This document shows positions 1 to 64,000 of a DNA stretch of 64,000 nt, one piece after another. This DNA is from an uncultured Algibacter sp. (lineage in GTDB: Bacteria; Bacteroidota; Bacteroidia; Flavobacteriales; Flavobacteriaceae), in contig NZ_CANKXG010000003.1 in the NCBI RefSeq assembly GCF_947487575.1, positions 248,001-312,000 on the forward strand, written 5' to 3'. Positions within the stretch are counted from its first letter, which is position 1, and each line of letters starts with the position of its first letter. The position numbers and the translations under genes were made by a program. The notes under the pieces were generated by a model. It saw nothing but the letters and a program-made list of their open reading frames with translations. It was not told the origin of the DNA and did no database searches.

Positions 1-1
1 A

Positions 2-2596
2 GCCATGATTCAAATGGTCGTTTCAGCAGGAAACGGAAGAGAAACTGTGTTTTTAGAAAAAGGAGAAGTTGAAGCTATTGGTGCGCATAAACACAAAGTA
101 GGTTTTGAAGTTGACGAGCCTGATGTGATTAATATTATTGAAAAAGATGATGCTTTCAGCATCCTATCTCCTAGAAACTTAAGCACATTTGTTATGGCTA
201 CCGAAATAGCAGGAACCATAAAAAAAGATAGCTTACAAACCATGTCATTACGAACCTTATATCGTGATGGTGATGTGTCTTTTGTACCACTTTCTTATCA
301 TCCAAAAGCGGAAATAGCACTTGTAAGTGCCTCTGAAAAACCAAAAGATAACGATGAACAAAAAGATGATGCTTTAGTTGTAAATATTCAAGTAAACGAA
401 ACCCTAAAAAAAGCAACATTACTATATCGTGAAGGCTTTTTACCAACAACACACAATGTAAACATTGACAATATTAAAGTATCGCTATCCTATGGTGCTG
501 AAGCTATAACTATACCTTTTTCAATTCATTTAGACGATTTTCAATTAGAGCGCTATCCTGGATCAACAAGTCCATCTGCATATGCAAGTGAGGTTAAAGT
601 TCTTGATAATAACACAGAAACACCACACCGCATTTTCATGAATAATGTATTGGATTACAAAGGCTATCGTTTTTTTCAAGCCAGTTATGACACAGACGAA
701 TTAGGAACCGTGTTAGCCGTTAATCATGATGTTATTGGCACAAATATTACTTATTTGGGTTATTTTTTAATGATGATAGGTATGTTTTTTACACTCTTCG
801 GGAAAACATCTCGTTTTACATTAATTAATAAAAAATTAAAAAAGCTCAAGCTGAAAAACGCTTTAATATTTCTACTTTTTTGTGGTCTTTCAAATAGTGC
901 TTTTGCACAAAATAAAAAAAGCAAAGCACCAAAACTTAATTTACAAACTATAGGCCAACAGCATATAGATGTACAACACGCAGAATTGTTTGGTCGTTTA
1001 ATGGTACAAGATTTAGACGGACGTATAAAACCAATGAATACTCTGGCCTCCGAGTTTTTAAGAAAACTATCACGCAAGCCTTATTTCAAATTTACACAAG
1101 ATGGAGAAAGTATTCGCTTTAGTGCAAATCTGGCATTTTTAGCTATGCAATCGGCATCAAATGTTTGGCAATATATCCCGCTTATAAAAATAGACCCTAA
1201 AAAAGGAGGCGAACTCTTTAAAAAATTAAACATAAGCGAAGATGGCTTAGTGGCTTTTGTAGGCTTATTAGACGATAAAGGAAAGTACTTATTTGGTCAA
1301 GCTGTTGAACAGGCTAATAAAAAAAAACCTGCAGAGCGAAGTGAATTGGATAAAGAAGTTTTAAAAGTAGATGAACGCTTCAATATTCTTTACAACGTAT
1401 TTTCTGGAAACTATTTAAAAGTATTTCCTAATAGCAATGATGAAAATAATAAATGGCATAGTCAAACACATCATTTTCAAGATTTCCCTGCTGAAGATGG
1501 TGCATTTGCTAAACAAATTATACCAACTTATTTTAAAGATGTTACTACTAAAAATTGGGTAGATGCTAGTGAAAAATTAGCCTATATTAAAACATTTCAA
1601 GACGTTTTAGGCAAAGACATTATTCCGAATAGAAAACGTATTGAAGCAGAATTATGGTACAACCAACTCAATTTAAATTTTTGGTTGTTTCAAGTGTTTT
1701 TTACTTTGGGCGCTATTCTTTTAGTTTTAGCTATAACTAAAATTTTTACTAAGAAAAAAGCAATTGAATATCTTTGGAATATCTTTATCATTACAACCCT
1801 TATTAGCTTCCTTCTATTTACTGGAAACATCATTCTACGATGGTATATAGCACAACACGCACCTTGGAGTAACGGCTATGAAATGTTGGTATTTGTATCT
1901 TGGGTATTGCTACTTTGCGGATTAATGACTTTTAGGAAATCGGATTTTGCCTTACCACTCTCCACATTATTTTCAGGCGCTTTATTATTTGTAAGTTACC
2001 TAGATTGGTTAAGTCCAGAAATAACCAATTTAATGCCTGTACTAAAATCGTTTTGGTTAAAAATTCATGTAGCTACCATTGTAAGTAGTTATGCGCCTTT
2101 AGCCCTTTCTGCTGTATTAGGTTTTATGGCATTATTGCTCATGATTTTTAAAACTGAAAAGACAAAGAAAGAAATTGACATTAGAATTAAAGAACTCACA
2201 TATATCAACGAAATCTCAATGACTATCGGTTTATTCGTGTTAGCTGTAGGCACATTTTTAGGAGGTATATGGGCAAATGAATCTTGGGGACGTTATTGGG
2301 CTTGGGACCCAAAAGAAACTTGGGCATTAATTAGCATTATAGTCTATGCTATTGTTTTACACCTTCGTTTAATTCCTGGTTTAAAAAGCAATTACATGCT
2401 AAATACTGCAAGTGTATTCGCATTTGGCTCTATTATCATGACATCCTTTGGTGTCAATTATTATTTATCTGGTTTACATAGTTACGCTGCTGGAGACCCC
2501 TTGCCCATACCAACATTCATTTACGTTTTAATTGTTGTAGTCATCATTGTATCTGTGTTAGCTTATTACAGAAAGAAAGCTTTTTCTCTTAAATAA
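2..2596 (+). CDS. ccsA: Cytochrome c biogenesis protein, ResB/CcsA fusion (5' partial)
   Basis: This is the 3' part of a large membrane protein of the System II cytochrome c maturation pathway, which delivers haem to apocytochromes at the periplasmic face of the inner membrane. The frame is open to the left edge, so the true start lies outside the window. The first 270 residues look like the C-terminal part of ResB/CcsB, with a segment like YRFFQASYDTDELGT and then a membrane helix near residue 250. A periplasmic linker follows. From about residue 560 there are multiple CcsA-type helices, with the tryptophan-rich haem-handling motif WGRYWAWDPKETW near residue 761 and conserved histidines in KIHVATIVSSY and in LSGLHSYAAG. 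ResB and CcsA fused in one chain is known in several Bacteroidetes and epsilonproteobacteria. Confidence 0.9.
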   Translation, partial: AMIQMVVSAGNGRETVFLEKGEVEAIGAHKHKVGFEVDEPDVINIIEKDDAFSILSPRNLSTFVMATEIAGTIKKDSLQTMSLRTLYRDGDVSFVPLSYHPKAEIALVSASEKPKDNDEQKDDALVVNIQVNETLKKATLLYREGFLPTTHNVNIDNIKVSLSYGAEAITIPFSIHLDDFQLERYPGSTSPSAYASEVKVLDNNTETPHRIFMNNVLDYKGYRFFQASYDTDELGTVLAVNHDVIGTNITYLGYFLMMIGMFFTLFGKTSRFTLINKKLKKLKLKNALIFLLFCGLSNSAFAQNKKSKAPKLNLQTIGQQHIDVQHAELFGRLMVQDLDGRIKPMNTLASEFLRKLSRKPYFKFTQDGESIRFSANLAFLAMQSASNVWQYIPLIKIDPKKGGELFKKLNISEDGLVAFVGLLDDKGKYLFGQAVEQANKKKPAERSELDKEVLKVDERFNILYNVFSGNYLKVFPNSNDENNKWHSQTHHFQDFPAEDGAFAKQIIPTYFKDVTTKNWVDASEKLAYIKTFQDVLGKDIIPNRKRIEAELWYNQLNLNFWLFQVFFTLGAILLVLAITKIFTKKKAIEYLWNIFIITTLISFLLFTGNIILRWYIAQHAPWSNGYEMLVFVSWVLLLCGLMTFRKSDFALPLSTLFSGALLFVSYLDWLSPEITNLMPVLKSFWLKIHVATIVSSYAPLALSAVLGFMALLLMIFKTEKTKKEIDIRIKELTYINEISMTIGLFVLAVGTFLGGIWANESWGRYWAWDPKETWALISIIVYAIVLHLRLIPGLKSNYMLNTASVFAFGSIIMTSFGVNYYLSGLHSYAAGDPLPIPTFIYVLIVVVIIVSVLAYYRKKAFSLK

Positions 2597-2666
2597 CTCA
2601 TGCTCAATCTTCAGGTTTCTACCTTTCTTTTAAAATCACAAATGGGTTGCTTGAACTTTAAATACG

Positions 2667-2756
2667 GTTCACTTTCAATATAAAACACTTCACTTTAGAT
2701 TTTAGTCACTTCACTTAGAAAGTCATTATTCTGCCTTTAGTCGTGGTATACATTTG
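2667..2756 (+). promoter_or_regulatory. Activator-type promoter with three 21-bp-phased TTCACTT repeats
   Basis: TTCACTT occurs at 2668, 2689 and 2710, exactly 21 bp apart, and a TACATTTG -7 box starts at 2749, 39 bp after the third repeat. No -33 TTG is evident. The same 90-bp arrangement recurs at 6712-6801 with identical spacings. Direct repeats two helical turns apart are the usual layout of LytTR-domain binding sites, and a LytTR regulator is encoded at 4791-5552, so it is the probable activator. The half-site sequence does not match the published LytTR consensus, so the link is inferred from spacing and context. Confidence 0.7.
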
Positions 2757-2780
2757 TATAAGAATTAAAACAATAACGTC

Positions 2781-2918
2781 ATGAAAAAGTTAATATCAAT
2801 GCTAAAGAAATGGAAGTTTGGAAAACGTTTTTTACATCTAAAAAACTCTAAAAAAGATACCTCAGCTAGATTAATTTTAATCAACAGAGACATTAATAAC
2901 ATTCATATGTTTATATAA
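2781..2918 (+). CDS. Very small basic protein (45 aa), unknown function
   Basis: A 45-codon frame opens with ATG 24 bases after the -7 box at 2749-2756 and ends at TAA just before the lipoprotein gene at 2933. The product begins MKKLISMLKKWKFGKRF and is rich in Lys and Arg, with no clear membrane helix. It is the first possible gene of the transcript made from the phased-repeat promoter. The second such promoter (6712-6801) likewise drives very short frames, but I see no sequence similarity between the small products. It could be a real small protein or a leader peptide. I do not recognise a family. Confidence 0.4.
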   Translation: MKKLISMLKKWKFGKRFLHLKNSKKDTSARLILINRDINNIHMFI

Positions 2919-2932
2919 ATACACTAGAAATC

Positions 2933-3586
2933 ATGAAAACAATAAGCAAAATACTAAGCATATTAATACTAATTATTATGTTTACAAGTTGCTCAACTGT
3001 CAAAGTTGTTAGTACTTGGAACCATTCAAAAGAACTCAATTTAAATGATAAGCGCATCATGGTAATAAGTAAAACGGATGACAATATTGTTAGAAGTCAG
3101 TTTGAGAGTGACCTTGTAAACAAGTTAAGGGAGCATGGTCTCAATTCTATGGAAAGCCTAACCGTTTTTCCAAAAATTGATACTGAGGTAAAACTTAACG
3201 AAAATGAAGTGCAAAAAATCGTTGAGGATTTGAAAAACAAAGGAGTAGACATAATTATTCTTAATACTTTAAAAGATACTCAAGAATATACCAGAACAGA
3301 AACAACTGGTGGTGGCTACTCAACACTTTATTTTCCCACATACTTTAGAGGGCCTAATGGAACATTCTATCGTTACTACAATAGTATTCATGTAAAATCT
3401 GAGCCTGAAAGCACTATTACCCATACTGGTAAAAAATACATTCTAGAAACTGTTATTTACGATTTAACAAAAACTGATAACGAACAATTAATATCAGTTA
3501 TAACGACAGAGATTGATAATCCTAAGTCTTTAGGAACTATTTCTAAAGATTTTTCAAAACAAATAATAAAAAAATTGATAAAATAA
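2933..3586 (+). CDS. Lipoprotein of unknown function, paralogue of the one at 17731-18411
   Basis: The 217-residue product has a lipoprotein signal peptide with lipobox ending at Cys20 (MFTSCST). The rest is a soluble periplasmic domain with alternating strands and helices, for example KRIMVISKTDD and VDIIILNTLKDTQ, suggesting a Rossmann-like or DUF4136-like fold, which I cannot confirm. It aligns along its length with the lipoprotein at 17731-18411: both have a (T/A)W segment after the lipobox, a central VFPKID or KFPNLK segment, and an LKDT segment. It lies between the phased promoter and the LytS-type kinase, so it is probably an output or accessory of that system. A strong terminator follows at 3621-3669. 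Confidence 0.75.
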   Translation: MKTISKILSILILIIMFTSCSTVKVVSTWNHSKELNLNDKRIMVISKTDDNIVRSQFESDLVNKLREHGLNSMESLTVFPKIDTEVKLNENEVQKIVEDLKNKGVDIIILNTLKDTQEYTRTETTGGGYSTLYFPTYFRGPNGTFYRYYNSIHVKSEPESTITHTGKKYILETVIYDLTKTDNEQLISVITTEIDNPKSLGTISKDFSKQIIKKLIK

Positions 3587-3620
3587 TTTTCATGCATAGT
3601 TAGTTTGGTTGGTTAGTTTG

Positions 3621-3669
3621 ACTGCCAGAGATTATTGAAATACATTTCATGCCTCTCTGGCAGTTTTTA
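3621..3669 (+). terminator. Rho-independent terminator after the lipoprotein gene
   Basis: A perfect 11-bp stem is formed by ACTGCCAGAGA (3621-3631) and TCTCTGGCAGT (3654-3664), with a 22-nt loop and a T-run after it. The first possible ATG of the kinase frame (3649) lies in the loop, which argues against that start. Confidence 0.8.
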
Positions 3670-3729
3670 ATTTCATTCATTCAGCTAAAATTATACAATT
3701 TACTTACATTAATTTTAACTATATTAGTT

Positions 3730-4785
3730 ATGTTCTTCATCAATAACACTATAACCATTTTGACGACCAAATTTATAAAGCAAAACATTTTACTAGGTAT
3801 AGCATTTATTATATCAACACTTTTAACCTTACCTAGAATTTTGATTATATTTGATATTGTTGATGACCTATCAACTGCTTTCACTTCGGCTTCTGTAAAA
3901 GATATACTCTTTCGATTTTTATGGTTTACTTTTTTCTCTTGGTTACTATTAGAATTTAATGCAAACACTAAATATTTTTATTCCAAATTTCAAAGCGTAC
4001 TAAGAGGGTTAACAACCATCATAATTAATATTGCTTTATACTTCGCTTTATTACATTTGTTCTTCTTTTTGTACCCAAGGTTAGTAGGAGAATCAATGGT
4101 TTCAGAAGAACAAGGGTTAACCTACTTCGTATATTTTATCGTAGCAATAATAATCATATTTGTCGCTAGAATTTTAAGGTATCAATTGAGCTTAAAAGAA
4201 AAATTAATAGAGCAAGAAGCTTTAAAACAACAAAGCTTACAAAATGAATTGATGGCTTTAAAAAATCAAGTTAATCCTCATTTTCTATTCAACTCTCTAA
4301 ATTCATTAAGTGCACTTGTAAAACAAAATAAAGACGCTACCAACTTTATAAACAAACTCTCTTCTATGTATCGTTATATTCTGCAAAGCAGTGAACGAGA
4401 TTTAGTATCTATAGAAGAAGAGCTTGAGTTTTTAAATAGTTATATCCATTTAATTAAAACAAGGTATCGTAATCGTTTTAACATCACTTGTAATATTCAT
4501 GAAAAATGGTTAAATAAAGAAGTACCTGTTTTGGCGCTTCAATTATTAGTTGAAAATGCCATTAAACACAATGAAATATCAGAAGAGAATCCGCTTCAAG
4601 TCAACATATATTCTGAAGATGAGTTTATAATTATTGAAAATGAAATAAGACCCAGAAAAAGTTTAGTTACTGGAACAGGAAATGGTTTATCAAACCTTAA
4701 TAAACGGTATTATGCTCTAAAAAAGAAACACATATCAATAAGTAATAAAAACAACACCTTTAAAGTTAAACTTTCTTTAAATTGA
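3730..4785 (+). CDS. Sensor histidine kinase, LytS/YehU family (His_kinase PF06580 type)
   Basis: This membrane-bound sensor kinase has about four or five N-terminal transmembrane helices with no evident extracytoplasmic sensor domain. A short coiled linker follows, and then the phosphoacceptor motif NQVNPHFLFNSLNSL (His184 counted from the start chosen here). The ATPase region has LVENAIKHN and a glycine-rich GTGNGLSNL near the C-terminus. The reading frame is open upstream to an ATG at 3649, but that codon sits in the loop of the terminator at 3621-3669. I therefore prefer ATG 3730, which loses part of one predicted helix; the start is uncertain. The stop codon abuts the start of the LytTR regulator gene (4791), so the two are surely co-expressed. 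The kinase should phosphorylate that regulator. Confidence 0.85.
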   Translation: MFFINNTITILTTKFIKQNILLGIAFIISTLLTLPRILIIFDIVDDLSTAFTSASVKDILFRFLWFTFFSWLLLEFNANTKYFYSKFQSVLRGLTTIIINIALYFALLHLFFFLYPRLVGESMVSEEQGLTYFVYFIVAIIIIFVARILRYQLSLKEKLIEQEALKQQSLQNELMALKNQVNPHFLFNSLNSLSALVKQNKDATNFINKLSSMYRYILQSSERDLVSIEEELEFLNSYIHLIKTRYRNRFNITCNIHEKWLNKEVPVLALQLLVENAIKHNEISEENPLQVNIYSEDEFIIIENEIRPRKSLVTGTGNGLSNLNKRYYALKKKHISISNKNNTFKVKLSLN

Positions 4786-4790
4786 ATACC

Positions 4791-5552
4791 ATGAAAGTAG
4801 TTATTGTAGAAGATGAATTAGCAGCAAGTGAACAACTCACTTACTTAATAAATAATATAGATGCTAGCATAGAGATACTAACTGTTCTGGATTCTGTAAA
4901 ATCTGCCATCGATTATTTTTCTAATCCAAGCGAAGCCGTTTTAGTTTTTATGGATATACACCTTTCTGATGGTATTTCATTTGAAATTTTTGAACAGGTA
5001 ACTATCAATATTCCAATAATATTTACAACAGCTTATGACCAATATGCACTAAAAGCATTTAAGGTAAATAGCATTGATTATCTTTTAAAGCCAATTAATG
5101 AGGAAGAATTAAGCAGCTCTATTAAAAAGTTTAAAACTAATACCAAAATTGACACAATCTCTTACGATAATATCCAACAATTAGTACAATTAATGCAATC
5201 TAAAAATCAGGTTTTCAGAACTACATATTTAGTACATCAGAGAGATGAATTAATTCCAGTTAAAACAGAAGATATTGCTTATTTTTTTATAGAAAATAGT
5301 ATTGTAAAAGCTGTGACGCTTAAAAATCAAACTTATATAATAGATAAAAAACTAGAAGACATTGAAAACGAATTAGACTCGTATAACTTTCATAGGGTAA
5401 ACAGGCAATTTATACTTAATAGAAATGCTATACAGAATATTAAATTCTACTTTAATGGAAAACTAATTATTAATGTAAATCCGTCATCTAAGGAGCGCAT
5501 TACAATAAGCAAAGCGAAATCATCAGAAATAAAGACATGGATAAATAATTAG
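4791..5552 (+). CDS. LytTR-family response regulator
   Basis: The protein has an N-terminal receiver domain (VVIVEDELAASEQ, phospho-acceptor Asp55 in VFMDIHLSDG, TTAYDQYALKAF, and the Lys of YLLKPINEEE). After a linker there is a C-terminal LytTR DNA-binding domain, with DIAYFFIENSIVKAVT and the hallmark FHRVNRQFILNRNAI. ATG 4791 is chosen because an in-frame TTG at 4782 overlaps the kinase stop and would add only three residues. The kinase gene lies directly upstream. LytTR proteins bind direct repeats spaced about two helical turns apart, matching the triple repeats at 2668-2716 and 6713-6761 that bracket this locus. I infer that these are its targets and that the circuit is positively autoregulated or feeds the flanking small genes. 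Confidence 0.9.
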   Translation: MKVVIVEDELAASEQLTYLINNIDASIEILTVLDSVKSAIDYFSNPSEAVLVFMDIHLSDGISFEIFEQVTINIPIIFTTAYDQYALKAFKVNSIDYLLKPINEEELSSSIKKFKTNTKIDTISYDNIQQLVQLMQSKNQVFRTTYLVHQRDELIPVKTEDIAYFFIENSIVKAVTLKNQTYIIDKKLEDIENELDSYNFHRVNRQFILNRNAIQNIKFYFNGKLIINVNPSSKERITISKAKSSEIKTWINN

Positions 5553-5587
5553 GCTCACTAAAAATGTTTAACTATCAATGATTTAAT

Positions 5588-6622
5588 TTGAAATCTAGAC
5601 ATTATAAAATATTACGAGATTATATCATTGGTTGGCTAATGGCAAGCCTGGTCTGGCAACTCCTTCGCGGGTCTCAAGACGTGAACATCCCTTATATGGA
5701 GGACTCTTTCTCCAATATACTTTTTATATTCATTATAGCATGGATAACCCAAGGGATACTTTACGGTATACTTCATATTTTCCTTGAAAAATTGGTTAGA
5801 AAACGTATTCCATTATCTAAGTTATTGGTATTTGCACTTATACTACAAATTATATCGGCTATTGGATTTTATTTATTTATATTTTATTTATATTTTATTT
5901 ATTTGTTAAGATTGAAATATTTGTAGATACTACTTTTAAAATGTCAGAGTTTATTCAATTACCTGTTATTTGGGTAAGCTTTATCTATACTATAGTAGTT
6001 AACTTCTTTATCAGTCTTTTTCTCAATATTAATTTAATGTTAGGTGAAGGCAATTTGATTAAATTTATTTCAGGAAAATTCTATACTCCAAAAGAAAAAG
6101 AGCTTATTTTTATGTTTTTAGACCTTAGGAATTCTACCACAATTGCTGAAAAATTAGGGCATAGTTAATAAATATAAAGCTTCTATTTACCAATATGTAG
6201 GAGATGAAGCTGTTTTAACTTGGCCGTATAAAGAAGGCCTTAAAAACGCTAAAAGTATTCGCGCTTTTTATGCTTTTAAAGATCAAATTAAGAGTAAAAC
6301 AGATTACTATCTAAAAACTTATGGTTTAGTACCAGAATTTAAAGCAGGTATGAATTGTGGTACCGTAACTGTTGCAGAAGTTGGAGAATATAAACGTGAA
6401 ATTGCATATCATGGTGATACTATAAATACAGCTTCAAGAATCCAAGACCAATGTAATCGATTAGGGTTTGACCTACTTATTTCAGAAAAATTTTTAAAAG
6501 TCGTAGAAATTGACTCATGGACGACATCTAAACTTGAAGGCAATGTGCTTCTAAAAGGTAAGCAGGGAACAGTAAATATCTATTCCGTAACACGCACTGA
6601 GGATACTCTCCAATCTAAGTAG
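5588..6622 (+). pseudogene. Adenylate/guanylate cyclase with membrane anchor, broken
   Basis: Three fragments together cover a class III nucleotide cyclase: a membrane part (5588-5926), the start of the catalytic domain with MFLDLRNSTTIAEKLGH (in 5941-6168), and the rest, with YQYVGDEAVLTW and AYHGDTINTASRIQ (about 6169-6622). The first break is a frameshift in the T/A-rich run near 5880-5915, because the second frame reads back as VKIEIFVDTTFK directly before the ATG at 5941. The second break, at about 6168, also lacks roughly 20 residues normally found between the LGH and QYVGDE segments, so it is a deletion and not just one miscalled base. The start would be TTG or lost. The gene lies downstream of the LytTR regulator. 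An intact copy would make cAMP or cGMP. Assembly error cannot explain both lesions easily. Confidence 0.8.
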
Positions 6623-6711
6623 CATTTTTGAAGTTATACCACTATAATTAGGGCATCAAAACAGGACTGTTTTCTTCAACTCTTATCACTTACCTAATAC
6701 TAACATTTTAA

Positions 6712-6801
6712 GTTCACTTTCAATTAGAATCACTTCACTATTCTATTTGGTCACTTCACTTAGTTAACCACAATTTCAACTTTCACTTAGACCTAAATTT
6801 G
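6712..6801 (+). promoter_or_regulatory. Second activator-type promoter with 21-bp-phased TTCACTT repeats
   Basis: TTCACT(T) starts at 6713, 6734 and 6755, 21 bp apart, and TAAATTTG starts at 6794, 39 bp after the third repeat. Blocks GTTCACTTTCAAT and TCACTTCACTTAG are identical to those at 2667 and 2706, at the same relative positions. A fourth TTCACTT lies at 6782. No -33 TTG is seen. It is the presumed promoter of the small genes at 6833-7150 and perhaps of the lipoprotein at 7208. Confidence 0.7.
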
Positions 6802-6832
6802 TACTATAAATAATAATTAAATACAAATAGAT

Positions 6833-7009
6833 ATGAGAACTCAAAGCACAACAATTAACAATGCTCAATTCAATAAGAATTTTTATAGACCTATAATGGG
6901 AGAAAAACCAACATATACAATACTGGAAAAAGTTAAAATAGTTTTCAAAAACACTATCAAAATGCTAGAAGAATATGGTACAGCTGCAGGAGTAGCTATG
7001 AGACAATAA
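6833..7009 (+). CDS. Small protein (58 aa), unknown function
   Basis: A 58-codon frame starts at ATG 6833, about 30 bases after the -7 box of the phased promoter, and ends at TAA 7009. The product begins MRTQSTTINNAQFNKNF and has a helical C-terminal half (ILEKVKIVFKNTIKMLEEY). There is no signal peptide or membrane helix. Its position directly behind a strong-looking regulated promoter and tightly before another short frame supports expression. I do not recognise the family. Confidence 0.5.
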   Translation: MRTQSTTINNAQFNKNFYRPIMGEKPTYTILEKVKIVFKNTIKMLEEYGTAAGVAMRQ

Positions 7010-7021
7010 ACACTAAAAGTT

Positions 7022-7150
7022 ATGGCTATTTTATTAGAATACCTGAAAATTATAGTATTAGTGTCGGCATTAATTCAAATAGGAGTTTTTGGATACACTA
7101 AAACAAGAGAGAAAATAAAATCATTATTAACCATTAAACACTTCAAATGA
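7022..7150 (+). CDS. Small single-span membrane protein (42 aa)
   Basis: A 42-codon frame follows 12 bases after the preceding small gene. The product has one hydrophobic helix (LKIIVLVSALIQIGVFGY) and then a basic tail (TKTREKIKS), as expected for a small inner-membrane protein with its C-terminus in the cytoplasm. It is probably co-transcribed with 6833-7009 from the phased promoter. No family is recognised, and no homology to the 45-aa product at 2781 is seen. Confidence 0.45.
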   Translation: MAILLEYLKIIVLVSALIQIGVFGYTKTREKIKSLLTIKHFK

Positions 7151-7207
7151 ATCCATTAAAAATGTAAAGCACGGGTACATTTGAATAGAAATTAAAAACA
7201 AAATAAG

Positions 7208-7687
7208 ATGAAAAATTTTAAGTATTTATTAATTACAATCGCTAGTCTTTCTATATCTGTATTATCATGCAGCAGCGACAACGACTACAACGACCACGAC
7301 TACCACTTAGAGTATTCAGGTGTTACAAACGCAGAACTTCCAAATGAATTTAATTACGGGAGCACTTACAAAATTAATATAACCATATCGCTACCCAATA
7401 GTTGTTATTTTTACTATGACCAGTTTGATTATATTTATGATGGACCAACAAGGCTTATATACCCTATAGTACATGTAGATGATGGTATTGGTTGTAATGA
7501 AGTTATTACTGAAACAACATTTTCAATACCAGTAAGAGCATTACAGAAAGAAACTTATGTTTTTAAATTTTATCAAGGTGAAGATTCTGATGGAAAAGAT
7601 ACCTTTTTAACTATTGAGGTTCCTGTTAACACTAGAAATCAAAAGGATATTGAAAATTTAAAAACAAGTGATGTTATATTTGAATAA
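7208..7687 (+). CDS. Lipoprotein of unknown function
   Basis: The product has 159 residues with a lipoprotein signal ending at Cys21 (SVLSCSSDND). An Asp/Tyr/His-rich stretch follows the lipobox, and then a beta-rich domain with several aromatic residues (SCYFYYDQFDYIYDG) and one more cysteine pair candidate. A -7 box TACATTTG at 7176-7183 lies 25 bases before the ATG, so the gene may have its own promoter besides readthrough from the small genes. A strong terminator follows at 7701-7735. The gene belongs positionally to the LytTR-flanked block. No domain family is recognised. Confidence 0.7.
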   Translation: MKNFKYLLITIASLSISVLSCSSDNDYNDHDYHLEYSGVTNAELPNEFNYGSTYKINITISLPNSCYFYYDQFDYIYDGPTRLIYPIVHVDDGIGCNEVITETTFSIPVRALQKETYVFKFYQGEDSDGKDTFLTIEVPVNTRNQKDIENLKTSDVIFE

Positions 7688-7700
7688 AAAACAGAGTTTA

Positions 7701-7735
7701 AAAAGAGGTGCGAAAATATAAAACGCACCTCTTTT
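7701..7735 (+). terminator. Rho-independent terminator
   Basis: A perfect 12-bp stem is formed by AAAAGAGGTGCG (7701-7712) and CGCACCTCTTTT (7724-7735), with an 11-nt A-rich loop. It closes the 7208-7687 transcript. Confidence 0.85.
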
Positions 7736-7792
7736 CATTTGAATAGACTTTAGTTTTAACTATTTTAGTCCAACTAACTTCTTTTATAATTT

Positions 7793-9631
7793 ATGCTTAC
7801 ACTTTTAATTATTTTAGGTATTACAATAGGGCTTTTTGTTTGGGGTAAATTCACACCAGATATTGTAGCGCTTATGTCCATGTTAAGCTTATTTTTATTT
7901 GGCATCTTAGACCTTCCTGAAACTCTTAGCGGGTTTAGTAACCCTACAGTAATAATGATTGCTTCCTTATTTATTATTGGAGAAGGTTTATCTCAAACAG
8001 GATGGACAGCATTAGCAGGACAAAAATTTGTTAAATGGGCTGGTAAAAGTGTTCCTAAGCTATTAGTATTAGTTACCTTAGGCTCTGGTATTTTATCTGG
8101 TTTTGTAAGCAATACCGGAACTGTTGCTACATTACTACCAGTTACTGTATCTGCCGCATATAAAATGGGCACATTGCCTTCAAAATTATTAATGCCTGTT
8201 GCTTTTGGGTCAAATACTGGAGGTTTATTGACATTAACGGGTACACCTCCAAATATTATTGCCAGTAATGCCTTAGTAGAAAATGGGTTCGAATCCTTTT
8301 CATTTTTTGAATTTGCCCTCATTGGCTTGCCATTGCTACTTATTTCAATTTTATATTTCCGTTTTATTGGTTATAAATTATTGCCAAAAAACACCTCTGA
8401 AAATCAGCCAATAAATATAGATTCTGAAATGCATCAATGGATTGAAAATTATAGTATTGATGAAAATATTTATCGTCTAAGAGTCCGCTCTATGTCTCCA
8501 TTACTAAATACTACGATTGGTGAATGGGACTTCGATAATAAACATAATGTTTCAATAATTAGATTAAGACGACGATTTCCTAATTTAGTAAAAGGTGTGA
8601 AACCGTATGTTGAATTTCCAACACCAGATACAATTTTACAATATCATGATATTATTACAGTAAAAGGGAAGACAGAAGATGTTGATAATTTAATTCTAAA
8701 ATTTAAACTCAATTTAATTCCTTTTAAAAACAATAATGATGATTTAAAGGATGAGTTCATAAATCAGGAAGTAGGTATGGCTGAAATGATTGTGACACCC
8801 AAATCGCTTTTTTTAGGACACAACATACCTATGGGACTATATTTGGAACAAGCTGGTATTCAACTATTGGCAGCCTCAAGAAACAACAAACCTTTAAAAG
8901 ATAAAAACGTTGCTGTAAAAGCTGGAGATGCGTTTATTATTAGAGGTACATGGGAACGCATAGAACATTTAAAAAGTGTTTATAAAAATCTTGTCATTTC
9001 TGGAAGCCCAGAAAGTATGGCTAAAGATGTAAATAAGCTAACCTTTAAATCATATATATCGCTAGCAATGCTTTTATTAATGATTGTATTATTAGTTTTT
9101 AAAATTGTTCCTGGAGCAATTGCAGCTATGATTTCTGCAGGTGTTATTTTATTGACTGGTTGTGTACCAATGGCTAAAGCATATAAAGGTATTAGTTGGA
9201 TAAGTGTCGTAATGATTGCAGCAATGATTCCTATGGGTATTGCGCTTCAAAAAACGGGTGTTGCGGAACTTGCTGCCAATAGCTTGGTTACTAATTTAGG
9301 AAGTATACACCCTATTGTTTTATTAGGTGGCATATTTTTATTAACTACTGGTTTTAGTCAAGCCATTAATAACTCAGCTACTGCTGTTTTAATGGCACCA
9401 ATAGCCATATTAGCCGCCACGTCTTTAAATATTTCACCCGAACCATTTATGATTGTTGTTGCCATTAGTGCATCTACTGCTTTTTTAACCCCCGTTGGCA
9501 CAACAACCAATGCCATGGTTATGGCTGCGGGCGATTATAAATTTATGGATTATGTAAAAGTTGGTACACCTTTATTACTACTATTTTTTATTTTATCTTT
9601 GATTTTAGTGCCTATGATTTGGCCTTTTTAG
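7793..9631 (+). CDS. SLC13/DASS-type permease with two TrkA-C domains
   Basis: This 612-residue inner-membrane transporter has the layout of the bacterial SLC13-like group: a first membrane half (about residues 1-200) and then two cytosolic RCK_C/TrkA-C domains (about 215-300 and 305-395). The second membrane half runs to the C-terminus. Signature stretches are SNTGTVATLLPVT and NTGGLLTLTGTPPN in the first half and the symmetrical NNSATAVLMAP and TPVGTTTNAMV in the second. Proteins of this type carry sulfate, dicarboxylates or similar anions with sodium. The substrate cannot be read from sequence. It stands alone between two terminated or divergent units. Confidence 0.85.
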   Translation: MLTLLIILGITIGLFVWGKFTPDIVALMSMLSLFLFGILDLPETLSGFSNPTVIMIASLFIIGEGLSQTGWTALAGQKFVKWAGKSVPKLLVLVTLGSGILSGFVSNTGTVATLLPVTVSAAYKMGTLPSKLLMPVAFGSNTGGLLTLTGTPPNIIASNALVENGFESFSFFEFALIGLPLLLISILYFRFIGYKLLPKNTSENQPINIDSEMHQWIENYSIDENIYRLRVRSMSPLLNTTIGEWDFDNKHNVSIIRLRRRFPNLVKGVKPYVEFPTPDTILQYHDIITVKGKTEDVDNLILKFKLNLIPFKNNNDDLKDEFINQEVGMAEMIVTPKSLFLGHNIPMGLYLEQAGIQLLAASRNNKPLKDKNVAVKAGDAFIIRGTWERIEHLKSVYKNLVISGSPESMAKDVNKLTFKSYISLAMLLLMIVLLVFKIVPGAIAAMISAGVILLTGCVPMAKAYKGISWISVVMIAAMIPMGIALQKTGVAELAANSLVTNLGSIHPIVLLGGIFLLTTGFSQAINNSATAVLMAPIAILAATSLNISPEPFMIVVAISASTAFLTPVGTTTNAMVMAAGDYKFMDYVKVGTPLLLLFFILSLILVPMIWPF

Positions 9632-9799
9632 ACGCCTTAATTATAAATTAGTATCACATACTAAAATTTCATTTTTAAATTACAAAGTATCTATCCTGCA
9701 GGTAAAATTGAAAGTTTCGTGTTTTTTTCCATATTTTTATTTTTTTTAATAAATTTCGCTATTGTAATGAAACAAACCTCGAATTAATAATTAAATGAG

Positions 9800-11398
9800 A
9801 TGAAAACATCTACTAAAAACAAATCTTACAGCTACTACCTTATTTCTCTCTGCCTTTTTTTGATGGGACAATTTATAAACGCTCAAGAAGGCATGCCTTT
9901 AAATAGTAATTATTTAATTGAAAATGGTATTTCGCCTAGAGTTTTAGATGCCGCAGCTAGTGAACTTTTACAAGATGGTAGTTTTATCCAAAATTTAAGC
10001 ATAACTATCGCTTTACAAGACAATTCTACAAGGACATACAAAACTCAAATTATTTATGATCCTTCTTTTAAGGATGGAAAAGACATAAGATTTGTTGTCG
10101 AAACAGGCACTTTTAATAAAAATGAAATTAAACAGTTAAAAAAAGCTATTGAAAAAAGTCATAAAATGGGGCGGTTATCCCGCAAGTATTTATATGATGA
10201 AACGTCTTTAAAACTCATCTCATCTAATTATAATGAACAAATTATAAGCTTTAAATATTCTAAAGATGATATTGAACCCGAACTTCAGGATATAAAAAAG
10301 TTAACAGGGAAAATACATATTGTAGATGGCGTACTCAACAAAGTTGTGCTTTCAAATACAAAACCGCTTTCTCAAGGAAAATCAGACTATACAAAAACTG
10401 TATTTTATGAAAAAATTGAAACTCAAAAAGGATATATTGTTTCCTATATAGAAGAAAAGTTTCGCATTAAAGACATCAAGTATACAATGAATTTTACCAC
10501 TTCTGATTATAAAACTTCAGAAGGTAAAACAATTACTTGGTCTGGAAAGGAAAATATATCTGAATTCCTATCCCAAGAAACAGCAAAAGATACTGTTAAC
10601 GTAACCTTAGGATGGGCATTACCTATTTGGGGAAAACCTGCTACAAAATTAGGGTATGGCTTACCTAGACCAATAGGATTAAATGCTATTGTACACACGC
10701 AAGAATCAACACTAGATTTTACGGGACTAGGCATTAGTTTGAATGATGGTAAAATTAACCCTTTAAATGATTTATTTGATATAGAAGGCTCCTTTCTAAC
10801 CGAAAACACCACCACATATATGGTAAGAAGCGATGTTTGGATCTTCCCGTTTCTTAATGTTATGGGGCTTGTTGGTACTTTAGATAATAGTATTAGCGGT
10901 AATTTAATTTTAGACCAGGAATTAAGAGAAACCTTAGTTAACCTTGCTCCTGCTTTAGGATTAAATCCTGCCGACATACCTAGCCAAATCCCATTAAATG
11001 TTGATGTTACTGCTAATTTATATGGAGGAGGTTTAACTTTAGCTGGTGGTATTGATGATGTTTTTTTTAGTGCTAACTACCAATTTATTTTAGCAAATGT
11101 TAAAGAAGCAAATACCTCAACCTTAGTACATTCATTATTACCGTTGGTAGGCTACAGATTGCCTTACGATTTTAACATTATGGCTGGAGCATTAGGGCAA
11201 TTTTATGATTCTGATATTAAAGGTTTTATAGAAACCGATACTGGAGATGTTTTAAATTATAATGTGAGTTTTGAACCTATAGTATGGAACGGATTAGTAG
11301 GTGTTTATAAAGGCTTTGGCAAACATTGGGATTTATTATTTCAAGTAGGCTTTGGTGATAGAAAAACTACAACAGTTCAATTCGGCTATCGTTTTTAA
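9800..11398 (+). CDS. Probable outer-membrane protein, unknown function
   Basis: The 532-residue product has an N-terminal signal peptide with likely cleavage after FINAQ. The first half is mixed, with a basic amphipathic segment (KNEIKQLKKAIEKSHKMG). The second half is a run of alternating strands with many glycines and aromatics, closing in TTVQFGYRF, a typical last strand of a beta-barrel ending in Phe. I therefore expect an outer-membrane barrel with a periplasmic N-terminal domain. I do not recognise the family. ATG 9800 is preferred because the signal peptide starts there. Confidence 0.7.
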   Translation: MKTSTKNKSYSYYLISLCLFLMGQFINAQEGMPLNSNYLIENGISPRVLDAAASELLQDGSFIQNLSITIALQDNSTRTYKTQIIYDPSFKDGKDIRFVVETGTFNKNEIKQLKKAIEKSHKMGRLSRKYLYDETSLKLISSNYNEQIISFKYSKDDIEPELQDIKKLTGKIHIVDGVLNKVVLSNTKPLSQGKSDYTKTVFYEKIETQKGYIVSYIEEKFRIKDIKYTMNFTTSDYKTSEGKTITWSGKENISEFLSQETAKDTVNVTLGWALPIWGKPATKLGYGLPRPIGLNAIVHTQESTLDFTGLGISLNDGKINPLNDLFDIEGSFLTENTTTYMVRSDVWIFPFLNVMGLVGTLDNSISGNLILDQELRETLVNLAPALGLNPADIPSQIPLNVDVTANLYGGGLTLAGGIDDVFFSANYQFILANVKEANTSTLVHSLLPLVGYRLPYDFNIMAGALGQFYDSDIKGFIETDTGDVLNYNVSFEPIVWNGLVGVYKGFGKHWDLLFQVGFGDRKTTTVQFGYRF

Positions 11399-11532
11399 CT
11401 TAGTTTTATAGATTTAATAATTTCATTAAGGCTGAAATTCCATATTATTTTTGTTATATATTGAACTCTAATAAATTCTATATCTTTACCTTATTCTTGT
11501 TATAACATAATCATGTGGTATTATAATTTTAT

Positions 11533-12360
11533 TTAAATCTTTATTTGTTGACCTTCCCTAGCTAAAAAACAATTCGGAAATCGTTTTTGGCATTGCTTTT
11601 CTATATTTCTTAAAAATTCATCATTATGCTCAGGATCATGATGTGTAAGAAACAATTTCTTTATTCCAGCTAGTTCTGCCACTTCGATAGCCTGTTCCCA
11701 ACTACTATGCCCCCAACCCCTATGATTAAAAAGCTGTTCTGGTGTATATTGAGCGTCATGAATCAAAACATCAGCACTCTTGCAAAAATCGACTACTTTT
11801 TGATCTATTTCTTCACCATGTTCAATATCAGTACAGTAAACCAATATTTTTCCTTCAACTTCTAATCTATATCCATAAGCACCTCCTGGATGATTATGTT
11901 TATTAACAAGAAGCTTCCCTCCATCAAAAGACAATTCATCAGACTTGTTTATAGTAAATGTGAAATTTGCACCCATATTATCTATTAATATTGGAAAATA
12001 AGTACTTTCCATTTGTTTTGACAAAACATTCTTTAAATCATCAACAGGAGGAGTATCGGATAAAATAAAAAATTCAATATGTTTAGTTTTATCATAAGCT
12101 GGTGCAAAAAAAGGGAATCCCTGAATATGGTCCCAATGGAAGTGCGAAAAAGTAATGAATATTTTATTCTTTTCAGAAAAGACTTGATGAATCAATTTTT
12201 TTCCTAACTGTCGTATACCTGTACCTGCATCAAAAATAAGAACACTTTCTCCTAAAGTATTTCCAGAAACGGCAACACAAGTTGTATTTCCTCCAAATTC
12301 TTGAAATCCTGATTCACATACGGGTATAGAACCTCTAGTTCCGTAAAATGTTATAATCAT
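11533..12360 (-). CDS. Metallo-beta-lactamase-fold hydrolase
   Basis: The 275-residue cytosolic protein starts MIITFYGTRGSIPV, typical of the PhnP/RNase Z-like subgroup. It has the metal-binding motif SHFHWDHIQG near residues 70-80, a third metal ligand region in YCTDIEHGE and a late HHDPEHND. Relatives cleave cyclic nucleotides, cyclic phosphodiesters or RNA precursors; the exact substrate is unknown. It is transcribed divergently from the HtrA-like gene at 12420, with only 59 bases between them. Confidence 0.85.
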   Translation of the reverse strand: MIITFYGTRGSIPVCESGFQEFGGNTTCVAVSGNTLGESVLIFDAGTGIRQLGKKLIHQVFSEKNKIFITFSHFHWDHIQGFPFFAPAYDKTKHIEFFILSDTPPVDDLKNVLSKQMESTYFPILIDNMGANFTFTINKSDELSFDGGKLLVNKHNHPGGAYGYRLEVEGKILVYCTDIEHGEEIDQKVVDFCKSADVLIHDAQYTPEQLFNHRGWGHSSWEQAIEVAELAGIKKLFLTHHDPEHNDEFLRNIEKQCQKRFPNCFLAREGQQIKI

Positions 12361-12419
12361 TTAGTTATTTTATTAGTAACTTTAGACCTTCTATAAAGAT
12401 AATAATTTACAATTGAAAT

Positions 12420-13442
12420 ATGAAAAAAACAATTTTGACGTGTACTATTTGTACATTATTTTTTATATCATTAGGAGCTCAAGACCTTTCTTCTATTTAC
12501 GAAAAAGTAAGTCCTGCGGTTGTTGCTATTTATACCAAAGAAAATAATATAGTAACCTCACCAAACAATGTTTCTCAAACGGTTACAAATTCAGGATTAG
12601 GATCTGGCTTTATGATCTCTAATAAATTAGTGGTTACGGCAGCACATGTTGTAAAAGTACCTGATATTTTAGTTGTACAATTTGCAGATGGAGAAACGAT
12701 TCCAGCCAAAGTAATCACTTCTTATGAAGGTGCAGACATTGCATTATTAGAGTTATCAAGACAAAAGATGAATGCTACAGTTGTAAGGTTTGGAGACTCA
12801 GACCGAATGAAAATTGGACAACGGGTGTTTGTTATTGGCGTACCGTTAGGCTTAGGCTTTTCCTTATCTTCAGGTTATATTAGCGCATTTAAAAAACAAT
12901 CTCTTGGAAGAAATCCATTTACAAATACCGAGTATATTCAAACCGATGCTGCTATAAATCAAGGCAATTCAGGAGGTCCTATGTTTAATTTAGATGGGGA
13001 CGTTATTGGCATTGTGAGTCATATAACATCCAAATCAGGAGGGTCAGACGGTATAGGCTATGCTTCAACTTCAAACTTAGCTGCCAAATTATTATTAAAC
13101 AACAAAATGCCTTGGTTTGGAGCAGAATTGTACTCCCTTTCTGGGAATGAAGCAAAATTATTTAATTTACCGCAAAACAGTGGTCTACTGGTCCAACGTA
13201 TTGCTTCAAATTCTTTATTTGATAAAATGGATATAAAAGAAGGCGGTATAGAAGTAACCATTGGACTTCGAAAACTAATAATGGGCGGTGATATTATATT
13301 GGCTTTTAATGACATAACATATGATATTACAGATTACACTCTATTGAAAATAGCTGATTTTGCAAATAGTTTAGAAAAAAAGCCTAAATTTGAAATGACG
13401 GTATTACGAGGTGGAAAAATTATTAAATTGCAATCTAAATAA
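12420..13442 (+). CDS. HtrA/DegP-like trypsin-fold serine protease with PDZ domain
   Basis: The 340-residue secreted protease has a signal peptide ending near SLGAQ and a trypsin-like domain with the full triad: His in TAAHVV (about 73), Asp in GADIALLEL (about 105) and Ser in NQGNSGGPM (about 182). One C-terminal PDZ-like domain follows (SGLLVQRIASNSLFDK, IMGGDIILAFNDI). Canonical DegP has two PDZ domains, so this is closer to the DegS-like layout, but it has a cleavable-looking signal. The stop is 8 bases before a barrel-protein gene, which in turn abuts a second one. The array suggests a shared outer-membrane task. Confidence 0.88.
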   Translation: MKKTILTCTICTLFFISLGAQDLSSIYEKVSPAVVAIYTKENNIVTSPNNVSQTVTNSGLGSGFMISNKLVVTAAHVVKVPDILVVQFADGETIPAKVITSYEGADIALLELSRQKMNATVVRFGDSDRMKIGQRVFVIGVPLGLGFSLSSGYISAFKKQSLGRNPFTNTEYIQTDAAINQGNSGGPMFNLDGDVIGIVSHITSKSGGSDGIGYASTSNLAAKLLLNNKMPWFGAELYSLSGNEAKLFNLPQNSGLLVQRIASNSLFDKMDIKEGGIEVTIGLRKLIMGGDIILAFNDITYDITDYTLLKIADFANSLEKKPKFEMTVLRGGKIIKLQSK

Positions 13443-13450
13443 CTCATCTT

Positions 13451-14098
13451 TTGAATCAAAAAAAATATTATTTATTCATATTAGCTGTATCGATTTTAAG
13501 TTTCAATGCTACCTCACAAAATATAGATTCTTTAGATACTGCTTTTAGAAAAGGGCGTTGGTTAACAGGGTTATCTGGAACTATTAGCTCATCCACAACC
13601 GAAGTAAAAAATGCTGATTTCAAAAGCTCATCAAATAATTATGGAATTAATATAGAAACAGGAAAATTCATTAAAGATCGTTTTCTATTAGGAGGTAGAT
13701 TTCAAGCCAATCAAAGTAGTACGAACGGTACTGTTGAAAGAACTACTGAAACCTTTTATATAGGGCCTTTTACCAATTATTATTTAACCGACAATAAAAC
13801 AGGGTCACTGTTCGCTACTGCTTCTCTAGGTTATGTAAGATATAGGGATGAAACGCAGCTGCAACTAGTTCAAGAAAATGGTGAAGGCGGCGGTTTAGGA
13901 GCCATTGTTGGTTTAGGATATTCATATACAATAAACGATTTTATAGCTTTTGATTTAGGCTTAAATGTTAACTTGTTTTGGGTTGATATCGAGCAAGAAT
14001 CTTTACCAAGTCAAACCGTTGCTAATACAAGTATAGCATCAAATGACATTTCTTTTTCTTTTGGTTTTAATATTATACTTGATGATTTCTTTTTTTAA
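13451..14098 (+). CDS. Outer-membrane beta-barrel protein (OmpW/OmpX-like size)
   Basis: This is a 215-residue protein with a signal peptide (cleavage near NATSQ) and a small barrel of about eight strands (GINIETGKFI, FYIGPFTNYYL, ISFSFGFNIIL) ending DDFFF. The frame starts with TTG at 13451; there is no ATG before the signal peptide, so TTG is the likely start. The gene lies 8 bases after the protease and directly abuts the BamA-like gene, implying translational coupling. Specific role unknown. Confidence 0.75.
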   Translation: MNQKKYYLFILAVSILSFNATSQNIDSLDTAFRKGRWLTGLSGTISSSTTEVKNADFKSSSNNYGINIETGKFIKDRFLLGGRFQANQSSTNGTVERTTETFYIGPFTNYYLTDNKTGSLFATASLGYVRYRDETQLQLVQENGEGGGLGAIVGLGYSYTINDFIAFDLGLNVNLFWVDIEQESLPSQTVANTSIASNDISFSFGFNIILDDFFF

Positions 14099-15214
14099 AT
14101 GAAAAAAATACTCATATATAGCTGTTTATTACTTTTCACCTTTTCTTCGTTCAGTCAAAGGAAAGATGAAAACAATGTCATTAAGACTGATACAATTTCT
14201 AGTAATAAAGATTATCAACTAATCGCAATTCCCATTGCTTTTTTTACGCCAGAAACTGGTTTTGGTTTTGGTGGAGGTGGACAATTATTCTTCTTAAAAA
14301 AAGAGAATACATTTAAGAACCGATTATCAAATGTTATATTCAGTGGTATTTACACCCTTAATGAACAACTCATTTTTGAAATTACTCCTCAAGTTTATTT
14401 TGGAGGAGGGAATTATTTTATTGATGCACATTATTTATTAGAAATATACCCTAATTCATTTTGGGGTGTTGGAAACAGCACACCGGACACAAATGAGGAA
14501 ATATACAACCAAACAACACATGCTTTGAATATTTCATTCTTGAAACGATTACCCCCAGATCTTAATTTTGGATTTCAATTTGTATTCAAGAACCATGAAA
14601 TCACAGAAATAAAAGAAGGCGGTATTTTGGAGACTCAAGATATTATAGGAAATAGAAGAACTGTTGTCGCAGGGTTAGGAGCTGTTTTCAATTATGATAC
14701 CCGTGATAATGTTGGTTCTCCAAATAAGGGCTTTTACTATCAAGCTAAAGCACTATTTTCGGGTGAAATATTTGGTGCAACTTCCGGATTTAACAAATTC
14801 ACTCTTGATTTAAGAGAGTATTTACCAATAAGTAAAAATGGTCTTTTGGCATTTCAATTGTATTCCGAAAATAATTTTGGAGATGTTCCCTTCCAGGCTC
14901 TTGCAAGCTATGGTGGTGGCTCTAGAGCTAGAGGCTATTTTTATGGACGCTACATTGATAAACATATGTACGTATCTCAAGTTGAATTTCGCTGGCGAAT
15001 TAAGCCGCGATGGACGCTTGCTACATTCGGACTAGCCGGAGAAGTCGCTAATGAACCTGAAGACTTTTTTAGCATAAAAAACATAAAACCTAGTCTAGGA
15101 ATTGGTGCACGCTATAAAATATTTAAGGACAAGGACACATGGTTACGCTTAGATATAGGCTCTGGAGTAAATGGTAATAATGGTTTTTATTTTGGTATAA
15201 ATGAAGCCTTCTAG
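14099..15214 (+). CDS. BamA/TamA-type (Omp85-like) outer-membrane protein
   Basis: The 371-residue product has a signal peptide ending at SSFSQ and resembles the C-terminal surface-antigen barrel domain of the Omp85 superfamily. Visible features are FGFGGGGQLFFL, YDTRDNVGSPNKGFYYQ (the usual RxxP-like strand turn) and a GSRARGYFYGRYID segment resembling the conserved loop-6 VRGY/F motif, ending in YFGINEAF with terminal Phe. POTRA domains are absent or reduced to the first 35 residues. Its ATG follows immediately after the previous gene's stop. It may assemble or export a substrate with the upstream protease and barrel, which is inference. Confidence 0.78.
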   Translation: MKKILIYSCLLLFTFSSFSQRKDENNVIKTDTISSNKDYQLIAIPIAFFTPETGFGFGGGGQLFFLKKENTFKNRLSNVIFSGIYTLNEQLIFEITPQVYFGGGNYFIDAHYLLEIYPNSFWGVGNSTPDTNEEIYNQTTHALNISFLKRLPPDLNFGFQFVFKNHEITEIKEGGILETQDIIGNRRTVVAGLGAVFNYDTRDNVGSPNKGFYYQAKALFSGEIFGATSGFNKFTLDLREYLPISKNGLLAFQLYSENNFGDVPFQALASYGGGSRARGYFYGRYIDKHMYVSQVEFRWRIKPRWTLATFGLAGEVANEPEDFFSIKNIKPSLGIGARYKIFKDKDTWLRLDIGSGVNGNNGFYFGINEAF

Positions 15215-15587
15215 TGCTTATGAACTAATTAATAAATCCTCTTACATTATTAATCAAATAATTGCTAATATTGAAATTAAAATGCATTTTACACATAAAA
15301 TTTCATGAGACTACTGCCTTCTCTTATAAATTTTAGTTAAATTTATAAAACAATAAACTCAATTATGAATAATCGTATTAGTAACTATTCCTTTCGCTGA
15401 AAGTAATTATCTAAACCTCTTTAAATTATCTATTTAAAACCTTTTGTTTTTTTGAAATTCGTTAAATATATTTGACTTTTCAATTATTTTTGATTGAAAC
15501 TAAATAATACTTCAAATTCATTGGTTCAATAATTTTTGATCTGAAATTTGACTCGTACTAGTAAATGATAACAATAAAATCTATTAT
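15215..15587. other. Intergenic stretch with two related A/T-rich repeats
   Basis: There is no coding frame here. Two related elements, TTCAATTATTTTTGATTGAA at 15479 and TTCAATAATTTTTGATCTGA at 15525, lie 46 bp apart, upstream of the barrel gene at 15588. The first is an inverted repeat (TTCAAT and ATTGAA) and contains a TATTTTTG box. They may be regulator sites. Confidence 0.4.
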
Positions 15588-16241
15588 ATGAAATGTAATT
15601 TCCATTTAAGTCTGCTTTTTATATTAAGTATTAATATTCTGTTAGCCCAAAAATTTGAGTTAGAGGCAAATTATGGCTATGAATTAGGTGCTAAGCTCAC
15701 AGAAAAACCAAATGATATTAATTATTTAAAACTTGATTCAGGAAGTAATATTAATATTTCTGGAGGTGTTAATATTGGCGAGCAAATGTTAATTAAATTA
15801 TCATGGCATAATCAATCTACTTCTATTTTAATTAAAGACCAAGATGTTAGTATCAATGAATCGGATTTATCAGACATTAACCTAAATTTTATACTAGCGG
15901 GAGTAACTTATTACCTAACAGAAACAAAGTTACAACCCTATTTGGGTGCAGGAGTAGGAGCCGCATTTACAAGTTTTAAAAATCCAAATTTAGATATACT
16001 AAATAATAACATAAAAAAATCATCATACTACGCTGTAAATTTTGAGATTGGTGCTGTCTACTGGGTTAGTGAAAAAATTGGTATTAATTTAAAAAGTAGT
16101 ATATTTTCTCCTGTTAATTTTGAAGGGTTTAATTTACCTTTTGTCGATGACAGTGATGAAAATGAGTTGGAAGCTACTAAGAATATAAAATTCCTTGCCC
16201 CATACTTAAGTTTTAATATTGGGGTGATTTTTAGATTATAG
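15588..16241 (+). CDS. Outer-membrane beta-barrel protein (porin family-like)
   Basis: The 217-residue product has a signal peptide (cleavage near ILLAQ) and eight or so predicted strands. Examples are YGYELGAKL, LQPYLGAGVGAAFTSF and VNFEIGAVYWVSEKIGINLK. It ends LSFNIGVIFRL. The LQPYLGAGVG segment is typical of OmpW/OMP_b-brl proteins. It stands alone downstream of the repeat pair at 15479-15546, convergent with the operon at 16364-18411. Role unknown. Confidence 0.78.
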   Translation: MKCNFHLSLLFILSINILLAQKFELEANYGYELGAKLTEKPNDINYLKLDSGSNINISGGVNIGEQMLIKLSWHNQSTSILIKDQDVSINESDLSDINLNFILAGVTYYLTETKLQPYLGAGVGAAFTSFKNPNLDILNNNIKKSSYYAVNFEIGAVYWVSEKIGINLKSSIFSPVNFEGFNLPFVDDSDENELEATKNIKFLAPYLSFNIGVIFRL

Positions 16242-16363
16242 TGTTTTCGTTCTACATAAGAACAAATTGGCTCTATTAATAATCGGAAATTATAGGTAAA
16301 CCAATGTTTGAAATGAACTCAGACATAAAGTAAAATTATTTAAATTTTAACAGCTGAAGATAT

Positions 16364-16816
16364 TTAATTCCACCCTTTTCGAACATAAACATTCCATAAT
16401 ATTTTATCAAATGTTTTATAATGAATATCGAATTGTTTTTTAGTTAGCAACATTTTCATTTTTATATTCATACTCTTAACTATGTTATTCAATTCTTCTT
16501 TTATTTCATTTTTAGAATTCTTCTTTTCTTCTAATCTACTAAGCTGATTAATTTCTAAAATATGATTATGTAAAATTTTATAGTATTCAGCTTCTTTGTA
16601 TTTTGTTAAAGTCATTTCCTCCACATTATCTGAAAACCAATTTTGCATGTATTTTTCTTCAGACTTTGAATATATTTCATTTTTACTAATAGTGTCTTGT
16701 TCTTTGTCCTTAGTTTGAGAATTAACATTTAGAACGTTAAAAAGAAATAGAAGTATTACCCCAAGTAATAAATGGCTCTTTTTGAGTATTTTTAGTTTTC
16801 TAAAAAAAATAGTCAT
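16364..16816 (-). CDS. Secreted helical protein, paralogue of 17296-17727
   Basis: The 150-residue protein has a hydrophobic N-terminal segment (signal peptide or anchor, ending near VNSQ) and a charged, entirely helical mature part. Segments MTLTKYKEAEYY and MLLTKKQFDIHYKTFDKIL match MKLSEEERDEYY and VVLTPEQYVIHLETFNKII in 17296-17727, so the two arose by duplication. The short LTxxQ motif recalls Spy/CpxP-type periplasmic chaperones, but length and pattern are not diagnostic. It is the last gene of the four-gene minus-strand block starting at 18411. Confidence 0.65.
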   Translation of the reverse strand: MTIFFRKLKILKKSHLLLGVILLFLFNVLNVNSQTKDKEQDTISKNEIYSKSEEKYMQNWFSDNVEEMTLTKYKEAEYYKILHNHILEINQLSRLEEKKNSKNEIKEELNNIVKSMNIKMKMLLTKKQFDIHYKTFDKILWNVYVRKGWN

Positions 16817-16864
16817 AATTTATTTAGCATTTTTTTTATTTAATTATGTAAAAAGTATTTACTT

Positions 16865-17287
16865 CTACATCATAATATTTTTGATACCATCCTTGTATTC
16901 CTCTAAAGTTAAATCTTTGTTTGTATTAAACATATCTAGAGATTTACCCACAACATATTTAACATTACTTGGGTCAAATCCAATTGCTATTACCACTCTA
17001 TTTAACCATTTCTCTTTTGTGGCTTTTGATAAATTATCTTCATCGACAATTTGAGTAATTTTGTATAAACTTTCTAAACGCTTATTATACAGGTAAGGTG
17101 CTTTTATTTCATATTTCATATACAGATTGTCGTCAATTAACTCAAAATATTCTGTACTCGTAACACCTAATTTTTTCCCAAAATGTTGTAAAAAGACCTT
17201 TTCCTCATCAGTAGCATTATCATCTCTTAAAGTAATTTTCATAATAGAGGCAAAAGCCTCAAAATAAATACTTCTTGAATTACTCAT
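16865..17287 (-). CDS. Small cytosolic helical protein, possibly TerB-like
   Basis: The product has 140 residues, no signal peptide, and is all-helical. The start (YFEAFASIMKITLRDDN, then TDEEKVFLQHFGKKLG) resembles the TerB-like fold, in which an acidic turn after the first helix precedes a second conserved helix. The match is by pattern only. The gene sits between the two paralogous secreted proteins, 8 bases after 17296-17727, so the four genes are likely co-transcribed. No function can be given. Confidence 0.6.
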   Translation of the reverse strand: MSNSRSIYFEAFASIMKITLRDDNATDEEKVFLQHFGKKLGVTSTEYFELIDDNLYMKYEIKAPYLYNKRLESLYKITQIVDEDNLSKATKEKWLNRVVIAIGFDPSNVKYVVGKSLDMFNTNKDLTLEEYKDGIKNIMM

Positions 17288-17295
17288 ATCTAAAT

Positions 17296-17727
17296 CTATT
17301 TTTTTTGATTAAATAAACTTGTTTTTCTACTTACACTATATATTATTTTATTAAAAGTTTCAAGATGAATAACGTACTGCTCTGGTGTTAATACCACCTT
17401 CATCTTTTCATTCATTTTAAAATGTAAAGTATTAAATTTATCTAAAATTTCTGTTTGTGTATAGTTCTTATCTTTATCATCAAGTCTAGACATACTGTGA
17501 GTATAAAACAATAAGATATTGTAATATTCATCCCTTTCTTCTTCTGATAATTTCATCTTATCTACTTCTTCTGCATAGAATTCTTGTAAATTATCTTTTT
17601 CTTCTGGTGTATAAAGTTCAACTTTATTCTTTTCTCTTTCTTTCTGTTTTTGAGTTTTCTGTTGGGAAAACCCATTTATAGTAACTAATATTAGGCTAAG
17701 TATTAAAAATGATTTAAGTGGGCTCAT
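17296..17727 (-). CDS. Secreted helical protein, paralogue of 16364-16816
   Basis: The 143-residue product has a signal peptide (cleavage near INGFSQQ), a very charged Lys/Glu/Gln segment and a helical domain. The conserved block KVVLTPEQYVIHLETFNKII is shared with 16364-16816. It begins 3 bases after the lipoprotein gene 17731-18411, which shows operon organisation. The LTPEQ motif is seen in Spy/CpxP-like metal- or stress-responsive chaperones. I regard that as a weak resemblance. Confidence 0.65.
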   Translation of the reverse strand: MSPLKSFLILSLILVTINGFSQQKTQKQKEREKNKVELYTPEEKDNLQEFYAEEVDKMKLSEEERDEYYNILLFYTHSMSRLDDKDKNYTQTEILDKFNTLHFKMNEKMKVVLTPEQYVIHLETFNKIIYSVSRKTSLFNQKK

Positions 17728-17730
17728 TAT

Positions 17731-18411
17731 CTATCTTTTAAATTGTTTTGAAATTAATGTTGTGAATTTATCCAATATTTTTTGTGACGATGACGGGTTT
17801 GTTGCTTCTATTTCATAAATACCAACAAGCTGCTTGTCACTCTCTAATGTTAAATTATAAACAACAGCCTCTAAAATATAAGTTTTTGAGGATAAAACAA
17901 AACTGTTTTCACTTGCATTATCATTATACACTGGTTTTAAGTTTCTACTAATATATTCAATAGAATGCACATTATAATAATCTGTAAAACTTACTCCATA
18001 TTTCCCTTTTATTGAAGCCGAACCATAATCAGTAGGACTTTTCGCTGATGAGCTTTCTATTTTAGTATCTTTTAAAGCTGTAAGCATGATACTCTTAATT
18101 CCATTTTTATTGAACATAGATAAAATGGCATCAATCTCTTCTTGAGAACGGTTTTTATCTTCTTTAAGATTAGGAAATTTTACATGAGCAGCCACAGCAT
18201 CTATACCTTGTTCTTTTAATTCAGAAACCAATTCGTTTTCGTATGCTTTACGAACCTCTAAATCATTAGACCTTGCTACTACTAATAGTTTTTTAGATTT
18301 TGTGTCATTAAAATCTTTTGAAGACCATGCTTCAGTAAGCTTAGTCGACGCACAGTTTGATAATACAATACTTAGTACAAGTAAGGCAATAGTTTTATTT
18401 AATTTCTTCAT
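17731..18411 (-). CDS. Lipoprotein, paralogue of the LytTR-linked lipoprotein at 2933-3586
   Basis: This is a 226-residue lipoprotein with lipobox LSNC (Cys20) and a domain aligned with 2933-3586: a short segment with a conserved Trp, KKLLVVARSNDLEVRKAYEN, then VKFPNLKEDKN, then SIMLTALKDTK, and a late strand before an FTTLISKQ tail. It heads the small-gene operon 18411-16364. Unlike the first copy it has no phased TTCACTT repeats upstream; the upstream 85 bases hold only A/T-rich sequence. Function unknown. Confidence 0.72.
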   Translation of the reverse strand: MKKLNKTIALLVLSIVLSNCASTKLTEAWSSKDFNDTKSKKLLVVARSNDLEVRKAYENELVSELKEQGIDAVAAHVKFPNLKEDKNRSQEEIDAILSMFNKNGIKSIMLTALKDTKIESSSAKSPTDYGSASIKGKYGVSFTDYYNVHSIEYISRNLKPVYNDNASENSFVLSSKTYILEAVVYNLTLESDKQLVGIYEIEATNPSSSQKILDKFTTLISKQFKR

Positions 18412-18495
18412 TCTATAATTTTATTTTTTTCTTTTTTTTTATAAGAACACAACAATATTTAAAAGTTTAAAGATATAACTATTTCATTTTTATTA

Positions 18496-19164
18496 TCAAT
18501 TTTTATCATTCTTTATAGATAGCTGATTTATATATTTCCCAACAACAATAGCTGTTATTACAACTAAATATATTTGCCCCATTAAACCAATTAAAATAGC
18601 TGCTTTATGCGCTAATGCACTAACAGGTAAAATATCTCCATACCCAATGGTTAATAATGTAATATAGCTGTAATACATCAGATTTTCTGTAATTGAAATC
18701 CCATCTATTAAACCTGAAAACGAATTAGGGTATACCATTTCGATACTTAAGCAGATAAAAAAACCGATTAACCCAAGAGAAATGTATCCACTAACAAGTC
18801 CAAATATCACATTTTTGCTGACTTTTTTTGCTTGCCATACTTGCTTTATAATTTCTACAGTAACTACGATGTAAAACAAAAAGTAAGTCAACATTTTTAT
18901 TGGACCAACTAAATTCTCATTTGCTGTTTCTATTAATTCTGAGCCAAGTAATACGGCACTTAGAACAAGTAAAGCAACTAAAAACCACATTGTTTTTTTC
19001 TGTTTTGATAACAGCACAATCCCAGCAAATAGATTAATTAAAAACAGTACTGGTGATAGATAGGTTTCAAATACAATTGACGGTACAATAAGAGACCCAA
19101 ACAGTATCGCAATCTGACTAAAAAAGAAAACCTCGAAACGGTATGGATATAATCTCTTTAGCAT
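18496..19164 (-). CDS. K+ channel-like membrane protein (pore motif TIGYGD)
   Basis: The 222-residue protein has about six hydrophobic helices with a C-terminal ion_trans_2-type pore module: helix, pore loop with selectivity filter TIGYGDILPVS, and a final helix (LMGQIYLVVITAIVVGKYI). The N-terminal four helices lack an obvious voltage-sensor arginine series. The start codon lies one base after the RND pump gene stop, so it is translated from the same message as the pump. Linkage of a potassium channel to an efflux operon is unusual. Confidence 0.8.
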   Translation of the reverse strand: MLKRLYPYRFEVFFFSQIAILFGSLIVPSIVFETYLSPVLFLINLFAGIVLLSKQKKTMWFLVALLVLSAVLLGSELIETANENLVGPIKMLTYFLFYIVVTVEIIKQVWQAKKVSKNVIFGLVSGYISLGLIGFFICLSIEMVYPNSFSGLIDGISITENLMYYSYITLLTIGYGDILPVSALAHKAAILIGLMGQIYLVVITAIVVGKYINQLSIKNDKN

Positions 19165-19165
19165 T

Positions 19166-22100
19166 TTAATCTAAAAGGGCATCATTGAATTTATAATCTT
19201 TATAATTCACTTTATACATCACACTATAAAATGCTGGAATAAATAATAATGTAATTACGGTTCCAAACAGTAAACCAACCATAATGGTTACCGCCATAGG
19301 TTCCCACATTTCTCCACCACCTAGATATAAAGGCACTAAGCCTAAAACGGTTGTAAATGTGGCTAATAAAATGGGTCTAAATCGTTGTAAACATGCTGCA
19401 ATAATAGCATCTTGTGGTTTACGGTTTAATTCAGATTCTTCAATTTCAATTCTATCTACTAAAACGATGGCATTATTAATAACGATTCCTGCTAATGAAA
19501 TTACACCTAAAAATGCCATAAATCCAAATGGAACACCGAACAATAATAAACCTAAAACCATCCCAATGACTCCCAACGGAATTGTACAAACAATCATCAC
19601 CATTTTTCTAAATGAGTTAAACTGAATGATTAATAACATGACAATGATAAAAGCTGAAAGCGGTAAATAACTAGCTACTGCTCCCATATTTTCTGCAGAA
19701 CTCTTTGCATCACCTCCTAATTCATAAGTATAGCCTTTACCCCAAACTTCTTTTTGTTCTTCTAGCCAAGGCGTAATCGCTTGAGTCACCTCGGAAGCAT
19801 TACCCGTAGTTGTTAATTCACTGGATACCTTAATGGTTCTTGTTAAATCAATACGCTTTATTTTAGAGTATTGCCATTCTGGAATAATAGTGGCTACCTG
19901 TAATAAAGGCACACTTTTTCCTGAACTTTGAGCATATATATTTAAGGTTTCTAATGACGATAATGATTGTTGTTTGCTTTGGTTACTCTTCATTATGATA
20001 GGAATGGATTTATCGCCTTCCCTATACTCTCCTGCTTGAAAACCATCTAAAACAGTTTGCAGAGACGTTGCAATATCTTGATTAGTAATGCCTGCAGTTT
20101 GTGCTTTACTTTGATCAATATCTATAACAAACTTCTTCCCTTTTGGTCCCCAGTCATCTTTGATGTTTTTTGTTCCAGAAATGGTAAATAACTTTGCTTT
20201 AATTTCTTCGGAGATACTTGCTAATTTATCTGGATCATCACCTGAAACTTCAATTTCTACAGGTGTTCCACCACCACCAGAACCAAGTAAACCAACTTTA
20301 ATATCGGCATTTGGGAAATTTTCAAAACTGAATGCATCTAGTTTTTCAACCATAAGATTATTCACCAAGAAAGAAGAGGTATTAATTAAAATATGTGCAT
20401 AATTAGAATTTGCTTCATCTGCATTATAACCTAAATCGTAAGCTGATGGGCCTTCTCCAATATAAGCCGACCAATCTACAATCCCATCTGGTTTATCATC
20501 TGTTACTTTTAGTTCTTTTCCCATAAAGTCCTCAAGTGCTAAAATTACAGCTGTGGTACTTTCAATTTTTGTGTTCTCTGGTAAATTAACATCTACCGTT
20601 ATCATATTACGATCACTATCTGGAAAGAATACAAATCCTAAAAGACCAAATCCAAAAATGGATAAAAAGAACATAAAAACGATAAGCACCAATACTGATT
20701 TTTTCCAATTGAGCGCTACTAAGATTAAATCTTTATACTTACTTTTTAATCCATTAATTAATTTATCTAAGAAGCTTACTTTCCCAGCTTCTTTTGGTTT
20801 TACTTTTAAAAAGAAAACACAGAATAGGGTGATAACACTTAACGCTATAATCCATGAAGACAAGAGAGCAATCGTTATAACAACGAAAATGGGTCCCATA
20901 ATATCTCCCATGACCGATTCTGCCATATAGAAAGCTAAAAACGCTGCAGATGTTGTTAATGTTGAAATTAATAAGGGTGTAAATAATTCTGAACACGAAT
21001 CTATGGCTGCCTTTTTAACAGAAATACCTGCCTCCATTTTTACCATGACCGATTCTGCTACAACAATAGCATTATCTACCATCATCCCTAAAGCCATAAT
21101 TAAAGCTGCTAACGAAATTTGATTTAATCCAACATCAATTAACCCCATAACCATAAGTGTGGTGATGGTTACAATAGGAATTAAACTTGCTATGACCAAT
21201 CCTGTTCTTATTCCTAAAAAGAATAACATCACTGCCAATACAATGGCAATAGCCTGTAAAAGGTTTCCAATAAAATCACTAATTTTTAAATCGATGTATT
21301 GATCTATTGATGCTAAACGAGATACCTCTAATCCAACTGGTAATTTATCTTGCCACTCCGCTAACAACACATCAATTTCTTCGCCTAACTTAATGATATT
21401 TGCACCTTCTTTTAAAGATATATGCAATGAGATAGCATCCTTTCCATTAATACGTACTTTTTGTTTTGGCGGATTGATATACCCTTTTTTAACCGTAGTA
21501 ATATCTTCAAGAGCTATAACTTGTCCACTTTCTCCAACGGGGATTAACATGTTCTGTATCGACCTTAAATCGTTGAAATTACCCGTTGGTTCAAGAATAA
21601 TACGTTCGGCTTCAACATTAATAGTTCCACCTGAGCTTAATATATTCGTACTACCAATAATATTTTTCAATCTGCTAGAAGTTAGTCCGTAGGCCTTTAA
21701 TCTGGTATTTTCAAACTCAACAAAAACACGTTCTTCCTGCGCACCGTTCAACTCAACTTTGGCAGCATCTTCAAGTTTTATTAAATCATCTCTCAAATCA
21801 TCTGCATAATCTTTCATTTCTGCATAGTCATAACCATCGGAAATTAAACCTACAGCAATACCAAATACTTCTCCAATACCATCATCCCGTAATTGCGGAT
21901 TTACATTACTAGGCAAGCCTTGAATCGTGCTCAGTTTTCGACGTAAACGGTCCCATACTGGCTGTAATTCTTCAGGTGAAACTTCCATTTTTAATTCAAC
22001 CTGAACAACTGAAAGTCCTGTACGCGATGTGCTTTTCACCACTTTTAATTCTGGTAATTCCTGTGCTACTTTTTCAATTTTGTCACTAACCAATTCTTCT

Positions 22101-22276
22101 ACACGTTCTGGACTTGCGCCAGGAAATGAGGATACTACTGATGCTACTCTAATGGTATATGGTGGCATACTATCTCTTGAAAGGCTTGCGTAAAACAACA
22201 TCCCCATGACCATAACAACAGCTAGGATACTTAAAACTACGCGATTACGATTTATTGAAAATTCTGTAAGATTCAT
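19166..22276 (-). CDS. RND-family efflux pump, inner-membrane permease
   Basis: The 1036-residue protein has the AcrB/HAE1-like layout: helix 1 (NRVVLSILAVVMVMGML), two large periplasmic loops, and six plus six helices. The central TM4 motif is MALGMMVDNAIVVAES, with a single Asp where many family members have DD. A conserved SSFPGASPERVEELVSDKI porter start and a late MAFLGVISLAGIVINNAIV segment (TM10) are also present. It is the proton-driven pump of a tripartite complex with the adaptor (22301-23392) and the TolC-like protein (23404-25734). Gene gaps are 24 and 11 bases. Substrate unknown; metals, drugs or lipids are possible. Confidence 0.92.
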   Translation of the reverse strand: MNLTEFSINRNRVVLSILAVVMVMGMLFYASLSRDSMPPYTIRVASVVSSFPGASPERVEELVSDKIEKVAQELPELKVVKSTSRTGLSVVQVELKMEVSPEELQPVWDRLRRKLSTIQGLPSNVNPQLRDDGIGEVFGIAVGLISDGYDYAEMKDYADDLRDDLIKLEDAAKVELNGAQEERVFVEFENTRLKAYGLTSSRLKNIIGSTNILSSGGTINVEAERIILEPTGNFNDLRSIQNMLIPVGESGQVIALEDITTVKKGYINPPKQKVRINGKDAISLHISLKEGANIIKLGEEIDVLLAEWQDKLPVGLEVSRLASIDQYIDLKISDFIGNLLQAIAIVLAVMLFFLGIRTGLVIASLIPIVTITTLMVMGLIDVGLNQISLAALIMALGMMVDNAIVVAESVMVKMEAGISVKKAAIDSCSELFTPLLISTLTTSAAFLAFYMAESVMGDIMGPIFVVITIALLSSWIIALSVITLFCVFFLKVKPKEAGKVSFLDKLINGLKSKYKDLILVALNWKKSVLVLIVFMFFLSIFGFGLLGFVFFPDSDRNMITVDVNLPENTKIESTTAVILALEDFMGKELKVTDDKPDGIVDWSAYIGEGPSAYDLGYNADEANSNYAHILINTSSFLVNNLMVEKLDAFSFENFPNADIKVGLLGSGGGGTPVEIEVSGDDPDKLASISEEIKAKLFTISGTKNIKDDWGPKGKKFVIDIDQSKAQTAGITNQDIATSLQTVLDGFQAGEYREGDKSIPIIMKSNQSKQQSLSSLETLNIYAQSSGKSVPLLQVATIIPEWQYSKIKRIDLTRTIKVSSELTTTGNASEVTQAITPWLEEQKEVWGKGYTYELGGDAKSSAENMGAVASYLPLSAFIIVMLLIIQFNSFRKMVMIVCTIPLGVIGMVLGLLLFGVPFGFMAFLGVISLAGIVINNAIVLVDRIEIEESELNRKPQDAIIAACLQRFRPILLATFTTVLGLVPLYLGGGEMWEPMAVTIMVGLLFGTVITLLFIPAFYSVMYKVNYKDYKFNDALLD

Positions 22277-22300
22277 AATTAATGGTTTGGTTAGCTATTA

Positions 22301-23392
22301 TTATTTTAATCTTACGTCTTGTCCGTCTAATAAGGTTTGTAAACCAGCTGTTGCTATTTTATCTCCAGCTACTAATCCATTTTTCACTTCAAAACCATCA
22401 GCAGTCAACTCTCCTAATTCTAAATAGCGTTTATTCACTGTTCCCGTTGCATCATCCTTAGATGTAATTAAAAAAACAAAACGCCCTTTCCCATCTTCAC
22501 CAACTGATTTAACAGGAATAATTAATGATTTACTTTGCTTGTTGTCACCATTTGTAAAATCGAAAGTAACGCTGGCTGCCATTCCTGGTTTAATGTCTTG
22601 TATTGGATTAATAATTTCTATGGCAGTAATATAAGTTGATGAATTTGGATCAATACTGGGTGACACTTCAAAGATTCTACCTTCAAATGTTTTATTTTCA
22701 ATTGAAGAAAAATCCATTTTGGTAGTCATGTCTACTTTTACCTTATTAATAACAGATTCGGGTAAACCAACCTCAACCTTCATTCCATCACCAGCATTTA
22801 ATTCGGCAAACTGATGACCAGCAGAAACGCGTTCATTTACAGCACCATCAGTCCAAGCAATAACACCATCTTTTGGTGCTCTAATAACACCATAGCTCAA
22901 TTGTGTTGCTTGTATAGTTTTACCCTGTTTAGCAGATTCAAATTGATCTAAAGCTGATTGATATGAATTTTTTGCCTGTTCATATTCACTTAATGAATTA
23001 CTTCCTTTTTCATATAAAGATTTTACTCTATCTAAATTTGATTTAGCGGTATTCATAGCCGATTTCGCCGTATTTAAAGCTGAAACTGATTGTTGATAAG
23101 ATAAATTTGCTTCTACATTATCTAATCTGGCAATCACATCATCCTTTTTAACTTTTGCTCCTTTCCAATGATTAACTTTGGTAATAACACCACTACTTCT
23201 AAAACTTAAACCTATTGCATCACTGGCTTTTGCAGTACCGCTAAATGTTCTTATTTTATGAGCATCAACATCTCCCACTACTTCATATTTCACGGGTCGC
23301 AAAACAGTTTCTTTAACTTGCTTTTCTTCTTTACAAGAGATAAAGGCAATTAAACTTAAAATTGTGATTAGGATATATTTTTTAATCTTCAT
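22301..23392 (-). CDS. RND efflux periplasmic adaptor (membrane fusion protein), lipoprotein
   Basis: The 363-residue protein has a lipoprotein signal with lipobox at Cys20 (IAFISCKEE). The order of domains is the MFP one: barrel-sandwich half (GVITKVNHWKGAKVKKDDVIARLDN), helical hairpin (LDRVKSLYEKGSNSLSEYEQAK), second lipoyl half (GVIRAPKDGVIAWTDG), beta-barrel and membrane-proximal domains. It links the pump (19166-22276) to the TolC-like channel (23404-25734). It is the second gene of the operon. Confidence 0.9.
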   Translation of the reverse strand: MKIKKYILITILSLIAFISCKEEKQVKETVLRPVKYEVVGDVDAHKIRTFSGTAKASDAIGLSFRSSGVITKVNHWKGAKVKKDDVIARLDNVEANLSYQQSVSALNTAKSAMNTAKSNLDRVKSLYEKGSNSLSEYEQAKNSYQSALDQFESAKQGKTIQATQLSYGVIRAPKDGVIAWTDGAVNERVSAGHQFAELNAGDGMKVEVGLPESVINKVKVDMTTKMDFSSIENKTFEGRIFEVSPSIDPNSSTYITAIEIINPIQDIKPGMAASVTFDFTNGDNKQSKSLIIPVKSVGEDGKGRFVFLITSKDDATGTVNKRYLELGELTADGFEVKNGLVAGDKIATAGLQTLLDGQDVRLK

Positions 23393-23403
23393 AATACAGG
23401 TTG

Positions 23404-25734
23404 TTAGTTTTTACTCAATATATATTGATTGGCTCTTTGAATGAATTCTTGATTTTCGGCTTCGGTATGGGTTAAAAAGAAATACCCTATAGCACGTTCT
23501 AATTGCATAGAAGTAATTAAATAATTATAATTTGCAGTAGATCTTGCTAACTGTGTTTGCAGGAAATTCGTCTGTGCATCTATTAATTGAATAATTGGTA
23601 CCGCGCCTTGTTTATAAGCATTTTGTGTAAGCTCTAAACTTTCTTTAGCTGTTTCTTCAGATACTTTAGAAATTTCAATATTTGCTATTTCACTAATTAA
23701 ATTTAAAATAATATCATTGACATTCTTTTCTATACTTAATTGAATGTTTTCCTTTTCAAAACCTAGTTGTTCTTGCTGAATTAGTGCTGTTTGACGATTT
23801 ATATTTCTTTGATTTTGATTGAATATTGGTAAGGATAGATTCAACCCTACATTATATGTTCCGTCGGGAGCTGCTGGAAAACCAGCTGGCAGCGTCGAGC
23901 CTTTTCCCGATTGGGAGATAGCCAGATTATATTGTCCTTGTAATGCAACTGTAGGTATGAAACGACCATAATCATTTAAATCATAAGTGCGTTTAGTGAC
24001 GTTTAGGTTATAATCTATACTTTTTAATTCTGGAGCATTATTTTTAGCCTCCTGAATTAAAAATTCAATTAAAGCTGGTTGTAATTTCGGATTATCTAAA
24101 ATGACATAAAAGTCTTGATATTTATAATTTTTATAAACACCTTCGGAAAGTACTGCATCATTAATATCTATATCTTTATTAATAGGTGAATTCATTAATT
24201 GATTAATTGTAAAATAGGCTTGTCGTAATTGATTCCCAGCATCAATAAGGTTTTGCGTATTCTGTGCCAACTGACTCCTAAAACGCAACACATCAGACTT
24301 ACCTGATGCACCGCCTTCAAAATTTTGTTCAGCTAATTCTAAATTACGTTTTGTAGTTTGCAAGTTCTGATTCTGAATATTTGTATTTGTTTTTAGAATT
24401 AAGGCATTAAAATAAGCTACTGAAGCATTTAACAGGGCATCTAATTCATTAGCATTATAATTTTCCTGTTCTGCTTTTCGTAATTCATCTTTAATATCAA
24501 TATTTGCTGAAGCACTTTCAGAATAAATCAATTGCTCCAAAACAACATTTCCTGATGTTGAAATTTCTGGATTAGAACCATTTGAAATTTCTGCTACTCT
24601 AGGGTCTAGATAAACACCACTAACGCCAGCGGTAACATTTGGCAAATAACCGCTTTTAGCAATTTTAACATCTTGACCACTTAGTTCAATACTCTTTTTA
24701 CTCGAAGATAAGCCTAAGTTTTGGTCTAAAACACCACCCATGATATCTAATATAGACAATGCATTTTCTGTTTTAGGTTTTGTAGTACTTCCAATAAAAT
24801 CTGCGGAGCCTAACATGGCATATCTCAATGGAAAATCAATAAGTTTTGCAGTATCGAAATTAATAGTTAGCTTATTTTTATACTCTAGTAACAATGGCAA
24901 TTCTGAAGCATTAGTACCACTATTAATAGCTTCTACGTTTAGAGCGATACGTCTAAAAAACTGATCTAAGTTCGTTTGAGGTTGATTGGTTGCTAATATA
25001 CCACGCTCTACATCCTTAACTCTGTTAGCTGAAAATGATGGTAGTTTTTTAGTGTTAATCATTGAGGTTAGGGTCTCAAATTGTGCATTACCAAAATCAA
25101 AACCACCAGCAAGATAAACGGCATCAATGCCATCTAAATCAGAAGAACCAATACCATTTTCTGATAACGGAATTAAACGATATTGTTTTCCTGCTTTCTG
25201 AAAATATGGATCAAATATCGTCTCTAATGGAAGCGCATCTATAATGTAATCATCTATAATAATGCCGATATTTTTATAGTCGTAGATAGTTTCGAAGGCG
25301 TCCAAATCCTTCTTATAAGACAGCGGAGCGATGATATATGTAATATTATTAATCCCAGACGTTTTCTGTTCTGAAGGTAAGTTTATAAAATCTGAATTAA
25401 TTGAACCAAAAACAATGACGGGTTTGGTATAACTTTCCTGTTGGCTCAAAACTATATTATCCATAACTCCAAAAGCCAAAATAATATCTGCATCACTATT
25501 AACCAATGATTGGTAGTTTGCCTTTGCTGTTTCTAAATTATAGTTGTTTGAAAGTACATTTTTAAAGTTTACTGTTTTACCTTGACCCAAAACTGCTTTA
25601 ATTTCAGTTTTTAATTGTTCTAATAAAGGTTGTACTTCTGGTGTATCCTTGTCGGTCAAAAGACCTATTTCTATAGCTTGAGAAAAACTTAATTGAAAAA
25701 TTAATACGAAGAAAAATACGAGGTTTTTTTTCAT
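23404..25734 (-). CDS. TolC-family outer-membrane factor fused to a periplasmic-binding-like domain
   Basis: The 776-residue protein is far longer than the usual 430-480 for TolC-family members. After the signal peptide the first 300 residues look like an ABC_sub_bind periplasmic-binding domain (IEIGLLTDKDTPEVQ, ADIILAFGVMDNIVLSQQ, KPVIVFGSINSDF, DAVYLAGGFDFGN). From about residue 340 there are the two TolC/OEP repeats, with helices such as NLELAEQNFEGG, SKVSEETAKESLELTQNAYKQGAV and IQLIDAQTNFLQTQLA. It heads the operon with the adaptor and pump. A shadow frame on the other strand exists but has no support. The fused domain may sense or capture the substrate before export. Confidence 0.88.
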   Translation of the reverse strand: MKKNLVFFFVLIFQLSFSQAIEIGLLTDKDTPEVQPLLEQLKTEIKAVLGQGKTVNFKNVLSNNYNLETAKANYQSLVNSDADIILAFGVMDNIVLSQQESYTKPVIVFGSINSDFINLPSEQKTSGINNITYIIAPLSYKKDLDAFETIYDYKNIGIIIDDYIIDALPLETIFDPYFQKAGKQYRLIPLSENGIGSSDLDGIDAVYLAGGFDFGNAQFETLTSMINTKKLPSFSANRVKDVERGILATNQPQTNLDQFFRRIALNVEAINSGTNASELPLLLEYKNKLTINFDTAKLIDFPLRYAMLGSADFIGSTTKPKTENALSILDIMGGVLDQNLGLSSSKKSIELSGQDVKIAKSGYLPNVTAGVSGVYLDPRVAEISNGSNPEISTSGNVVLEQLIYSESASANIDIKDELRKAEQENYNANELDALLNASVAYFNALILKTNTNIQNQNLQTTKRNLELAEQNFEGGASGKSDVLRFRSQLAQNTQNLIDAGNQLRQAYFTINQLMNSPINKDIDINDAVLSEGVYKNYKYQDFYVILDNPKLQPALIEFLIQEAKNNAPELKSIDYNLNVTKRTYDLNDYGRFIPTVALQGQYNLAISQSGKGSTLPAGFPAAPDGTYNVGLNLSLPIFNQNQRNINRQTALIQQEQLGFEKENIQLSIEKNVNDIILNLISEIANIEISKVSEETAKESLELTQNAYKQGAVPIIQLIDAQTNFLQTQLARSTANYNYLITSMQLERAIGYFFLTHTEAENQEFIQRANQYILSKN

Positions 25735-25877
25735 AGGGGTTAGTTTTTTTGTAAAAATAATGCTTTTATTTTATTCCAACATACTGATTTTTTTAAATTA
25801 AAAAATGAAAAGAGTAAAAACAGCCTTATTTTGCAAATATTAAATAAGAAAATGTTTTGCATTTTCCTTACTAGTTA

Positions 25878-25917
25878 TGGAAACTGGGCTCGAATCGGCG
25901 ACTCTTAGGTTATGAAA
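25878..25917 (-). other. Degraded tRNA 3'-half-like segment (possible attachment-site remnant)
   Basis: Read on the minus strand, this stretch shows a CAT-type anticodon loop context (TTTCATAACC) followed by a T-arm-like GATTCGAGCCC and a short acceptor-like end. Stem pairing is imperfect and there is no 5' half, so it is not a working tRNA. It may be a relic of an element integrated in a tRNA. The assignment is weak. Confidence 0.3.
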
Positions 25918-26050
25918 TTTAAAACTTTGATTAATCATTTAAATCACTTCTACTACGAAAAAATATCAATAACAAAAAAAAGATAATAGTTTTTGATATT
26001 AAATCTATTTAAATCTCATTATTCTAAATTAAGTCAAAGAAAATAACAAA

Positions 26051-26072
26051 ATGTTGTACCTATGTTGTACCT
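26051..26072. repeat. Tandem 11-bp repeat (ATGTTGTACCT x2)
   Basis: Two exact copies of ATGTTGTACCT lie at 26051-26061 and 26062-26072, about 60 bp from the intact tRNA-Leu. Such short phased repeats are seen at recombinase arm sites, but nothing here proves that. Confidence 0.5.
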
Positions 26073-26102
26073 GAGTAAAAACGAAGTCTGATTTTAAATA
26101 AA

Positions 26103-26130
26103 AAAAGCTCTCAATAAATTGAGAGCTTTT
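26103..26130 (-). terminator. Hairpin terminator behind tRNA-Leu
   Basis: An A/T-flanked perfect stem is formed by AAAAGCTCTCAA (26103-26114) and TTGAGAGCTTTT (26119-26130), with a four-base loop. It lies one base from the tRNA 3' end and would terminate the minus-strand transcript. Confidence 0.75.
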
Positions 26131-26131
26131 G

Positions 26132-26213
26132 TACAGGTGGGGAGACTCGAACTCCCACACATTGCTGCATTAGATCCTAAGTCTAACGTGTCTACCAATT
26201 CCACCACACCTGC
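26132..26213 (-). tRNA. tRNA-Leu (anticodon UAG)
   Basis: On the minus strand it starts GCAGGTGTGGTGGAATTGG, with a D-arm including TGGTAGACAC and anticodon stem-loop TTAGA-CTTAGGA-TCTAA (anticodon TAG). A long variable arm and the T-arm GGGAGTTCGAGTCTCCC follow. The acceptor stem closes GCAGGTG with CACCTGT, the first pair being a G-U wobble, with A as discriminator. CCA is not encoded. Its 82 bases and long variable arm fit a leucine tRNA. Confidence 0.93.
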
Positions 26214-26241
26214 ATTTCAAATATTTTAACACTAATAATTA

Positions 26242-26287
26242 GGTTAAATCCTAAGTCTAGCGTGTCTACCAATTCCACCACGCCCGC
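26242..26287 (-). pseudogene. Truncated tRNA-Leu copy (5' half only)
   Basis: On the minus strand it reads GCGGGCGTGGTGGAATTGG, then a D-arm and the anticodon arm with CTTAGGA, and it stops there: no variable arm, T-arm or 3' acceptor strand follows. It is nearly identical to the same part of the intact tRNA-Leu at 26132-26213, but its acceptor 5' strand (GCGGGCG) differs, so it derives from a second tRNA-Leu gene. Confidence 0.75.
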
Positions 26288-26387
26288 TAAAGGACTGCAA
26301 ATATAATCAACATTTTTAAATTGCAAACTTTATAGTATCAAAAAACATTCTTTTTTATATTTTTGAATGCATCCACATAAAAACCTA

Positions 26388-27779
26388 ATGAATAACATTC
26401 AATCTTACATAAAAGAACACAAAGACAGATTTCTAAATGAGCTTGTAGAACTCTTAAAAATTCCGTCTGTAAGTGCAGACTCTGCTTATAAAAATGATGT
26501 TCTAAAAACAGCCGAAGTCATCAAAACCAGCCTAGAAAAAGCAGGATGTGATTCAGTCGAAATATGCAAAACAAATGGATACCCCATAGTTTATGGCGAA
26601 AAAATTATTAATAAAAGCCTACCAACTGTTTTGGTTTACGGACACTATGATGTGCAGCCCGCAGACCCCATCGAATTATGGGATTCACCACCATACGAAC
26701 CCGTAATTAAAAAAACAGACAAACATCCAGAAGGTGCTATTTTTGCTCGTGGTGCTTGTGATGATAAAGGGCAAATGTACATGCACGTTAAGGCTATGGA
26801 ATTCATGACCTCCACAAACCAACTCCCATGTAATGTAAAATTCATGATTGAAGGCGAAGAAGAAGTAGGGAGCGCAAACCTAGCGACCTTTGTAAAAAAC
26901 AACCAAGAGAAACTAAAGAACGATGTTATTTTAATTTCTGATACAGGAATGATAGCCAACGATGTACCATCAATCACAACCGGACTGAGAGGCTTAAGTT
27001 ACGTTGAAGTAGAAGTTACAGGGCCAAATAGAGATTTACACTCGGGGCTTTACGGCGGAGCTGTAGCAAATCCAATCAATATACTAACTAAAATGATTGC
27101 TTCACTTCATGATGAAAACAATCACATAACCATACCAGGATTTTATGACAACGTAGAGAAACTCTCTAAAGAAGAGCGCGCAGAAATGGCAAAAGCACCT
27201 TTCAATTTAGAACACTACAAAAACGCATTAGATATTGATGCTGTTTACGGAGAAGCTGGCTATACCACCAACGAGCGCAACTCCATTCGCCCAACATTAG
27301 ATGTTAATGGTATTTGGGGAGGTTACATTGGCGAAGGCGCAAAAACCGTTATTGCCAGTAAAGCTTATGCTAAAATTTCCATGCGCTTAGTGCCAAATCA
27401 AGATTGGGAAAACATTACAAAACTATTCAAAACGCATTTCGAAAAAATCGCATCAAAAGGTATTAAAGTAAAAGTTACACCACATCACGGTGGCCAAGGT
27501 TACGTTACCCCAATAAATAGCATTGGTTATCAGGCGGCTAGCAAAGCCTATCAAGACACCTTTGGCAAAACTCCAATTCCGCAACGTAGCGGTGGTAGCA
27601 TTCCTATTGTGGCACTTTTCGAGCAAGAGTTAAAAAGCAAAACCATTTTAATGGGCTTCGGTTTAGATAGCGACGCTATTCATTCGCCAAACGAGCATTT
27701 TGGAATTTGGAATTATTTAAAAGGCATAGAAACCATTCCATTTTTTTACAAATATTTCACAGAACTATCAAAAAAATAA
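26388..27779 (+). CDS. M20-family metallopeptidase (dipeptidase)
   Basis: The 463-residue cytosolic zinc peptidase has the family's metal sites: His and Asp in VYGHYDVQPADP, the Asp of RGACDDKGQ, the catalytic glutamates of EGEEEVGS, the Asp of ISDTGMIAN, and a late His in DAIHSPNEH. A lid/dimerisation domain lies between residues 200 and 330. An ATG seven codons upstream (26367) is possible, but a -7-like box TATTTTTG at 26358-26365 puts transcription start after it, so ATG 26388 is chosen. The peptidase probably cleaves dipeptides or N-acylated peptides. It is a single-gene unit. Confidence 0.9.
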   Translation: MNNIQSYIKEHKDRFLNELVELLKIPSVSADSAYKNDVLKTAEVIKTSLEKAGCDSVEICKTNGYPIVYGEKIINKSLPTVLVYGHYDVQPADPIELWDSPPYEPVIKKTDKHPEGAIFARGACDDKGQMYMHVKAMEFMTSTNQLPCNVKFMIEGEEEVGSANLATFVKNNQEKLKNDVILISDTGMIANDVPSITTGLRGLSYVEVEVTGPNRDLHSGLYGGAVANPINILTKMIASLHDENNHITIPGFYDNVEKLSKEERAEMAKAPFNLEHYKNALDIDAVYGEAGYTTNERNSIRPTLDVNGIWGGYIGEGAKTVIASKAYAKISMRLVPNQDWENITKLFKTHFEKIASKGIKVKVTPHHGGQGYVTPINSIGYQAASKAYQDTFGKTPIPQRSGGSIPIVALFEQELKSKTILMGFGLDSDAIHSPNEHFGIWNYLKGIETIPFFYKYFTELSKK

Positions 27780-27780
27780 T

Positions 27781-27868
27781 TTGGGCGTTACCCACAAGGG
27801 GTCGGGCTTTCCGTTATATCTTTTTTGAGAAAAACAAAAAAGGATGCCACTGCAATCCCTAACGCAGT
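27781..27868. repeat. Dispersed intergenic repeat, copy A (GGGCGTTACCC / GGGTCGGGCTTTC family)
   Basis: This stretch between the M20 and EamA genes has GGGCGTTACCC, then GGGTCGGGCTTTCCGTTATA, then TGCCACTGCAATCCCTAACG. The same order of blocks recurs at 46990-47085 and 61878-61976, and in inverted orientation at 35553-35653. It is non-coding and likely a mobile or amplified repeat. Confidence 0.75.
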
Positions 27869-27889
27869 CCCAACTTTAATATGTAATAC

Positions 27890-28750
27890 ATGAAAAACCA
27901 GCATACCAACCATCTTTTACTATTAGCACTTGCTACAGTTTTAATAAGTACATCTGGTACATTAGGGAAATTCATAAATCTACCAACCCCTGTAACAATA
28001 TGGTCTAGAAGTGCTATAGCAGCCTTTTTCCTATTTATCTATTGTATTTACAAAAAGTATAGTATTAAAATAAAATCTAAAAAAGATACACCAACAATTA
28101 TACTAGGTGCAGTTTTATTGGGCGCACATTGGCTTACCTATTTTTATGCTTTAAAACTTTCCAATGTAGCATTAGGTATGCTATCTATGTTTACGTTTCC
28201 AGTAATGACAGCGCTGTTAGAGCCTTTCTTCACCAAATCAAAATTCAACCCTATTCATGTGCTTTTAGCAATAATAGTTTTAATAGGTATTTACATTTTA
28301 GCTCCCGAGTTTAGTTTTGAAAATACACAACTAAAAGGCATCTGCTTTGGACTTATTTCAGCCTTATGTTACTCCCTCAGAAATTTAATTTTAAAACGTC
28401 ATGTAAACCAATATAATGGTACAGTACTTATGACGCAGCAAGTGCTTATAGTAAGCGTTCTACTTCTTCCCATAATGTTTGCTATGAATACAGAAAATAT
28501 AAGTACACAGTTCCCATATTTAATAATCTTAGGATTAGTAACCACAGCTATTGGTCACTCCTTATTTATTGGGAGCTTAAAGCATTTCTCGGTAAGTACT
28601 GCTAGCATCATTGGAAGCGCACAACCCATTTGTGGCATTGTTATCGCATTTTTCTCTTTAAACGAAATCCCCACATTAAACACCTTTATTGGCGGAAGTT
28701 TAATTTTAGCTACTGTGGTTATTGAAAGTGTTCGGTCTAGAAAAAGATAA
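27890..28750 (+). CDS. EamA/DMT-family transporter
   Basis: The 286-residue inner-membrane protein has ten predicted helices in two EamA halves, each starting with a helix like LLLLALATVLISTSGTLGKF or GICFGLISALCYSLRNLILK. Typical segments are LGAHWLTYFYALKLSNVALG and TTAIGHSLFIGSLKHFSVS. Drug/metabolite transporters of this type export small metabolites, but the substrate is not predictable. It is transcribed alone, behind the dispersed repeat. Confidence 0.85.
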   Translation: MKNQHTNHLLLLALATVLISTSGTLGKFINLPTPVTIWSRSAIAAFFLFIYCIYKKYSIKIKSKKDTPTIILGAVLLGAHWLTYFYALKLSNVALGMLSMFTFPVMTALLEPFFTKSKFNPIHVLLAIIVLIGIYILAPEFSFENTQLKGICFGLISALCYSLRNLILKRHVNQYNGTVLMTQQVLIVSVLLLPIMFAMNTENISTQFPYLIILGLVTTAIGHSLFIGSLKHFSVSTASIIGSAQPICGIVIAFFSLNEIPTLNTFIGGSLILATVVIESVRSRKR

Positions 28751-28834
28751 ACAATTATCTTTTTCTCTGAAAAAGTGTAACAAACCACCCGCTTTAACGT
28801 TCTAATAGTCAATCAATCAAAAAACAATCACATT

Positions 28835-29935
28835 ATGTTAAAGCGCTTTTTCATCATCTGCTCTGGTGCAGATACAGATATTTTAGAAGACTGTTCTATA
28901 GGAGAACAAAACAAATACGCTGGCATAGGCGCCACCGTTTTCTTTACTGCAGTAATGGCTTTTATTGCCGCTAGTTATGCCCTATTTACTGTTTTTGACA
29001 ATCTTTACACTTCTATTTTCTTCGGTCTTATTTGGGGTTTACTCATTTTCAATCTAGACCGCTATATTGTTTCTACCATAAAAAAAACAGGCCATGTTAT
29101 AGATGAATTAATTCAAGCATCTCCTAGAATTTTATTAGCCATTATTATAGCCGTAGTAATTTCAAAACCTCTAGAACTTAAGATTTTTGAGAAAGAGATA
29201 AATCAAGTTTTACTAGAACAAAAAAACGAGATGACATTAGCAAATAAAACTCAACTTGCGGAGCAGTTTACACCAAGTATCGATGGTTTAAACAATAATA
29301 TTTTAGCACTACAACAACAAATAGACTCTAAAGAAGCAGAAGTTAATCAGCTTTATGACACTTATATTGCTGAAGCCGAAGGAACAGCAGGAACAAAATT
29401 ATTAGGCAAAGGGCCTGTCTACAAAGAAAAACGAGAGAAACATGATGCGCTTCTTGCTGAATTACAACAATTAAAACTAGATAATAAAGCAAAAATTGCT
29501 GCTATTGAAAATGAAATAGTTAAACTAAAAGGTGATTACGATACCCAAGTGACAACCACACAACCCATAATTAATAATTTTGATGGATTAATGGCAAGGG
29601 TAGACGCTTTAGGTAAACTCCCTTGGTTACCATCTTTATTTATCTTTTTGTTGTTTTTAGCCATTGAGACCTCGCCTATTTTTGCAAAACTATTATCACC
29701 TAAAGGAGCTTATGACTTTAAGTTAGAAGACCAAGAAACAGCTTTAAAAACTAACGTACTTCAAAATAAAAACCAACTCGAAGCTATGTTAAAAGCAGAT
29801 TACGCTATTAACGATAGAATATATAGTGATATTGAAAAAGAGGACGAGCTATATAATTACAAGCGCAAAAAAGCGAGGGAACTTATGCAATTGCAGGCAG
29901 ATGCCTTTTATAAACAACAGAAAAATATATTATAA
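28835..29935 (+). CDS. DUF4407 membrane protein
   Basis: The 366-residue protein starts LKRFFIICSGADTDILEDC, the signature of DUF4407, followed by two helices (AGIGATVFFTAVMAFIAASY and a second near residue 65) ending in FNLDRYIVSTIKK, and a third (ILLAIIIAVVISK). A long coiled-coil (about 120-250) follows, then a fourth helix (LPSLFIFLLFLAIETSPIFA) and a charged C-terminal helix. The architecture suggests a membrane stalk protein in the cell envelope. Function is unknown in the family. The STAS-like gene at 29936-30223 is convergent, its stop abutting this gene's stop. Confidence 0.82.
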   Translation: MLKRFFIICSGADTDILEDCSIGEQNKYAGIGATVFFTAVMAFIAASYALFTVFDNLYTSIFFGLIWGLLIFNLDRYIVSTIKKTGHVIDELIQASPRILLAIIIAVVISKPLELKIFEKEINQVLLEQKNEMTLANKTQLAEQFTPSIDGLNNNILALQQQIDSKEAEVNQLYDTYIAEAEGTAGTKLLGKGPVYKEKREKHDALLAELQQLKLDNKAKIAAIENEIVKLKGDYDTQVTTTQPIINNFDGLMARVDALGKLPWLPSLFIFLLFLAIETSPIFAKLLSPKGAYDFKLEDQETALKTNVLQNKNQLEAMLKADYAINDRIYSDIEKEDELYNYKRKKARELMQLQADAFYKQQKNIL

Positions 29936-30217
29936 TTAAGCTGCTGCTACTTCAGTTTTGAAATGATCGTATAACTCTTTACAACCAAAACCAACTATAG
30001 ATAATCTTTTGTTTTTAGCTAAAGCTTCTTCATGAAGCTTTGAAATAGCATCAACACCATATTTATCCATACTTTCAATATCTTGAATACTTATAGTAAG
30101 ATTATTTACTTTTTCAAAAATGTTGTTAAATTCATCATTAAACACATTTACACTTTGCTTGTTAAGTATACCTTTTACTTTGAAAAAATTGTTGCATTGG
30201 GAAATTTGAAAATCCAT
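29936..30217 (-). CDS. STAS-domain-like protein
   Basis: The product has about 93 residues with alternating strands and helices, as in STAS/anti-sigma-factor-antagonist domains: FFKVKGILNKQSVNVF, LTISIQDIESMDKYGVDAI (position of the usual phosphorylated Ser/Thr, here DxxSMDK), and NKRLSIVGFGCKELYDHF. Start codon ATG 30217 is preferred over 30223. A single-domain STAS protein suggests a switch in a partner complex, but no kinase or sigma factor lies near. It converges with DUF4407. Confidence 0.65.
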   Translation of the reverse strand: MDFQISQCNNFFKVKGILNKQSVNVFNDEFNNIFEKVNNLTISIQDIESMDKYGVDAISKLHEEALAKNKRLSIVGFGCKELYDHFKTEVAAA

Positions 30218-30223
30218 AATCAT

Positions 30224-30519
30224 TTGATTTTAAGAGGTTAAAAATAAACTTGAGGGAGAGTTCTTTTTTTATTGTGAGTTAAAAGTAGAAAAGATATGAG
30301 GTTTACACACTATTTTTTCGACCAATAGATTTTTACTCTAGATAAAAAAAACCTTTATGTAAATTTCATCGATGAGCTACCTTTTTTAATTTCTAATTTT
30401 CACTTAATCGAAAAAATTAAAACTGCTTTTAAGATTTTACTACATTTACCTTCGTTTTAAAACATGGTACATGTTTTGTATTAACAAATAAAATTATTAC
30501 TCATTATAAATTTAAACAG
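30224..30519. promoter_or_regulatory. Intergenic region with a 19-bp palindrome overlapping the promoter of 30520
   Basis: At 30459-30477 AAAACATG-GTA-CATGTTTT is a perfect inverted repeat, 43 bases before the ATG at 30520; an operator is likely. Another element, TTTCATCGATGA, lies at 30364-30375 and resembles TTTCGTCGATGA on the minus strand at 53757-53768. The rest is A/T-rich with no gene seen. Confidence 0.5.
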
Positions 30520-30951
30520 ATGAAAAAAATTATTGTATTACTTTTTATGGTCTGTTTTTTTAATAGTTACGCACAAACTAATGAAGAAGCCGATATAAAA
30601 GCCATTAATAAAGTTCTAAAAAAGCAACGAATAGCTTGGTCTAATAACAACTTGGAAGAATATATGGAAGGTTATTGGAAAAGTGATTTGTTAAAGTTTT
30701 ATGGCAGTAATGGCGTAACTTATGGCTGGTATAATACATTAGAGCGATACCAAAAAGCCTACCCTACAAAAGACCACACAGGAAAACTAAGCTTTAGAAT
30801 TAACGATATTACAAAAATAAGTGAAGGTGCATATTATGTTTTAGGTGAGTATCATTTAAAACGCGAAGTTGGAAATGCCGATGGTATTTTTATGCTTGTT
30901 TTCAAAAAAATTAATGGAGAATGGAAAATAATTGCCGATACGTCGTCTTAA
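30520..30951 (+). CDS. Secreted DUF4440/SnoaL-like protein
   Basis: The 143-residue product has a signal peptide (cleavage near NSYAQ). The mature part fits the NTF2-like/DUF4440 fold: an initial helix ending INKVLKKQRIAWSNN, then LEEYMEGYWKSDLLKFYGSNGVTYGWYNTLERYQKAYP, of which the YWKSD and GW blocks are typical, and a last pair of strands (GIFMLVFKKINGEWKIIADTSS, shown here in part as FMLVFKKINGEWKI). Many relatives have no assigned reaction. Expression may be controlled through the palindrome at 30459-30477. Confidence 0.8.
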   Translation: MKKIIVLLFMVCFFNSYAQTNEEADIKAINKVLKKQRIAWSNNNLEEYMEGYWKSDLLKFYGSNGVTYGWYNTLERYQKAYPTKDHTGKLSFRINDITKISEGAYYVLGEYHLKREVGNADGIFMLVFKKINGEWKIIADTSS

Positions 30952-30970
30952 TGTATGTCTCCTTTAAATT

Positions 30971-31022
30971 AGAATAGCCAGAAATGCAAACCTTTTTAGA
31001 ATAGCCAGAAATGCAAACCTTT
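30971..31022. repeat. Tandem repeat, period 27, two copies
   Basis: AGAATAGCCAGAAATGCAAA followed by CCTTT occurs at 30971-30995 and again at 30998-31022. It lies between the DUF4440 gene and the M24 peptidase gene stop. There is no coding frame, and it is probably a slippage product. Confidence 0.7.
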
Positions 31023-31081
31023 ATTATTGCCCTAACCAACTCCCATAAAAGATGGATTTATTTTAAGATAAGGTTCTCTTG

Positions 31082-32287
31082 TTACTCAAATGGATTATCA
31101 ATATTACTCATTGGCTTAGTGAACCATTTAGGCCCTTCTTTTGTCATATAAATATGGTCTTCATGGCGCACTCCAAATTTATTGGGTACACAAATCATAG
31201 GCTCGTTACTAAAACACATTCCAGGTTTTAAAATAGTTTCATCTCCTTTAACAATATATGGATACTCATGTATATCTAAGCCAATACCATGGCCTGTTCT
31301 GTGTGGTAACCCCGGAAGATTATAATCTGGCCCAAGTGCATGAGACTCTAGAATCTTTCTAGACGCCAAATCAATTGTAGCACAAGTGTTTCCTATTTGA
31401 GCCGCGTGAAAAGCTGCTTGTTGTGTTTCTTTTTCTATATTCCAAATGCGTCGTTGCAAATCATTAGCCTCTCCAAAAACATAAGTTCGTGTTATATCTG
31501 ATATATAATCATGGATTACGCATCCCGTATCAATTAAAACCATATCGTTCATTTCCAAGTTCTTTGGTGATTTAACACCATGCGGAAATGAAGAATCTAC
31601 ACCAAATAATACAATACAAAAATAAGAACCAGAAGCAGCTCCAAATCGTTTATGCGCCTCATTAATAAAGTCTTCAACTTCCTTACCACTAATACCTACT
31701 CTTAAAATTCTAGCTGTGGCTTTCTGGACTTCTAAAGTAATATTCATGGCATGCTGCATAATAGCTATTTCTGCCTCAGACTTTATCATTCTGCACCCAG
31801 ATATAATAGATTTAGCATTACTTAATGTAAATACAGATGTAATTTTTTGAATACCATTACTAATAAAAAAAGGTGTTGTTTCATCAATTAAAACCTCGCC
31901 ATTTATTACACCATTGTCGTTAAGAATTTGAATAAATAATTGATAAGGGCTTTCATGTTCTTCCCAACAATGAACTATGCCATCAATAATCATAAAATCT
32001 AAAACAGTACCTTTTTCAAATTGAGGTGCTATATAATGAAGTGTTCCGTTTGGAAATAACAAAGCACCAACCATACGCTCACTAGAATTCCAATGGGTTC
32101 CAGTAAAATAAAACAAATTAGTTCCTGAATGTAAGTATATAGCTTGAACATTTTGAGTTCTCATTAATTTACAGGCTGTATTAATTCGTTGTTGAAACTC
32201 TTCCTTTTGTATAGGCTTTACTAAATGTGTATTTGATACGATTGCATTTAGTTCTTCTTCTATAGTTGACCCTCCAATTCCAATCAT
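31082..32287 (-). CDS. M24-family metallopeptidase (Xaa-Pro peptidase/prolidase-like)
   Basis: The 401-residue protein has an N-terminal creatinase-type domain and a C-terminal pita-bread domain. Metal ligands are visible: Asp in LIDTGC and in ISDITRTYVFG, His in HRTGHGIGLDIHEYPY, and Glu in CFSNEPMICV and GVRHEDHI. Such enzymes cut peptides before or after proline. Here the gene is the last of the minus-strand cluster with hydroxyproline epimerase and dehydrogenase genes, which suggests release of proline or hydroxyproline from collagen-like peptides. The context claim is inference. Confidence 0.85.
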   Translation of the reverse strand: MIGIGGSTIEEELNAIVSNTHLVKPIQKEEFQQRINTACKLMRTQNVQAIYLHSGTNLFYFTGTHWNSSERMVGALLFPNGTLHYIAPQFEKGTVLDFMIIDGIVHCWEEHESPYQLFIQILNDNGVINGEVLIDETTPFFISNGIQKITSVFTLSNAKSIISGCRMIKSEAEIAIMQHAMNITLEVQKATARILRVGISGKEVEDFINEAHKRFGAASGSYFCIVLFGVDSSFPHGVKSPKNLEMNDMVLIDTGCVIHDYISDITRTYVFGEANDLQRRIWNIEKETQQAAFHAAQIGNTCATIDLASRKILESHALGPDYNLPGLPHRTGHGIGLDIHEYPYIVKGDETILKPGMCFSNEPMICVPNKFGVRHEDHIYMTKEGPKWFTKPMSNIDNPFE

Positions 32288-32297
32288 ATTTTTTATT

Positions 32298-32634
32298 TTA
32301 ATTATTCATTAAGGCTTCAATATCTTCAATTTCTATTGGCATAGTTTCGGTTAAATTAATATTGCCGTTTTCTGTAATTAAATAATCGTTTTCTAAACGA
32401 CAACCTATGCCTTCTTCAGGAATATATATATTCCTGGTTCACAAGTTAAAACCATACCAGCTTCAAACGAACGCGAATATAATCCAACATCATGTACATC
32501 CAAACCTATATCATCTGTATTATTATGCTTTACATCATTTGATGTTAAAATAACAATGGTATTTGGCTTCATTTTAGAACAGAAATTAACTCTGTTTTTT
32601 ATGAATAAGTTATTTGAAATTTGATGTACCTCAT
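32298..32634 (-). pseudogene. Aminopeptidase P (M24) remnant, internally deleted and frameshifted
   Basis: Translation on the minus strand gives an N-terminal aminopeptidase P piece (NNLFIKNRVNFCSKMKPNT, then IVILTSNDVKHNNTDD) joined directly to the C-terminal pita-bread end (IGLDVHDVGLYSRSFEAGM, then VLTCEPGIYI). About 300 residues are missing. A 2-bp gain in an AT run near 32420 then shifts the frame, and the rest (PEEGIGCRLENDYLITENG) is readable in another frame to a stop at 32298. It lies between the intact M24 gene and the hydroxyproline dehydrogenase gene, so the cluster once had two proline-specific peptidases. Confidence 0.8.
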
Positions 32635-32637
32635 AAT

Positions 32638-33885
32638 TTAAAAAATTCTATCTGGATGATAATTGGCTAGTTCTAATGAAGGTTTTTGTTCCGAAATAAT
32701 TTCAGAGACCAACTTTCCTGTTCCTGTTGCCATAGTCCAACCCATCATAGCATGACCTGTAGCAATAGTTAAATTTTCACATTTTAAAGATTTTCCAATA
32801 TACGGTAATCCATCTGGTGAAACTGGGCGTAAACCAGATGCTACATTATTTTTTTCTTCTGAAGTTAAGTTGATTTCTGGATAATATCGCTTAACAGCAT
32901 TAGCAATAGCTTCAACTCTAACTTTATTTATGTTATGATTGATACCTGCTATTTCCATTGTACCCGCAAATCGTGTAAAGCCATTCATAGGAGTTACTGC
33001 TACTTTTGCTTCCGTTAAAATTGCAGGTATTACAATTTCTGTTTCATTTTTTGTATTAATCCGGTAGCCTTTTCCTGCTTGTACTAATAGTTGTATTCCT
33101 AATTTTTTACTCAATATTGGTGACCAAGAACCCGTAGATAAAACAAAATCATCTGCTTTTAAAATTTGTCTATTGGTTTTTATTGATGAAATTTTTTGAT
33201 TTATCACCTCTAAATCTTCAACCTTTTCATTTGTATAAAAAACAACACCCACGTTTTTTAAATGTGTTTTCATTTCCTCCATAAATTCATTTGGCGTTGT
33301 ATGAGAATCACATTTATAATAAGTAGCTCCTATTACATTTAACGAAACATTTGGTTCTAGTTGTTTTAATTCCTTTAAATTAATTTCTTTAGCATCTAAA
33401 CCTTCTTGCTTTGCTAAATTGGCTGTTTTTATTTCTTCCTCTAGCATTTTAGAAGTTTGACACAACATAAGTAAACCTTTTTTTTCATAATGAAATGAAA
33501 AGCCTTCATCACGTTTTATATCATCATATAAATCTTGGCTTAAAAGTGAAATATTTTTAATAACGGGAATTGCTTTTTCAACATGTTTTACATTACATGA
33601 TTTATTGAAAGCCAAAGTCCATTTTAAAAAGTCTAAATCTAAACGTGGTTTTATATACAGTGGACTTGATTTATTAAGCATCCATTTTAATCCTTTTTTC
33701 ATAACCCCGGGAGCAGATAAAGGAATAATATGGCTTGGAGATAAATAACCTGCATTTACATATGATGCTCCAGAATCAAGGTTTGATTTATCAATAATAG
33801 TAACTTGATGCCCTTCCTTTTGAAGGTAATACGCAGAACATAAACCAATAATTCCACCACCAATAATTATTACTTTCTTCGACAT
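32638..33885 (-). CDS. FAD-dependent D-amino-acid dehydrogenase, probable cis-4-hydroxy-D-proline dehydrogenase
   Basis: The 415-residue DadA-family flavoprotein starts with the dinucleotide motif VIIIGGGIIGLCSAYYLQ and ends with the usual second contact PDGLPYIGKS and ATGHAMMGWTMATGTG. It oxidises D-amino acids in the cytosol and passes electrons to the respiratory chain. The hydroxyproline epimerase gene lies 295 bases upstream, with a DUF3781 gene between, and makes cis-4-hydroxy-D-proline, the expected substrate here. The product would be 1-pyrroline-4-hydroxy-2-carboxylate. The family assignment is firm; the substrate follows from context. Confidence 0.85.
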   Translation of the reverse strand: MSKKVIIIGGGIIGLCSAYYLQKEGHQVTIIDKSNLDSGASYVNAGYLSPSHIIPLSAPGVMKKGLKWMLNKSSPLYIKPRLDLDFLKWTLAFNKSCNVKHVEKAIPVIKNISLLSQDLYDDIKRDEGFSFHYEKKGLLMLCQTSKMLEEEIKTANLAKQEGLDAKEINLKELKQLEPNVSLNVIGATYYKCDSHTTPNEFMEEMKTHLKNVGVVFYTNEKVEDLEVINQKISSIKTNRQILKADDFVLSTGSWSPILSKKLGIQLLVQAGKGYRINTKNETEIVIPAILTEAKVAVTPMNGFTRFAGTMEIAGINHNINKVRVEAIANAVKRYYPEINLTSEEKNNVASGLRPVSPDGLPYIGKSLKCENLTIATGHAMMGWTMATGTGKLVSEIISEQKPSLELANYHPDRIF

Positions 33886-33897
33886 TTACTAAATAAA

Positions 33898-34170
33898 TTA
33901 AGTCGTGATTATTTTTCTAATTCTATCAACTGTTATAATTCTAAAAGTATTTGAATTAATTGTAATCCTGATGTTATAATCTTTATTAGAAATATAAAAA
34001 TTCTTTCCTTTCTTCTTATAATTTTCTACATCTGTTTCTTTTAAAACGCTTTTAATAAGCGTTTCTGTTTCACTATTCGATAAGTTTGTGTTTAACTTTT
34101 TATTTATTCTTTTATAAACTAGTTCTGTATAGCAATGATTTTCTAGAATATCATTCTTATTACTTTTCAT
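33898..34170 (-). CDS. DUF3781-like small protein
   Basis: The 90-residue product begins ILENHCYTELVYKRINKKL after a short charged start, then a helical stretch SNSETETLIKSVLKETDV and a strand-rich end (FYISNKDYNIRITINSNTF). The opening segment resembles DUF3781. It is wedged between the epimerase (34181) and the dehydrogenase (33885) genes with 10-12 base gaps, so it is probably co-expressed with them. No role in hydroxyproline breakdown is known; it may simply have been inserted. Confidence 0.6.
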   Translation of the reverse strand: MKSNKNDILENHCYTELVYKRINKKLNTNLSNSETETLIKSVLKETDVENYKKKGKNFYISNKDYNIRITINSNTFRIITVDRIRKIITT

Positions 34171-34180
34171 AGATTCAATA

Positions 34181-35191
34181 TCAAATTACCTGAAATCCAT
34201 AAGCATAAGGATCATCAACATCATCAATAAAAATAGTATTATACCCGTATATTTTTGCCCAACCCTGTATACTTGGAATAATTGCTAATTCACCATCTAT
34301 AGTTGTTTCCTTTTCAACGCGACCTATAAATTTACTTCCTATAAAGCTTTCATGAATAAATGGTTCATTGGGTTTTAATTTTCCTTTAGCATACAGTTGT
34401 GCCAAACGTGCCGATGTACCTGTACCACACGGGCTTCTATCTATAGCCTTATCACCATAAAATACAGCATTTCTACCCGATGACGCAGAATCTATTGGAT
34501 TTCCAGTCCACAACATATGAGTTACATTTTTAATGGTTTCATTTTCTGGATGGATAAATTTATTAGGATATTTTTTATTGATTCTATCTCTAACAACCTG
34601 TGAAAATTGAATGATTTTTGAAGCTGTAAAGTCATGCACGCCAGAAAAGTTTTTTTGTGGATCTACAATAGCATAATAGTTTCCGCCATATGCAACATCA
34701 AAAGTAACTTCTCCTAATTCTGGGCAATCAATAGTTAAATTCTCAGCAGCTAAATAGCTTTTAACATTAATAAGTTTTACCCAATCAACTTTATTTCCAG
34801 ATTTTTTATATTCAATTTCAACCAAACCTGCTGGTGCTTCCATTCTGATTTTTCCTGAAACTTTAGGAGCAATTAACCCTTCTTCAATAGCAATCGTAAT
34901 AGTACCAATAGTACCATGACCACACATTGGCAAACAACCTGAGGTTTCAATAAACAAGATAGCAAAATCATTTTCAGGATTATGTGGTGGATATATAATA
35001 CTACCACTCATCATATCATGTCCACGAGGTTCGAACATTAATCCTTTTCTAATCCAATCGTATTCTTTTAAAAAATGTTGACGTTTCTCACTCATGGTTT
35101 TACCAACCAATTTTGGACCTCCTTCTTTAATAACGCGCACCGGATTTCCACAAGTGTGAGCATCAATGCAAACAAAAGTATGATTTGCCAT
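34181..35191 (-). CDS. 4-hydroxyproline 2-epimerase (proline racemase family)
   Basis: The 336-residue enzyme starts MANHTFVCIDAHTCGNPVRV. The frame extends 14 codons upstream, but ATG 35191 gives the usual length. Both catalytic cysteines of the racemase/epimerase family are present: SGCLPMCGHGTIG and DRSPCGTGTSARLAQ. Having Cys at the first site excludes the trans-3-hydroxyproline dehydratases, which carry Ser or Thr there. It converts trans-4-hydroxy-L-proline to the D-epimer. With the dehydrogenase (32638) and the DapA-family deaminase (35666) it forms the bacterial hydroxyproline route to alpha-ketoglutarate semialdehyde. Confidence 0.88.
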   Translation of the reverse strand: MANHTFVCIDAHTCGNPVRVIKEGGPKLVGKTMSEKRQHFLKEYDWIRKGLMFEPRGHDMMSGSIIYPPHNPENDFAILFIETSGCLPMCGHGTIGTITIAIEEGLIAPKVSGKIRMEAPAGLVEIEYKKSGNKVDWVKLINVKSYLAAENLTIDCPELGEVTFDVAYGGNYYAIVDPQKNFSGVHDFTASKIIQFSQVVRDRINKKYPNKFIHPENETIKNVTHMLWTGNPIDSASSGRNAVFYGDKAIDRSPCGTGTSARLAQLYAKGKLKPNEPFIHESFIGSKFIGRVEKETTIDGELAIIPSIQGWAKIYGYNTIFIDDVDDPYAYGFQVI

Positions 35192-35268
35192 TTTTAAATT
35201 ACATCTTTTATAACTACCCTTTTTCAAAACCAAATGGTACTATAATAACACCTATTATGCCTTTAGAG

Positions 35269-35541
35269 TTAGTCACTCTTTATTTTTATATTTTTTAAAT
35301 GCATCTCAATATCGACTGGTTTATGGACTACTTTTACAGATACTGGATATTTTTCTAATAATCTTTTTGGACGAATAGGTCGTTTCTCAAAACCACCACC
35401 GCAATTTGGACAAACCTGTTGTAAAATCGTGTCAACACAATCTTTACAAAATGTACATTCAAATGTACAAATCATTGCCTCTTGAGAATCAAATGGCAAT
35501 GATTTATTACAGTGTTCGCAAGTTGGCCTTATCTCTAGCAT
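35269..35541 (-). CDS. DUF1272 small zinc-binding protein
   Basis: The 90-residue product has cysteine pairs typical of DUF1272: RPTCEHCNKSL, then MICTFECTFCKDCV and VCPNCGGGFEKRPIRPK, which should bind two zinc ions in a ring-like cluster. The C-terminal tail is charged. It lies inside the hydroxyproline cluster, before the dispersed repeat at 35553-35653. A functional link to the pathway is not known. Confidence 0.85.
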   Translation of the reverse strand: MLEIRPTCEHCNKSLPFDSQEAMICTFECTFCKDCVDTILQQVCPNCGGGFEKRPIRPKRLLEKYPVSVKVVHKPVDIEMHLKNIKIKSD

Positions 35542-35552
35542 ATTGCTTTTGT

Positions 35553-35653
35553 ATTAGGGATTGAAGTGGCATTCTTTTGTTTTTTCGCAAAAGATATAAC
35601 CTTCGACTTCGTTCAAGACAGGCTACAAGCCTGACCGCGCCAAAGCGTGGTAA
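35553..35653. repeat. Dispersed intergenic repeat, copy B (inverted orientation)
   Basis: Read on the minus strand this has TTATATCTTTTGCGAAAA and TGCCACTTCAATCCCTAA, matching blocks of copy A at 27781-27868. It also holds a hairpin GACAGGCTACAAGCCTGAC (stem with AGGCT and AGCCT). It separates the DUF1272 gene from the DapA-family gene. Confidence 0.65.
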
Positions 35654-35665
35654 CACCAAAACTAT

Positions 35666-36595
35666 TTATATTAAAACACTTAGATTTTTATAGTCTGGTA
35701 ATGTTGGCCTAACTGCCAAAGCATCTTCAATAATTTTTGTTATGCGCTTGCGTTCTTCATCTTGTAACACTAAACGTGGTGCTCTAACATATTCTGAGCC
35801 TATGTTTGTGTGTACGCTTGCCATTTTTATATACTGAACTAATTTTGTGTGTATATCTAATTCTAGTAGTGGCATAAACCAACGGTAAATTGATATAGCT
35901 TCTTGTATTCTTCCTACTTTTTGAAGTTCATAAATGGCTACTGTTTCGGCTGGAAACGCATCGACTAATCCAGCAACCCATCCATCTGCACCGATAAGCA
36001 AACTTTCTAGGGCTAAGGTGTCTACACCACACATAATGGCTAATCTGTCTCCAAAACGGTTTTTTATTCGTGTAATATTTGTTGTATCTCTGGTAGATTC
36101 TTTTACAGCCTGAATATTAGGGCAACTCTCTAAAAGTTCTCCAAACATATCAAGGGTAACTTCAATTTTATAATCTACAGGGTTATTGTAAATCATAATT
36201 GGTAGTGATGTACTATTTGCTACTGATTTAAAATATTCAATTACCTCTTGATCACTTGCTTTGTAACGCATTGGAGGTAACATCATAAGCCCTTTAGCTC
36301 CATCTTCTTCTGCTGTTTTTGCTAGGGTAATTGCAGCTTTTGTAGTTTGTTCTGCAATATTCATTAGTACCGGAACTCTACCTTCAACAAAAGCAACGGT
36401 TTCTCTTGTTAAGATACGCCCTTCTTCTTCGGTTAGTGTACTTGCTTCTCCTAGCGTTCCGCCTAAAACAATACCATGCACACCTGCTTCTAATTGTGCA
36501 TTTATGTTTTTTCTAAATAATTGCATATCCAATTCATCATTGGCATTGAATTGGGTTGTTACTGCTGGCATTACGCCTTTCCATTGAATACTCAT
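35666..36595 (-). CDS. DapA-family enzyme, probable 1-pyrroline-4-hydroxy-2-carboxylate deaminase
   Basis: The 309-residue (beta/alpha)8 enzyme has the DHDPS-family signs GTLGEASTLTEEE, the tyrosine-containing IYNNPVDYKIEV and the Schiff-base lysine in IQAVKESTRDTTN. In clusters with hydroxyproline epimerase and D-hydroxyproline dehydrogenase, such a protein usually deaminates the pyrroline intermediate to alpha-ketoglutarate semialdehyde. It is the first gene of the minus-strand cluster. The dehydrogenase that finishes the path (ketoglutarate semialdehyde dehydrogenase) is not in this window. Confidence 0.85.
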   Translation of the reverse strand: MSIQWKGVMPAVTTQFNANDELDMQLFRKNINAQLEAGVHGIVLGGTLGEASTLTEEEGRILTRETVAFVEGRVPVLMNIAEQTTKAAITLAKTAEEDGAKGLMMLPPMRYKASDQEVIEYFKSVANSTSLPIMIYNNPVDYKIEVTLDMFGELLESCPNIQAVKESTRDTTNITRIKNRFGDRLAIMCGVDTLALESLLIGADGWVAGLVDAFPAETVAIYELQKVGRIQEAISIYRWFMPLLELDIHTKLVQYIKMASVHTNIGSEYVRAPRLVLQDEERKRITKIIEDALAVRPTLPDYKNLSVLI

Positions 36596-36782
36596 AACAT
36601 TAAATTTTAATACTGTAAAATTACTTCGTGTTTTAGGATTTTATAAATGCTTTTTTAATCATAACGCATACTATATTATCCATTTTAATTATTTAAATTA
36701 AATTTTAGAGTATTATTTTTGTATCATTGTACTCGCAGTTATGAAAATAATTTAATGAGATACTGCAATAAATTCAGCACAA

Positions 36783-37628
36783 GTGAAAGTCCTCCCTTTT
36801 AAAATTCCAAAACCTGAACAAGATGCTCTTATATTTCAGATTGATCAAGGCGATACTTTTTATGAGAAACTCCATCAGCATGAAGAAATACAAATAAGTT
36901 TGATTGTAGATGGCTCAGGTACTCTTGTGGTAGGAGATTCTGTAAATGATTATACAAAAAATGATGTTTTAATAATTGGAAGTCATATTCCGCACGTTTT
37001 TAAAAGTGATAATAATGCTTCTAAAAACTTCCATATGCTTTCTTTATTTTTTACAAGAGACTCGTTTGGTTCCTTTTTTTTTGATTTGGAAGAACTCAAA
37101 GAATTGCATGGTTTTTTTAAACGTGCTAAACATGGTTTTAAAGTAACATCAAAACTAAAACAGATAAAAATTTTATTTTTTCAACTTGAAAAAGAAACAA
37201 AATTAGATAGATTTTTAACACTACTTAAAATCTTAAAACTTACTTCAAAATCGAACTACAAAAGCCTTTCTTCTTTTATTTATGATAAAACATATACTGA
37301 TAATGAAGGGCAAAGAATGCGTAATGTTTTTGAATATACTATGAACAATTTTCAAAAAGAAATATCTTTAGACGTTATTGCCAATATAGCAAATATGACA
37401 AAAAATGCTTTTTGTAAATATTTTAAAAAGCGGACTAATAAAACCTTCGTTAAATTTTTAAACGAACTACGTGTAGAATATGCTTGCAGATTATTACAAT
37501 CTGACAACGATTTACCTGTAGTTGAAATTGCAGATCAAGTTGGTTTTAACAATATGTCGAACTTTAACAGGCAATTTAAAACTATAAAAAACTGTAATCC
37601 GTCTGAATTTAAAAAAACGCCTTATTAA
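36783..37628 (+). CDS. AraC-family transcriptional regulator
   Basis: The 281-residue regulator has an N-terminal cupin-like sensing domain (GDTFYEKLHQHEEIQISLIV, then GTLVVGDSVNDYTKNDVLII) and a C-terminal pair of helix-turn-helix units (ISLDVIANIANMTKNAFCKY and LPVVEIADQVGFNNMSNFNR). The first in-frame start is GTG 36783. It is divergently transcribed from the DapA-family gene across 187 bases, so it probably controls the hydroxyproline cluster, with an effector from that pathway. Confidence 0.86.
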   Translation: MKVLPFKIPKPEQDALIFQIDQGDTFYEKLHQHEEIQISLIVDGSGTLVVGDSVNDYTKNDVLIIGSHIPHVFKSDNNASKNFHMLSLFFTRDSFGSFFFDLEELKELHGFFKRAKHGFKVTSKLKQIKILFFQLEKETKLDRFLTLLKILKLTSKSNYKSLSSFIYDKTYTDNEGQRMRNVFEYTMNNFQKEISLDVIANIANMTKNAFCKYFKKRTNKTFVKFLNELRVEYACRLLQSDNDLPVVEIADQVGFNNMSNFNRQFKTIKNCNPSEFKKTPY

Positions 37629-38203
37629 AGCTTCTTTACAAATTCTGTAATAATAACCGTTAGCGTTGGCCCAACTTTACCTTCAATATATTTCTCGTTA
37701 TCGCGATCTAAACGAATATTACGCACAGCAGTACCTTGCTTTGCAACCATACTAGAGCCTTTTACTTTTAGGTCTTTTACAAGTACTACATTATCGCCAT
37801 TTTCAAGAATTACTCCGTTAATATCTCTATGAATGATTTTTTCGCTTTCGTCTTTATCTTCTCCTGTTGCTCTAGCTAAAGCCATGGCATCATCATCTAA
37901 ATACATCATGTCTAATAAATCTTTTGGCCAGCCTTCATTACGAAGTCTTTGCAACATTCTCCAAGCCATAATTTGAACCGCAACATGCTCACTCCACATA
38001 CTATCATTTAAACATCTCCAATGGTTTGGATTCATTTCTGTATCGCCATTTATTTGATCTAAACAAGTCTTACAAGCTAAAACATCATTGGCTACATTTT
38101 CGTTTAATGATGGTGGAATGGTGTACTGGTTTAAATCTTGTGTAGATGTACATAATTCGCAAGCATTATTGCTTCGTTCTTGTAATGTTTGTAAAACGCT
38201 CAT
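37625..38203 (-). CDS. PhnA-family zinc-ribbon protein
   Basis: The 192-residue protein has the two-cysteine zinc knuckles NACELCTSTQDL and VLACKTCLDQING in the N-terminal part. Its C-terminal SH3-like domain (NGDNVVLVKDLKVKGSSM, then KQGTAVRNIRL) is typical of PhnA/YjdM. Despite the name, the family has no proven role in phosphonate use. It overlaps the last bases of the convergent AraC gene by 4 nt and ends on the opposite strand. No partner gene is evident. Confidence 0.87.
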   Translation of the reverse strand: MSVLQTLQERSNNACELCTSTQDLNQYTIPPSLNENVANDVLACKTCLDQINGDTEMNPNHWRCLNDSMWSEHVAVQIMAWRMLQRLRNEGWPKDLLDMMYLDDDAMALARATGEDKDESEKIIHRDINGVILENGDNVVLVKDLKVKGSSMVAKQGTAVRNIRLDRDNEKYIEGKVGPTLTVIITEFVKKL

Positions 38204-38267
38204 AGCTTATATTTTTTGCAATATTACGGCTTATTAGCAGGTAACACAAGTAGAAATTATTACAAAC

Positions 38268-38296
38268 AAAAAAGAACGCATAAAACGTTCTTTTTT
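38268..38296. terminator. Bidirectional terminator
   Basis: AAAAAAGAACG (38268-38278) pairs with CGTTCTTTTTT (38286-38296) around a 7-base loop. It lies between the divergently oriented PhnA gene start and the stop of the gene at 38318, so it ends the 39148-38318 transcript. Confidence 0.8.
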
Positions 38297-38317
38297 GTTA
38301 AATTAATTAGACAACTT

Positions 38318-39148
38318 TTACTTTCCAAGGTCATGAATCCATGTATACAGATAATCACCATGAACTCCAGTAAAGTAAGATCTCCAAGCTTTTCCTTTGG
38401 CTTTATTCTCTTCAGTATCTGGAAATGCTTCTTTCATTAATTCATCCCCTCTATCAAACATTTTATCTAAATCGGCTATTGAATCTAGAAAAAACGCTTC
38501 TATATACTCGGTTTTGTCAGAGCCCCAAGCATGTACATTAGGATAATATGCTTTAACATATTCGTTTTTTTGAACAATTCCAGCATTTCCTTCCATTCTT
38601 AATTTATTAAATTCTTCCATAGTGCCATCTTCTGGAAAAGCAAAATGGCTTTTTCTAACGTAACACACCATGTCTTTTGTTGGTTTTTCAGTCATATGTT
38701 TAGCTCCCTCAATAGGTGCATAAATTTCGTCTGAATGTTCGTTAGCATAATATGAGCTTAAGTTTTTCAAGAATGCTTTTCTTTCTGCTTCATCTGGCCA
38801 TGCTTCCTTTTCTAACTCACCGTTTCTCTCCCCAAACTTACCCATATCTTCCCAAGAGGCAAAGTTTTGTACTGTAAGAAACTCAGTATTATCTGCCGTC
38901 ATATTATGTAAATAAAATGAAGCACCCATTATATATTCATTCTTCATGGTTACTTTTTCATGGTACTCTTTTGCAGCAGCCTTCCATTCGGACATTTTAA
39001 AATCCTCCTTATCCATATTCCAATGATTGGTGGTTACAGTCATAAATTCCTGACTCTTTGGAGCATCATCTTGTGCTAAAATTGTAGTTGTACTAAATAA
39101 CAATAGCGTTAGAACTATTGCTGAAAGTAATTGGTTGATTGTTTTCAT
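38318..39148 (-). CDS. Secreted protein with duplicated ferredoxin-like (ABM-type) domain
   Basis: The 276-residue product has a signal peptide (cleavage near ILAQ) and two homologous halves: first half FYLHNMTADNTEFLTVQNF, then WEDMGKFGERNGELEKEAWPD and SSYYANEHSDEIY; second half YYPNVHAWGSDKTEYIEAFF, then LDKMFDRGDELMKEAFPD and RSYFTGVHGDYLY. The pattern matches dimeric alpha-beta barrel domains, one per half. Function unknown. Its own promoter and terminator make it monocistronic. Confidence 0.75.
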   Translation of the reverse strand: MKTINQLLSAIVLTLLLFSTTTILAQDDAPKSQEFMTVTTNHWNMDKEDFKMSEWKAAAKEYHEKVTMKNEYIMGASFYLHNMTADNTEFLTVQNFASWEDMGKFGERNGELEKEAWPDEAERKAFLKNLSSYYANEHSDEIYAPIEGAKHMTEKPTKDMVCYVRKSHFAFPEDGTMEEFNKLRMEGNAGIVQKNEYVKAYYPNVHAWGSDKTEYIEAFFLDSIADLDKMFDRGDELMKEAFPDTEENKAKGKAWRSYFTGVHGDYLYTWIHDLGK

Positions 39149-39291
39149 AATCTGTTAAAAATTAAAGTTAATATATTTAGTTAAAAAATTAAATACGGCT
39201 TTAAGATTTAAGGGCTTTGACTATGCTATAAAAAATATTAAGGAGATTGAGAGATTATAAATATACTTAAAAACAAATGATTATCAGCACT

Positions 39292-39657
39292 TTACTCAAG
39301 TAAAGTTTCTTTCATTTTTTTAGTCATGCCTTTTATAACCATATCATAAGAATGATCTATTAATGCTTTAATAAGTGTTGATGGTAATTCACCCTGATGA
39401 AGATAGAGTGTGTTCCAATGTTTTTTACTCATATGATACCCCGGCCGAATACTGTTATATTCAGCACGTAACTCTTCTGAATATTCTGGATCTGCTTTTA
39501 GATTTATAGCTGCCTCTCCGCGCTCCCACCATTTAAGAGAAGCCAATGCGAACATTTTGCCTAGTACTTTAAAAACAAGGGTATCATTATCAAAGGGAAA
39601 ATCTTCCGTGGTTCCTTTTTTGCTTAAACAGTATTCTCGAATTTGCTCGATGTTCAT
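39292..39657 (-). CDS. MmcQ/YjbR-family protein
   Basis: The 121-residue protein matches the YjbR fold by its opening EQIREYCLSKKGTTEDFPF, the middle FKVLGKMFALASLKWW and the NLKADPEYSEELRAEY block, and the end SIRPGYHMSKKHWNTLYL. Such proteins may bind DNA, but function is unproven. It overlaps the GNAT gene start by 4 bases and is the last gene of the operon that begins near 44004. Confidence 0.85.
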   Translation of the reverse strand: MNIEQIREYCLSKKGTTEDFPFDNDTLVFKVLGKMFALASLKWWERGEAAINLKADPEYSEELRAEYNSIRPGYHMSKKHWNTLYLHQGELPSTLIKALIDHSYDMVIKGMTKKMKETLLE

Positions 39658-40055
39658 TTTAAAAGACGTTCCATGATTTTTTCAGGATGTGCTAACTCTA
39701 AATATCCAAATTGTTTATACAATCCATGTGCATCTGCTGTTTTAAGCATCCATACTTTACAGGTTTGTAATTCTGGAGACTCGTGTATTGTTTTTATTAA
39801 TTCCTTAGAATAGCCATTACCTCTGTAAACTGGTAATATAAATACATCCATGAGGTATGCAAAAACAGTATAATCAGTTGCTACTCTTGCAAAACCTATT
39901 TGCTTTCCATCTAAGTAAACACCTAAACAAAAACAATGGTCTATTGATTTTTTAACCTCCTCTAAAGTCCTTCCTTTAGCCCAATATGATTTTGTTAAAA
40001 AACCATGAATAACTTCTATTTGAAGTTTACTTTTATCATCAGAAATATTCAACAT
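39654..40055 (-). CDS. GNAT-family N-acetyltransferase
   Basis: The 133-residue product has the acetyl-CoA binding turn of the GNAT fold near YRGNGYSKELIKTI, preceded by strand LMDVFILPVYRG and the usual QIGFARVATDYT. The substrate is unknown. It overlaps neighbours on both sides by a few bases (4 with YjbR, 1 with the DUF4230 gene), so it is translated as part of the operon. Confidence 0.85.
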   Translation of the reverse strand: MLNISDDKSKLQIEVIHGFLTKSYWAKGRTLEEVKKSIDHCFCLGVYLDGKQIGFARVATDYTVFAYLMDVFILPVYRGNGYSKELIKTIHESPELQTCKVWMLKTADAHGLYKQFGYLELAHPEKIMERLLK

Positions 40056-40663
40056 TATTCAAGTTTTTTGGTTTCAGAAGTTCCTATTTCTAAAGCTGAG
40101 TAATCTAATTTCCAACCAATGGTTTCAACAATAGTTTCGATAAGCAAAATGGTTTCTAGTGCCTCTTTTTGTGCTACTTGAATGAGCCCGCTTTCTGGTA
40201 TTTTTTCTTGAATATGCTGTTTTGCATCATTATGCAAGCTTGTTAAGTCACTAGCTTCAAACTTATTAAACAAACCATCAGATTTGTCATAATAATTTAG
40301 ATTAGTTTCTATAGAAAGCACTTCGGGCTGTGGAAAATGATTTAAAATGATTTTCTTTTTATCGGTATCGGCCTGCAATTCAATTTTCGACAAATCGTAC
40401 CCTAAATGCGCCTTGGCGTTTATAACAACTAAGGCTTTCTTTTTACTTGAAATTAGCTTTAAAAAACGTTCCTTAACATCTTCATAATGATAAATTTCGG
40501 CAAAATCTCCTTCAACAGTAATAAACTTACATACCTTTTTTATCTTATCTAAAAGTATAGTAGATTGCGAATTAACAAGCTGCTTCTTTTTAATAGACTT
40601 TAAAACGGTAACAACACCTAGTGTTACTAAAATTGCAATAATTACGGCTAAAAAAATTTCCAT
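40055..40663 (-). CDS. DUF4230 membrane-anchored protein
   Basis: The 202-residue protein has one N-terminal membrane helix (FLAVIIAILVTLGVVTVL) and an extracytoplasmic domain typical of DUF4230, with KFITVEGDFAEIYHYED, KKALVVINAKAHLGYDLSKI and a C-terminal helix series ending in GWKLDYSALE. Function is unknown. It abuts the cyclase-family gene (40664) and the GNAT gene, both in the same operon. Confidence 0.8.
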   Translation of the reverse strand: MEIFLAVIIAILVTLGVVTVLKSIKKKQLVNSQSTILLDKIKKVCKFITVEGDFAEIYHYEDVKERFLKLISSKKKALVVINAKAHLGYDLSKIELQADTDKKKIILNHFPQPEVLSIETNLNYYDKSDGLFNKFEASDLTSLHNDAKQHIQEKIPESGLIQVAQKEALETILLIETIVETIGWKLDYSALEIGTSETKKLE

Positions 40664-41416
40664 TTAACTAATAACTTTATATAAAATAGGTTTACTGGGG
40701 GATGCATCATTCTCAAATGGGGCTATTTGTAAATTTAAAAAATACTCGCCATCTTCTATTTTATTTGACACATAAATCAATTCGGTAATTGTGGCATCTA
40801 AGCGTAACTTTCCTTTAGTGTTCCAAAAAGCATTGTGTGCCAAAAGTTGGCATTCGTCTTTTTCTTTATCTATACTTGGTAAGTCAATTAACAAGTGTTT
40901 CACCCCTTTTTCACGTAAATAAATTGCTGCATCCTCCAATAAATATGGCGGATTTGTGTGTGAATATTGTTTAGTCCACTTTTCTAATCTTGTATTTGGA
41001 AGGGTTCTAATAACAATGGCATCACGCTTTTTATTACCCAATGCAAATTGAATTTGCTTTAACGAAATTACAGAATCACCATTTAATCTTTCTGGTGCTA
41101 CCGTTATTACTTCAGCTAAAAAGAAAAACCGTTTTAAGTTTTGGTTTACTGAATGTACTTTCTCGGTAATATGACCAGCACATTCTGTGTGTGTTCCATG
41201 AGCATGAGGATTAAAATATACATTATTGAAATTTACACAAGCTCCTTCTTTTACACTAGCAGTCCATTCTCCTTCTTTTACAGGTTCTATTTTGGGTTCA
41301 TCTACATACCATGCACTTACGTTACTTTTTGAAGCTCTAATAGGTATGGAAACATCAAGAGGTTTTGATAAATCTATTTGAAGTTTCCTAGAATTATATT
41401 GTATTGTTGTAATCAA
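40664..41416 (-). CDS. Cyclase-family metal-dependent hydrolase (kynurenine formamidase-like)
   Basis: The 250-residue protein carries the metal-binding signature of the cyclase/formamidase family in HAHGTHTECAGHI, with further conserved stretches AIVIRTLPNTRLE and LLIDLPSIDKEKDEC near the centre. Family members open lactam or formyl amide bonds. The substrate here is unknown. It overlaps the 3' end of hemW by 4 bases. Confidence 0.85.
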   Translation of the reverse strand: MITTIQYNSRKLQIDLSKPLDVSIPIRASKSNVSAWYVDEPKIEPVKEGEWTASVKEGACVNFNNVYFNPHAHGTHTECAGHITEKVHSVNQNLKRFFFLAEVITVAPERLNGDSVISLKQIQFALGNKKRDAIVIRTLPNTRLEKWTKQYSHTNPPYLLEDAAIYLREKGVKHLLIDLPSIDKEKDECQLLAHNAFWNTKGKLRLDATITELIYVSNKIEDGEYFLNLQIAPFENDASPSKPILYKVIS

Positions 41417-42546
41417 GATAAGTTAATTTTAAAAAGGTTAGAGGCAATACCATCGCTTAAAAATTTACCTTTTTTTGTAGTTAGCAATTTATCATCCTCA
41501 ATATACAATAAATGTTCCTTAATATAAATTTCTGATTGTTTCAAAAGATAGTTTTTATAGTTTTCACCAAAATCTTCTTGAATTTTTTTTAATGAAATCC
41601 CCCAAATAGTTCGTAAACCTGTCATGATATATTCATTAAACTTATCAGCCTTAGAAAGCGTTTCTACTTCTATTGGAAGCACATTTTTTTGAATTGACTT
41701 TATATACTTTGTATTATTTGACACATTCCAAGCACGTTGGTCACCATTGAATGAATGTGCAGATGGACCAATACCTAAATATGATTTCCCTAACCAATAT
41801 GCTGAATTATTTTTACTGAAATAATTAGGTTTTCCAAAGTTTGAAAGTTCGTAATTAATAAAGCCTGAAGCTTCTAATTTTTCTGCAAGAATATGGAATT
41901 GTTCTTGTGCTAAATCGTCATCAACATTTTCTATCATGCCTTTTTTAATAAACGTTTCCAAGGCGGTTTTAGGCTCTACCGTAAGTGCATAACAAGATAT
42001 GTGTGGTACATTGAATGATAATACGGTTTCTATATTTTCAATCCATTCTTCATTAGTTAATCCAGGAATACCGTAAATTAAATCGACAGAAATATTATCA
42101 AAGTGATGAGTTGCCTCAGCTAAACCTTGTTTTGCTTCATTTGCATCATGTGCTCGATTCATCAATTTTAAATCGCGCTCATAAAAAGACTGAACACCTA
42201 TTGAAAGGCGGTTTATTCGAGTATTTGTTAATTCTTTTATTCGTAGAGGCGTTAAATCATCTGGATTTGCTTCTAAAGTGATTTCTGGATTTTCAGAGAC
42301 TTTATAGTACTTATAGACTGAATCAATCAATAATTTTAATTCACTATCGGTCAATAAACTGGGTGTACCTCCGCCAAAATAAATGGTTTCTATAGTTTCA
42401 TTTTGGAATTCATCTTGTCGCAATTCTAACTCTTTTGCTATACATTGAATTAACTCATCTTTCTTTTTTAAAGATGTTGAAAAATGAAAATCGCAATAGT
42501 GACAAGCCTGTTTACAGAATGGTATGTGTATGTAGATGCCGGCGAT
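41413..42546 (-). CDS. hemW: Radical SAM haem chaperone HemW, non-standard start codon
   Basis: The frame carries the HemW signature GIYIHIPFCKQACHYCDFHF (radical SAM cluster cysteines), then IETIYFGGGTPSLL, and the GLRTIWGISLKKI domain. The only ATG/GTG/TTG starts lie after the cysteine motif: a TTG at 42423 would drop 41 essential residues. Between the in-frame TAA (42562-42564) and the motif there are only CTT, AAA, TTC, ATA, ATC, ATC, GCC, GGC. Family members start MAGIYI, so ATC at 42544-42546 sits where ATG should be. I therefore give 42546, the second ATC of the pair, as the start. Haem handling in the cytosol is the family role. Confidence 0.8.
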   Translation of the reverse strand: MAGIYIHIPFCKQACHYCDFHFSTSLKKKDELIQCIAKELELRQDEFQNETIETIYFGGGTPSLLTDSELKLLIDSVYKYYKVSENPEITLEANPDDLTPLRIKELTNTRINRLSIGVQSFYERDLKLMNRAHDANEAKQGLAEATHHFDNISVDLIYGIPGLTNEEWIENIETVLSFNVPHISCYALTVEPKTALETFIKKGMIENVDDDLAQEQFHILAEKLEASGFINYELSNFGKPNYFSKNNSAYWLGKSYLGIGPSAHSFNGDQRAWNVSNNTKYIKSIQKNVLPIEVETLSKADKFNEYIMTGLRTIWGISLKKIQEDFGENYKNYLLKQSEIYIKEHLLYIEDDKLLTTKKGKFLSDGIASNLFKINLS

Positions 42547-42556
42547 GATTATGAAT

Positions 42557-42763
42557 TTAAGTTATTGAATTATGAGTAAAATTAGAACTAAATTTTCTTT
42601 TAACAATTAATTGTCTTCTAAAAGCTAGATAAAATGAATATCCATAAAAACCAAAAACTAGCACTACTATAAACCAAATCCATTTATCTCTAGTCTTCCG
42701 AAATCTTGTTTGATAAATTTCTAAAAAATATAGCATCAAAAAAATAACTCTCAAGTAAATCAT
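42557..42763 (-). CDS. Small two-span membrane protein (PLDc_N-like)
   Basis: The 68-residue product has two hydrophobic stretches, VIFLMLYFLEIY and KWIWFIVVLVFGFYGYSFYL, with a Trp- and Gly-containing second span as in the phospholipase D nuclease N-terminal family. The frame extends 16 codons further upstream, but those codons read into the short repeat at 42781-42804, so ATG 42763 is preferred. It sits between hemW and ruvC in the operon. Confidence 0.55.
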   Translation of the reverse strand: MIYLRVIFLMLYFLEIYQTRFRKTRDKWIWFIVVLVFGFYGYSFYLAFRRQLIVKRKFSSNFTHNSIT

Positions 42764-42780
42764 AAAGCTAATTAAAAGTG

Positions 42781-42804
42781 GATTCCTACCTCTGCAGGAA
42801 TGAC
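42781..42804. repeat. Short dispersed repeat, copy 1
   Basis: GATTCCTACCTCTGCAGGAA followed by TGAC is an inverted repeat of the type GATTCC..GGAATGAC. Related copies lie at 46156-46180 and 50318-50342. It separates ruvC from the small membrane-protein gene. Confidence 0.6.
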
Positions 42805-42811
42805 AAAACAA

Positions 42812-43366
42812 TTATTTCTTTATTCTCCCTTCATTCTGCTTCACAAAAGCACTCCAACCAGAATAACTCTTACCTACAGAAATTTTTCCTGAATTATAAA
42901 AGTGACATACTGCCGCAGCCAATCCATCTGTAGCATCTAAATTTTTAGGTAGTGTTTTTAATCCTAATAAACTTTGAAGCATTTTTGCCACCTGTTCTTT
43001 ACTGGCATTTCCGTTACCAGTAATAGCCATTTTAATTTTCTTAGGAAGATATTCTGTTATCGGGATTTCTCTACTTAAACCAGCAGCCATGGCTACACCT
43101 TGTGCTCTTCCTAACTTGAGCATACTTTGCACGTTTTTACCAAAAAAAGGAGCTTCAATAGCTATTTCGTCAGGGTTATGCGTATCAATCAGCTCGATAG
43201 TACGTTCAAAAATTAGTTTTAATTTTAAATAATGGTCATCATATTTTTTTAAATCCAGCTCATTAAGTTGCATAAATTGCATCTTTTTACCAACCACTTT
43301 TATAAGCCCGAAACCCATAATAGTTGTTCCTGGATCTATTCCTAAAATAATTCGTTCTTGCTTCAT
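42812..43366 (-). CDS. ruvC: Crossover junction endodeoxyribonuclease RuvC
   Basis: The 184-residue Holliday junction resolvase starts [20 protein letters not shown]. The frame extends 7 codons further, but ATG 43366 is preferred: it overlaps the TAA stop of the upstream gene by one base, which couples translation. Catalytic acidic residues are visible in [18 protein letters not shown] and [11 protein letters not shown]. It works with RuvAB in recombination repair. It is the second gene of the operon led by the barrel protein at 43366-44004. Confidence 0.92.
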
Positions 43367-44004
43367 TAATCTCCACAGTAATAGCAACCGCTTAGCGAAA
43401 TAGATGCGCCAAAAGTTATAGTTAATAAATCTCCGTTAAACGACCCAAAGCCAGCAGAAACTGGATTAAAATCTTTACTAAAGCCAAAAATATAAGAGGT
43501 GTCCATAAAAACTGATAGCTTATCAGAAACACCATAATGAAACTCAATACCGCCCATTACATTTAAGAATGACGTATTATTACTTCTATAGTTACCTAAA
43601 GGTTTAATCATGGAAAATCCGGGACCAGCATGAGCAAAAGCCCTCATTTTATTTGAAAAACTGGTTATTATTGAAGCATCATAAACCAGTTGCACATTTA
43701 TACGTGCATAGTTTACTTTAAACTCTGGTGTATTATCCAGATTTGAAAATCGGTTGTAACCAAAATCTAACTTTGCCCCTAAACGTTGTTTAAACATATA
43801 TTGCAGCCCTAAGTTAATAGTTGGAAAATTAATAGAATTGGCCTCAAAATCATTTACAAAACCATTTGATAATGGACTATTAACACCCAAAGCAAATTGT
43901 GCTTTAAAAGTGCTTGTATCACCTTGTGAAAAACTTGAAAAGCCAATAAAAAAAATAAATATGGGTAACCAAAAAGTGGTATTCAATTTAAAACTTAAGG
44001 TCAT
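43366..44004 (-). CDS. Outer-membrane beta-barrel protein
   Basis: The 212-residue product has a signal peptide (cleavage near SSFSQG) and eight or so barrel strands, such as [20 protein letters not shown], then [16 protein letters not shown]. It ends with [16 protein letters not shown], unusual in having two cysteines at the very C-terminus. Its stop codon overlaps the ruvC start by one base. It heads the operon with ruvC and hemW. Role unknown. Confidence 0.78.
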
Positions 44005-44034
44005 GTGGTAATATTCTTTTAATTTGCGACACTA

Positions 44035-45009
44035 ATGCACAAAGCACTACCATACAAAACTAAACAATTCTTTTTTGTACTTATTAAATTAAGTATAGTA
44101 GTTGGTGCTTTTTACTTTATCTACAATAAAATAGTTAATAATAGTGCTTTAAGTTTTTCCTATTTTATTGATTTTTTATTAAAAAACAACCTTTTTTCAA
44201 CAAAAAACATCACTTTTTTAATGATTTTAAGCATTTTTAACTGGATATTCGAAATATTAAAATGGAAAATTTTAGTGAGTTTTATTAAAAAAATCACTTT
44301 TAAAGATGCTTTAAAACAAAGTCTGGGCGCATTAACAGCTTCATTATTTACACCGAATAGAATTGCTGAATATGGTGCTAAAGCCATGTATTATATATCC
44401 AATTTTCGAAAACAAATCATGTTAGTCAATTTAATAAGTAACTTTCTTCAAATGAGTGTTACTACTATTTTAGGCGTAATTGGATTTAGTTTTTATATTT
44501 TAAAATACGACCCAGATTTAAATTATTATAAGATTGCAAGGTTTTTAGTTTTTGTAGTATTAGCAATTGTTTTACTTGGCTTAGGAATAACTAAAAGCAG
44601 ATTTACCGTAAAAGGTTTTTCTTTAGAAAAAATTAAACGTTTTATTGTAGAATATCCAAAAGCGAAATTAGCTACTGGCTTTCTGCTTTCATTAATACGA
44701 TATGCTATATTTTCTTTCCAGTTTTATTTTTTATTATTAATTTTTAAAACAGATTTAAACTACCTAGATGCCATGATTATAATTACATCTATGTATTTAT
44801 TGGCATCAATTATTCCATCGATTTTTATTTTTGATGTTGTGATAAAAGGTAGTATTGCTGTTTATTTATTTTCGTTTGCAGGTGTAAATGAATTAATTAT
44901 TCTTTGCATCATTTCTTTAATGTGGATTCTTAATTTTGTTATTCCAAGCTTGTTTGGAAGCTATTATATTCTTAGTTACAAACTCCCAAAAACTAAAGAT
45001 TTACAATGA
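44035..45009 (+). CDS. Flippase-like membrane protein (UPF0104/LPG_synthase-like)
   Basis: The 324-residue protein has about eight predicted helices with the pattern of lysylphosphatidylglycerol synthase transmembrane regions (UPF0104). Helix 1 is FFVLIKLSIVVGAFYFIYNK, and a LTASLFTPNRIAEYGAKAMY segment is typical of this group. It overlaps the glycosyltransferase gene by 4 bases. The pair probably makes or moves a glycolipid, which is inference. Confidence 0.78.
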   Translation: MHKALPYKTKQFFFVLIKLSIVVGAFYFIYNKIVNNSALSFSYFIDFLLKNNLFSTKNITFLMILSIFNWIFEILKWKILVSFIKKITFKDALKQSLGALTASLFTPNRIAEYGAKAMYYISNFRKQIMLVNLISNFLQMSVTTILGVIGFSFYILKYDPDLNYYKIARFLVFVVLAIVLLGLGITKSRFTVKGFSLEKIKRFIVEYPKAKLATGFLLSLIRYAIFSFQFYFLLLIFKTDLNYLDAMIIITSMYLLASIIPSIFIFDVVIKGSIAVYLFSFAGVNELIILCIISLMWILNFVIPSLFGSYYILSYKLPKTKDLQ

Positions 45010-46130
45010 TTTTAATAGCTCTACTGATAACACTAATTTACCTAAGCCTAATTGGAAGTTTTATTTTTGGGTTTGACAAGGTTAACACATTTAAGCTTGA
45101 GGATATACCTGCTAAAACCAAGTTTTCAATAGTTATACCATTTAGGAATGAGGCTAAAAACTTACCAGATCTATTAAAATCTATTGAAACTTTAAACTAT
45201 CCAAACCATCTTTTTGAAGTTATTTTTATTAATGATGCTTCAGAGGATAATTCCGTTGAAATTATTAAAAAAGCTTTAAATGAATCTCAAACGAATTTTT
45301 CAATAATTTCAAACGAAAGAAAAACAAATTCTCCAAAAAAAGACGCCATAACCTCAGCTATTAAAAAAGCAAAATATAATTGGATAATTACAACTGACGC
45401 CGATTGCCAGTTACCTAAATTTTGGCTAGATAGTTTTGATGAGTTTATTCAAAAAGGCAATGCCGTTTGTATTGCTGCTCCCGTAACTTATAATATTGGC
45501 AATTCCTTTTTAAATAAATTTCAAATACTAGATATGCTTAGTTTACAAGGAGCAACCATTGGAGGTTTCGGTCTCAAAAAGCCATTTTTATGCAATGGTG
45601 CAAATTTGGGATATAAAAAATCCATATTCTTTAAAGTAAATGGTTTTGAAGGCAACACCAATATTGCCAGCGGAGACGATATTTTTATATTAGAAAAAGT
45701 TAACAAACAGTATCCAGACCAACTACATTATCTAAAATGCGAAAAGGCTATTGTAAAAACACAATCGCAACCCACTTGGAGTCATTTAATATCTCAACGC
45801 ATTAGGTGGGCAGCAAAAACAAGTGCTTATAACAATTGGGTTGGCAAACTAATTGGGTTGGTTGTTTTGTTAATGAATGCCATAATTATAATTGGCTTAA
45901 TGCTAAGTCTCATTGGTATTTTAAATTTAAAAACCCTCTTTTATATTGCATTTATAAAACTTAATATCGATTTCTTTTTAATCTACAAATCAGCTTCATT
46001 TTTCAACCAAAAAGAGGGCTTTAAAAGTTATATTTTGGGATTCATAGTATATCCTTTATTTAACGTTTATGTTGCCTTCATATCTATATTTTCGGGTTAC
46101 AAATGGAAAGGACGCCGCTTTAAAAAATAA
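45006..46130 (+). CDS. Family 2 glycosyltransferase, membrane-anchored
   Basis: The 374-residue protein has an N-terminal helix, a GT2 catalytic domain with FSIVIPFRNEAKNLPDLL, VIFINDASEDNS, TTDADCQLP (the metal-binding DxD) and QRIRWAAK (the QxxRW-type motif), and two or three C-terminal helices. It transfers a sugar from a nucleotide donor to a lipid or polymer on the cytosolic face of the inner membrane. It follows the flippase-like gene with a 4-base overlap. Confidence 0.88.
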   Translation: MILIALLITLIYLSLIGSFIFGFDKVNTFKLEDIPAKTKFSIVIPFRNEAKNLPDLLKSIETLNYPNHLFEVIFINDASEDNSVEIIKKALNESQTNFSIISNERKTNSPKKDAITSAIKKAKYNWIITTDADCQLPKFWLDSFDEFIQKGNAVCIAAPVTYNIGNSFLNKFQILDMLSLQGATIGGFGLKKPFLCNGANLGYKKSIFFKVNGFEGNTNIASGDDIFILEKVNKQYPDQLHYLKCEKAIVKTQSQPTWSHLISQRIRWAAKTSAYNNWVGKLIGLVVLLMNAIIIIGLMLSLIGILNLKTLFYIAFIKLNIDFFLIYKSASFFNQKEGFKSYILGFIVYPLFNVYVAFISIFSGYKWKGRRFKK

Positions 46131-46155
46131 AGGATTTATAAAACCCTTTATTTTA

Positions 46156-46180
46156 GATTCCCGTTTTCACGGGAATGACA
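46156..46180. repeat. Short dispersed repeat, copy 2
   Basis: GATTCCCGTTTTCACGGGAA and then TGAC form an inverted repeat like that at 42781-42804. It lies between the glycosyltransferase and the Bax-inhibitor-like gene. Confidence 0.65.
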
Positions 46181-46251
46181 AATTTAATAGCAACCTCGAA
46201 ACAAATTTTGAGGAGTTTCTTTTTCAAATAAATTTAGTAGTTTTATCCCAT

Positions 46252-46986
46252 ATGGACTTATTTGGCAAAACTTCAAACCCAGCTTTCAATAACTATTTTT
46301 TTGGAAATAAAAAATCGGCAGCAAAAACCATGACGGTAACTGGCATTTTTATCAAATCCATGTTATCCATAGCCATTATTGTTATCATATCCTTCGGTAT
46401 GTGGAAGCTTCACGAAAACGGCGAACCCATTAAATGGTATTCTTTAGGCGGTATGTTATCAGCCATCGTTATTAGTATCGTTATTTCGGTTCGTCAACAT
46501 TGGGCACATATTTTAGTCCCACTTTACGCCATTGCAAAAGGCTTTTTTCTGGGCGCCATGACCGTTTATGCGCATGCACAATTTCCTAATTTGCCCTATC
46601 AAGCCATTGGTATAACCGTTGTAACATTTATCGTTATGCTACTACTTTATCAAACTCGAATTATAGTTGTTACAAAAAAATTACGAAGCGTTATTATCAC
46701 AGCTGCCACAAGCATTTTTGTTATTTATATAATTTCTTGGATATTAAGTTTTTTCGGTATTAAAGTTTTCATTTGGGGTATTTCGTGGCCAGCCATTATA
46801 TTCAATATTCTCGCAGCCATTTTTGCATCACTATCCTTACTTCTCGACTTTGATTATATAGAGCGTCACAAAAATAAGTCGCCAAAGTATAAAGAGTGGT
46901 TAGCCACATGGGGACTTCTAGTCACCCTAGTTTGGTTATATATGGAAATATTAAGATTAATGCGAAAACTAGCTATTAAGTTTTAA
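46252..46986 (+). CDS. Bax inhibitor-1/YccA-family membrane protein
   Basis: The 244-residue product begins MDLFGKTSNPAFNNYF, like other YccA-type proteins, and has seven predicted helices, for example SIAIIVIISFGMW, GFFLGAMTVYA and WATWGLLVTLVWLYMEIL. The BI-1/YccA family comprises calcium-leak or protease-modulating membrane proteins. The frame extends upstream through 46069, but those codons run through the repeat at 46156-46180 and the end of the previous gene, so ATG 46252 is chosen. Monocistronic. Confidence 0.85.
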   Translation: MDLFGKTSNPAFNNYFFGNKKSAAKTMTVTGIFIKSMLSIAIIVIISFGMWKLHENGEPIKWYSLGGMLSAIVISIVISVRQHWAHILVPLYAIAKGFFLGAMTVYAHAQFPNLPYQAIGITVVTFIVMLLLYQTRIIVVTKKLRSVIITAATSIFVIYIISWILSFFGIKVFIWGISWPAIIFNILAAIFASLSLLLDFDYIERHKNKSPKYKEWLATWGLLVTLVWLYMEILRLMRKLAIKF

Positions 46987-46989
46987 TTT

Positions 46990-47085
46990 TGGGCGTTACC
47001 CAAATGGGTCGGGCTTTCTCTACTCGCTTCCTCCTTCGTCGGCGAGCTCAAACACGCCGTTCAATCCCTAACGCAGCTATCCGCC
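46990..47085. repeat. Dispersed intergenic repeat, copy C
   Basis: GGGCGTTACCCAAATGGGTC, GGGCTTTC and TCAATCCCTAACGCAGC occur in the same order as in copy A at 27781-27868. It lies between the Bax-inhibitor gene and the lipoprotein gene stop. Confidence 0.75.
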
Positions 47086-47103
47086 AAGGCAAGTGTAAAT
47101 AAG

Positions 47104-47589
47104 CTAATTTACTTGAATAACTATTGGCAATTTAAACACTGTTGTTACGTGTTGCCCGCGTTTTATCGCTGGAAATATTTTAGGCAAGGAATCAAGACTT
47201 TTATTAAGTAAGTGCTTAATATTTGGTATTTCTAAAGTGGTAAGCGAGTCTATTTTAGCCTCAAGTAATACTAATTCACCTTCGTTAGAAACTTGAAATT
47301 TTAGCATTATAGTATCGTTAATATCCTGAGTAACAACAATACGTTCATCTAGCAAATAACTCGTAATGTTTTCAGCTATAGTTTCCTGAAAACATAATGT
47401 TCTTTCATCTTTCGAAATTGCATCATCACATTTTGAAAAACTAGGATATTCATCAACATCATTCCAATTAAAAGTTTGTAACTCTTCTTCTAAAATAGCC
47501 TCAGAAGATGTTTTTTTTACATTAAAATACTCGCAAGAAGTAAGCAATAAAATGAACATAAAAACGAAAGAATACCTCATGGATTTCAA
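47104..47589 (-). CDS. Lipoprotein with TonB-C-like domain
   Basis: The 161-residue lipoprotein (lipobox LLTSC, Cys19) carries a C-terminal segment related to the TonB-C-like repeat: YPSFSKCDDAISKDERTLC, then ITSYLLDERI and the final IKRGQHVTTVFKLPIVIQV. The same pattern appears at the end of the M56 protein (47694-49316), VPVFPGCEGLSSKEQRNC. The two were probably derived from a common ancestor. It is separated from the M56 gene by a terminator at 47641-47666. Confidence 0.75.
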   Translation of the reverse strand: MKSMRYSFVFMFILLLTSCEYFNVKKTSSEAILEEELQTFNWNDVDEYPSFSKCDDAISKDERTLCFQETIAENITSYLLDERIVVTQDINDTIMLKFQVSNEGELVLLEAKIDSLTTLEIPNIKHLLNKSLDSLPKIFPAIKRGQHVTTVFKLPIVIQVN

Positions 47590-47640
47590 CTGAAACCGAA
47601 AAGTACAATTTTTTTGTGTCCTATAAAATCTAAAAAAACA

Positions 47641-47666
47641 AAAACCGAAGTTTTAGCTTCGGTTTT
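47641..47666 (-). terminator. Terminator of the BlaI/M56 transcript
   Basis: AAAACCGAAG and CTTCGGTTTT pair around a short loop (47641-47666) with a T-rich flank. Confidence 0.82.
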
Positions 47667-47693
47667 AATTTAAATTAACAAGAATAATTAAAA

Positions 47694-49316
47694 CTAATCC
47701 TTAGCTTTTTCCTCAGCTATGGCAAAAATAATTGGTAACGAATAAGGTACATTAACTTTTTTGCCTTTATGCTCCCCTGGCTTAAATTTAGGAAGTGTCT
47801 TAATAACTCTAATAGCTTCAGTTTCTAAATCGGGGTGAGGTGCTCTAGAGCGTATATCAACAACGTCACCTTCGTTATTTATTTTAAAAATAACATTAAT
47901 GCGTTGTCTACCTTTCACTTTAATACTATCTGCTATTTTTGTGTTGAAATTTCTATTTACATGTATGGAAATATTTTTAGACATACAGTTTCTTTGTTCC
48001 TTACTTGATAAACCTTCACAGCCTGGAAAAACAGGAACTTGATCTATTATTCCAAAAGGAATATCTATATATTTTATAATGTCAGCAAAAAATGGATCGT
48101 CAAAACCATTATTGCTAGTTAAAACTAGTAGTTTTTTTAATTCTTTCTCCTCCTCATCATTTATATTCCCTTGAACTTGAATTTGCTCAAAAACAATACA
48201 TATCTTTTTGACTAGTTCAGAATCTGTCTTTTGAGAAGTGTAAGTACTTACTTCTGTAACCAAATCTGAATCAAAATTTTCTCCTTTAACGATTGCAGAT
48301 AATAATTCCAACCCTTTTTCTTCATTATCATTCAAATTACCTTGAATTCCTATTTGTTTTTTTACAGCTTTTATCTTTTCTATTAGTGGAGTTTCTTTTT
48401 CAATTTCCTTTTTAACATTATAACTCGTGTCGTTGTCATTTTTAGCTTCAATGCTTGAGGTATACACTAACATTCCAAAAACCATTGGAATTAATAGCGC
48501 ATATTTAAATAGTCTAACTTGTTTTGATTTTGATTTTTGTAACATAATGATTCGTTTTTTGATTAATGATTTTTTAAAAAATGGATTGATGAATGAAATA
48601 TTTTTAGACTCAAATACTTGAGTTAATAAATTCTGGTAATATTGATTTCTACTTTGACTTTTTACAGCTTGAGCATCTGCAATAAATTCGTGAAGCGACA
48701 TGATTCTATCTTGATACATATAAATTAAAGGGTTAAACCAAAATAGAATTCTTAATACTTCAAAAAACAATAAATCTAAGGTGTGCTTTTGCTCAACATG
48801 AACCATTTCGTGTTTTAAAATAGTCGCCCTTTCTTCCTTTTTAAGATACTCACCTAAAAAAATATAATTAAAAAAGGAAAACGCCATACTGCTCTTTAAT
48901 AAGCTAACAATAAGCAAATTACCCTCTCTTTGTTTTGGATTTTTATAAAGTAACACTAATAATTTAATTAGTTTAAAAGTGAATAAAAGTGTCGCTATAA
49001 TTATTCCTAAATAAAAGATGATCTCCCAAGACAACAATGATTTATTATCTAATAATATTGGTGATAATTGAATTGGGTTTGTTTCTGGTTGTTTAGCACC
49101 ACCAATAAAAATTTCAGGTAAATTTATAATATAGTCTTGCGAAATAATATTCTTAAAACTACTTATTTTTATAAACGGAATTATTAGTGAGAACGCTGCC
49201 GTTACTAATAAATAAGTTCTATTCCAATTAAAGAAAGTTTCTTTTTTTAAAAATACATCATAAATAATTAAAAAGAATAATTGAAATGCTATAGTTTGTA
49301 TAATATAATGTAACAT
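47694..49316 (-). CDS. BlaR1-like M56 metalloprotease with TonB-C domain
   Basis: The 540-residue protein has four or five membrane helices in its first 300 residues with the zinc protease motif ILKHEMVHVEQKH. A short helix follows (VFGMLVYTSSI), then a periplasmic region with two near-repeated pairs of helices (IGIQGNLNDNEEKGLELLS and VQGNINDEEEKELKKLLVL). The C-terminal TonB-C-like domain has FPGCEGLSSKEQRNCMSKNI. BlaR1-type proteases cleave a repressor on signal. Its gene follows blaI by one base. This kind of fusion is common in Bacteroidetes, but its signal is unknown. Confidence 0.87.
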   Translation of the reverse strand: MLHYIIQTIAFQLFFLIIYDVFLKKETFFNWNRTYLLVTAAFSLIIPFIKISSFKNIISQDYIINLPEIFIGGAKQPETNPIQLSPILLDNKSLLSWEIIFYLGIIIATLLFTFKLIKLLVLLYKNPKQREGNLLIVSLLKSSMAFSFFNYIFLGEYLKKEERATILKHEMVHVEQKHTLDLLFFEVLRILFWFNPLIYMYQDRIMSLHEFIADAQAVKSQSRNQYYQNLLTQVFESKNISFINPFFKKSLIKKRIIMLQKSKSKQVRLFKYALLIPMVFGMLVYTSSIEAKNDNDTSYNVKKEIEKETPLIEKIKAVKKQIGIQGNLNDNEEKGLELLSAIVKGENFDSDLVTEVSTYTSQKTDSELVKKICIVFEQIQVQGNINDEEEKELKKLLVLTSNNGFDDPFFADIIKYIDIPFGIIDQVPVFPGCEGLSSKEQRNCMSKNISIHVNRNFNTKIADSIKVKGRQRINVIFKINNEGDVVDIRSRAPHPDLETEAIRVIKTLPKFKPGEHKGKKVNVPYSLPIIFAIAEEKAKD

Positions 49317-49317
49317 A

Positions 49318-49680
49318 TTATGAATCTTTTTTATTAATCTCGTTTAAAACAGACTCTAAGTCTTTAATATTCATATCGTTTTTCTTCACAAAAAAGGACA
49401 CCATACTTTTAAAAGAACCTTGAAAATAATTATCAACCAGTTTATTTATAGATTGATTACTATAGTCTTGCTTTTCCATTAACGGAAAATAAACATGTCC
49501 TTTACCCTCTTTTTCATAATCAACAAAACCCTTACTTTCTAAAATCCTCACAATCGTAGAAACCGTATTATATGCAGGCTTAGGTTCTTTAAATTCTTCA
49601 ATTATTGCTTTTACATTAGCTTTCTTTAATCGCCAAAGAATTTGCATAATATCTTCTTCTGCTTTAGTAAATTGCTTCAT
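49318..49680 (-). CDS. BlaI/MecI-family transcriptional repressor
   Basis: The 120-residue repressor has a winged-helix N-terminal domain starting FTKAEEDIMQILWRLKKANV, helix-turn-helix EPKPAYNTVSTIVRIL, and GFVDYEKEGKGHVYFPL as the wing. A C-terminal dimerisation helix follows. It is co-transcribed with the M56 protease, the cleavage of which should inactivate it. Three palindromic operators (49704-49764) lie just upstream. Confidence 0.9.
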   Translation of the reverse strand: MKQFTKAEEDIMQILWRLKKANVKAIIEEFKEPKPAYNTVSTIVRILESKGFVDYEKEGKGHVYFPLMEKQDYSNQSINKLVDNYFQGSFKSMVSFFVKKNDMNIKDLESVLNEINKKDS

Positions 49681-49703
49681 AATTAATACCCATTAATTTA
49701 TTC

Positions 49704-49764
49704 AACTAAACTTTTAGTTTTACAAATATAACTAAAAAATTAGTTTGAACTAACTTTTTAGTTT
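49704..49764. promoter_or_regulatory. Three palindromic operators, presumed BlaI binding sites
   Basis: Imperfect palindromes AACTAAACTTTTAGTTT (49704), AACTAAAAAATTAGTTT (49730) and AACTAACTTTTTAGTTT (49748) share AACTAA...TTAGTTT. They lie between the blaI start (49680) and the DUF456 gene (49822), so they may control both. The link to BlaI comes from position. Confidence 0.7.
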
Positions 49765-49821
49765 AAAATGTAACATTTGGCATGATTTTTAGTCTAAACA
49801 GTATATAACTTAAACATTTTT

Positions 49822-50319
49822 ATGGATATTATTTTAATTATTATTGCTACCTTTATTATGTTTCTAGGCATTATTGGGAGTTTTCTGCCTGTTTTACCAG
49901 GACCACTTACTAGCTGGATTGGACTTTTGGTACTTCATTTTACCGATACCATTCCAATGGACAAATCATTTCTAATCATAACATTGGTCATAGCCATATT
50001 TATTTGGGTACTCGATTACATTATTCCCGCAATTGGAACAAAACGTTTTGGAGGATCAAAATATGGTATGATAGGAACCACAATTGGACTTATTGTTGGA
50101 TTAATAGCACCTATACCCGGCGGCATTATTATAGGCCCATTTATTGGAGCTTTAATAGGAGAGCTTATTAATAAGAACGATACTAAAACTGCCACAAAAG
50201 CTGCTTTTGGTTCCTTCATAGGGTTTTTAACCTCTACACTTATCAAATTTGTAGTGGCTATAATTTATCTAGGATTATTTATTGGAATTTTATGGGATTA
50301 TAGGGGTGTTTTATTTTAA
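49822..50319 (+). CDS. DUF456 membrane protein
   Basis: The 165-residue protein has five or six helices rich in glycine, with the segments GIIGSFLPVLPGPLTSWIGL and FGGSKYGMIGTTIGLIVGLI that mark DUF456. The domain is believed to have a glycine-zipper-like packing. Function is unknown. The divergent BlaI operators lie 60-120 bases upstream. Confidence 0.85.
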   Translation: MDIILIIIATFIMFLGIIGSFLPVLPGPLTSWIGLLVLHFTDTIPMDKSFLIITLVIAIFIWVLDYIIPAIGTKRFGGSKYGMIGTTIGLIVGLIAPIPGGIIIGPFIGALIGELINKNDTKTATKAAFGSFIGFLTSTLIKFVVAIIYLGLFIGILWDYRGVLF

Positions 50320-50342
50320 TTCCCATCTTCAGGGGAATGACA
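50318..50342. repeat. Short dispersed repeat, copy 3
   Basis: AATTCCCATCTTCAGGGGAA and then TGACA form an inverted repeat like the copies at 42781 and 46156. It begins within the last bases of the DUF456 gene region. Confidence 0.6.
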
Positions 50343-50400
50343 ATTTCAAATGATAAGTCTCAAAAAATCGACGAATTATTTTTCAATTTAAAAAGAAGAA

Positions 50401-50429
50401 ACCCTATGGGTCTCTCACCTCCATAGGGT
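50401..50429. terminator. Hairpin downstream of DUF456
   Basis: ACCCTATGG (50401-50409) pairs with CCATAGGGT (50421-50429) over an 11-base loop. No long T-run follows, so it may be a terminator or an RNA structure. Confidence 0.5.
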
Positions 50430-50525
50430 TCATGTAAATTGCTATTATCAACAAAAAAATTGAGGGATTAATTAATTTTTGAAGTGTTGATAAACCAAAT
50501 ATAATTAGAACTATTGTTTTTGAAC

Positions 50526-50540
50526 TACGGGAAACCCGTA
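50526..50540. promoter_or_regulatory. 15-nt palindrome TACGGG-AAA-CCCGTA
   Basis: TACGGGAAACCCGTA is a perfect inverted repeat with a three-base centre. It lies in the non-coding region between DUF456 and the response regulator gene. It is a candidate regulator site or RNA hairpin. The rest of 50343-50652 holds no gene I can support. Confidence 0.45.
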
Positions 50541-50592
50541 ACTGTTTTGCGGGGTAATGGTAGTCTTCAATAATAGTAATGGTTTTGAGCGC

Positions 50593-50633
50593 AAAAAAAA
50601 AAATGATTTTATTTGTAAAAATCATTTTTTTTT
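50593..50633 (-). terminator. Terminator of the response regulator/kinase transcript
   Basis: A long A-run with ATGATTTT (near 50600) pairs with AAAATCAT and a T-run (50617-50633). It lies 20 bases past the regulator stop. Confidence 0.78.
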
Positions 50634-50652
50634 ATTTTATGTAATATTTTAG

Positions 50653-51327
50653 CTATACAAACCCTTTTTTTCTGGCTTCATGAAGTAAAGTTTCATCTTG
50701 CCCGTCTTGAACTTCAAATATCTCCCTTAGTTGTTTCTTTCTTTTTTCAATAGCACTTAAAGAAATGTCTAAGTGCGTTGCTAAATTTTTCGTTTTTACA
50801 CCTTGTGATAATAAGTGAAGAATTTTTCTATTCTTATCATCAATAACAATATCACTAGTAATCGCTTTTCTAATATGACTATTAACTGTACCGCTATAAA
50901 ACGGCGGATTGTTAAGCACAGCTTGGAAGGCACTAGCTAATTCTCTTGATGTTAAATCACTTTTAATCATAAAACCTTCAGGATCTATGGTTTTAATAAT
51001 ATTATGAATTCTGAATGATTCGTTAAACATGGTTAATATAATAATTTTAGCATCTGGTAAAATTTTTCTAGCATATTCTGCTAAATCTTCTCCAGAACTC
51101 ATAGAACCATCAGATGATGGTGGTAAACTAATATCAACAAACAAAACATTATAAGGCGTTTCTTTATCAACTGATTTATCCATAAAGGCAACAGCTTCAT
51201 CACAGTTATTAGCGATATCTATTGTTAATTCTTGATTGTCTTTTTTTGCAAACTGTAGTGTATTTTGATAGCCTTCAATAATCATTGGGTGGTCATCAAT
51301 CATAAGTATATTTAATTTTTCAATCAT
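50653..51327 (-). CDS. NarL/LuxR-type response regulator
   Basis: The 224-residue protein has a receiver domain starting LNILMIDDHPMIIEGYQ, with the acceptor Asp in VLFVDISLPP and the Lys of GFMIKSDLT, followed by a LuxR-like helix-turn-helix region (RKILHLLSQGVKTKNLATHL, then LSAIEKRKKQLREIF). The DNA-binding region lacks the usual start of the FixJ motif but keeps the recognition helix. The kinase gene lies 14 bases upstream, so they form one two-component pair. Confidence 0.88.
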   Translation of the reverse strand: MIEKLNILMIDDHPMIIEGYQNTLQFAKKDNQELTIDIANNCDEAVAFMDKSVDKETPYNVLFVDISLPPSSDGSMSSGEDLAEYARKILPDAKIIILTMFNESFRIHNIIKTIDPEGFMIKSDLTSRELASAFQAVLNNPPFYSGTVNSHIRKAITSDIVIDDKNRKILHLLSQGVKTKNLATHLDISLSAIEKRKKQLREIFEVQDGQDETLLHEARKKGFV

Positions 51328-51341
51328 AATTTGGAGTTAGG

Positions 51342-53174
51342 TTAGGGTATTGGGGCTTCAATAATTACATTGGTGCCTAATTTTTTTTCTGAGATTATAT
51401 CTATAGTTCCATTTATTTCTTTTATTCTAGAATTGATGTTTTTTAAACCAATTCCAGACCTGACTTTATTAACATCAAATCCAGAACCATCATCAGCAAT
51501 GAATAAGCAAATTACATTTTTTTTCAGTCTAAAACTAATACTTACATGCGTTGCACTAGCATGTTTATATATATTATGGAGTGTTTCTTGAATAATTCTA
51601 TAAATATGAATTTTCTTTTTATTAGTCACAGAATCCCAAGTTATAGCATCATCATGATTTAATTCATAACTCAATTTATAAGCTATAGATTGTGTTTCAA
51701 TTAATGTTTTAATAATATCAATAAATCCAGAACCTGAAACAAAATCGGTATTTAACTCATGAGATACTTTTCTAATATCTTCTTCTATTGTTTTAAGTTC
51801 ATCAATGTATTGCTCTCTAGTTTTTATGGCCTCAGCACTATTATTCATGTTTAAGCTATCTAAACTTAGGCGGGTGCCAAATAAACGGCCTAAAACACCA
51901 TCATGAAGTTCTTCCGAAATTCTTTTCTTTTCCAATGTTCTAGCTTCCTCGATACTTTCATTTTGAGATAACATGAGGTTATAGATTTCCTCATTTGTTT
52001 CTTGTTGTTTTTGAATAAATTGTAATTCTTTATTCTTATTTCTTTGCGAAATCACAAGGTATAAGAGAAATGAAGCTAATACTAACACTATTGAAATGAT
52101 TAAAAGCCACAGACGCTCTTTAGCTATTTTAATGTTTTCTTGTTCAATTTTATTAGTTTCAAAACGTATTCTGGCGAATTTATCGCGTTTTAATCTTTCA
52201 CTTTTCTGTAAGCTATCACTTAATTTTATGTATTCTTTTAAATATTCCGTAGCAATGTCACCACTTTCAACTTTAGAGATAATTAATAATGATTTCAATA
52301 AATCATCATTATTGTATAACTCTGAAATCTCTTTTGCTTGATAAGCATAATATTTTGCAGAATCTTTTTGATTTAAATCATTATAATATTCAGCTAAATG
52401 TTGATGAATTATTATGGAGTTATACTTATCATTAATACTATCACTTATTCTTAAAGCTTTTAGATATAATCCAGGTAATTCTTCATAGTTTTTTGATAGA
52501 TATAAAGTGTTAGCATAATTACCCAAAGCTAGGACATAAACTTCGGGGTGTTCTTGAATAAGTTTTTTATTATCAAAAATTTGATTGTATTTCTTAATTG
52601 CCAAATCATAATTTCCAGAACGCCTATATACTTTTAGCATATTATTTAAAGTTAAACCTTTGCTTCTTTCAAAATCTCCCTCTAAGCTTTTCTTTAATTT
52701 CAATGATAATTCAAAATATTTTATTGCTTGATCAAACTGCTCTAGTTCGTCAAAAACAATCCCTAAGTTGTTATAAATAAAGGCTTTATATTTTACAACA
52801 TTATTACTTTTCTTCAAACTTTCTAATAAAGTAATGGCTTCAATTGATGTGGATTCACTACCTGTATAATCTTTATCATAAGTTTGACAAACTGCTATTC
52901 CATAAAGAGTTGCTGCAGTTTTAAACTTATTATTAAATTTTCTATAAACTTTCTCAGCTTTTTGAAAATAAAAGTAGGCACTATCACTAACTAGAGAGTA
53001 TCTATAAAATTCACCTATTTTATAATATTCTTCTGCAATAGAAGTCGAATCTCTAGTTTCAAAATTTTCTGTTAGACTTTTTATTGAATCTATTTTCTGT
53101 AAATTTTCATCTATTTGAGCATTTAAAAAATCAATGCTCATTATTATAATAATTAAAAGTATTCTAAATTTCAA
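51342..53174 (-). CDS. Sensor histidine kinase with TPR repeats (HisKA_3 type)
   Basis: The 610-residue membrane kinase has a signal peptide, about six tetratricopeptide repeats in a periplasmic N-terminal region (such as YGIAVCQTYDKDYTGSES, YNNLGIVFDELEQFDQAIKY and LKKSLEGDFERSKGLTLNNM), a membrane helix (LWLLIISIVLVLASFLLYLV), a coiled-coil and a HisKA_3 domain (KKRISEELHDGVLGRLFGTR). The ATPase domain carries DGSGFDVNKVRSGIGLKNI. Such kinases pair with LuxR-type regulators, here the gene at 50653-51327. Confidence 0.9.
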   Translation of the reverse strand: MKFRILLIIIIMSIDFLNAQIDENLQKIDSIKSLTENFETRDSTSIAEEYYKIGEFYRYSLVSDSAYFYFQKAEKVYRKFNNKFKTAATLYGIAVCQTYDKDYTGSESTSIEAITLLESLKKSNNVVKYKAFIYNNLGIVFDELEQFDQAIKYFELSLKLKKSLEGDFERSKGLTLNNMLKVYRRSGNYDLAIKKYNQIFDNKKLIQEHPEVYVLALGNYANTLYLSKNYEELPGLYLKALRISDSINDKYNSIIIHQHLAEYYNDLNQKDSAKYYAYQAKEISELYNNDDLLKSLLIISKVESGDIATEYLKEYIKLSDSLQKSERLKRDKFARIRFETNKIEQENIKIAKERLWLLIISIVLVLASFLLYLVISQRNKNKELQFIQKQQETNEEIYNLMLSQNESIEEARTLEKKRISEELHDGVLGRLFGTRLSLDSLNMNNSAEAIKTREQYIDELKTIEEDIRKVSHELNTDFVSGSGFIDIIKTLIETQSIAYKLSYELNHDDAITWDSVTNKKKIHIYRIIQETLHNIYKHASATHVSISFRLKKNVICLFIADDGSGFDVNKVRSGIGLKNINSRIKEINGTIDIISEKKLGTNVIIEAPIP

Positions 53175-53232
53175 TATTAGAAGAGTTGTTTATTCAAATG
53201 TATCCATAATTTTTTAATTTACATTCATAAAA

Positions 53233-53260
53233 AAATCCTGTGTATTAATACACAGGATTT
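53233..53260 (-). terminator. Palindromic terminator of the small lipoprotein gene
   Basis: AAATCCTGTGTA (53233-53244) and TACACAGGATTT (53249-53260) form a perfect stem over TTAA. It sits between the kinase start and the small lipoprotein stop. Confidence 0.8.
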
Positions 53261-53283
53261 AGACTTATAAAATGGAATTGGAT

Positions 53284-53433
53284 TTAATCTTGACCGCTTC
53301 CACCTGTAAAAGGTACTACTACGTTTTTATCCGGCGCAACTTGTATATCATCTTCAGTTAATTCTTGTTTAGTACAAGACGTTAAAGACGCAAAAAATAA
53401 TGCTACAATTAAAGTAATTTTTAGGGTTTTCAT
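53284..53433 (-). CDS. Very small lipoprotein (49 aa)
   Basis: The frame opens at 53433 with MKTLKITLIVALFFASLTSC, a lipoprotein signal with lipobox LTSC (Cys20), followed by TKQELTEDDIQVAPDKNVVV and PFTGGSGQD to TAA at 53284. The mature part has only 29 residues. A perfect terminator follows at 53233-53260. It lies just upstream of the TPR kinase gene, with which it may be functionally linked. No homology is recognised. Confidence 0.65.
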   Translation of the reverse strand: MKTLKITLIVALFFASLTSCTKQELTEDDIQVAPDKNVVVPFTGGSGQD

Positions 53434-53799
53434 ATATTCAAATTTTAAGGTTTCACATTTTTCTCTATTCTTTTGGAATAGAACATTGAACTAAGATTTT
53501 GAAAAACAAAATCGTAGCTAAGGGAAAAAATGGATAATTAACTTAAAATCGAATACATAAAAATGCAGAACGATTCTATAAATTTTTATTTTGAGGGAAA
53601 TGACCGATAAAAGTCAAAGTGGATTAATTCTTCTTAACCGAACTTAGGGAATGTAATGAGTTCGCTCAACTAAGGATGGCTAAAATATATGAAGTAGAAG
53701 ATTAGAGTATCTTTTTTTCGACAAAAAGTAAAATATTCGACGAAATGCACTTTATTTCATCGACGAAATGCAAATTAATACTTTTTTGTATGTATAAAA
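53434..53799. other. Intergenic region with repeated TCGACGAAATGCA elements
   Basis: TCGACGAAATGCA occurs at 53737-53749 and 53760-53772, the two separated by 23 bp, and a related TCGCTGAAATGCA lies at 58358-58370, upstream of another lipoprotein gene. A third, partial copy starts near 53717. No frame of interest is seen. They may be sites for a regulator of the small lipoprotein. Confidence 0.5.
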
Positions 53800-54804
53800 C
53801 TACAAGGTAGATTTGTTTTTAACCAAGCTAGTTTTTACTATTTTGGTTTTTACATCTACTTCAGCACCAGTATTTTGGATTCTTTTTATAAGTAATTCTG
53901 CTGCATGCGCTCCAATTACCTTAGCATGTTGTCTTATTGTGGTTAGTTTTGGAAGGGTATGGTTAGAATCAGATTTGCTTGCAAACCCTATTACAGAAAT
54001 GTCTTTAGGTACTTTTAAACCAAAACTCACTGCTGTATTTAAAGCAATAACAGCAGAGGAACTATCTGCAGCAATAATAGCATCAATATTTTTATTTTTC
54101 TTAAAAAGCGCTTTTATTTTCTTTTGATGATCGTCTTTCTTTTTTATTTTCAATACAAAAGATTCAAGGCCTACGTTTTCTAACATGGCTTTATTATAAC
54201 CACGCTCTCTTAGCTTACCAACACTTATATCGTTTATATTACTAATAAACACTATATGCTTTCTACCTTCATTAATCAAACTTTTAGTAGCATTGTAAGT
54301 CGCATCAAAATCATCAACAATTACTTTATCGCATAACACATCGTGTGCCACTCTATCAAACATAACTATAGGTAAACCCTGCTTAATTGTTTTTCTAAAG
54401 TGTTCTACTTCATTATTCATTTGAGATTCTTGAGCCACAGATAAAATAAAACCATCAACACTTCCATTTGCCAATAATTGCAAGCTTTCCTTTTCCTTCT
54501 CCAAAGATTCGTTAGATATACAAGTTATAATATTATAACCATGCTTAGTTGCTTCTCTTTCAATACCAAAAAGAACCTTGGCTAAAAATCGATTAAGTAT
54601 ATTAGGTATTATAACCCCTATTGTTCTAGTTTTATTATTTTTTAAACTTAAAGCTACTTTATTAGGTCTGTAATTATACAATTCAGCAAGCTCTTTAACA
54701 CGTTTTACCGTGCTTTCTCCAATTTCTTCACTATTATTTAGTGCTTTAGAAACCGTGGATATCGAGACATTTAATTCTTTTGCTAATTGTTTTAAAGTAA
54801 CCAT
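53800..54804 (-). CDS. LacI-family transcriptional regulator
   Basis: The 334-residue regulator starts MVTLKQLAKELNVSISTVSK, a clear LacI-type helix-turn-helix with the hinge region (LAELYNYRPNKVALSL) and a periplasmic-binding-like effector domain (RTIGVIIPNILNRFLAKVLF to SVIGFASKSDSNHTLPKLTT). The frame extends 11 codons upstream, but the motif starts at ATG 54804. It is transcribed away from the TonB-dependent receptor gene (54997), so it may control that gene in response to a sugar. Confidence 0.9.
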   Translation of the reverse strand: MVTLKQLAKELNVSISTVSKALNNSEEIGESTVKRVKELAELYNYRPNKVALSLKNNKTRTIGVIIPNILNRFLAKVLFGIEREATKHGYNIITCISNESLEKEKESLQLLANGSVDGFILSVAQESQMNNEVEHFRKTIKQGLPIVMFDRVAHDVLCDKVIVDDFDATYNATKSLINEGRKHIVFISNINDISVGKLRERGYNKAMLENVGLESFVLKIKKKDDHQKKIKALFKKNKNIDAIIAADSSSAVIALNTAVSFGLKVPKDISVIGFASKSDSNHTLPKLTTIRQHAKVIGAHAAELLIKRIQNTGAEVDVKTKIVKTSLVKNKSTL

Positions 54805-54955
54805 ACTAGTGACACCTAAATTTTTATTACTACGCAATTTACAAAAATTACACGCACACTATAAGAATTATTTAATATATAGCTGAGTTTTTCTAATAAA
54901 CCTTAAACAAAAAAAACAGTCTGATTAAAAACTAAAACTATACACTTTTTATAAA

Positions 54956-54963
54956 TAACTTTG
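54956..54963 (+). promoter_or_regulatory. -7 box TAACTTTG before the TonB-dependent receptor gene
   Basis: TAACTTTG matches the TAnnTTTG consensus. A TTG codon that would be an earlier start (54961) lies inside it, which favours ATG 54997. Confidence 0.55.
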
Positions 54964-54996
54964 AAAAATTATTATACAGACTATTTCTTTTTTCAC

Positions 54997-57504
54997 ATGA
55001 AACATATAATCGCCACGCTTTTATTTCTTTTAATAGGAATACAACTTGTCCAAAGTCAAATTTCTGGTAAAATTATTGACAGTAATACAAAGACACCTCT
55101 AGAATATGCCACAGCAGCACTCTATTCAAAGCTTAATAAAGAACTGATTACTGGTGTAATTACTAATGAAGATGGGACTTTTTCTATTGAAAATATAAAA
55201 AAAGGAACTTACTACCTAGAAGCTTCTTTTATTGGTTATGAAGTAAAAAAAGTTGATAATATAGAAGTAATAAATAAAAATAGTGCTGTTTCTTTAAGTA
55301 CTATTAGTTTAATTATTGGCAAAAATCAGTTAGATGCTGTTGTTGTAAAAGGTGAAAACGCAACTGTAATTAATAAAATTGATAGACAAGTATTTAATAC
55401 TAAAGCATTCCAAAACACCAAAGGAGGTTCAGCTACAGATGTTATTAAAAACTTACCTTCAGTTAGTGTAAATGGTTTAGGAGAAATTAGTGTTCGTGGT
55501 AGTAGCGGTTTTGTTTTACTACTTGATGGTAAACCCGTTCAGGGAAATGCCTCAACATTATTAAATCAATTGCCTGCAAATGCACTCGAGCGTGTTGAAG
55601 TTATTACCGCACCTTCTGCTAAATACGACCCTGAAGGAAAAGCAGGTATCTTAAATATTATTACCAAAAGAGGTGGTGTTAGTGGAAACTTTGCTCAAAT
55701 AAACATTAGTGCAGGTTTGCCATCTATTGAAGGTTATAATAACAAAGAAAACACACAACGCTACGGTATTGATGGTACATACAACATAAGAAGAGAAAAA
55801 TGGAATATCTCTATTGGTGCTAATTACCAAAGAAAAGACATTAGCGGTAGACGTGAAGGAGATGTTTGGACCATTGTAGATGATGTATTTACTAGTTTTC
55901 CATCTGATGGTGAACGTAGTTTTGATGAAGAAAATTTTTCAGGAAGATTTACTGTTGATTTTACTCCTAATACTAATGATGAATTTTCTTTAGGGTTTTA
56001 TGCTGGAAAGCGAGAAAAAGCGAGAACTGCAGATATTCTTTATAATAATGAAGCGTATCCTGTTGGTGATGAAGATAACAAAATTTTTGAGCTTTCTTAT
56101 TTCAATGAAAACCTAAGGATTAGAAAAGGAGATTTTGTTTTAGGAAGTTTTGATTATGCGCATACGTTTAATAACAAGTCGAAATTATCTTCTTCTTTTT
56201 TATATGAGTACACATTATTAGGAGGACCAACAACTAATAGAAACTTAAACTTTCCGAATACTGAAAGTTTAATTCAAGATGAATTTAACACTAACAATAA
56301 TCCTTTAAATGGTTTCAGAGGACAAGTAGATTACTCATGGAAACCACTTTCATTTGGAACTTTAGAAACTGGTTACCAATACAGAACTTTAAATAATAGA
56401 GGTGATTTCTTTTATGGAAGACGAGGTAATTTTAATGATGATTTCACCAGAGTGGATTTATTCTCAAGTGATATTGATTTAATAAGAACCATACATTCTA
56501 CTTATGCACAATTAAGTGGAAAAAAGGATAAATGGGAATATGCCGCTGGTTTACGTTTAGAAATTCTTGATAGAGAATTAATATTAGCCGATAAAGCAGG
56601 TACTTTTCAAGAAACTTTAAATTATAACTACGAAAAACTTTTCCCATCAGCTTCTGTTCAATATAGTGTAAGCGATAAAACAAGTGTGAAATTAGCTTAT
56701 AGCAAACGTGTTGACAGACCATCTGCATTTAAACTGAACCCTTTTAGAGAACGTGAACACTCTGAAACTTTAGAACAAGGTGATAAAAATTTACTTCCAG
56801 AATTTATTGATTTAGTTGAACTTGGTATCTCAAAAAAATTCAACAAAGGCAACTCTATTTTCGCAACAGCCTATTTTAGAAATGTTGAAAATTTAGTAAA
56901 CCGAGTGAATCAAATTTATAGTGGACCTCCTATTGATCCTGACGATTCACGTTTTGATAATGTGGTTTTAGACCGTATTTATTCAAATATAGGCACAGGA
57001 CGTTCTCTTGGTTTAGAATTAGGAACTCAACTTAAACCAACAGATAAATGGAGTAATTTTATAGGATTCAATATTTATAATTTTAAAATTGATGGTGCCT
57101 ACAATGGTGAAAAAATTGATAATAACGCTACTCAATATTCTATTAATGCAAATAGCACTTTTGATTTCTCTGATACAGCAACACTTCAATTTACATTAAA
57201 CTATTTATCTGAAAGACAAACAGCACAAGGAAAAGACTCAAGATTCTACTCACCTAACTTAAGTTTCAAAAAGAGTTTCTTAAATAATCAATTAGTAGCT
57301 ACTTTACAATGGCAAAATATTGATATGGGTTTACTTGACACAAACGAGCAACGCATAACAACATCTAGATCTAGTGAATTCTTTACTACAACAAATTATG
57401 TTTATGAGGTTGATGTTATCATGTTAAACCTATCTTATTCATTTAACAAAACTAAAAGTAAAGCGAAGTTTATTGATAGTGAATTTGGGAAGAAAGAGTT
57501 TTAA
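54997..57504 (+). CDS. TonB-dependent receptor (outer-membrane beta-barrel family)
   Basis: The 835-residue protein has a signal peptide (cleavage near LVQSQ), a carboxypeptidase-regulatory-like domain (ISGKIIDSNTKTPLEYATAA), a plug domain (LPSVSVNGLGEISVRGSSGF, then RVEVITAPSAKYDPEGKAGI) and a long barrel of about 22 strands with a terminal basic tail. The closing strand is followed by KAKFIDSEFGKKEF. It imports a ligand with TonB energy. There is no SusD partner, so it is not a full polysaccharide locus. LacI (53800) is divergently placed. Confidence 0.88.
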   Translation: MKHIIATLLFLLIGIQLVQSQISGKIIDSNTKTPLEYATAALYSKLNKELITGVITNEDGTFSIENIKKGTYYLEASFIGYEVKKVDNIEVINKNSAVSLSTISLIIGKNQLDAVVVKGENATVINKIDRQVFNTKAFQNTKGGSATDVIKNLPSVSVNGLGEISVRGSSGFVLLLDGKPVQGNASTLLNQLPANALERVEVITAPSAKYDPEGKAGILNIITKRGGVSGNFAQINISAGLPSIEGYNNKENTQRYGIDGTYNIRREKWNISIGANYQRKDISGRREGDVWTIVDDVFTSFPSDGERSFDEENFSGRFTVDFTPNTNDEFSLGFYAGKREKARTADILYNNEAYPVGDEDNKIFELSYFNENLRIRKGDFVLGSFDYAHTFNNKSKLSSSFLYEYTLLGGPTTNRNLNFPNTESLIQDEFNTNNNPLNGFRGQVDYSWKPLSFGTLETGYQYRTLNNRGDFFYGRRGNFNDDFTRVDLFSSDIDLIRTIHSTYAQLSGKKDKWEYAAGLRLEILDRELILADKAGTFQETLNYNYEKLFPSASVQYSVSDKTSVKLAYSKRVDRPSAFKLNPFREREHSETLEQGDKNLLPEFIDLVELGISKKFNKGNSIFATAYFRNVENLVNRVNQIYSGPPIDPDDSRFDNVVLDRIYSNIGTGRSLGLELGTQLKPTDKWSNFIGFNIYNFKIDGAYNGEKIDNNATQYSINANSTFDFSDTATLQFTLNYLSERQTAQGKDSRFYSPNLSFKKSFLNNQLVATLQWQNIDMGLLDTNEQRITTSRSSEFFTTTNYVYEVDVIMLNLSYSFNKTKSKAKFIDSEFGKKEF

Positions 57505-57545
57505 ATAAAATAAATTTATAGTTCCAGGTAAAATCTCTAAAAAAC

Positions 57546-57577
57546 AAAAGGTTTATAAGTAATATATAAACCTTTTT
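57546..57577 (+). terminator. Terminator of the receptor gene
   Basis: AAAAGGTTTATA (57546-57557) pairs with TATAAACCTTTT (57565-57576), with a T-run after it. Confidence 0.8.
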
Positions 57578-57689
57578 CGCTATTAATTCAATCAATTCTT
57601 AGTAAGAATTTATAATGCAATTTAACAGCAAAAAAATAACATTATGTAACATGTGTTACGTTTATCATTTTAATATTTTTTTGTTTAAT

Positions 57690-58292
57690 CTAAAAAGGTG
57701 GTGGTGTAACTCCTCCATCACAATCTGTTAAATCTGCTGTAAAATACATTGCCCAACTATTACCGCCAAAATCTTCACCTTCTGCCCAAGCAGTCTCTTC
57801 AGATGGACCATCTACCTCAGCATGTACAGCAAAACATAACTCACCTGTAATATCACCAATATCAATGGTATAAATCACTTCAGTTGTGCCATTATCATGC
57901 TCACCCGAGTAGTCAAAGTGTCCAATTTTCGGGTTGTTAGCTCCGGTAGTTGGGAAGCCATCTTCTTCACAATTAGTAATGTGCAAGTGTGTTGCATTTA
58001 AAACCCAATCGCCATTAGTAACATAAGTTATTGTTAGAATATTACCATCTATATCAACAGTCACATTTCCAATATCGTAATGCTGTCCAGCAATTAGACT
58101 GACTGAGTAACAATGTTCATCAGAAGATGTATTTGTAGAATTACTACTCTCCTCTAATTCAAAATTTTGCTCTTTTTGGGGTGATTCTTCTTTTGCAGAA
58201 ATTTGATTTTTAGACTGCTCTACACTTTCTATATTACATCCAAAAACCAATATACTTAAGCATAAAAGATAAACTTTAGCTATACGTTTCAT
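57690..58292 (-). CDS. Lipoprotein with beta-sandwich domain, unknown function
   Basis: The 200-residue lipoprotein (MKRIAKVYLLCLSILVFGCN, lipobox at Cys19) has a Ser/Asn/Glu-rich linker and then a domain with HYDIGNVTVDIDGNILTITY, NATHLHITNCEEDGFP and a last part with CFAVHAEVDGPSEETAWAEG and SWAMYFTADL. This pattern is found in many Bacteroidetes secreted proteins. ATG 58292 is chosen, as the frame upstream lacks a signal. A -7 box and the TCGCTGAAATGCA element lie just upstream. Confidence 0.75.
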   Translation of the reverse strand: MKRIAKVYLLCLSILVFGCNIESVEQSKNQISAKEESPQKEQNFELEESSNSTNTSSDEHCYSVSLIAGQHYDIGNVTVDIDGNILTITYVTNGDWVLNATHLHITNCEEDGFPTTGANNPKIGHFDYSGEHDNGTTEVIYTIDIGDITGELCFAVHAEVDGPSEETAWAEGEDFGGNSWAMYFTADLTDCDGGVTPPPF

Positions 58293-58320
58293 AACATTTG
58301 TATTAAGTAGGTTTATAAAC

Positions 58321-58370
58321 CAAATATAGATCAACACAGACTAATTGTAAAATATTTTCGCTGAAATGCA
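58321..58370 (-). promoter_or_regulatory. Promoter of 57690-58292 with TGCATTTC element
   Basis: On the minus strand TATATTTG (58321-58328) fits the TAnnTTTG box, and TGCATTTCAGCGA (58358-58370) resembles TGCATTTCGTCGA at 53737-53772 in 11 of 13 positions. The element lies about 30 bases before the box. Confidence 0.5.
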
Positions 58371-58474
58371 ACTGTTTTAAAAAAACAAAAGATTTTTACT
58401 ACATGATGTGTCTGTGAATGGTTATAAATAACTTTTTAAGCAATCCAATAAAAAATAATTGTTTTTGAAATTAA

Positions 58475-58503
58475 AAAAGGCTAATCACTTCGATTAGCCT
58501 TTT
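58475..58503 (-). terminator. Terminator of the 58538-59329 transcript
   Basis: AAAAGGCTAATC (58475-58486) pairs with GATTAGCCTTTT (58492-58503) over a five-base loop. Confidence 0.82.
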
Positions 58504-58537
58504 CTGGACTCATTGATACTTAAATAAATTATATTAT

Positions 58538-59104
58538 TTATCTATCAGTCATCGTTATTTTTTTTCCTTTTTTTACCTTATCGTCTAGTATTTCTACTTC
58601 ATTTTCTAAGGCTTCTATCTCCTGCATCTCTTCATCAAATTCTTTATTTGTTAATTTACCTTGCTTCTTTTTAGCTTCAAGTTTTTCCTTAGCTATTCTG
58701 ACTCTTTCTCTGGCATCACTAACTTTAGACTTACCTTTTTCAAGTGTACTTTCTAACTGCTTTACATTCTCATCCTTTTTTAGTTTAGCTTGTCTAGCAC
58801 GTTCCTGTCCATAAGCTTTACCTTCTAGCCCATATTTATCTTTTCCATAGGCATTTCCATCCTTTTCTAGATTCTCGACTGCTTCTTCAGCTTTTTCCTT
58901 ATTCTTTTTTATAATTTTTTCAGCTTTATCCTTCTTTTCCTTTATATCTTTATCAATATCCTCTTTTACATTTTTCTTTTCCTTCTTGATTTTCTTTTCT
59001 ACTTTTTCTTTTTTACCTGCATGTTCAGGTTTTTGAGCAACACCTATCGCCACAAAACTAAATAGCGATACAATAGTTAAAAATAATTTTAATGTATTTT
59101 TCAT
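58538..59104 (-). CDS. Secreted Lys/Glu-rich coiled-coil protein
   Basis: The 188-residue product has a signal peptide (cleavage near GVAQ) and an almost wholly charged helical mature part with runs of KEKKD and EKAEE, strongly biased to Lys, Glu and Asp. This could form a long coiled coil in the periplasm. Low complexity limits family assignment. It lies directly downstream of the lipoprotein gene at 59111 and shares its promoter. Confidence 0.7.
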   Translation of the reverse strand: MKNTLKLFLTIVSLFSFVAIGVAQKPEHAGKKEKVEKKIKKEKKNVKEDIDKDIKEKKDKAEKIIKKNKEKAEEAVENLEKDGNAYGKDKYGLEGKAYGQERARQAKLKKDENVKQLESTLEKGKSKVSDARERVRIAKEKLEAKKKQGKLTNKEFDEEMQEIEALENEVEILDDKVKKGKKITMTDR

Positions 59105-59110
59105 AATAAA

Positions 59111-59329
59111 TTAGTTTTCTATTTCGTTTAACATTTCATCTAACTTTTTAATCGAAGCCTCAATACTCTCTTCGGTTTGCTTAATCTCACCTGTAATCTC
59201 CTCAATCGAATCTATCTCTTGTTTTAACTCGGTAATTTCAGTTTTAGTTAATTCTTCACTAACTGTTTTCTCTTTTTTATTGCCACAACTTAAAATAAGT
59301 ATAGACAAAAGAATGATGATTTTTTTCAT
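59111..59329 (-). CDS. Small coiled-coil lipoprotein (72 aa)
   Basis: The 72-residue lipoprotein (lipobox ILSC, Cys15) has a mature part that is a predicted helix rich in Glu, Lys and Ile (TEITELKQEIDSIEEITGEI). Such Lpp-like small proteins may anchor the envelope. It lies 6 bases before the coiled-coil gene at 58538 and is co-transcribed. Confidence 0.7.
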   Translation of the reverse strand: MKKIIILLSILILSCGNKKEKTVSEELTKTEITELKQEIDSIEEITGEIKQTEESIEASIKKLDEMLNEIEN

Positions 59330-59538
59330 AATTTAAGATTAAATTTAGTTAACTATTGTTTTGGACACAATCTTTAACTAAGGTCACATTTTATAAAAGT
59401 CTATTTGCAAAATATCACAAAAACAAAAAAGCTTCACAATTTCGATAACTCGAAAAAGGAAAGCTTTCCATTGGTTACCAAATTGCTTTGGCAAACTACA
59501 TCCCAGACACCTCTGGGACAACACAACATCTTAATACT

Positions 59539-59568
59539 AAAAAAGCTCTAATTTCTCAGAGCTTTTTT
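59539..59568 (-). terminator. Terminator behind tRNA-Asp
   Basis: AAAAAAGCTCT (59539-59549) pairs with AGAGCTTTTTT (59558-59568) over an 8-base loop, 12 bases from the 3' end of the tRNA. Confidence 0.78.
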
Positions 59569-59579
59569 TGCAATTTTTG

Positions 59580-59653
59580 CGGTCTGGACGGGACTCGAAC
59601 CCGCGACCTTCGCCGTGACAGGGCGACATTCTAACCAACTGAACTACCAGACC
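59580..59653 (-). tRNA. tRNA-Asp (anticodon GUC)
   Basis: On the minus strand it begins GGTCTGGTAGTTCAGTTGG, with anticodon stem TCGCC-CTGTCAC-GGCGA (anticodon GTC), a T-arm GCGGGTTCGAGTCCCGT, and an acceptor GGTCTGG/CCAGACC with a G discriminator. CCA is not encoded. It lies between two minus-strand units with its own terminator. Confidence 0.95.
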
Positions 59654-59731
59654 GTTGCATTATTGCGGTTGCAAATATACACGCCTTTTTTTATATCTCA
59701 AATCTTTTTTTCTCTTTTTTATAGAAAAAAA

Positions 59732-60664
59732 TTATCCAGAGAACTTTTGGCGTTCTATCATGTAGGTTGTGAGGATGTTATTGAAATTTTTATTAATATC
59801 AGCCTCAACATACTTTATTTTGTATTGCGCACATTTTAATCGCAAAGCTTCAAAATACGAATCAACCGTTTTACTATAACTTTCTTTTATTGAATCCGCA
59901 TACAAATTAATATACTCTCCTGTTTCAACATCAATAAAACGCTTTGGTTTATTATCAAAATCGAAATTTAATTCTTTGGCTTTATCAAACACATGAAACA
60001 AAACCACTTCATGCTTATTATACTTTAAATGTCGTAAAGCCTCAAACAACTTCACCTCATCTTCCGAAGTCTGAAACATATCCGTAAATAAAAATATCAT
60101 AGAACGCCTATGAATCTTTTCAGCTATTTCATGAAGATACTTATACGTTTCTGTTTGTTTATTCTGCGGTTTAGAAACTACAGCGTCACTTAAATGATTC
60201 AACAACATTTGATGATGACGCTCACTACCTTTTTCAGGTGCGTAATAATCATAATCATCACTATAAATACTTAAACCAACAGCATCACGTTGCTTTTTTA
60301 AAATATGCATTAACGAAGCTGCTGCCAATGCTGAAAATCCAACTTTATTTAAACTATCAATCGAAAACGAATCCAATTTCGGATAATGCATTGAGCTACT
60401 ATTATCTAATATAAGATGACACCGTAAATTGGTTTCATCATCATAGCGTTTCGTGTAAAGTTTATCTGTTTTGGCAAACAGTTTCCAATCTATATGTCGT
60501 GTACTTTCGCCTTGATTATAAATTTTATGCTCCGCAAATTCTGCCGAAAACCCATGAAACGGACTCTTGTGCATACCAGCAATAAACCCTTCAACCACCT
60601 GTTTTGCAAGTAACTCAAGATTTTTAAAACCTTCTGCTTTATTAAGTTCGTTTTGTAAGTTCAT
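59732..60664 (-). CDS. DUF58-domain protein
   Basis: The 310-residue protein has a DUF58 core: GFSAEFAEHKIYNQGESTRH, then IDWKLFAKTDKLYTKRYDDE and a vWA-like region beginning LILDNSSSMHYPK. DUF58 proteins usually accompany MoxR ATPases and act as chaperone partners, but no MoxR gene is in the window. The frame extends 15 codons upstream into the repeat at 60670-60807, so ATG 60664 is preferred. Role unknown. Confidence 0.85.
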   Translation of the reverse strand: MNLQNELNKAEGFKNLELLAKQVVEGFIAGMHKSPFHGFSAEFAEHKIYNQGESTRHIDWKLFAKTDKLYTKRYDDETNLRCHLILDNSSSMHYPKLDSFSIDSLNKVGFSALAAASLMHILKKQRDAVGLSIYSDDYDYYAPEKGSERHHQMLLNHLSDAVVSKPQNKQTETYKYLHEIAEKIHRRSMIFLFTDMFQTSEDEVKLFEALRHLKYNKHEVVLFHVFDKAKELNFDFDNKPKRFIDVETGEYINLYADSIKESYSKTVDSYFEALRLKCAQYKIKYVEADINKNFNNILTTYMIERQKFSG

Positions 60665-60669
60665 AGAAA

Positions 60670-60807
60670 AGCCCCACCTAACCTCCCCAAACGGGGAGGA
60701 AATATTCATGAGGTAAAAAATATACGTTAAATATTAATTAATTAAATTTAAACTTTCCATTTTCTTGGAAAGAGTAATAGTTCCCCCATCTGGGGGTTAG
60801 GGGGTCT
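60670..60807. repeat. MITE-like element with inverted ends
   Basis: AGCCCCACCTAACCTCCCC (60670-60688) and GGGGGTTAGGGGGTCT (60792-60807) are near-inverted repeats flanking about 100 bases of A/T-rich sequence. It lies between the DUF58 and clpP-like genes and reaches into the last bases of the latter. No gene is carried. Confidence 0.65.
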
Positions 60808-61345
60808 ATATCACTGCATCAACAATACCATAAGCCACAGACTCCTCTGCACCCATCCAATGGTCTCTATTAAAATCCTTCATAACCTTTTCAAAAGTCT
60901 GCCCACAATTATCAGCCAAAATTTTAGCACTCAACTCTTTCGTTTTCAAAATCTCTTGTGCCGTAATTTGAATATCGCTTGCTTGTCCGCGTGCACCACC
61001 ACTTGGTTGATGAATCATCACACGCGCATGAGGCTGAATAAAACGCTTACCTTTTGCCCCAACCGATAACAAAATTGACCCCATTGACGCCGCCAACCCT
61101 GTACAAATAGTCGACACATCACTATTTAAAGACTTTATACAATCATACATGGCAAAACCAGAAGTTACATAACCACCTGGACTATTAATGTATAATTGAA
61201 TGTCGGCAGTTTCCAACGCATCTAAATATAGTAACCTATCAATTACATGTTTAGCAGATTCATCATCTACCTGACCCCACAAAAACACTTTGCGTTGCTC
61301 TAATAATTTATTATCTATCGCGTCTTGAACTTTATTTTTACTCAT
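60806..61345 (-). CDS. ClpP-like serine protease (non-standard paralogue)
   Basis: The 179-residue protein has the ClpP fold with Ser in GLAASMGSILLS, His in MIHQPSGGARGQ and Asp in DFNRDHWMG, so the triad is complete. The N-terminal start (RKVFLWGQVDDESAKHVIDR) differs from the usual ClpP opening (ERIIFLG), and the length is shorter than typical ClpP (about 195-220), so I regard it as a secondary ClpP. ClpX/ClpA partner genes are absent here. Its stop codon overlaps the inverted end of the MITE-like element at 60670-60807. Confidence 0.85.
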   Translation of the reverse strand: MSKNKVQDAIDNKLLEQRKVFLWGQVDDESAKHVIDRLLYLDALETADIQLYINSPGGYVTSGFAMYDCIKSLNSDVSTICTGLAASMGSILLSVGAKGKRFIQPHARVMIHQPSGGARGQASDIQITAQEILKTKELSAKILADNCGQTFEKVMKDFNRDHWMGAEESVAYGIVDAVI

Positions 61346-61376
61346 CTCAATATTTTATTTAGTAAGCATCTAAAAT

Positions 61377-61409
61377 AAAAAAAGGTTCACCATAAGGCAA
61401 ACCTTTTTA
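61377..61409. terminator. Terminator of the thioredoxin gene
   Basis: An A-run with AAAAGGTT and AACCTTTTT pair around 61385-61408. It lies between clpP-like and trxA, both on the minus strand. Confidence 0.75.
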
Positions 61410-61428
61410 ACTTTCTTTTCTCATTCTG

Positions 61429-61746
61429 TTATAGAAGCGCATCTATAGCCTCGGTGTATGCATTTTTAGGAGCAACACCAACTTGTCTTCCAACAACTTC
61501 TCCATTTTGAAATACCAAAACAGTTGGAATGTTACGTACTCCGTATTTACCTGCAAATTCTTGATTAGCATCAACATCTACCTTACCAACAACGGCTTTC
61601 CCCTCATATTCATCGCTAATTTGCTCAATTACCGGTCCAACCATTCTACATGGTCCACACCAAGCAGCCCAAAAATCAACCAATACAGGTTTATCACTAT
61701 TCAATACTGTTTCTTCAAAATTTGCATCTGTTATCTCTAATGCCAT
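61429..61746 (-). CDS. trxA: Thioredoxin
   Basis: The 105-residue cytosolic thioredoxin has the active site WAAWCGPCRMVGP, the cis-proline segment GVRNIPTVLVFQNG and a family-typical length. It reduces disulfides as an electron donor for ribonucleotide reductase and other enzymes. It is monocistronic with a terminator on the downstream side. Confidence 0.95.
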   Translation of the reverse strand: MALEITDANFEETVLNSDKPVLVDFWAAWCGPCRMVGPVIEQISDEYEGKAVVGKVDVDANQEFAGKYGVRNIPTVLVFQNGEVVGRQVGVAPKNAYTEAIDALL

Positions 61747-61877
61747 AATATTTATATTTTAATAAGTTCTTAAATCATTTTAATTACACAAAATTAGTCA
61801 AAAAAAAACCCAAAGCTTACAAACTGGCAATTTGTTTTCCCTATAATAGCATCAATTGGTTTTATTTAAAATATTAA

Positions 61878-61976
61878 TTTGGGCGCAACCACAAGGGTCG
61901 GGCTATCCGTTACAAGTCCTCGCACCTCCTTCGTCGGGCTGTGGGCTTTCCTCTACTATCCCTTGCGCAGATGCAG
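61878..61976. repeat. Dispersed intergenic repeat, copy D
   Basis: GGGCGCAACCACAAGGGTCG, GGGCTATCCGTTACAAGTCC and CCTTGCGCAG follow the order of copies A and C, with a CCTCCTTCGTCGG segment also shared with copy C. It lies between trxA and the SRPBCC gene. Confidence 0.7.
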
Positions 61977-62000
61977 AACACCAATTGAAATTTTAGTTAA

Positions 62001-62058
62001 GCAACTAAAAAGTTGCGTATTAAATTTATTTAACTTAATTTAGCAACCGTAAAGTTGC
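62001..62058 (+). promoter_or_regulatory. Two palindromes, presumed ArsR operators
   Basis: GCAACTAAAAAGTTGC (62001-62016, a perfect GCAACT/AGTTGC dyad) and GCAACCGTAAAGTTGC (62043-62058) lie 42 bp apart, upstream of the SRPBCC gene. They are of the size and position expected for ArsR-family sites. Confidence 0.7.
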
Positions 62059-62082
62059 ATAATAATCAAAAATCGAACTATA

Positions 62083-62514
62083 ATGAAAGATTCAATCAAA
62101 AAAGAAGTCGTGTTTAACCAGTCCATCAATCAGGTTTGGAACGCCATTACAAAAGCCGAAGAAATCTCAACATGGTTTATCCCAGCCGATTTTAAAGCCG
62201 AAAAAGGCTATAAATACCTGTTCACTTCCCCACCAAACGAAAAAGGTTGTACCACCATTGGTGGAGAAATATTAGAAGCAAATCCTTATGTTTTAGTTTA
62301 CACATGGATTGTTGGCGGAACAGAAACAGAAACCACCGTAAAATGGGAACTAGAATCCTCCGCCGAAGGCACAAAACTAACCCTAGAACACACCGGTATA
62401 TCAAACTACGTAGGCGAAACGGCTATTGAAATATTCGAAAGCTTTAATGGCGGGTGGGACAACTGTATAAACGGTTTAACTAGCTATTTAAAAGAAACAA
62501 TAAATGCAGGATAA
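62083..62514 (+). CDS. SRPBCC/AHSA1-family protein
   Basis: The 143-residue protein begins KKEVVFNQSINQVWNAITKA, which is typical of the START/AHSA1 helix-grip fold, with WFIPADFKAEKGYKYLF, and KLTLEHTGISNY before a C-terminal helix (FESFNGGWDNCINGLTSYL). The family binds hydrophobic ligands or acts as a cochaperone. It overlaps the ArsR gene by 11 bases, which couples their translation. Confidence 0.88.
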   Translation: MKDSIKKEVVFNQSINQVWNAITKAEEISTWFIPADFKAEKGYKYLFTSPPNEKGCTTIGGEILEANPYVLVYTWIVGGTETETTVKWELESSAEGTKLTLEHTGISNYVGETAIEIFESFNGGWDNCINGLTSYLKETINAG

Positions 62515-62827
62515 AATCACCAGACTTTTTAAAGCCATAGCAGACCCAACAAGGCGTGATATTTTTCATGCCTTGGTTATTGCAACCTCAGCATTATCCA
62601 TTACACAAATCTCAAATCAGTTTGATATGACGCGCCAAGGCGTTACCAAACACATTAAAACTTTAGAAGAAGCGGGATTAGTTTACATTAACTCACAAGG
62701 AAGAGAACGCTTTTGTAATGCCAACCCCAAAGAACTACAAGAAGTTAACAAATGGATAAAGTTCTATGAGCAATTCTGGGATGATAAATTGAGTAGTTTG
62801 GGGGATTATTTGGATTCAAAAACATAA
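62504..62827 (+). CDS. ArsR-family transcriptional regulator
   Basis: The 107-residue winged-helix regulator begins ITRLFKAIADPTRRDIFHAL, with recognition helix MTRQGVTKHIKTLEEAGLVY and the wing NSQGRERFCNANPKEL. It lacks metal-binding cysteines in the recognition helix, so it is unlikely to sense arsenic and more likely acts as a non-metal ArsR of the SRPBCC-linked type. The palindromes at 62001-62058 are its likely operators. Confidence 0.9.
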   Translation: MQDKITRLFKAIADPTRRDIFHALVIATSALSITQISNQFDMTRQGVTKHIKTLEEAGLVYINSQGRERFCNANPKELQEVNKWIKFYEQFWDDKLSSLGDYLDSKT

Positions 62828-62834
62828 CCCACTA

Positions 62835-63047
62835 CGTCATTGTGAGGGAGAAACGACCGTAACAATCTTTTGATTATTAGCCCGAAATTCTCAACAAACA
62901 GATTCTCACGCTTTTTTTCTCATGAAAAAGCTCAGAATGACGTAAACATCAAACACGTCGTCATTGTGAGGAGGCACGACGTGACAATCTCTTAAATTAA
63001 AACTAGACCTTTCAATAAACAGATTCTTACGTTACGATCAGAATGAC
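62835..63047. repeat. Two copies of a CGTCATT...AATGACG element
   Basis: CGTCATTGTGAGG starts at 62835 and 62959, and the copies end with AATGACG at 62942 and AATGACA at 63047. Each is about 90-108 bases with inverted ends. These are in tandem between the ArsR gene and the DnaE stop. They belong to a repeat type often seen between genes in this family. Confidence 0.7.
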
Positions 63048-63063
63048 AATTCAATCAAAAAAA

Positions 63064-64000
63064 TCAATTCAACTTAAACCTCACATCCTGCGCTTCCAAC
63101 TCACTCAACAACTCTTGAGATACCTTAATCTTTTGCCTTCTACTAGGCATGGTTAATTTCATCTTTTCTTTTGTGTCGTACACTAAAAAATTCAATGCTT
63201 GGTTTCCAGGATGCATGTGTAGCAACTCTTTTAAGGCTATAATTTTTTGTTCGGTTAAATCTTTTATATCAACTTGTATGGACAGTTTTTTAGCATATTG
63301 CTCCATCACATCATGTAACAATTGGAAACTATTAAACTGCAATCTTGGGTCGCTCTTTTTACCCGTGTCTTTATTGGTCCATCCTTCACGCACAAAGCTT
63401 TTTACAAATACAAAGTTGTTTTGCAGTAAAAAGTGCCTGTATTTTAAATATTCTTCACCAAAAATTCTAAACTCAAAACTATCAGTATAATCTTCAATCG
63501 TAAATAATGCCCAACCTTTACCTTGTTTGCTTACACGATGTTGCACATCAGTAACCACACCGCCAAACACCAATTCCCGATTTACATAAGGTTCTAAATT
63601 ATTAAACATCCCAACCGTAGCATTACAAAAGGTCTTCATTTCGGTTTTAAAATCATCCAACGGATGTCCAGAAATATAAACCCCAACAACTTCGCGCTCT
63701 TTACTCAAGGTTTTCATGGTGCCCCACTCTTCACATGGTGGCACTTCGGGTTCAGAAAATTGCACGCTACTCTGCTCTCCAAACATATCTATTTGTGCAG
63801 AATTTTTATTCTCTTTATACTTTTGGGCAAACTTTATGGCCTTTTCTAAAAAGGTAATACCATCGCCATCATCATGAAAATATTGCGCACGATGTATATC
63901 GCCAAAGCCATCAAAACCACCAGCATAGGCTAAATTTTCAAAGGCTTTTTTATTGGCGGCTCGTAAATCAATACGCTTTGCGAAATCAAAAATAGAACTG
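63064..64000 (-). CDS. dnaE: DNA polymerase III subunit alpha, C-terminal part (5' partial)
   Basis: The reading frame stays open to the right window edge. The upstream part has FDFAKRIDLRAANKKAFENL and then AYAGGFDGFGDIHRAQYFHD, typical of the helix-hairpin-helix region of DnaE, and the part after 63786 continues with the OB-fold (REVVGVYISGHPLDDFKTEM, then LVFGGVVTDVQHRVSKQGKG, WALFTIEDYTDSFEFRIFGE). The C-terminal end is about 240 residues from the internal MFGEQ. The main replicative polymerase of the cell; the rest lies outside the window. Confidence 0.93.
   Translation of the reverse strand, partial: SSIFDFAKRIDLRAANKKAFENLAYAGGFDGFGDIHRAQYFHDDGDGITFLEKAIKFAQKYKENKNSAQIDMFGEQSSVQFSEPEVPPCEEWGTMKTLSKEREVVGVYISGHPLDDFKTEMKTFCNATVGMFNNLEPYVNRELVFGGVVTDVQHRVSKQGKGWALFTIEDYTDSFEFRIFGEEYLKYRHFLLQNNFVFVKSFVREGWTNKDTGKKSDPRLQFNSFQLLHDVMEQYAKKLSIQVDIKDLTEQKIIALKELLHMHPGNQALNFLVYDTKEKMKLTMPSRRQKIKVSQELLSELEAQDVRFKLN

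Follow-up and report, generated by a model that had tools for sequence, protein, structure and literature searches.

Two promoters of matching design, P1 and P2, flank a LytS/LytTR two-component gene pair in the 64,000-nt stretch of Algibacter DNA analysed here (the window; Table 1), and the best explanation is that both are targets of the LytTR regulator encoded between them. We put the probability of this reading, its mechanism included, at about 0.85. LytS would phosphorylate LytTR, which would then occupy three direct half-sites (GTCRnTTCACTT) lying two helical turns apart on one face of the DNA, and would activate a sigma-A (TAnnTTTG) promoter, with the third half-site at a fixed 38-39 bp from the box. 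Transcription from P1 would cover the genes of a 45-aa protein and of a lipoprotein whose predicted fold is PelC/CsgG-like, up to a terminator; P2 would drive two tiny proteins and a second lipoprotein. As the terminator precedes lytS, only read-through from P1 would take transcription into the lytS-lytTR pair, which might act as a damped positive feedback. The P1 message would end in a U/G-rich tail plus the terminator, and relatives have such tails as stand-alone units, too, behind the same promoter type. The analysis establishes the motif with its spacing and conservation, its co-occurrence with the regulator, the gene order, the terminator and the homology of the tail; binding, activation and feedback by LytTR, like an envelope role and a function of the tail RNA, we infer from sequence.

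Table 1. Features of the P1/P2 region (positions in the window).
Feature	Position	Strand	Remarks
P1 half-sites	2668..2716	+	TTCACTT at 2668, 2689, 2710 (7/7 each); 21-bp period
P1 -7 box TAnnTTTG	2749..2756	+	TACATTTG; starts at 2749
45-aa ORF	2781..2918	+	C-terminus MFI (FLFI or LFI in several relatives)
217-aa putative lipoprotein	2933..3586	+	predicted PelC/CsgG-like fold; alignment of 17
U/G-rich stretch	3587..3619	+	homologous to candidate sRNA tail of relatives; R2 model
Intrinsic terminator-like hairpin	3620..3668	+	between P1 operon and lytS
lytS, membrane sensor histidine kinase	3730..4785	+	PF06580 His_kinase, 5.1e-25
lytTR, response regulator	4791..5552	+	PF00072, 9.8e-11; PF04397, 1e-19
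Broken class III cyclase gene	5588..6622	+	three ORF pieces
P2 half-sites	6713..6761	+	TTCACTT at 6713, TTCACTA at 6734 (6/7), TTCACTT at 6755
P2 -7 box TAnnTTTG	6794..6801	+	TAAATTTG; starts at 6794
58-aa ORF	6833..7009	+	C-terminus AAGVAMRQ; 62 aa in close relatives
42-aa ORF	7022..7150	+	N-terminal half hydrophobic
Weak promoter-like half before second lipoprotein	7139..7192	+	proximal half-site and TACATTTG; 13.3 bits, E 0.0034 (window)
159-aa putative lipoprotein	7208..7687	+	weak DUF4999 match below cut-off
Terminator-like hairpin behind P2 operon	7698..7738	+	-18.0 kcal/mol for 7690-7745

Promoter architecture and the LytS/LytTR pair

The matching promoter pair is confirmed, with some corrections to the original prediction. 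Three TTCACTT half-sites at 21 bp had been described for both promoters; the spacing is exact in both and P1 has all three, but the middle half-site of P2 deviates in its last base. The consensus unit of the half-sites is GTCRnTTCACTT. A distance of 39 bp is correct from the start of the third half-site to the start of the box, but not as a gap, which is 32 bp. Of the two identical blocks, both said to have 13 bp, the first (GTTCACTTTCAAT, at 2667 and 6712) has this length, but the second (GTCACTTCACTTAG) has 14 bp. TAnnTTTG is the consensus of the sigma-A -7 box (PMC9723704; papers cited by PMC number are drawn on in excerpt).

The presence of a regulator and its kinase between the promoters is borne out by Pfam domains: LytTR combines a LytTR domain with a receiver domain and has a PF06580 partner kinase, as in LytS/LytTR two-component systems. 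The start of lytS at 3730 was taken from orthologue starts; an ATG at 3649 sits within the terminator. A LytTR Regulatory System (LRS) consists of a LytTR regulator with a membrane-protein partner and no kinase; with its receiver domain and histidine kinase, the pair described here is not an LRS. The broken cyclase gene has a counterpart with a longer open frame at locus L059. It is considered to lie outside the circuit because P2 of locus L062 is located 82 bp behind lytTR, which leaves no room for a cyclase gene.

Targets of the LytTR family consist of 9-11 nt repeats with 11-13 nt between them (PMC4847170). The 21-bp period is found in P1, P2 and the relatives, with three copies rather than two. 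The half-site had been thought to differ from the published consensus, but GTCRnTTCACTT resembles the direct repeat of YpdB, GGCATTTCAT (PMC4847170).

P1 and P2 in the window and the genome

The promoter motif is not a product of chance. The pattern TTCACTT-N14-TTCACTT has two matches in the window, both in P1, and none in 100 dinucleotide shuffles. Across the 3.5-Mb genome, P1 and P2 are the only places with three mismatch-free TTCACT at 21 bp; allowing up to three mismatches gives 16 matches, compared to 14 for a reversed control pattern. A 107-position profile finds P1 (66.8 bits) and P2 (62.2 bits) as the sole strong matches in the genome, the next-best match reaching 17.0 bits. The genome has eight LytTR genes, and a strong profile match is found only near that of the window; two R1 matches at noise level (10-11 bits, E 1-2) are located no more than 1.5 kb from two others (C4 and C6).

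A matrix from distant LytTR loci was trained on 63 sites from 43 loci (L076-L123), which had themselves been collected earlier using a matrix whose seed comprised all loci, among them that of the window. Its only matches in the window are P1 (70 bits) and P2 (65 bits), the best of 20 shuffled windows reaching 6 bits. It also matches all 17 loci L059-L075. With the earlier matrix, two of the 15 distant loci L124-L138 have sites. A motif-free test, which requires three phased 14-mers ahead of a TAnnTTTG box and uses 10 shuffles per locus, gives 28 for P2 versus a shuffle maximum of 22 (P1 is outside that locus). Six of the other seven LytTR loci of the genome are not above their shuffle maximum in this test; LytTR locus L194 reaches 25 versus 21. 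For the distant loci, L125 (Rikenellaceae) scores 34 versus 16, with three GTCGTTTGA-like repeats, and L124, L135 and L138 are slightly above the shuffles; L126 is spoilt by masked bases and the remaining loci do not exceed the shuffles.

Conservation and alternative readings

A lack of conserved repeat spacing in front of orthologous small genes, which would speak against the proposed regulon, is not seen. At 63 of 65 Flavobacteriaceae loci that carry the orthologous LytTR gene there are again three repeats at 21-bp spacing, followed by the box at a distance of 39 or 38 bp. All 63 have a site of at least 20 bits (60 at 42 bits), and the two loci without a site are cut off upstream. The locus and its promoters were seen across 32 of the 237 genera sampled. 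Among 397 family genomes, the promoter is present in all 37 with a regulator that is at least 56% identical, in none of six with a regulator at 41-46% identity, and in five of 354 without a close regulator; this co-occurrence is partly built in, as profile R1 was made from loci of the window's regulator and at least two genomes (G045 and G028) were also training genomes. Together with the conserved spacing, these counts support the prediction that P1 and P2 are LytTR targets. A strict three-half-site pattern was also tried as a statistic on 149 relatives, 24 of which match. It was dropped in favour of profile R1 because many rows are simple TTCACTT/TTCACTG repeats and a reversed control also matches; by eye, only the rows of G000, G045 and G028 and one row of G014 resemble the window promoter.

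The sites might be bound by a different regulator, with the motif merely travelling with the locus. Such a reading could account for sites on contigs without an orthologue (seven in G026:C7, several in G304) and for the five genomes that carry sites without a close orthologue; more generally, 36 of 95 family-level matches are separated from the orthologue by over 20 kb or located on a different contig. However, these matches may be trans targets, and some may belong to other LytTR proteins. Among genomes selected solely for having the promoter, five (G057, G065, G093, G117, G147) have matches that follow a distant LytTR gene by just 2-10 bp. As the half-site and the 21-bp period are LytTR-like (PMC4847170, PMC6193735) and all 37 genomes with a close orthologue have sites, we consider a different regulator very improbable.

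It is also unlikely, if a little less so, that LytTR represses P1 and P2 or that the distal half-site is dispensable, the two proximal ones being sufficient. In the literature, two repeats are the usual number for a LytTR target (PMC4847170, PMC6193735), and the distal half-site is the least conserved, with at least four of five TTCAC core bases in 65 of 78 non-redundant sites versus 74 and 67 for the following ones. However, a core present in 65 sites hardly looks dispensable, and the repeats precede the box by an almost constant distance, like those of activated LytTR promoters. At the neighbouring 21-bp positions such a core occurs in one and three of the 78 sites. The operator thus has three repeats and no fourth, and a conserved third repeat is unusual. 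Activation by LytTR from three half-sites remains our preferred reading.

Products of the regulon

Small genes plus a lipoprotein had been proposed as targets, and tiny ORFs and lipoproteins are indeed found behind P1 and P2, but the regulon seems wider, with candidate small RNAs in relatives. The 45-aa ORF has no Pfam family, and neither the tiny proteins submitted to Pfam nor two acidic repeat proteins scanned gave a family above cut-off. The same holds for both window lipoproteins in Pfam and NCBIfam, where the weak matches are TIGR04455 (21.3 bits of 60) and DUF4999 (20 of 25). In one relative (locus L223), the 159-aa lipoprotein comes directly behind a promoter of this type. For the 217-aa lipoprotein (model pLDDT 74.5), the best Foldseek match in the PDB is PelC (5t0z, E 1.6e-7, rmsd 13.7 Å); since the ten best PelC rows have only 9-12% identity and an rmsd of 13.5-16.3 Å, a general fold but no family membership is suggested. 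The hairpin before lytS, which a simpler terminator scan with a loop limit of 8 omits, is found at 37 of 50 parsed loci, compared to an average of 4.9 in shuffles.

Products behind the promoter in relatives match DUF4251 (3.9e-30), DUF6515 (1.6e-27) and, below cut-off, an LTXXQ-like family (1.7e-4). A 146-aa helical protein had no significant match in a fold search (best E 0.12), so its likeness to Spy rests on weak similarity to one LTXXQ-like member. An envelope role is suggested by these product families, and a cell-envelope two-component regulon with a candidate sRNA arm is the best reading.

A candidate small RNA family

In four relatives, stretches without ORFs were found behind the same promoter type. 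Eighteen of them were aligned (123-147 nt); they end in a near-invariant U/G-rich single strand followed by a terminator. A multi-copy layout of conserved single strand plus terminator is seen in 19 stand-alone copies from these genomes. The unpaired nt that precede the stem, about 27 of them, are near-invariant in these copies, in contrast to the more variable upstream part and some of the stem pairs. We infer that these candidate RNAs are transcribed. The tail model R2 matches the end of the P1 operon at 3567-3668 (36.7 bits, E 4.5e-4 as a rough value, 1.03 Mb searched). In the Rfam copy used, which may or may not include FopS, tails from nine sources have no match at gathering score; when matches up to E 1 are admitted, two short stretches give snoRNA/miRNA matches, all of them implausible.

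We tentatively propose, as a reading less likely than not, an envelope-stress response with an RNA arm, in which the LytS/LytTR three-repeat promoters would express a multi-copy sRNA family as well as 3'UTR copies (3587-3668), and the near-invariant UUUUUCAUAUGGUUAGUUUGGUUAGUUU would pair with translation start regions. There is a somewhat less than even chance that the tail is a transcription terminator and nothing else. A terminator would be useful at 3587-3668 anyway, and the sequence preceding the hairpin shows no U/G-rich motif, even loosely defined, at 20 of 41 loci; however, for termination as such, a conserved single strand like that of the 19 copies would be superfluous.

For the proposed RNA arm, an RND efflux operon at 19166-25734 is a candidate target; its orthologue is located shortly behind lytTR in four relatives. 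The complement of UUUUUCAUAUGGUUAGUUUGGUUAGUUU contains AUGAAAAA, a start typical of secreted proteins. In a target search over 58 start regions of the window, the best duplexes (-19.5 and -18.1 kcal/mol) involve two genes of the RND operon, but are not significant alone because 30 shuffled seeds reach -20.8 (mean best -17.0). CTAACC occurs in the start regions of 6 of 48 RND-type genes versus 9 of 1207 others, a motif picked after the matches were known and counted in relatives that are not independent; in front of the HlyD genes in the window and at L230, AAAAACTAA is simply where the preceding gene ends. RND targeting through CTAACC is thus a lead only.

Comparison with known systems

The YpdA/YpdB system of E. 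coli shares the pair of His_kinase and Response_reg-LytTR proteins and the 21-bp period; the YpdB spacer has 11 nt. The circuit described here differs by its three repeats instead of two, by the Bacteroidota -7 box and by its predicted targets, namely small genes of envelope type and candidate RNAs. YpdB targets yhjX, which encodes a transporter (PMC7730263). In LRS-like operons of Bacteroides, an 11-bp spacer separates the direct repeats, which precede a TATCTTTG box; the second repeat ends 34 bp before this box by the printed numbers (32 bp here), and autoregulation is presumed for them as for our circuit (PMC6193735). Unlike here, their regulators have transmembrane segments and a membrane-protein partner, there are two repeats (TCCGGTATTCA and ACCGGAAATCA), and no sRNA-like tail is described in the excerpt (PMC6193735).

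FopS of Bacteroides thetaiotaomicron comprises multi-copy paralogous RNAs, one of them 3'UTR-derived, whose expression responds to bile salts (PMC11697453). It resembles the tail family in being multi-copy, with an unpaired conserved stretch and a terminator hairpin, but this stretch is at the 5' end in FopS and just before the terminator here; FopS has canonical promoters and perhaps a yet unknown activator (PMC11697453), as opposed to the LytTR-type sites here. The likeness to PelC/CsgG-type outer-membrane lipoproteins is confined to the predicted fold of the P1 lipoprotein.

Few transcription-factor sites are known in Flavobacteriaceae. The circuit is conserved in many flavobacteria, with a sensor-regulator pair that would switch on tiny envelope-associated genes. 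New is that these promoters precede candidate small RNAs in relatives, and that the P1 operon ends in a homologous tail. Since 32 genera show the regulator side by side with its operator grammar and its set of targets, the regulon is open to direct tests. Should the tail RNAs prove functional, flavobacteria would have a counterpart of the Bacteroides FopS family, with the activator already in hand.

Two matching promoters bracket lytS-lytTR

P1 and P2, which bracket the genes of a sensor kinase (lytS) and a response regulator (lytTR), are real, conserved promoters. As originally predicted, they are most likely targets of the LytTR protein encoded between them, to judge from their conservation and their co-occurrence with the regulator. 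The half-sites, 7-mers of the TTCACTT type, follow each other with a period of exactly 21 bp in both promoters. The predicted layout and period stand, except that the middle half-site of P2 is TTCACTA, and that the 39 bp described as a gap separate the starts of the third half-site and the box, the gap itself being 32 bp.

Features of the window
Feature	Position	Strand	Description
P1	2668-2756		three half-sites and TAnnTTTG box
R2 match	3567-3668		3′ end of the P1 operon
Hairpin and T-run	3620-3668		between last P1 gene and lytS
Class III cyclase gene	5588-6622		three ORF pieces
P2	6713-6801		three half-sites and TAnnTTTG box
AcrB	19166-22276	minus	RND operon
HlyD	22301-23392	minus	RND operon
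OEP	23404-25734	minus	RND operon
Flavo-1 RNA (RF01705)	27796-27879	minus	56.5 bits

The window has two matches to TTCACTT-N14-TTCACTT, both inside P1; 100 shuffles gave none. Three mismatch-free copies of TTCACT at 21 bp are found only in P1 and P2 in the whole 3.5-Mb genome. We also built a sequence profile of 107 positions (R1) from 75 aligned promoters, including P1 and P2. These two score 66.8 and 62.2 bits and the next match 17.0 bits; the genome-wide search that had been suggested thus returned no strong site beyond P1 and P2.

Window positions 2-9629 are 93% identical in DNA sequence to G045, a genome from another genus, and the matched parts of the next 10 kb are 75-81% identical; the region may have come from a different genus. 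In a search of nine congeners, neither regulator nor promoter passed the cut-offs in any of them. The gene for a 612-aa permease has a second copy in the genome (contig C13), and the class III cyclase gene has a longer open frame in locus L059.

Conservation in relatives

We fetched 80 loci for the LytTR gene (the best of 160; 81 counting the window) and scanned them with a two-part matrix refined from seeds, with a threshold of 20 bits and with loci shuffled in two-base blocks as control. This gave 107 sites in 66 of the 81 loci, while the best shuffled scores stayed below 1. The repeat layout, for which a search of related genomes had been proposed, is present in the window and recurs at 63 of the 65 loci L059-L123 (regulator identity 54-97%) and at 2 of the 15 loci L124-L138 (35-44%). 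The two exceptions, L105 and L113, have at most 1.6 kb of upstream DNA. At 42 bits or more there are 93 sites in 61 loci, namely the window and 60 of the 65. The third half-site and the box start 39 bp apart in 82 of the 107 sites and 38 bp apart in the remaining 25, and six loci (L081, L083, L089, L090, L114, L118) carry back-to-back divergent promoters.

At half-sites 1, 2 and 3 the TTCAC core (at least four of five positions kept) is found in 65, 74 and 67 of 78 non-redundant sites, the 21-bp spacing of which was imposed by matrix refinement and is not an independent result. One 21-bp step before or after the triplet it occurs in only 1 and 3 of the 78, which argues for exactly three repeats. 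For a cleaner test, a matrix was made from 63 sites of 43 loci within L076-L123. It scores above 0 in the window only at P1 (70.3) and P2 (65.2), whereas 20 shuffled windows reach at most 6.1. It also matches all 17 loci L059-L075; as its training sites came from the all-loci matrix, this test is only partly independent.

A hairpin with T-run precedes lytS in 37 of 50 parsed loci (16 further loci were unparsable); 20 shuffle sets averaged 4.9 such loci and never exceeded 8. Given this terminator, we propose that the P1 target genes would account for the bulk of the transcripts and that, barring a separate lytS promoter, lytS-lytTR would be expressed by read-through.

Co-occurrence of promoter and regulator

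Among 149 relatives, R1 (E 1e-4) gave 51 matches in 23 genomes, and the regulator (E 1e-60) was found in 13, all within the 23; of the other ten, nine carry a LytTR gene that is less closely related (E 1e-25). Close or more distant LytTR genes lie within 13 kb of 41 of the 51 matches, and in G057, G065, G093, G117 and G147 the match begins 2-10 bp behind the LytTR gene. In 397 family genomes, where search filters lose weak matches as in all our many-genome searches, R1 (E 1e-7) occurs in 42 and the regulator in 43. Both are present in 37 (regulators 56-100% identical), the regulator alone in 6 (41-46%) and sites alone in 5 (Fisher p 3e-40, kinship ignored). Because the training loci of R1 belong to this regulator and the genome collection overlaps with the fetched loci (L059/G045:C1; L063/G028:C3), part of the 37/37 co-occurrence is built in; this does not apply to the 5 of 354 genomes with sites alone or to the distant-LytTR cases. 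Of the 95 family-level matches, 59 lie within 20 kb of an orthologue and 36 farther away or on other contigs.

The genome of the window has eight LytTR genes, with a strong R1 match near this one only. Noise-level matches (10-11 bits, E 1-2) at G000:C4:137475-137534 and G000:C6:111935-111981 lie within 1.5 kb of other LytTR genes. A motif-free test for phased repeats gave a weak signal at the P2 locus (28 vs 22 in shuffles) and at L194, another LytTR locus (25 vs 21); the other six LytTR loci of the genome were not above shuffles. L125 (Rikenellaceae) has, from 6821 onward and behind lytTR, three repeats resembling GTCGTTTGA with a 21-bp period; this is the same layout with a different half-site ending, in Bacteroidales.

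Genes behind the promoters

As predicted, small genes and a gene for a putative lipoprotein stand behind both promoters: a 45-aa ORF and a putative lipoprotein of 217 aa behind P1, ORFs of 58 and 42 aa and a putative lipoprotein of 159 aa behind P2. In L223 the latter immediately follows a promoter of this kind. In 56 loci with sites of at least 42 bits (five near-duplicates removed), the 217-aa family is found in 21 and an acidic protein with hydrophobic N-terminus and LxFDTxxYLPxGFNxY-like repeats in 36 (19 aligned). Small ORFs of relatives end in FLFI or GxAMR, and single representative proteins gave matches to DUF6515, to DUF4251 and, below cut-off, to LTXXQ. The acidic proteins (L116:4328-4834 and 18 relatives) contain between one and five tandem copies of a repeat about 35 aa long (LxFDTxxYLPxGFNxYxGM), are probably secreted, and are mostly encoded by the first gene behind the pre-lytS promoter; two members scanned matched no Pfam family.

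The model of the 217-aa lipoprotein (pLDDT 74.5, poor at 126-157) has PelC as best structural match, with E 1.6e-7 and a TM-score by target of 0.62 although the rmsd is 13.7 Å, and shows weaker matches to CsgG, LptE and GNA1162. All four are outer-membrane lipoproteins.

A candidate family of small RNAs

R1 matches away from the regulator led to 27 units in which a promoter (matrix at least 18) is followed after a short stretch by a terminator, and no ORF of 40 aa begins in the first 130 nt. In 19 of these, a common tail has the consensus TTTTTCATATGGTTAGTTTGGTTAGTTT followed by a 13-pair stem. Five of the 13 pairs are changed on both sides, and 97.6% of cells are paired. The observed value was reached by 0 of 500 shuffles on four of five measures and by 3 of 500 on the fifth, with the structure taken from the same alignment and relatedness not preserved in the shuffles. 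There are six tail copies each in L177 (G026) and L216/L217 (G313), four in L219/L227 (G212) and three in L220/L221 (G236). L211 and L212 carry other tandem ORF-less units, about 275 and 302 bp apart, respectively, similar in build and different in sequence.

R2, a model of the tail built with the window left out, was run over 87 of our loci (1.03 Mb; E-values are rough). It matches the 3′ end of the P1 operon (36.7 bits, E 4.5e-4) and the orthologous ends in L062 (40.2 bits), L063 (38.7) and L059 (34.7). From the 39 rows down to the L059 score we discarded two truncated at a locus end and one from the opposite strand. This left 36, of which 21 start within 160 nt of a same-strand R1-type box and 33 within 1.3 kb (matrix at least 15); as the loci had been chosen for R1 sites, only strand and distance are informative. 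Tails from nine sources had no Rfam match at gathering score, and two stretches had no plausible match up to E 1.

The sequence AUGAAAAA forms part of the tail's complement, and the RND efflux operon of the window has AAACTAACCCCTATGAAAAA and GCTAACCAAACC near two gene starts. In L070, L072, L073 and L113 an orthologous operon (OEP-HlyD-AcrB) follows lytTR on the same strand and starts no more than 0.7 kb away, in L070 with one small gene in between. The OEP start of G028 lacks the motif. As a possible RNA target, the operon is a lead, with weak statistics.

Relation to known systems

In the passages available to us, a LytTR site mostly consists of two repeats of 9-11 nt separated by 11-13 nt, no consensus is shared by all, and the half-site found here is close to that of E. 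coli YpdB (PMC4847170, PMC6193735); the claim that it departs from a published consensus is therefore dropped. Excerpts of other papers describe TAnnTTTG as the sigma-A -7 box (PMC9723704) and FopS as an sRNA family of Bacteroides thetaiotaomicron (PMC11697453). For Flavobacterium johnsoniae, PMC10197871 reports mutated genes for a LytTR protein and a histidine kinase, with consecutive locus numbers; most of the lines concerned also had a changed efflux TolC. Titles, abstract starts and passages in the open-access literature searched revealed no work that we recognised as dealing with this promoter, regulon or RNA.

Its third repeat and its shared RNA tail set this circuit apart as a new variant of a LytS/LytTR regulon, and it is the RNA arm that most deserves testing.
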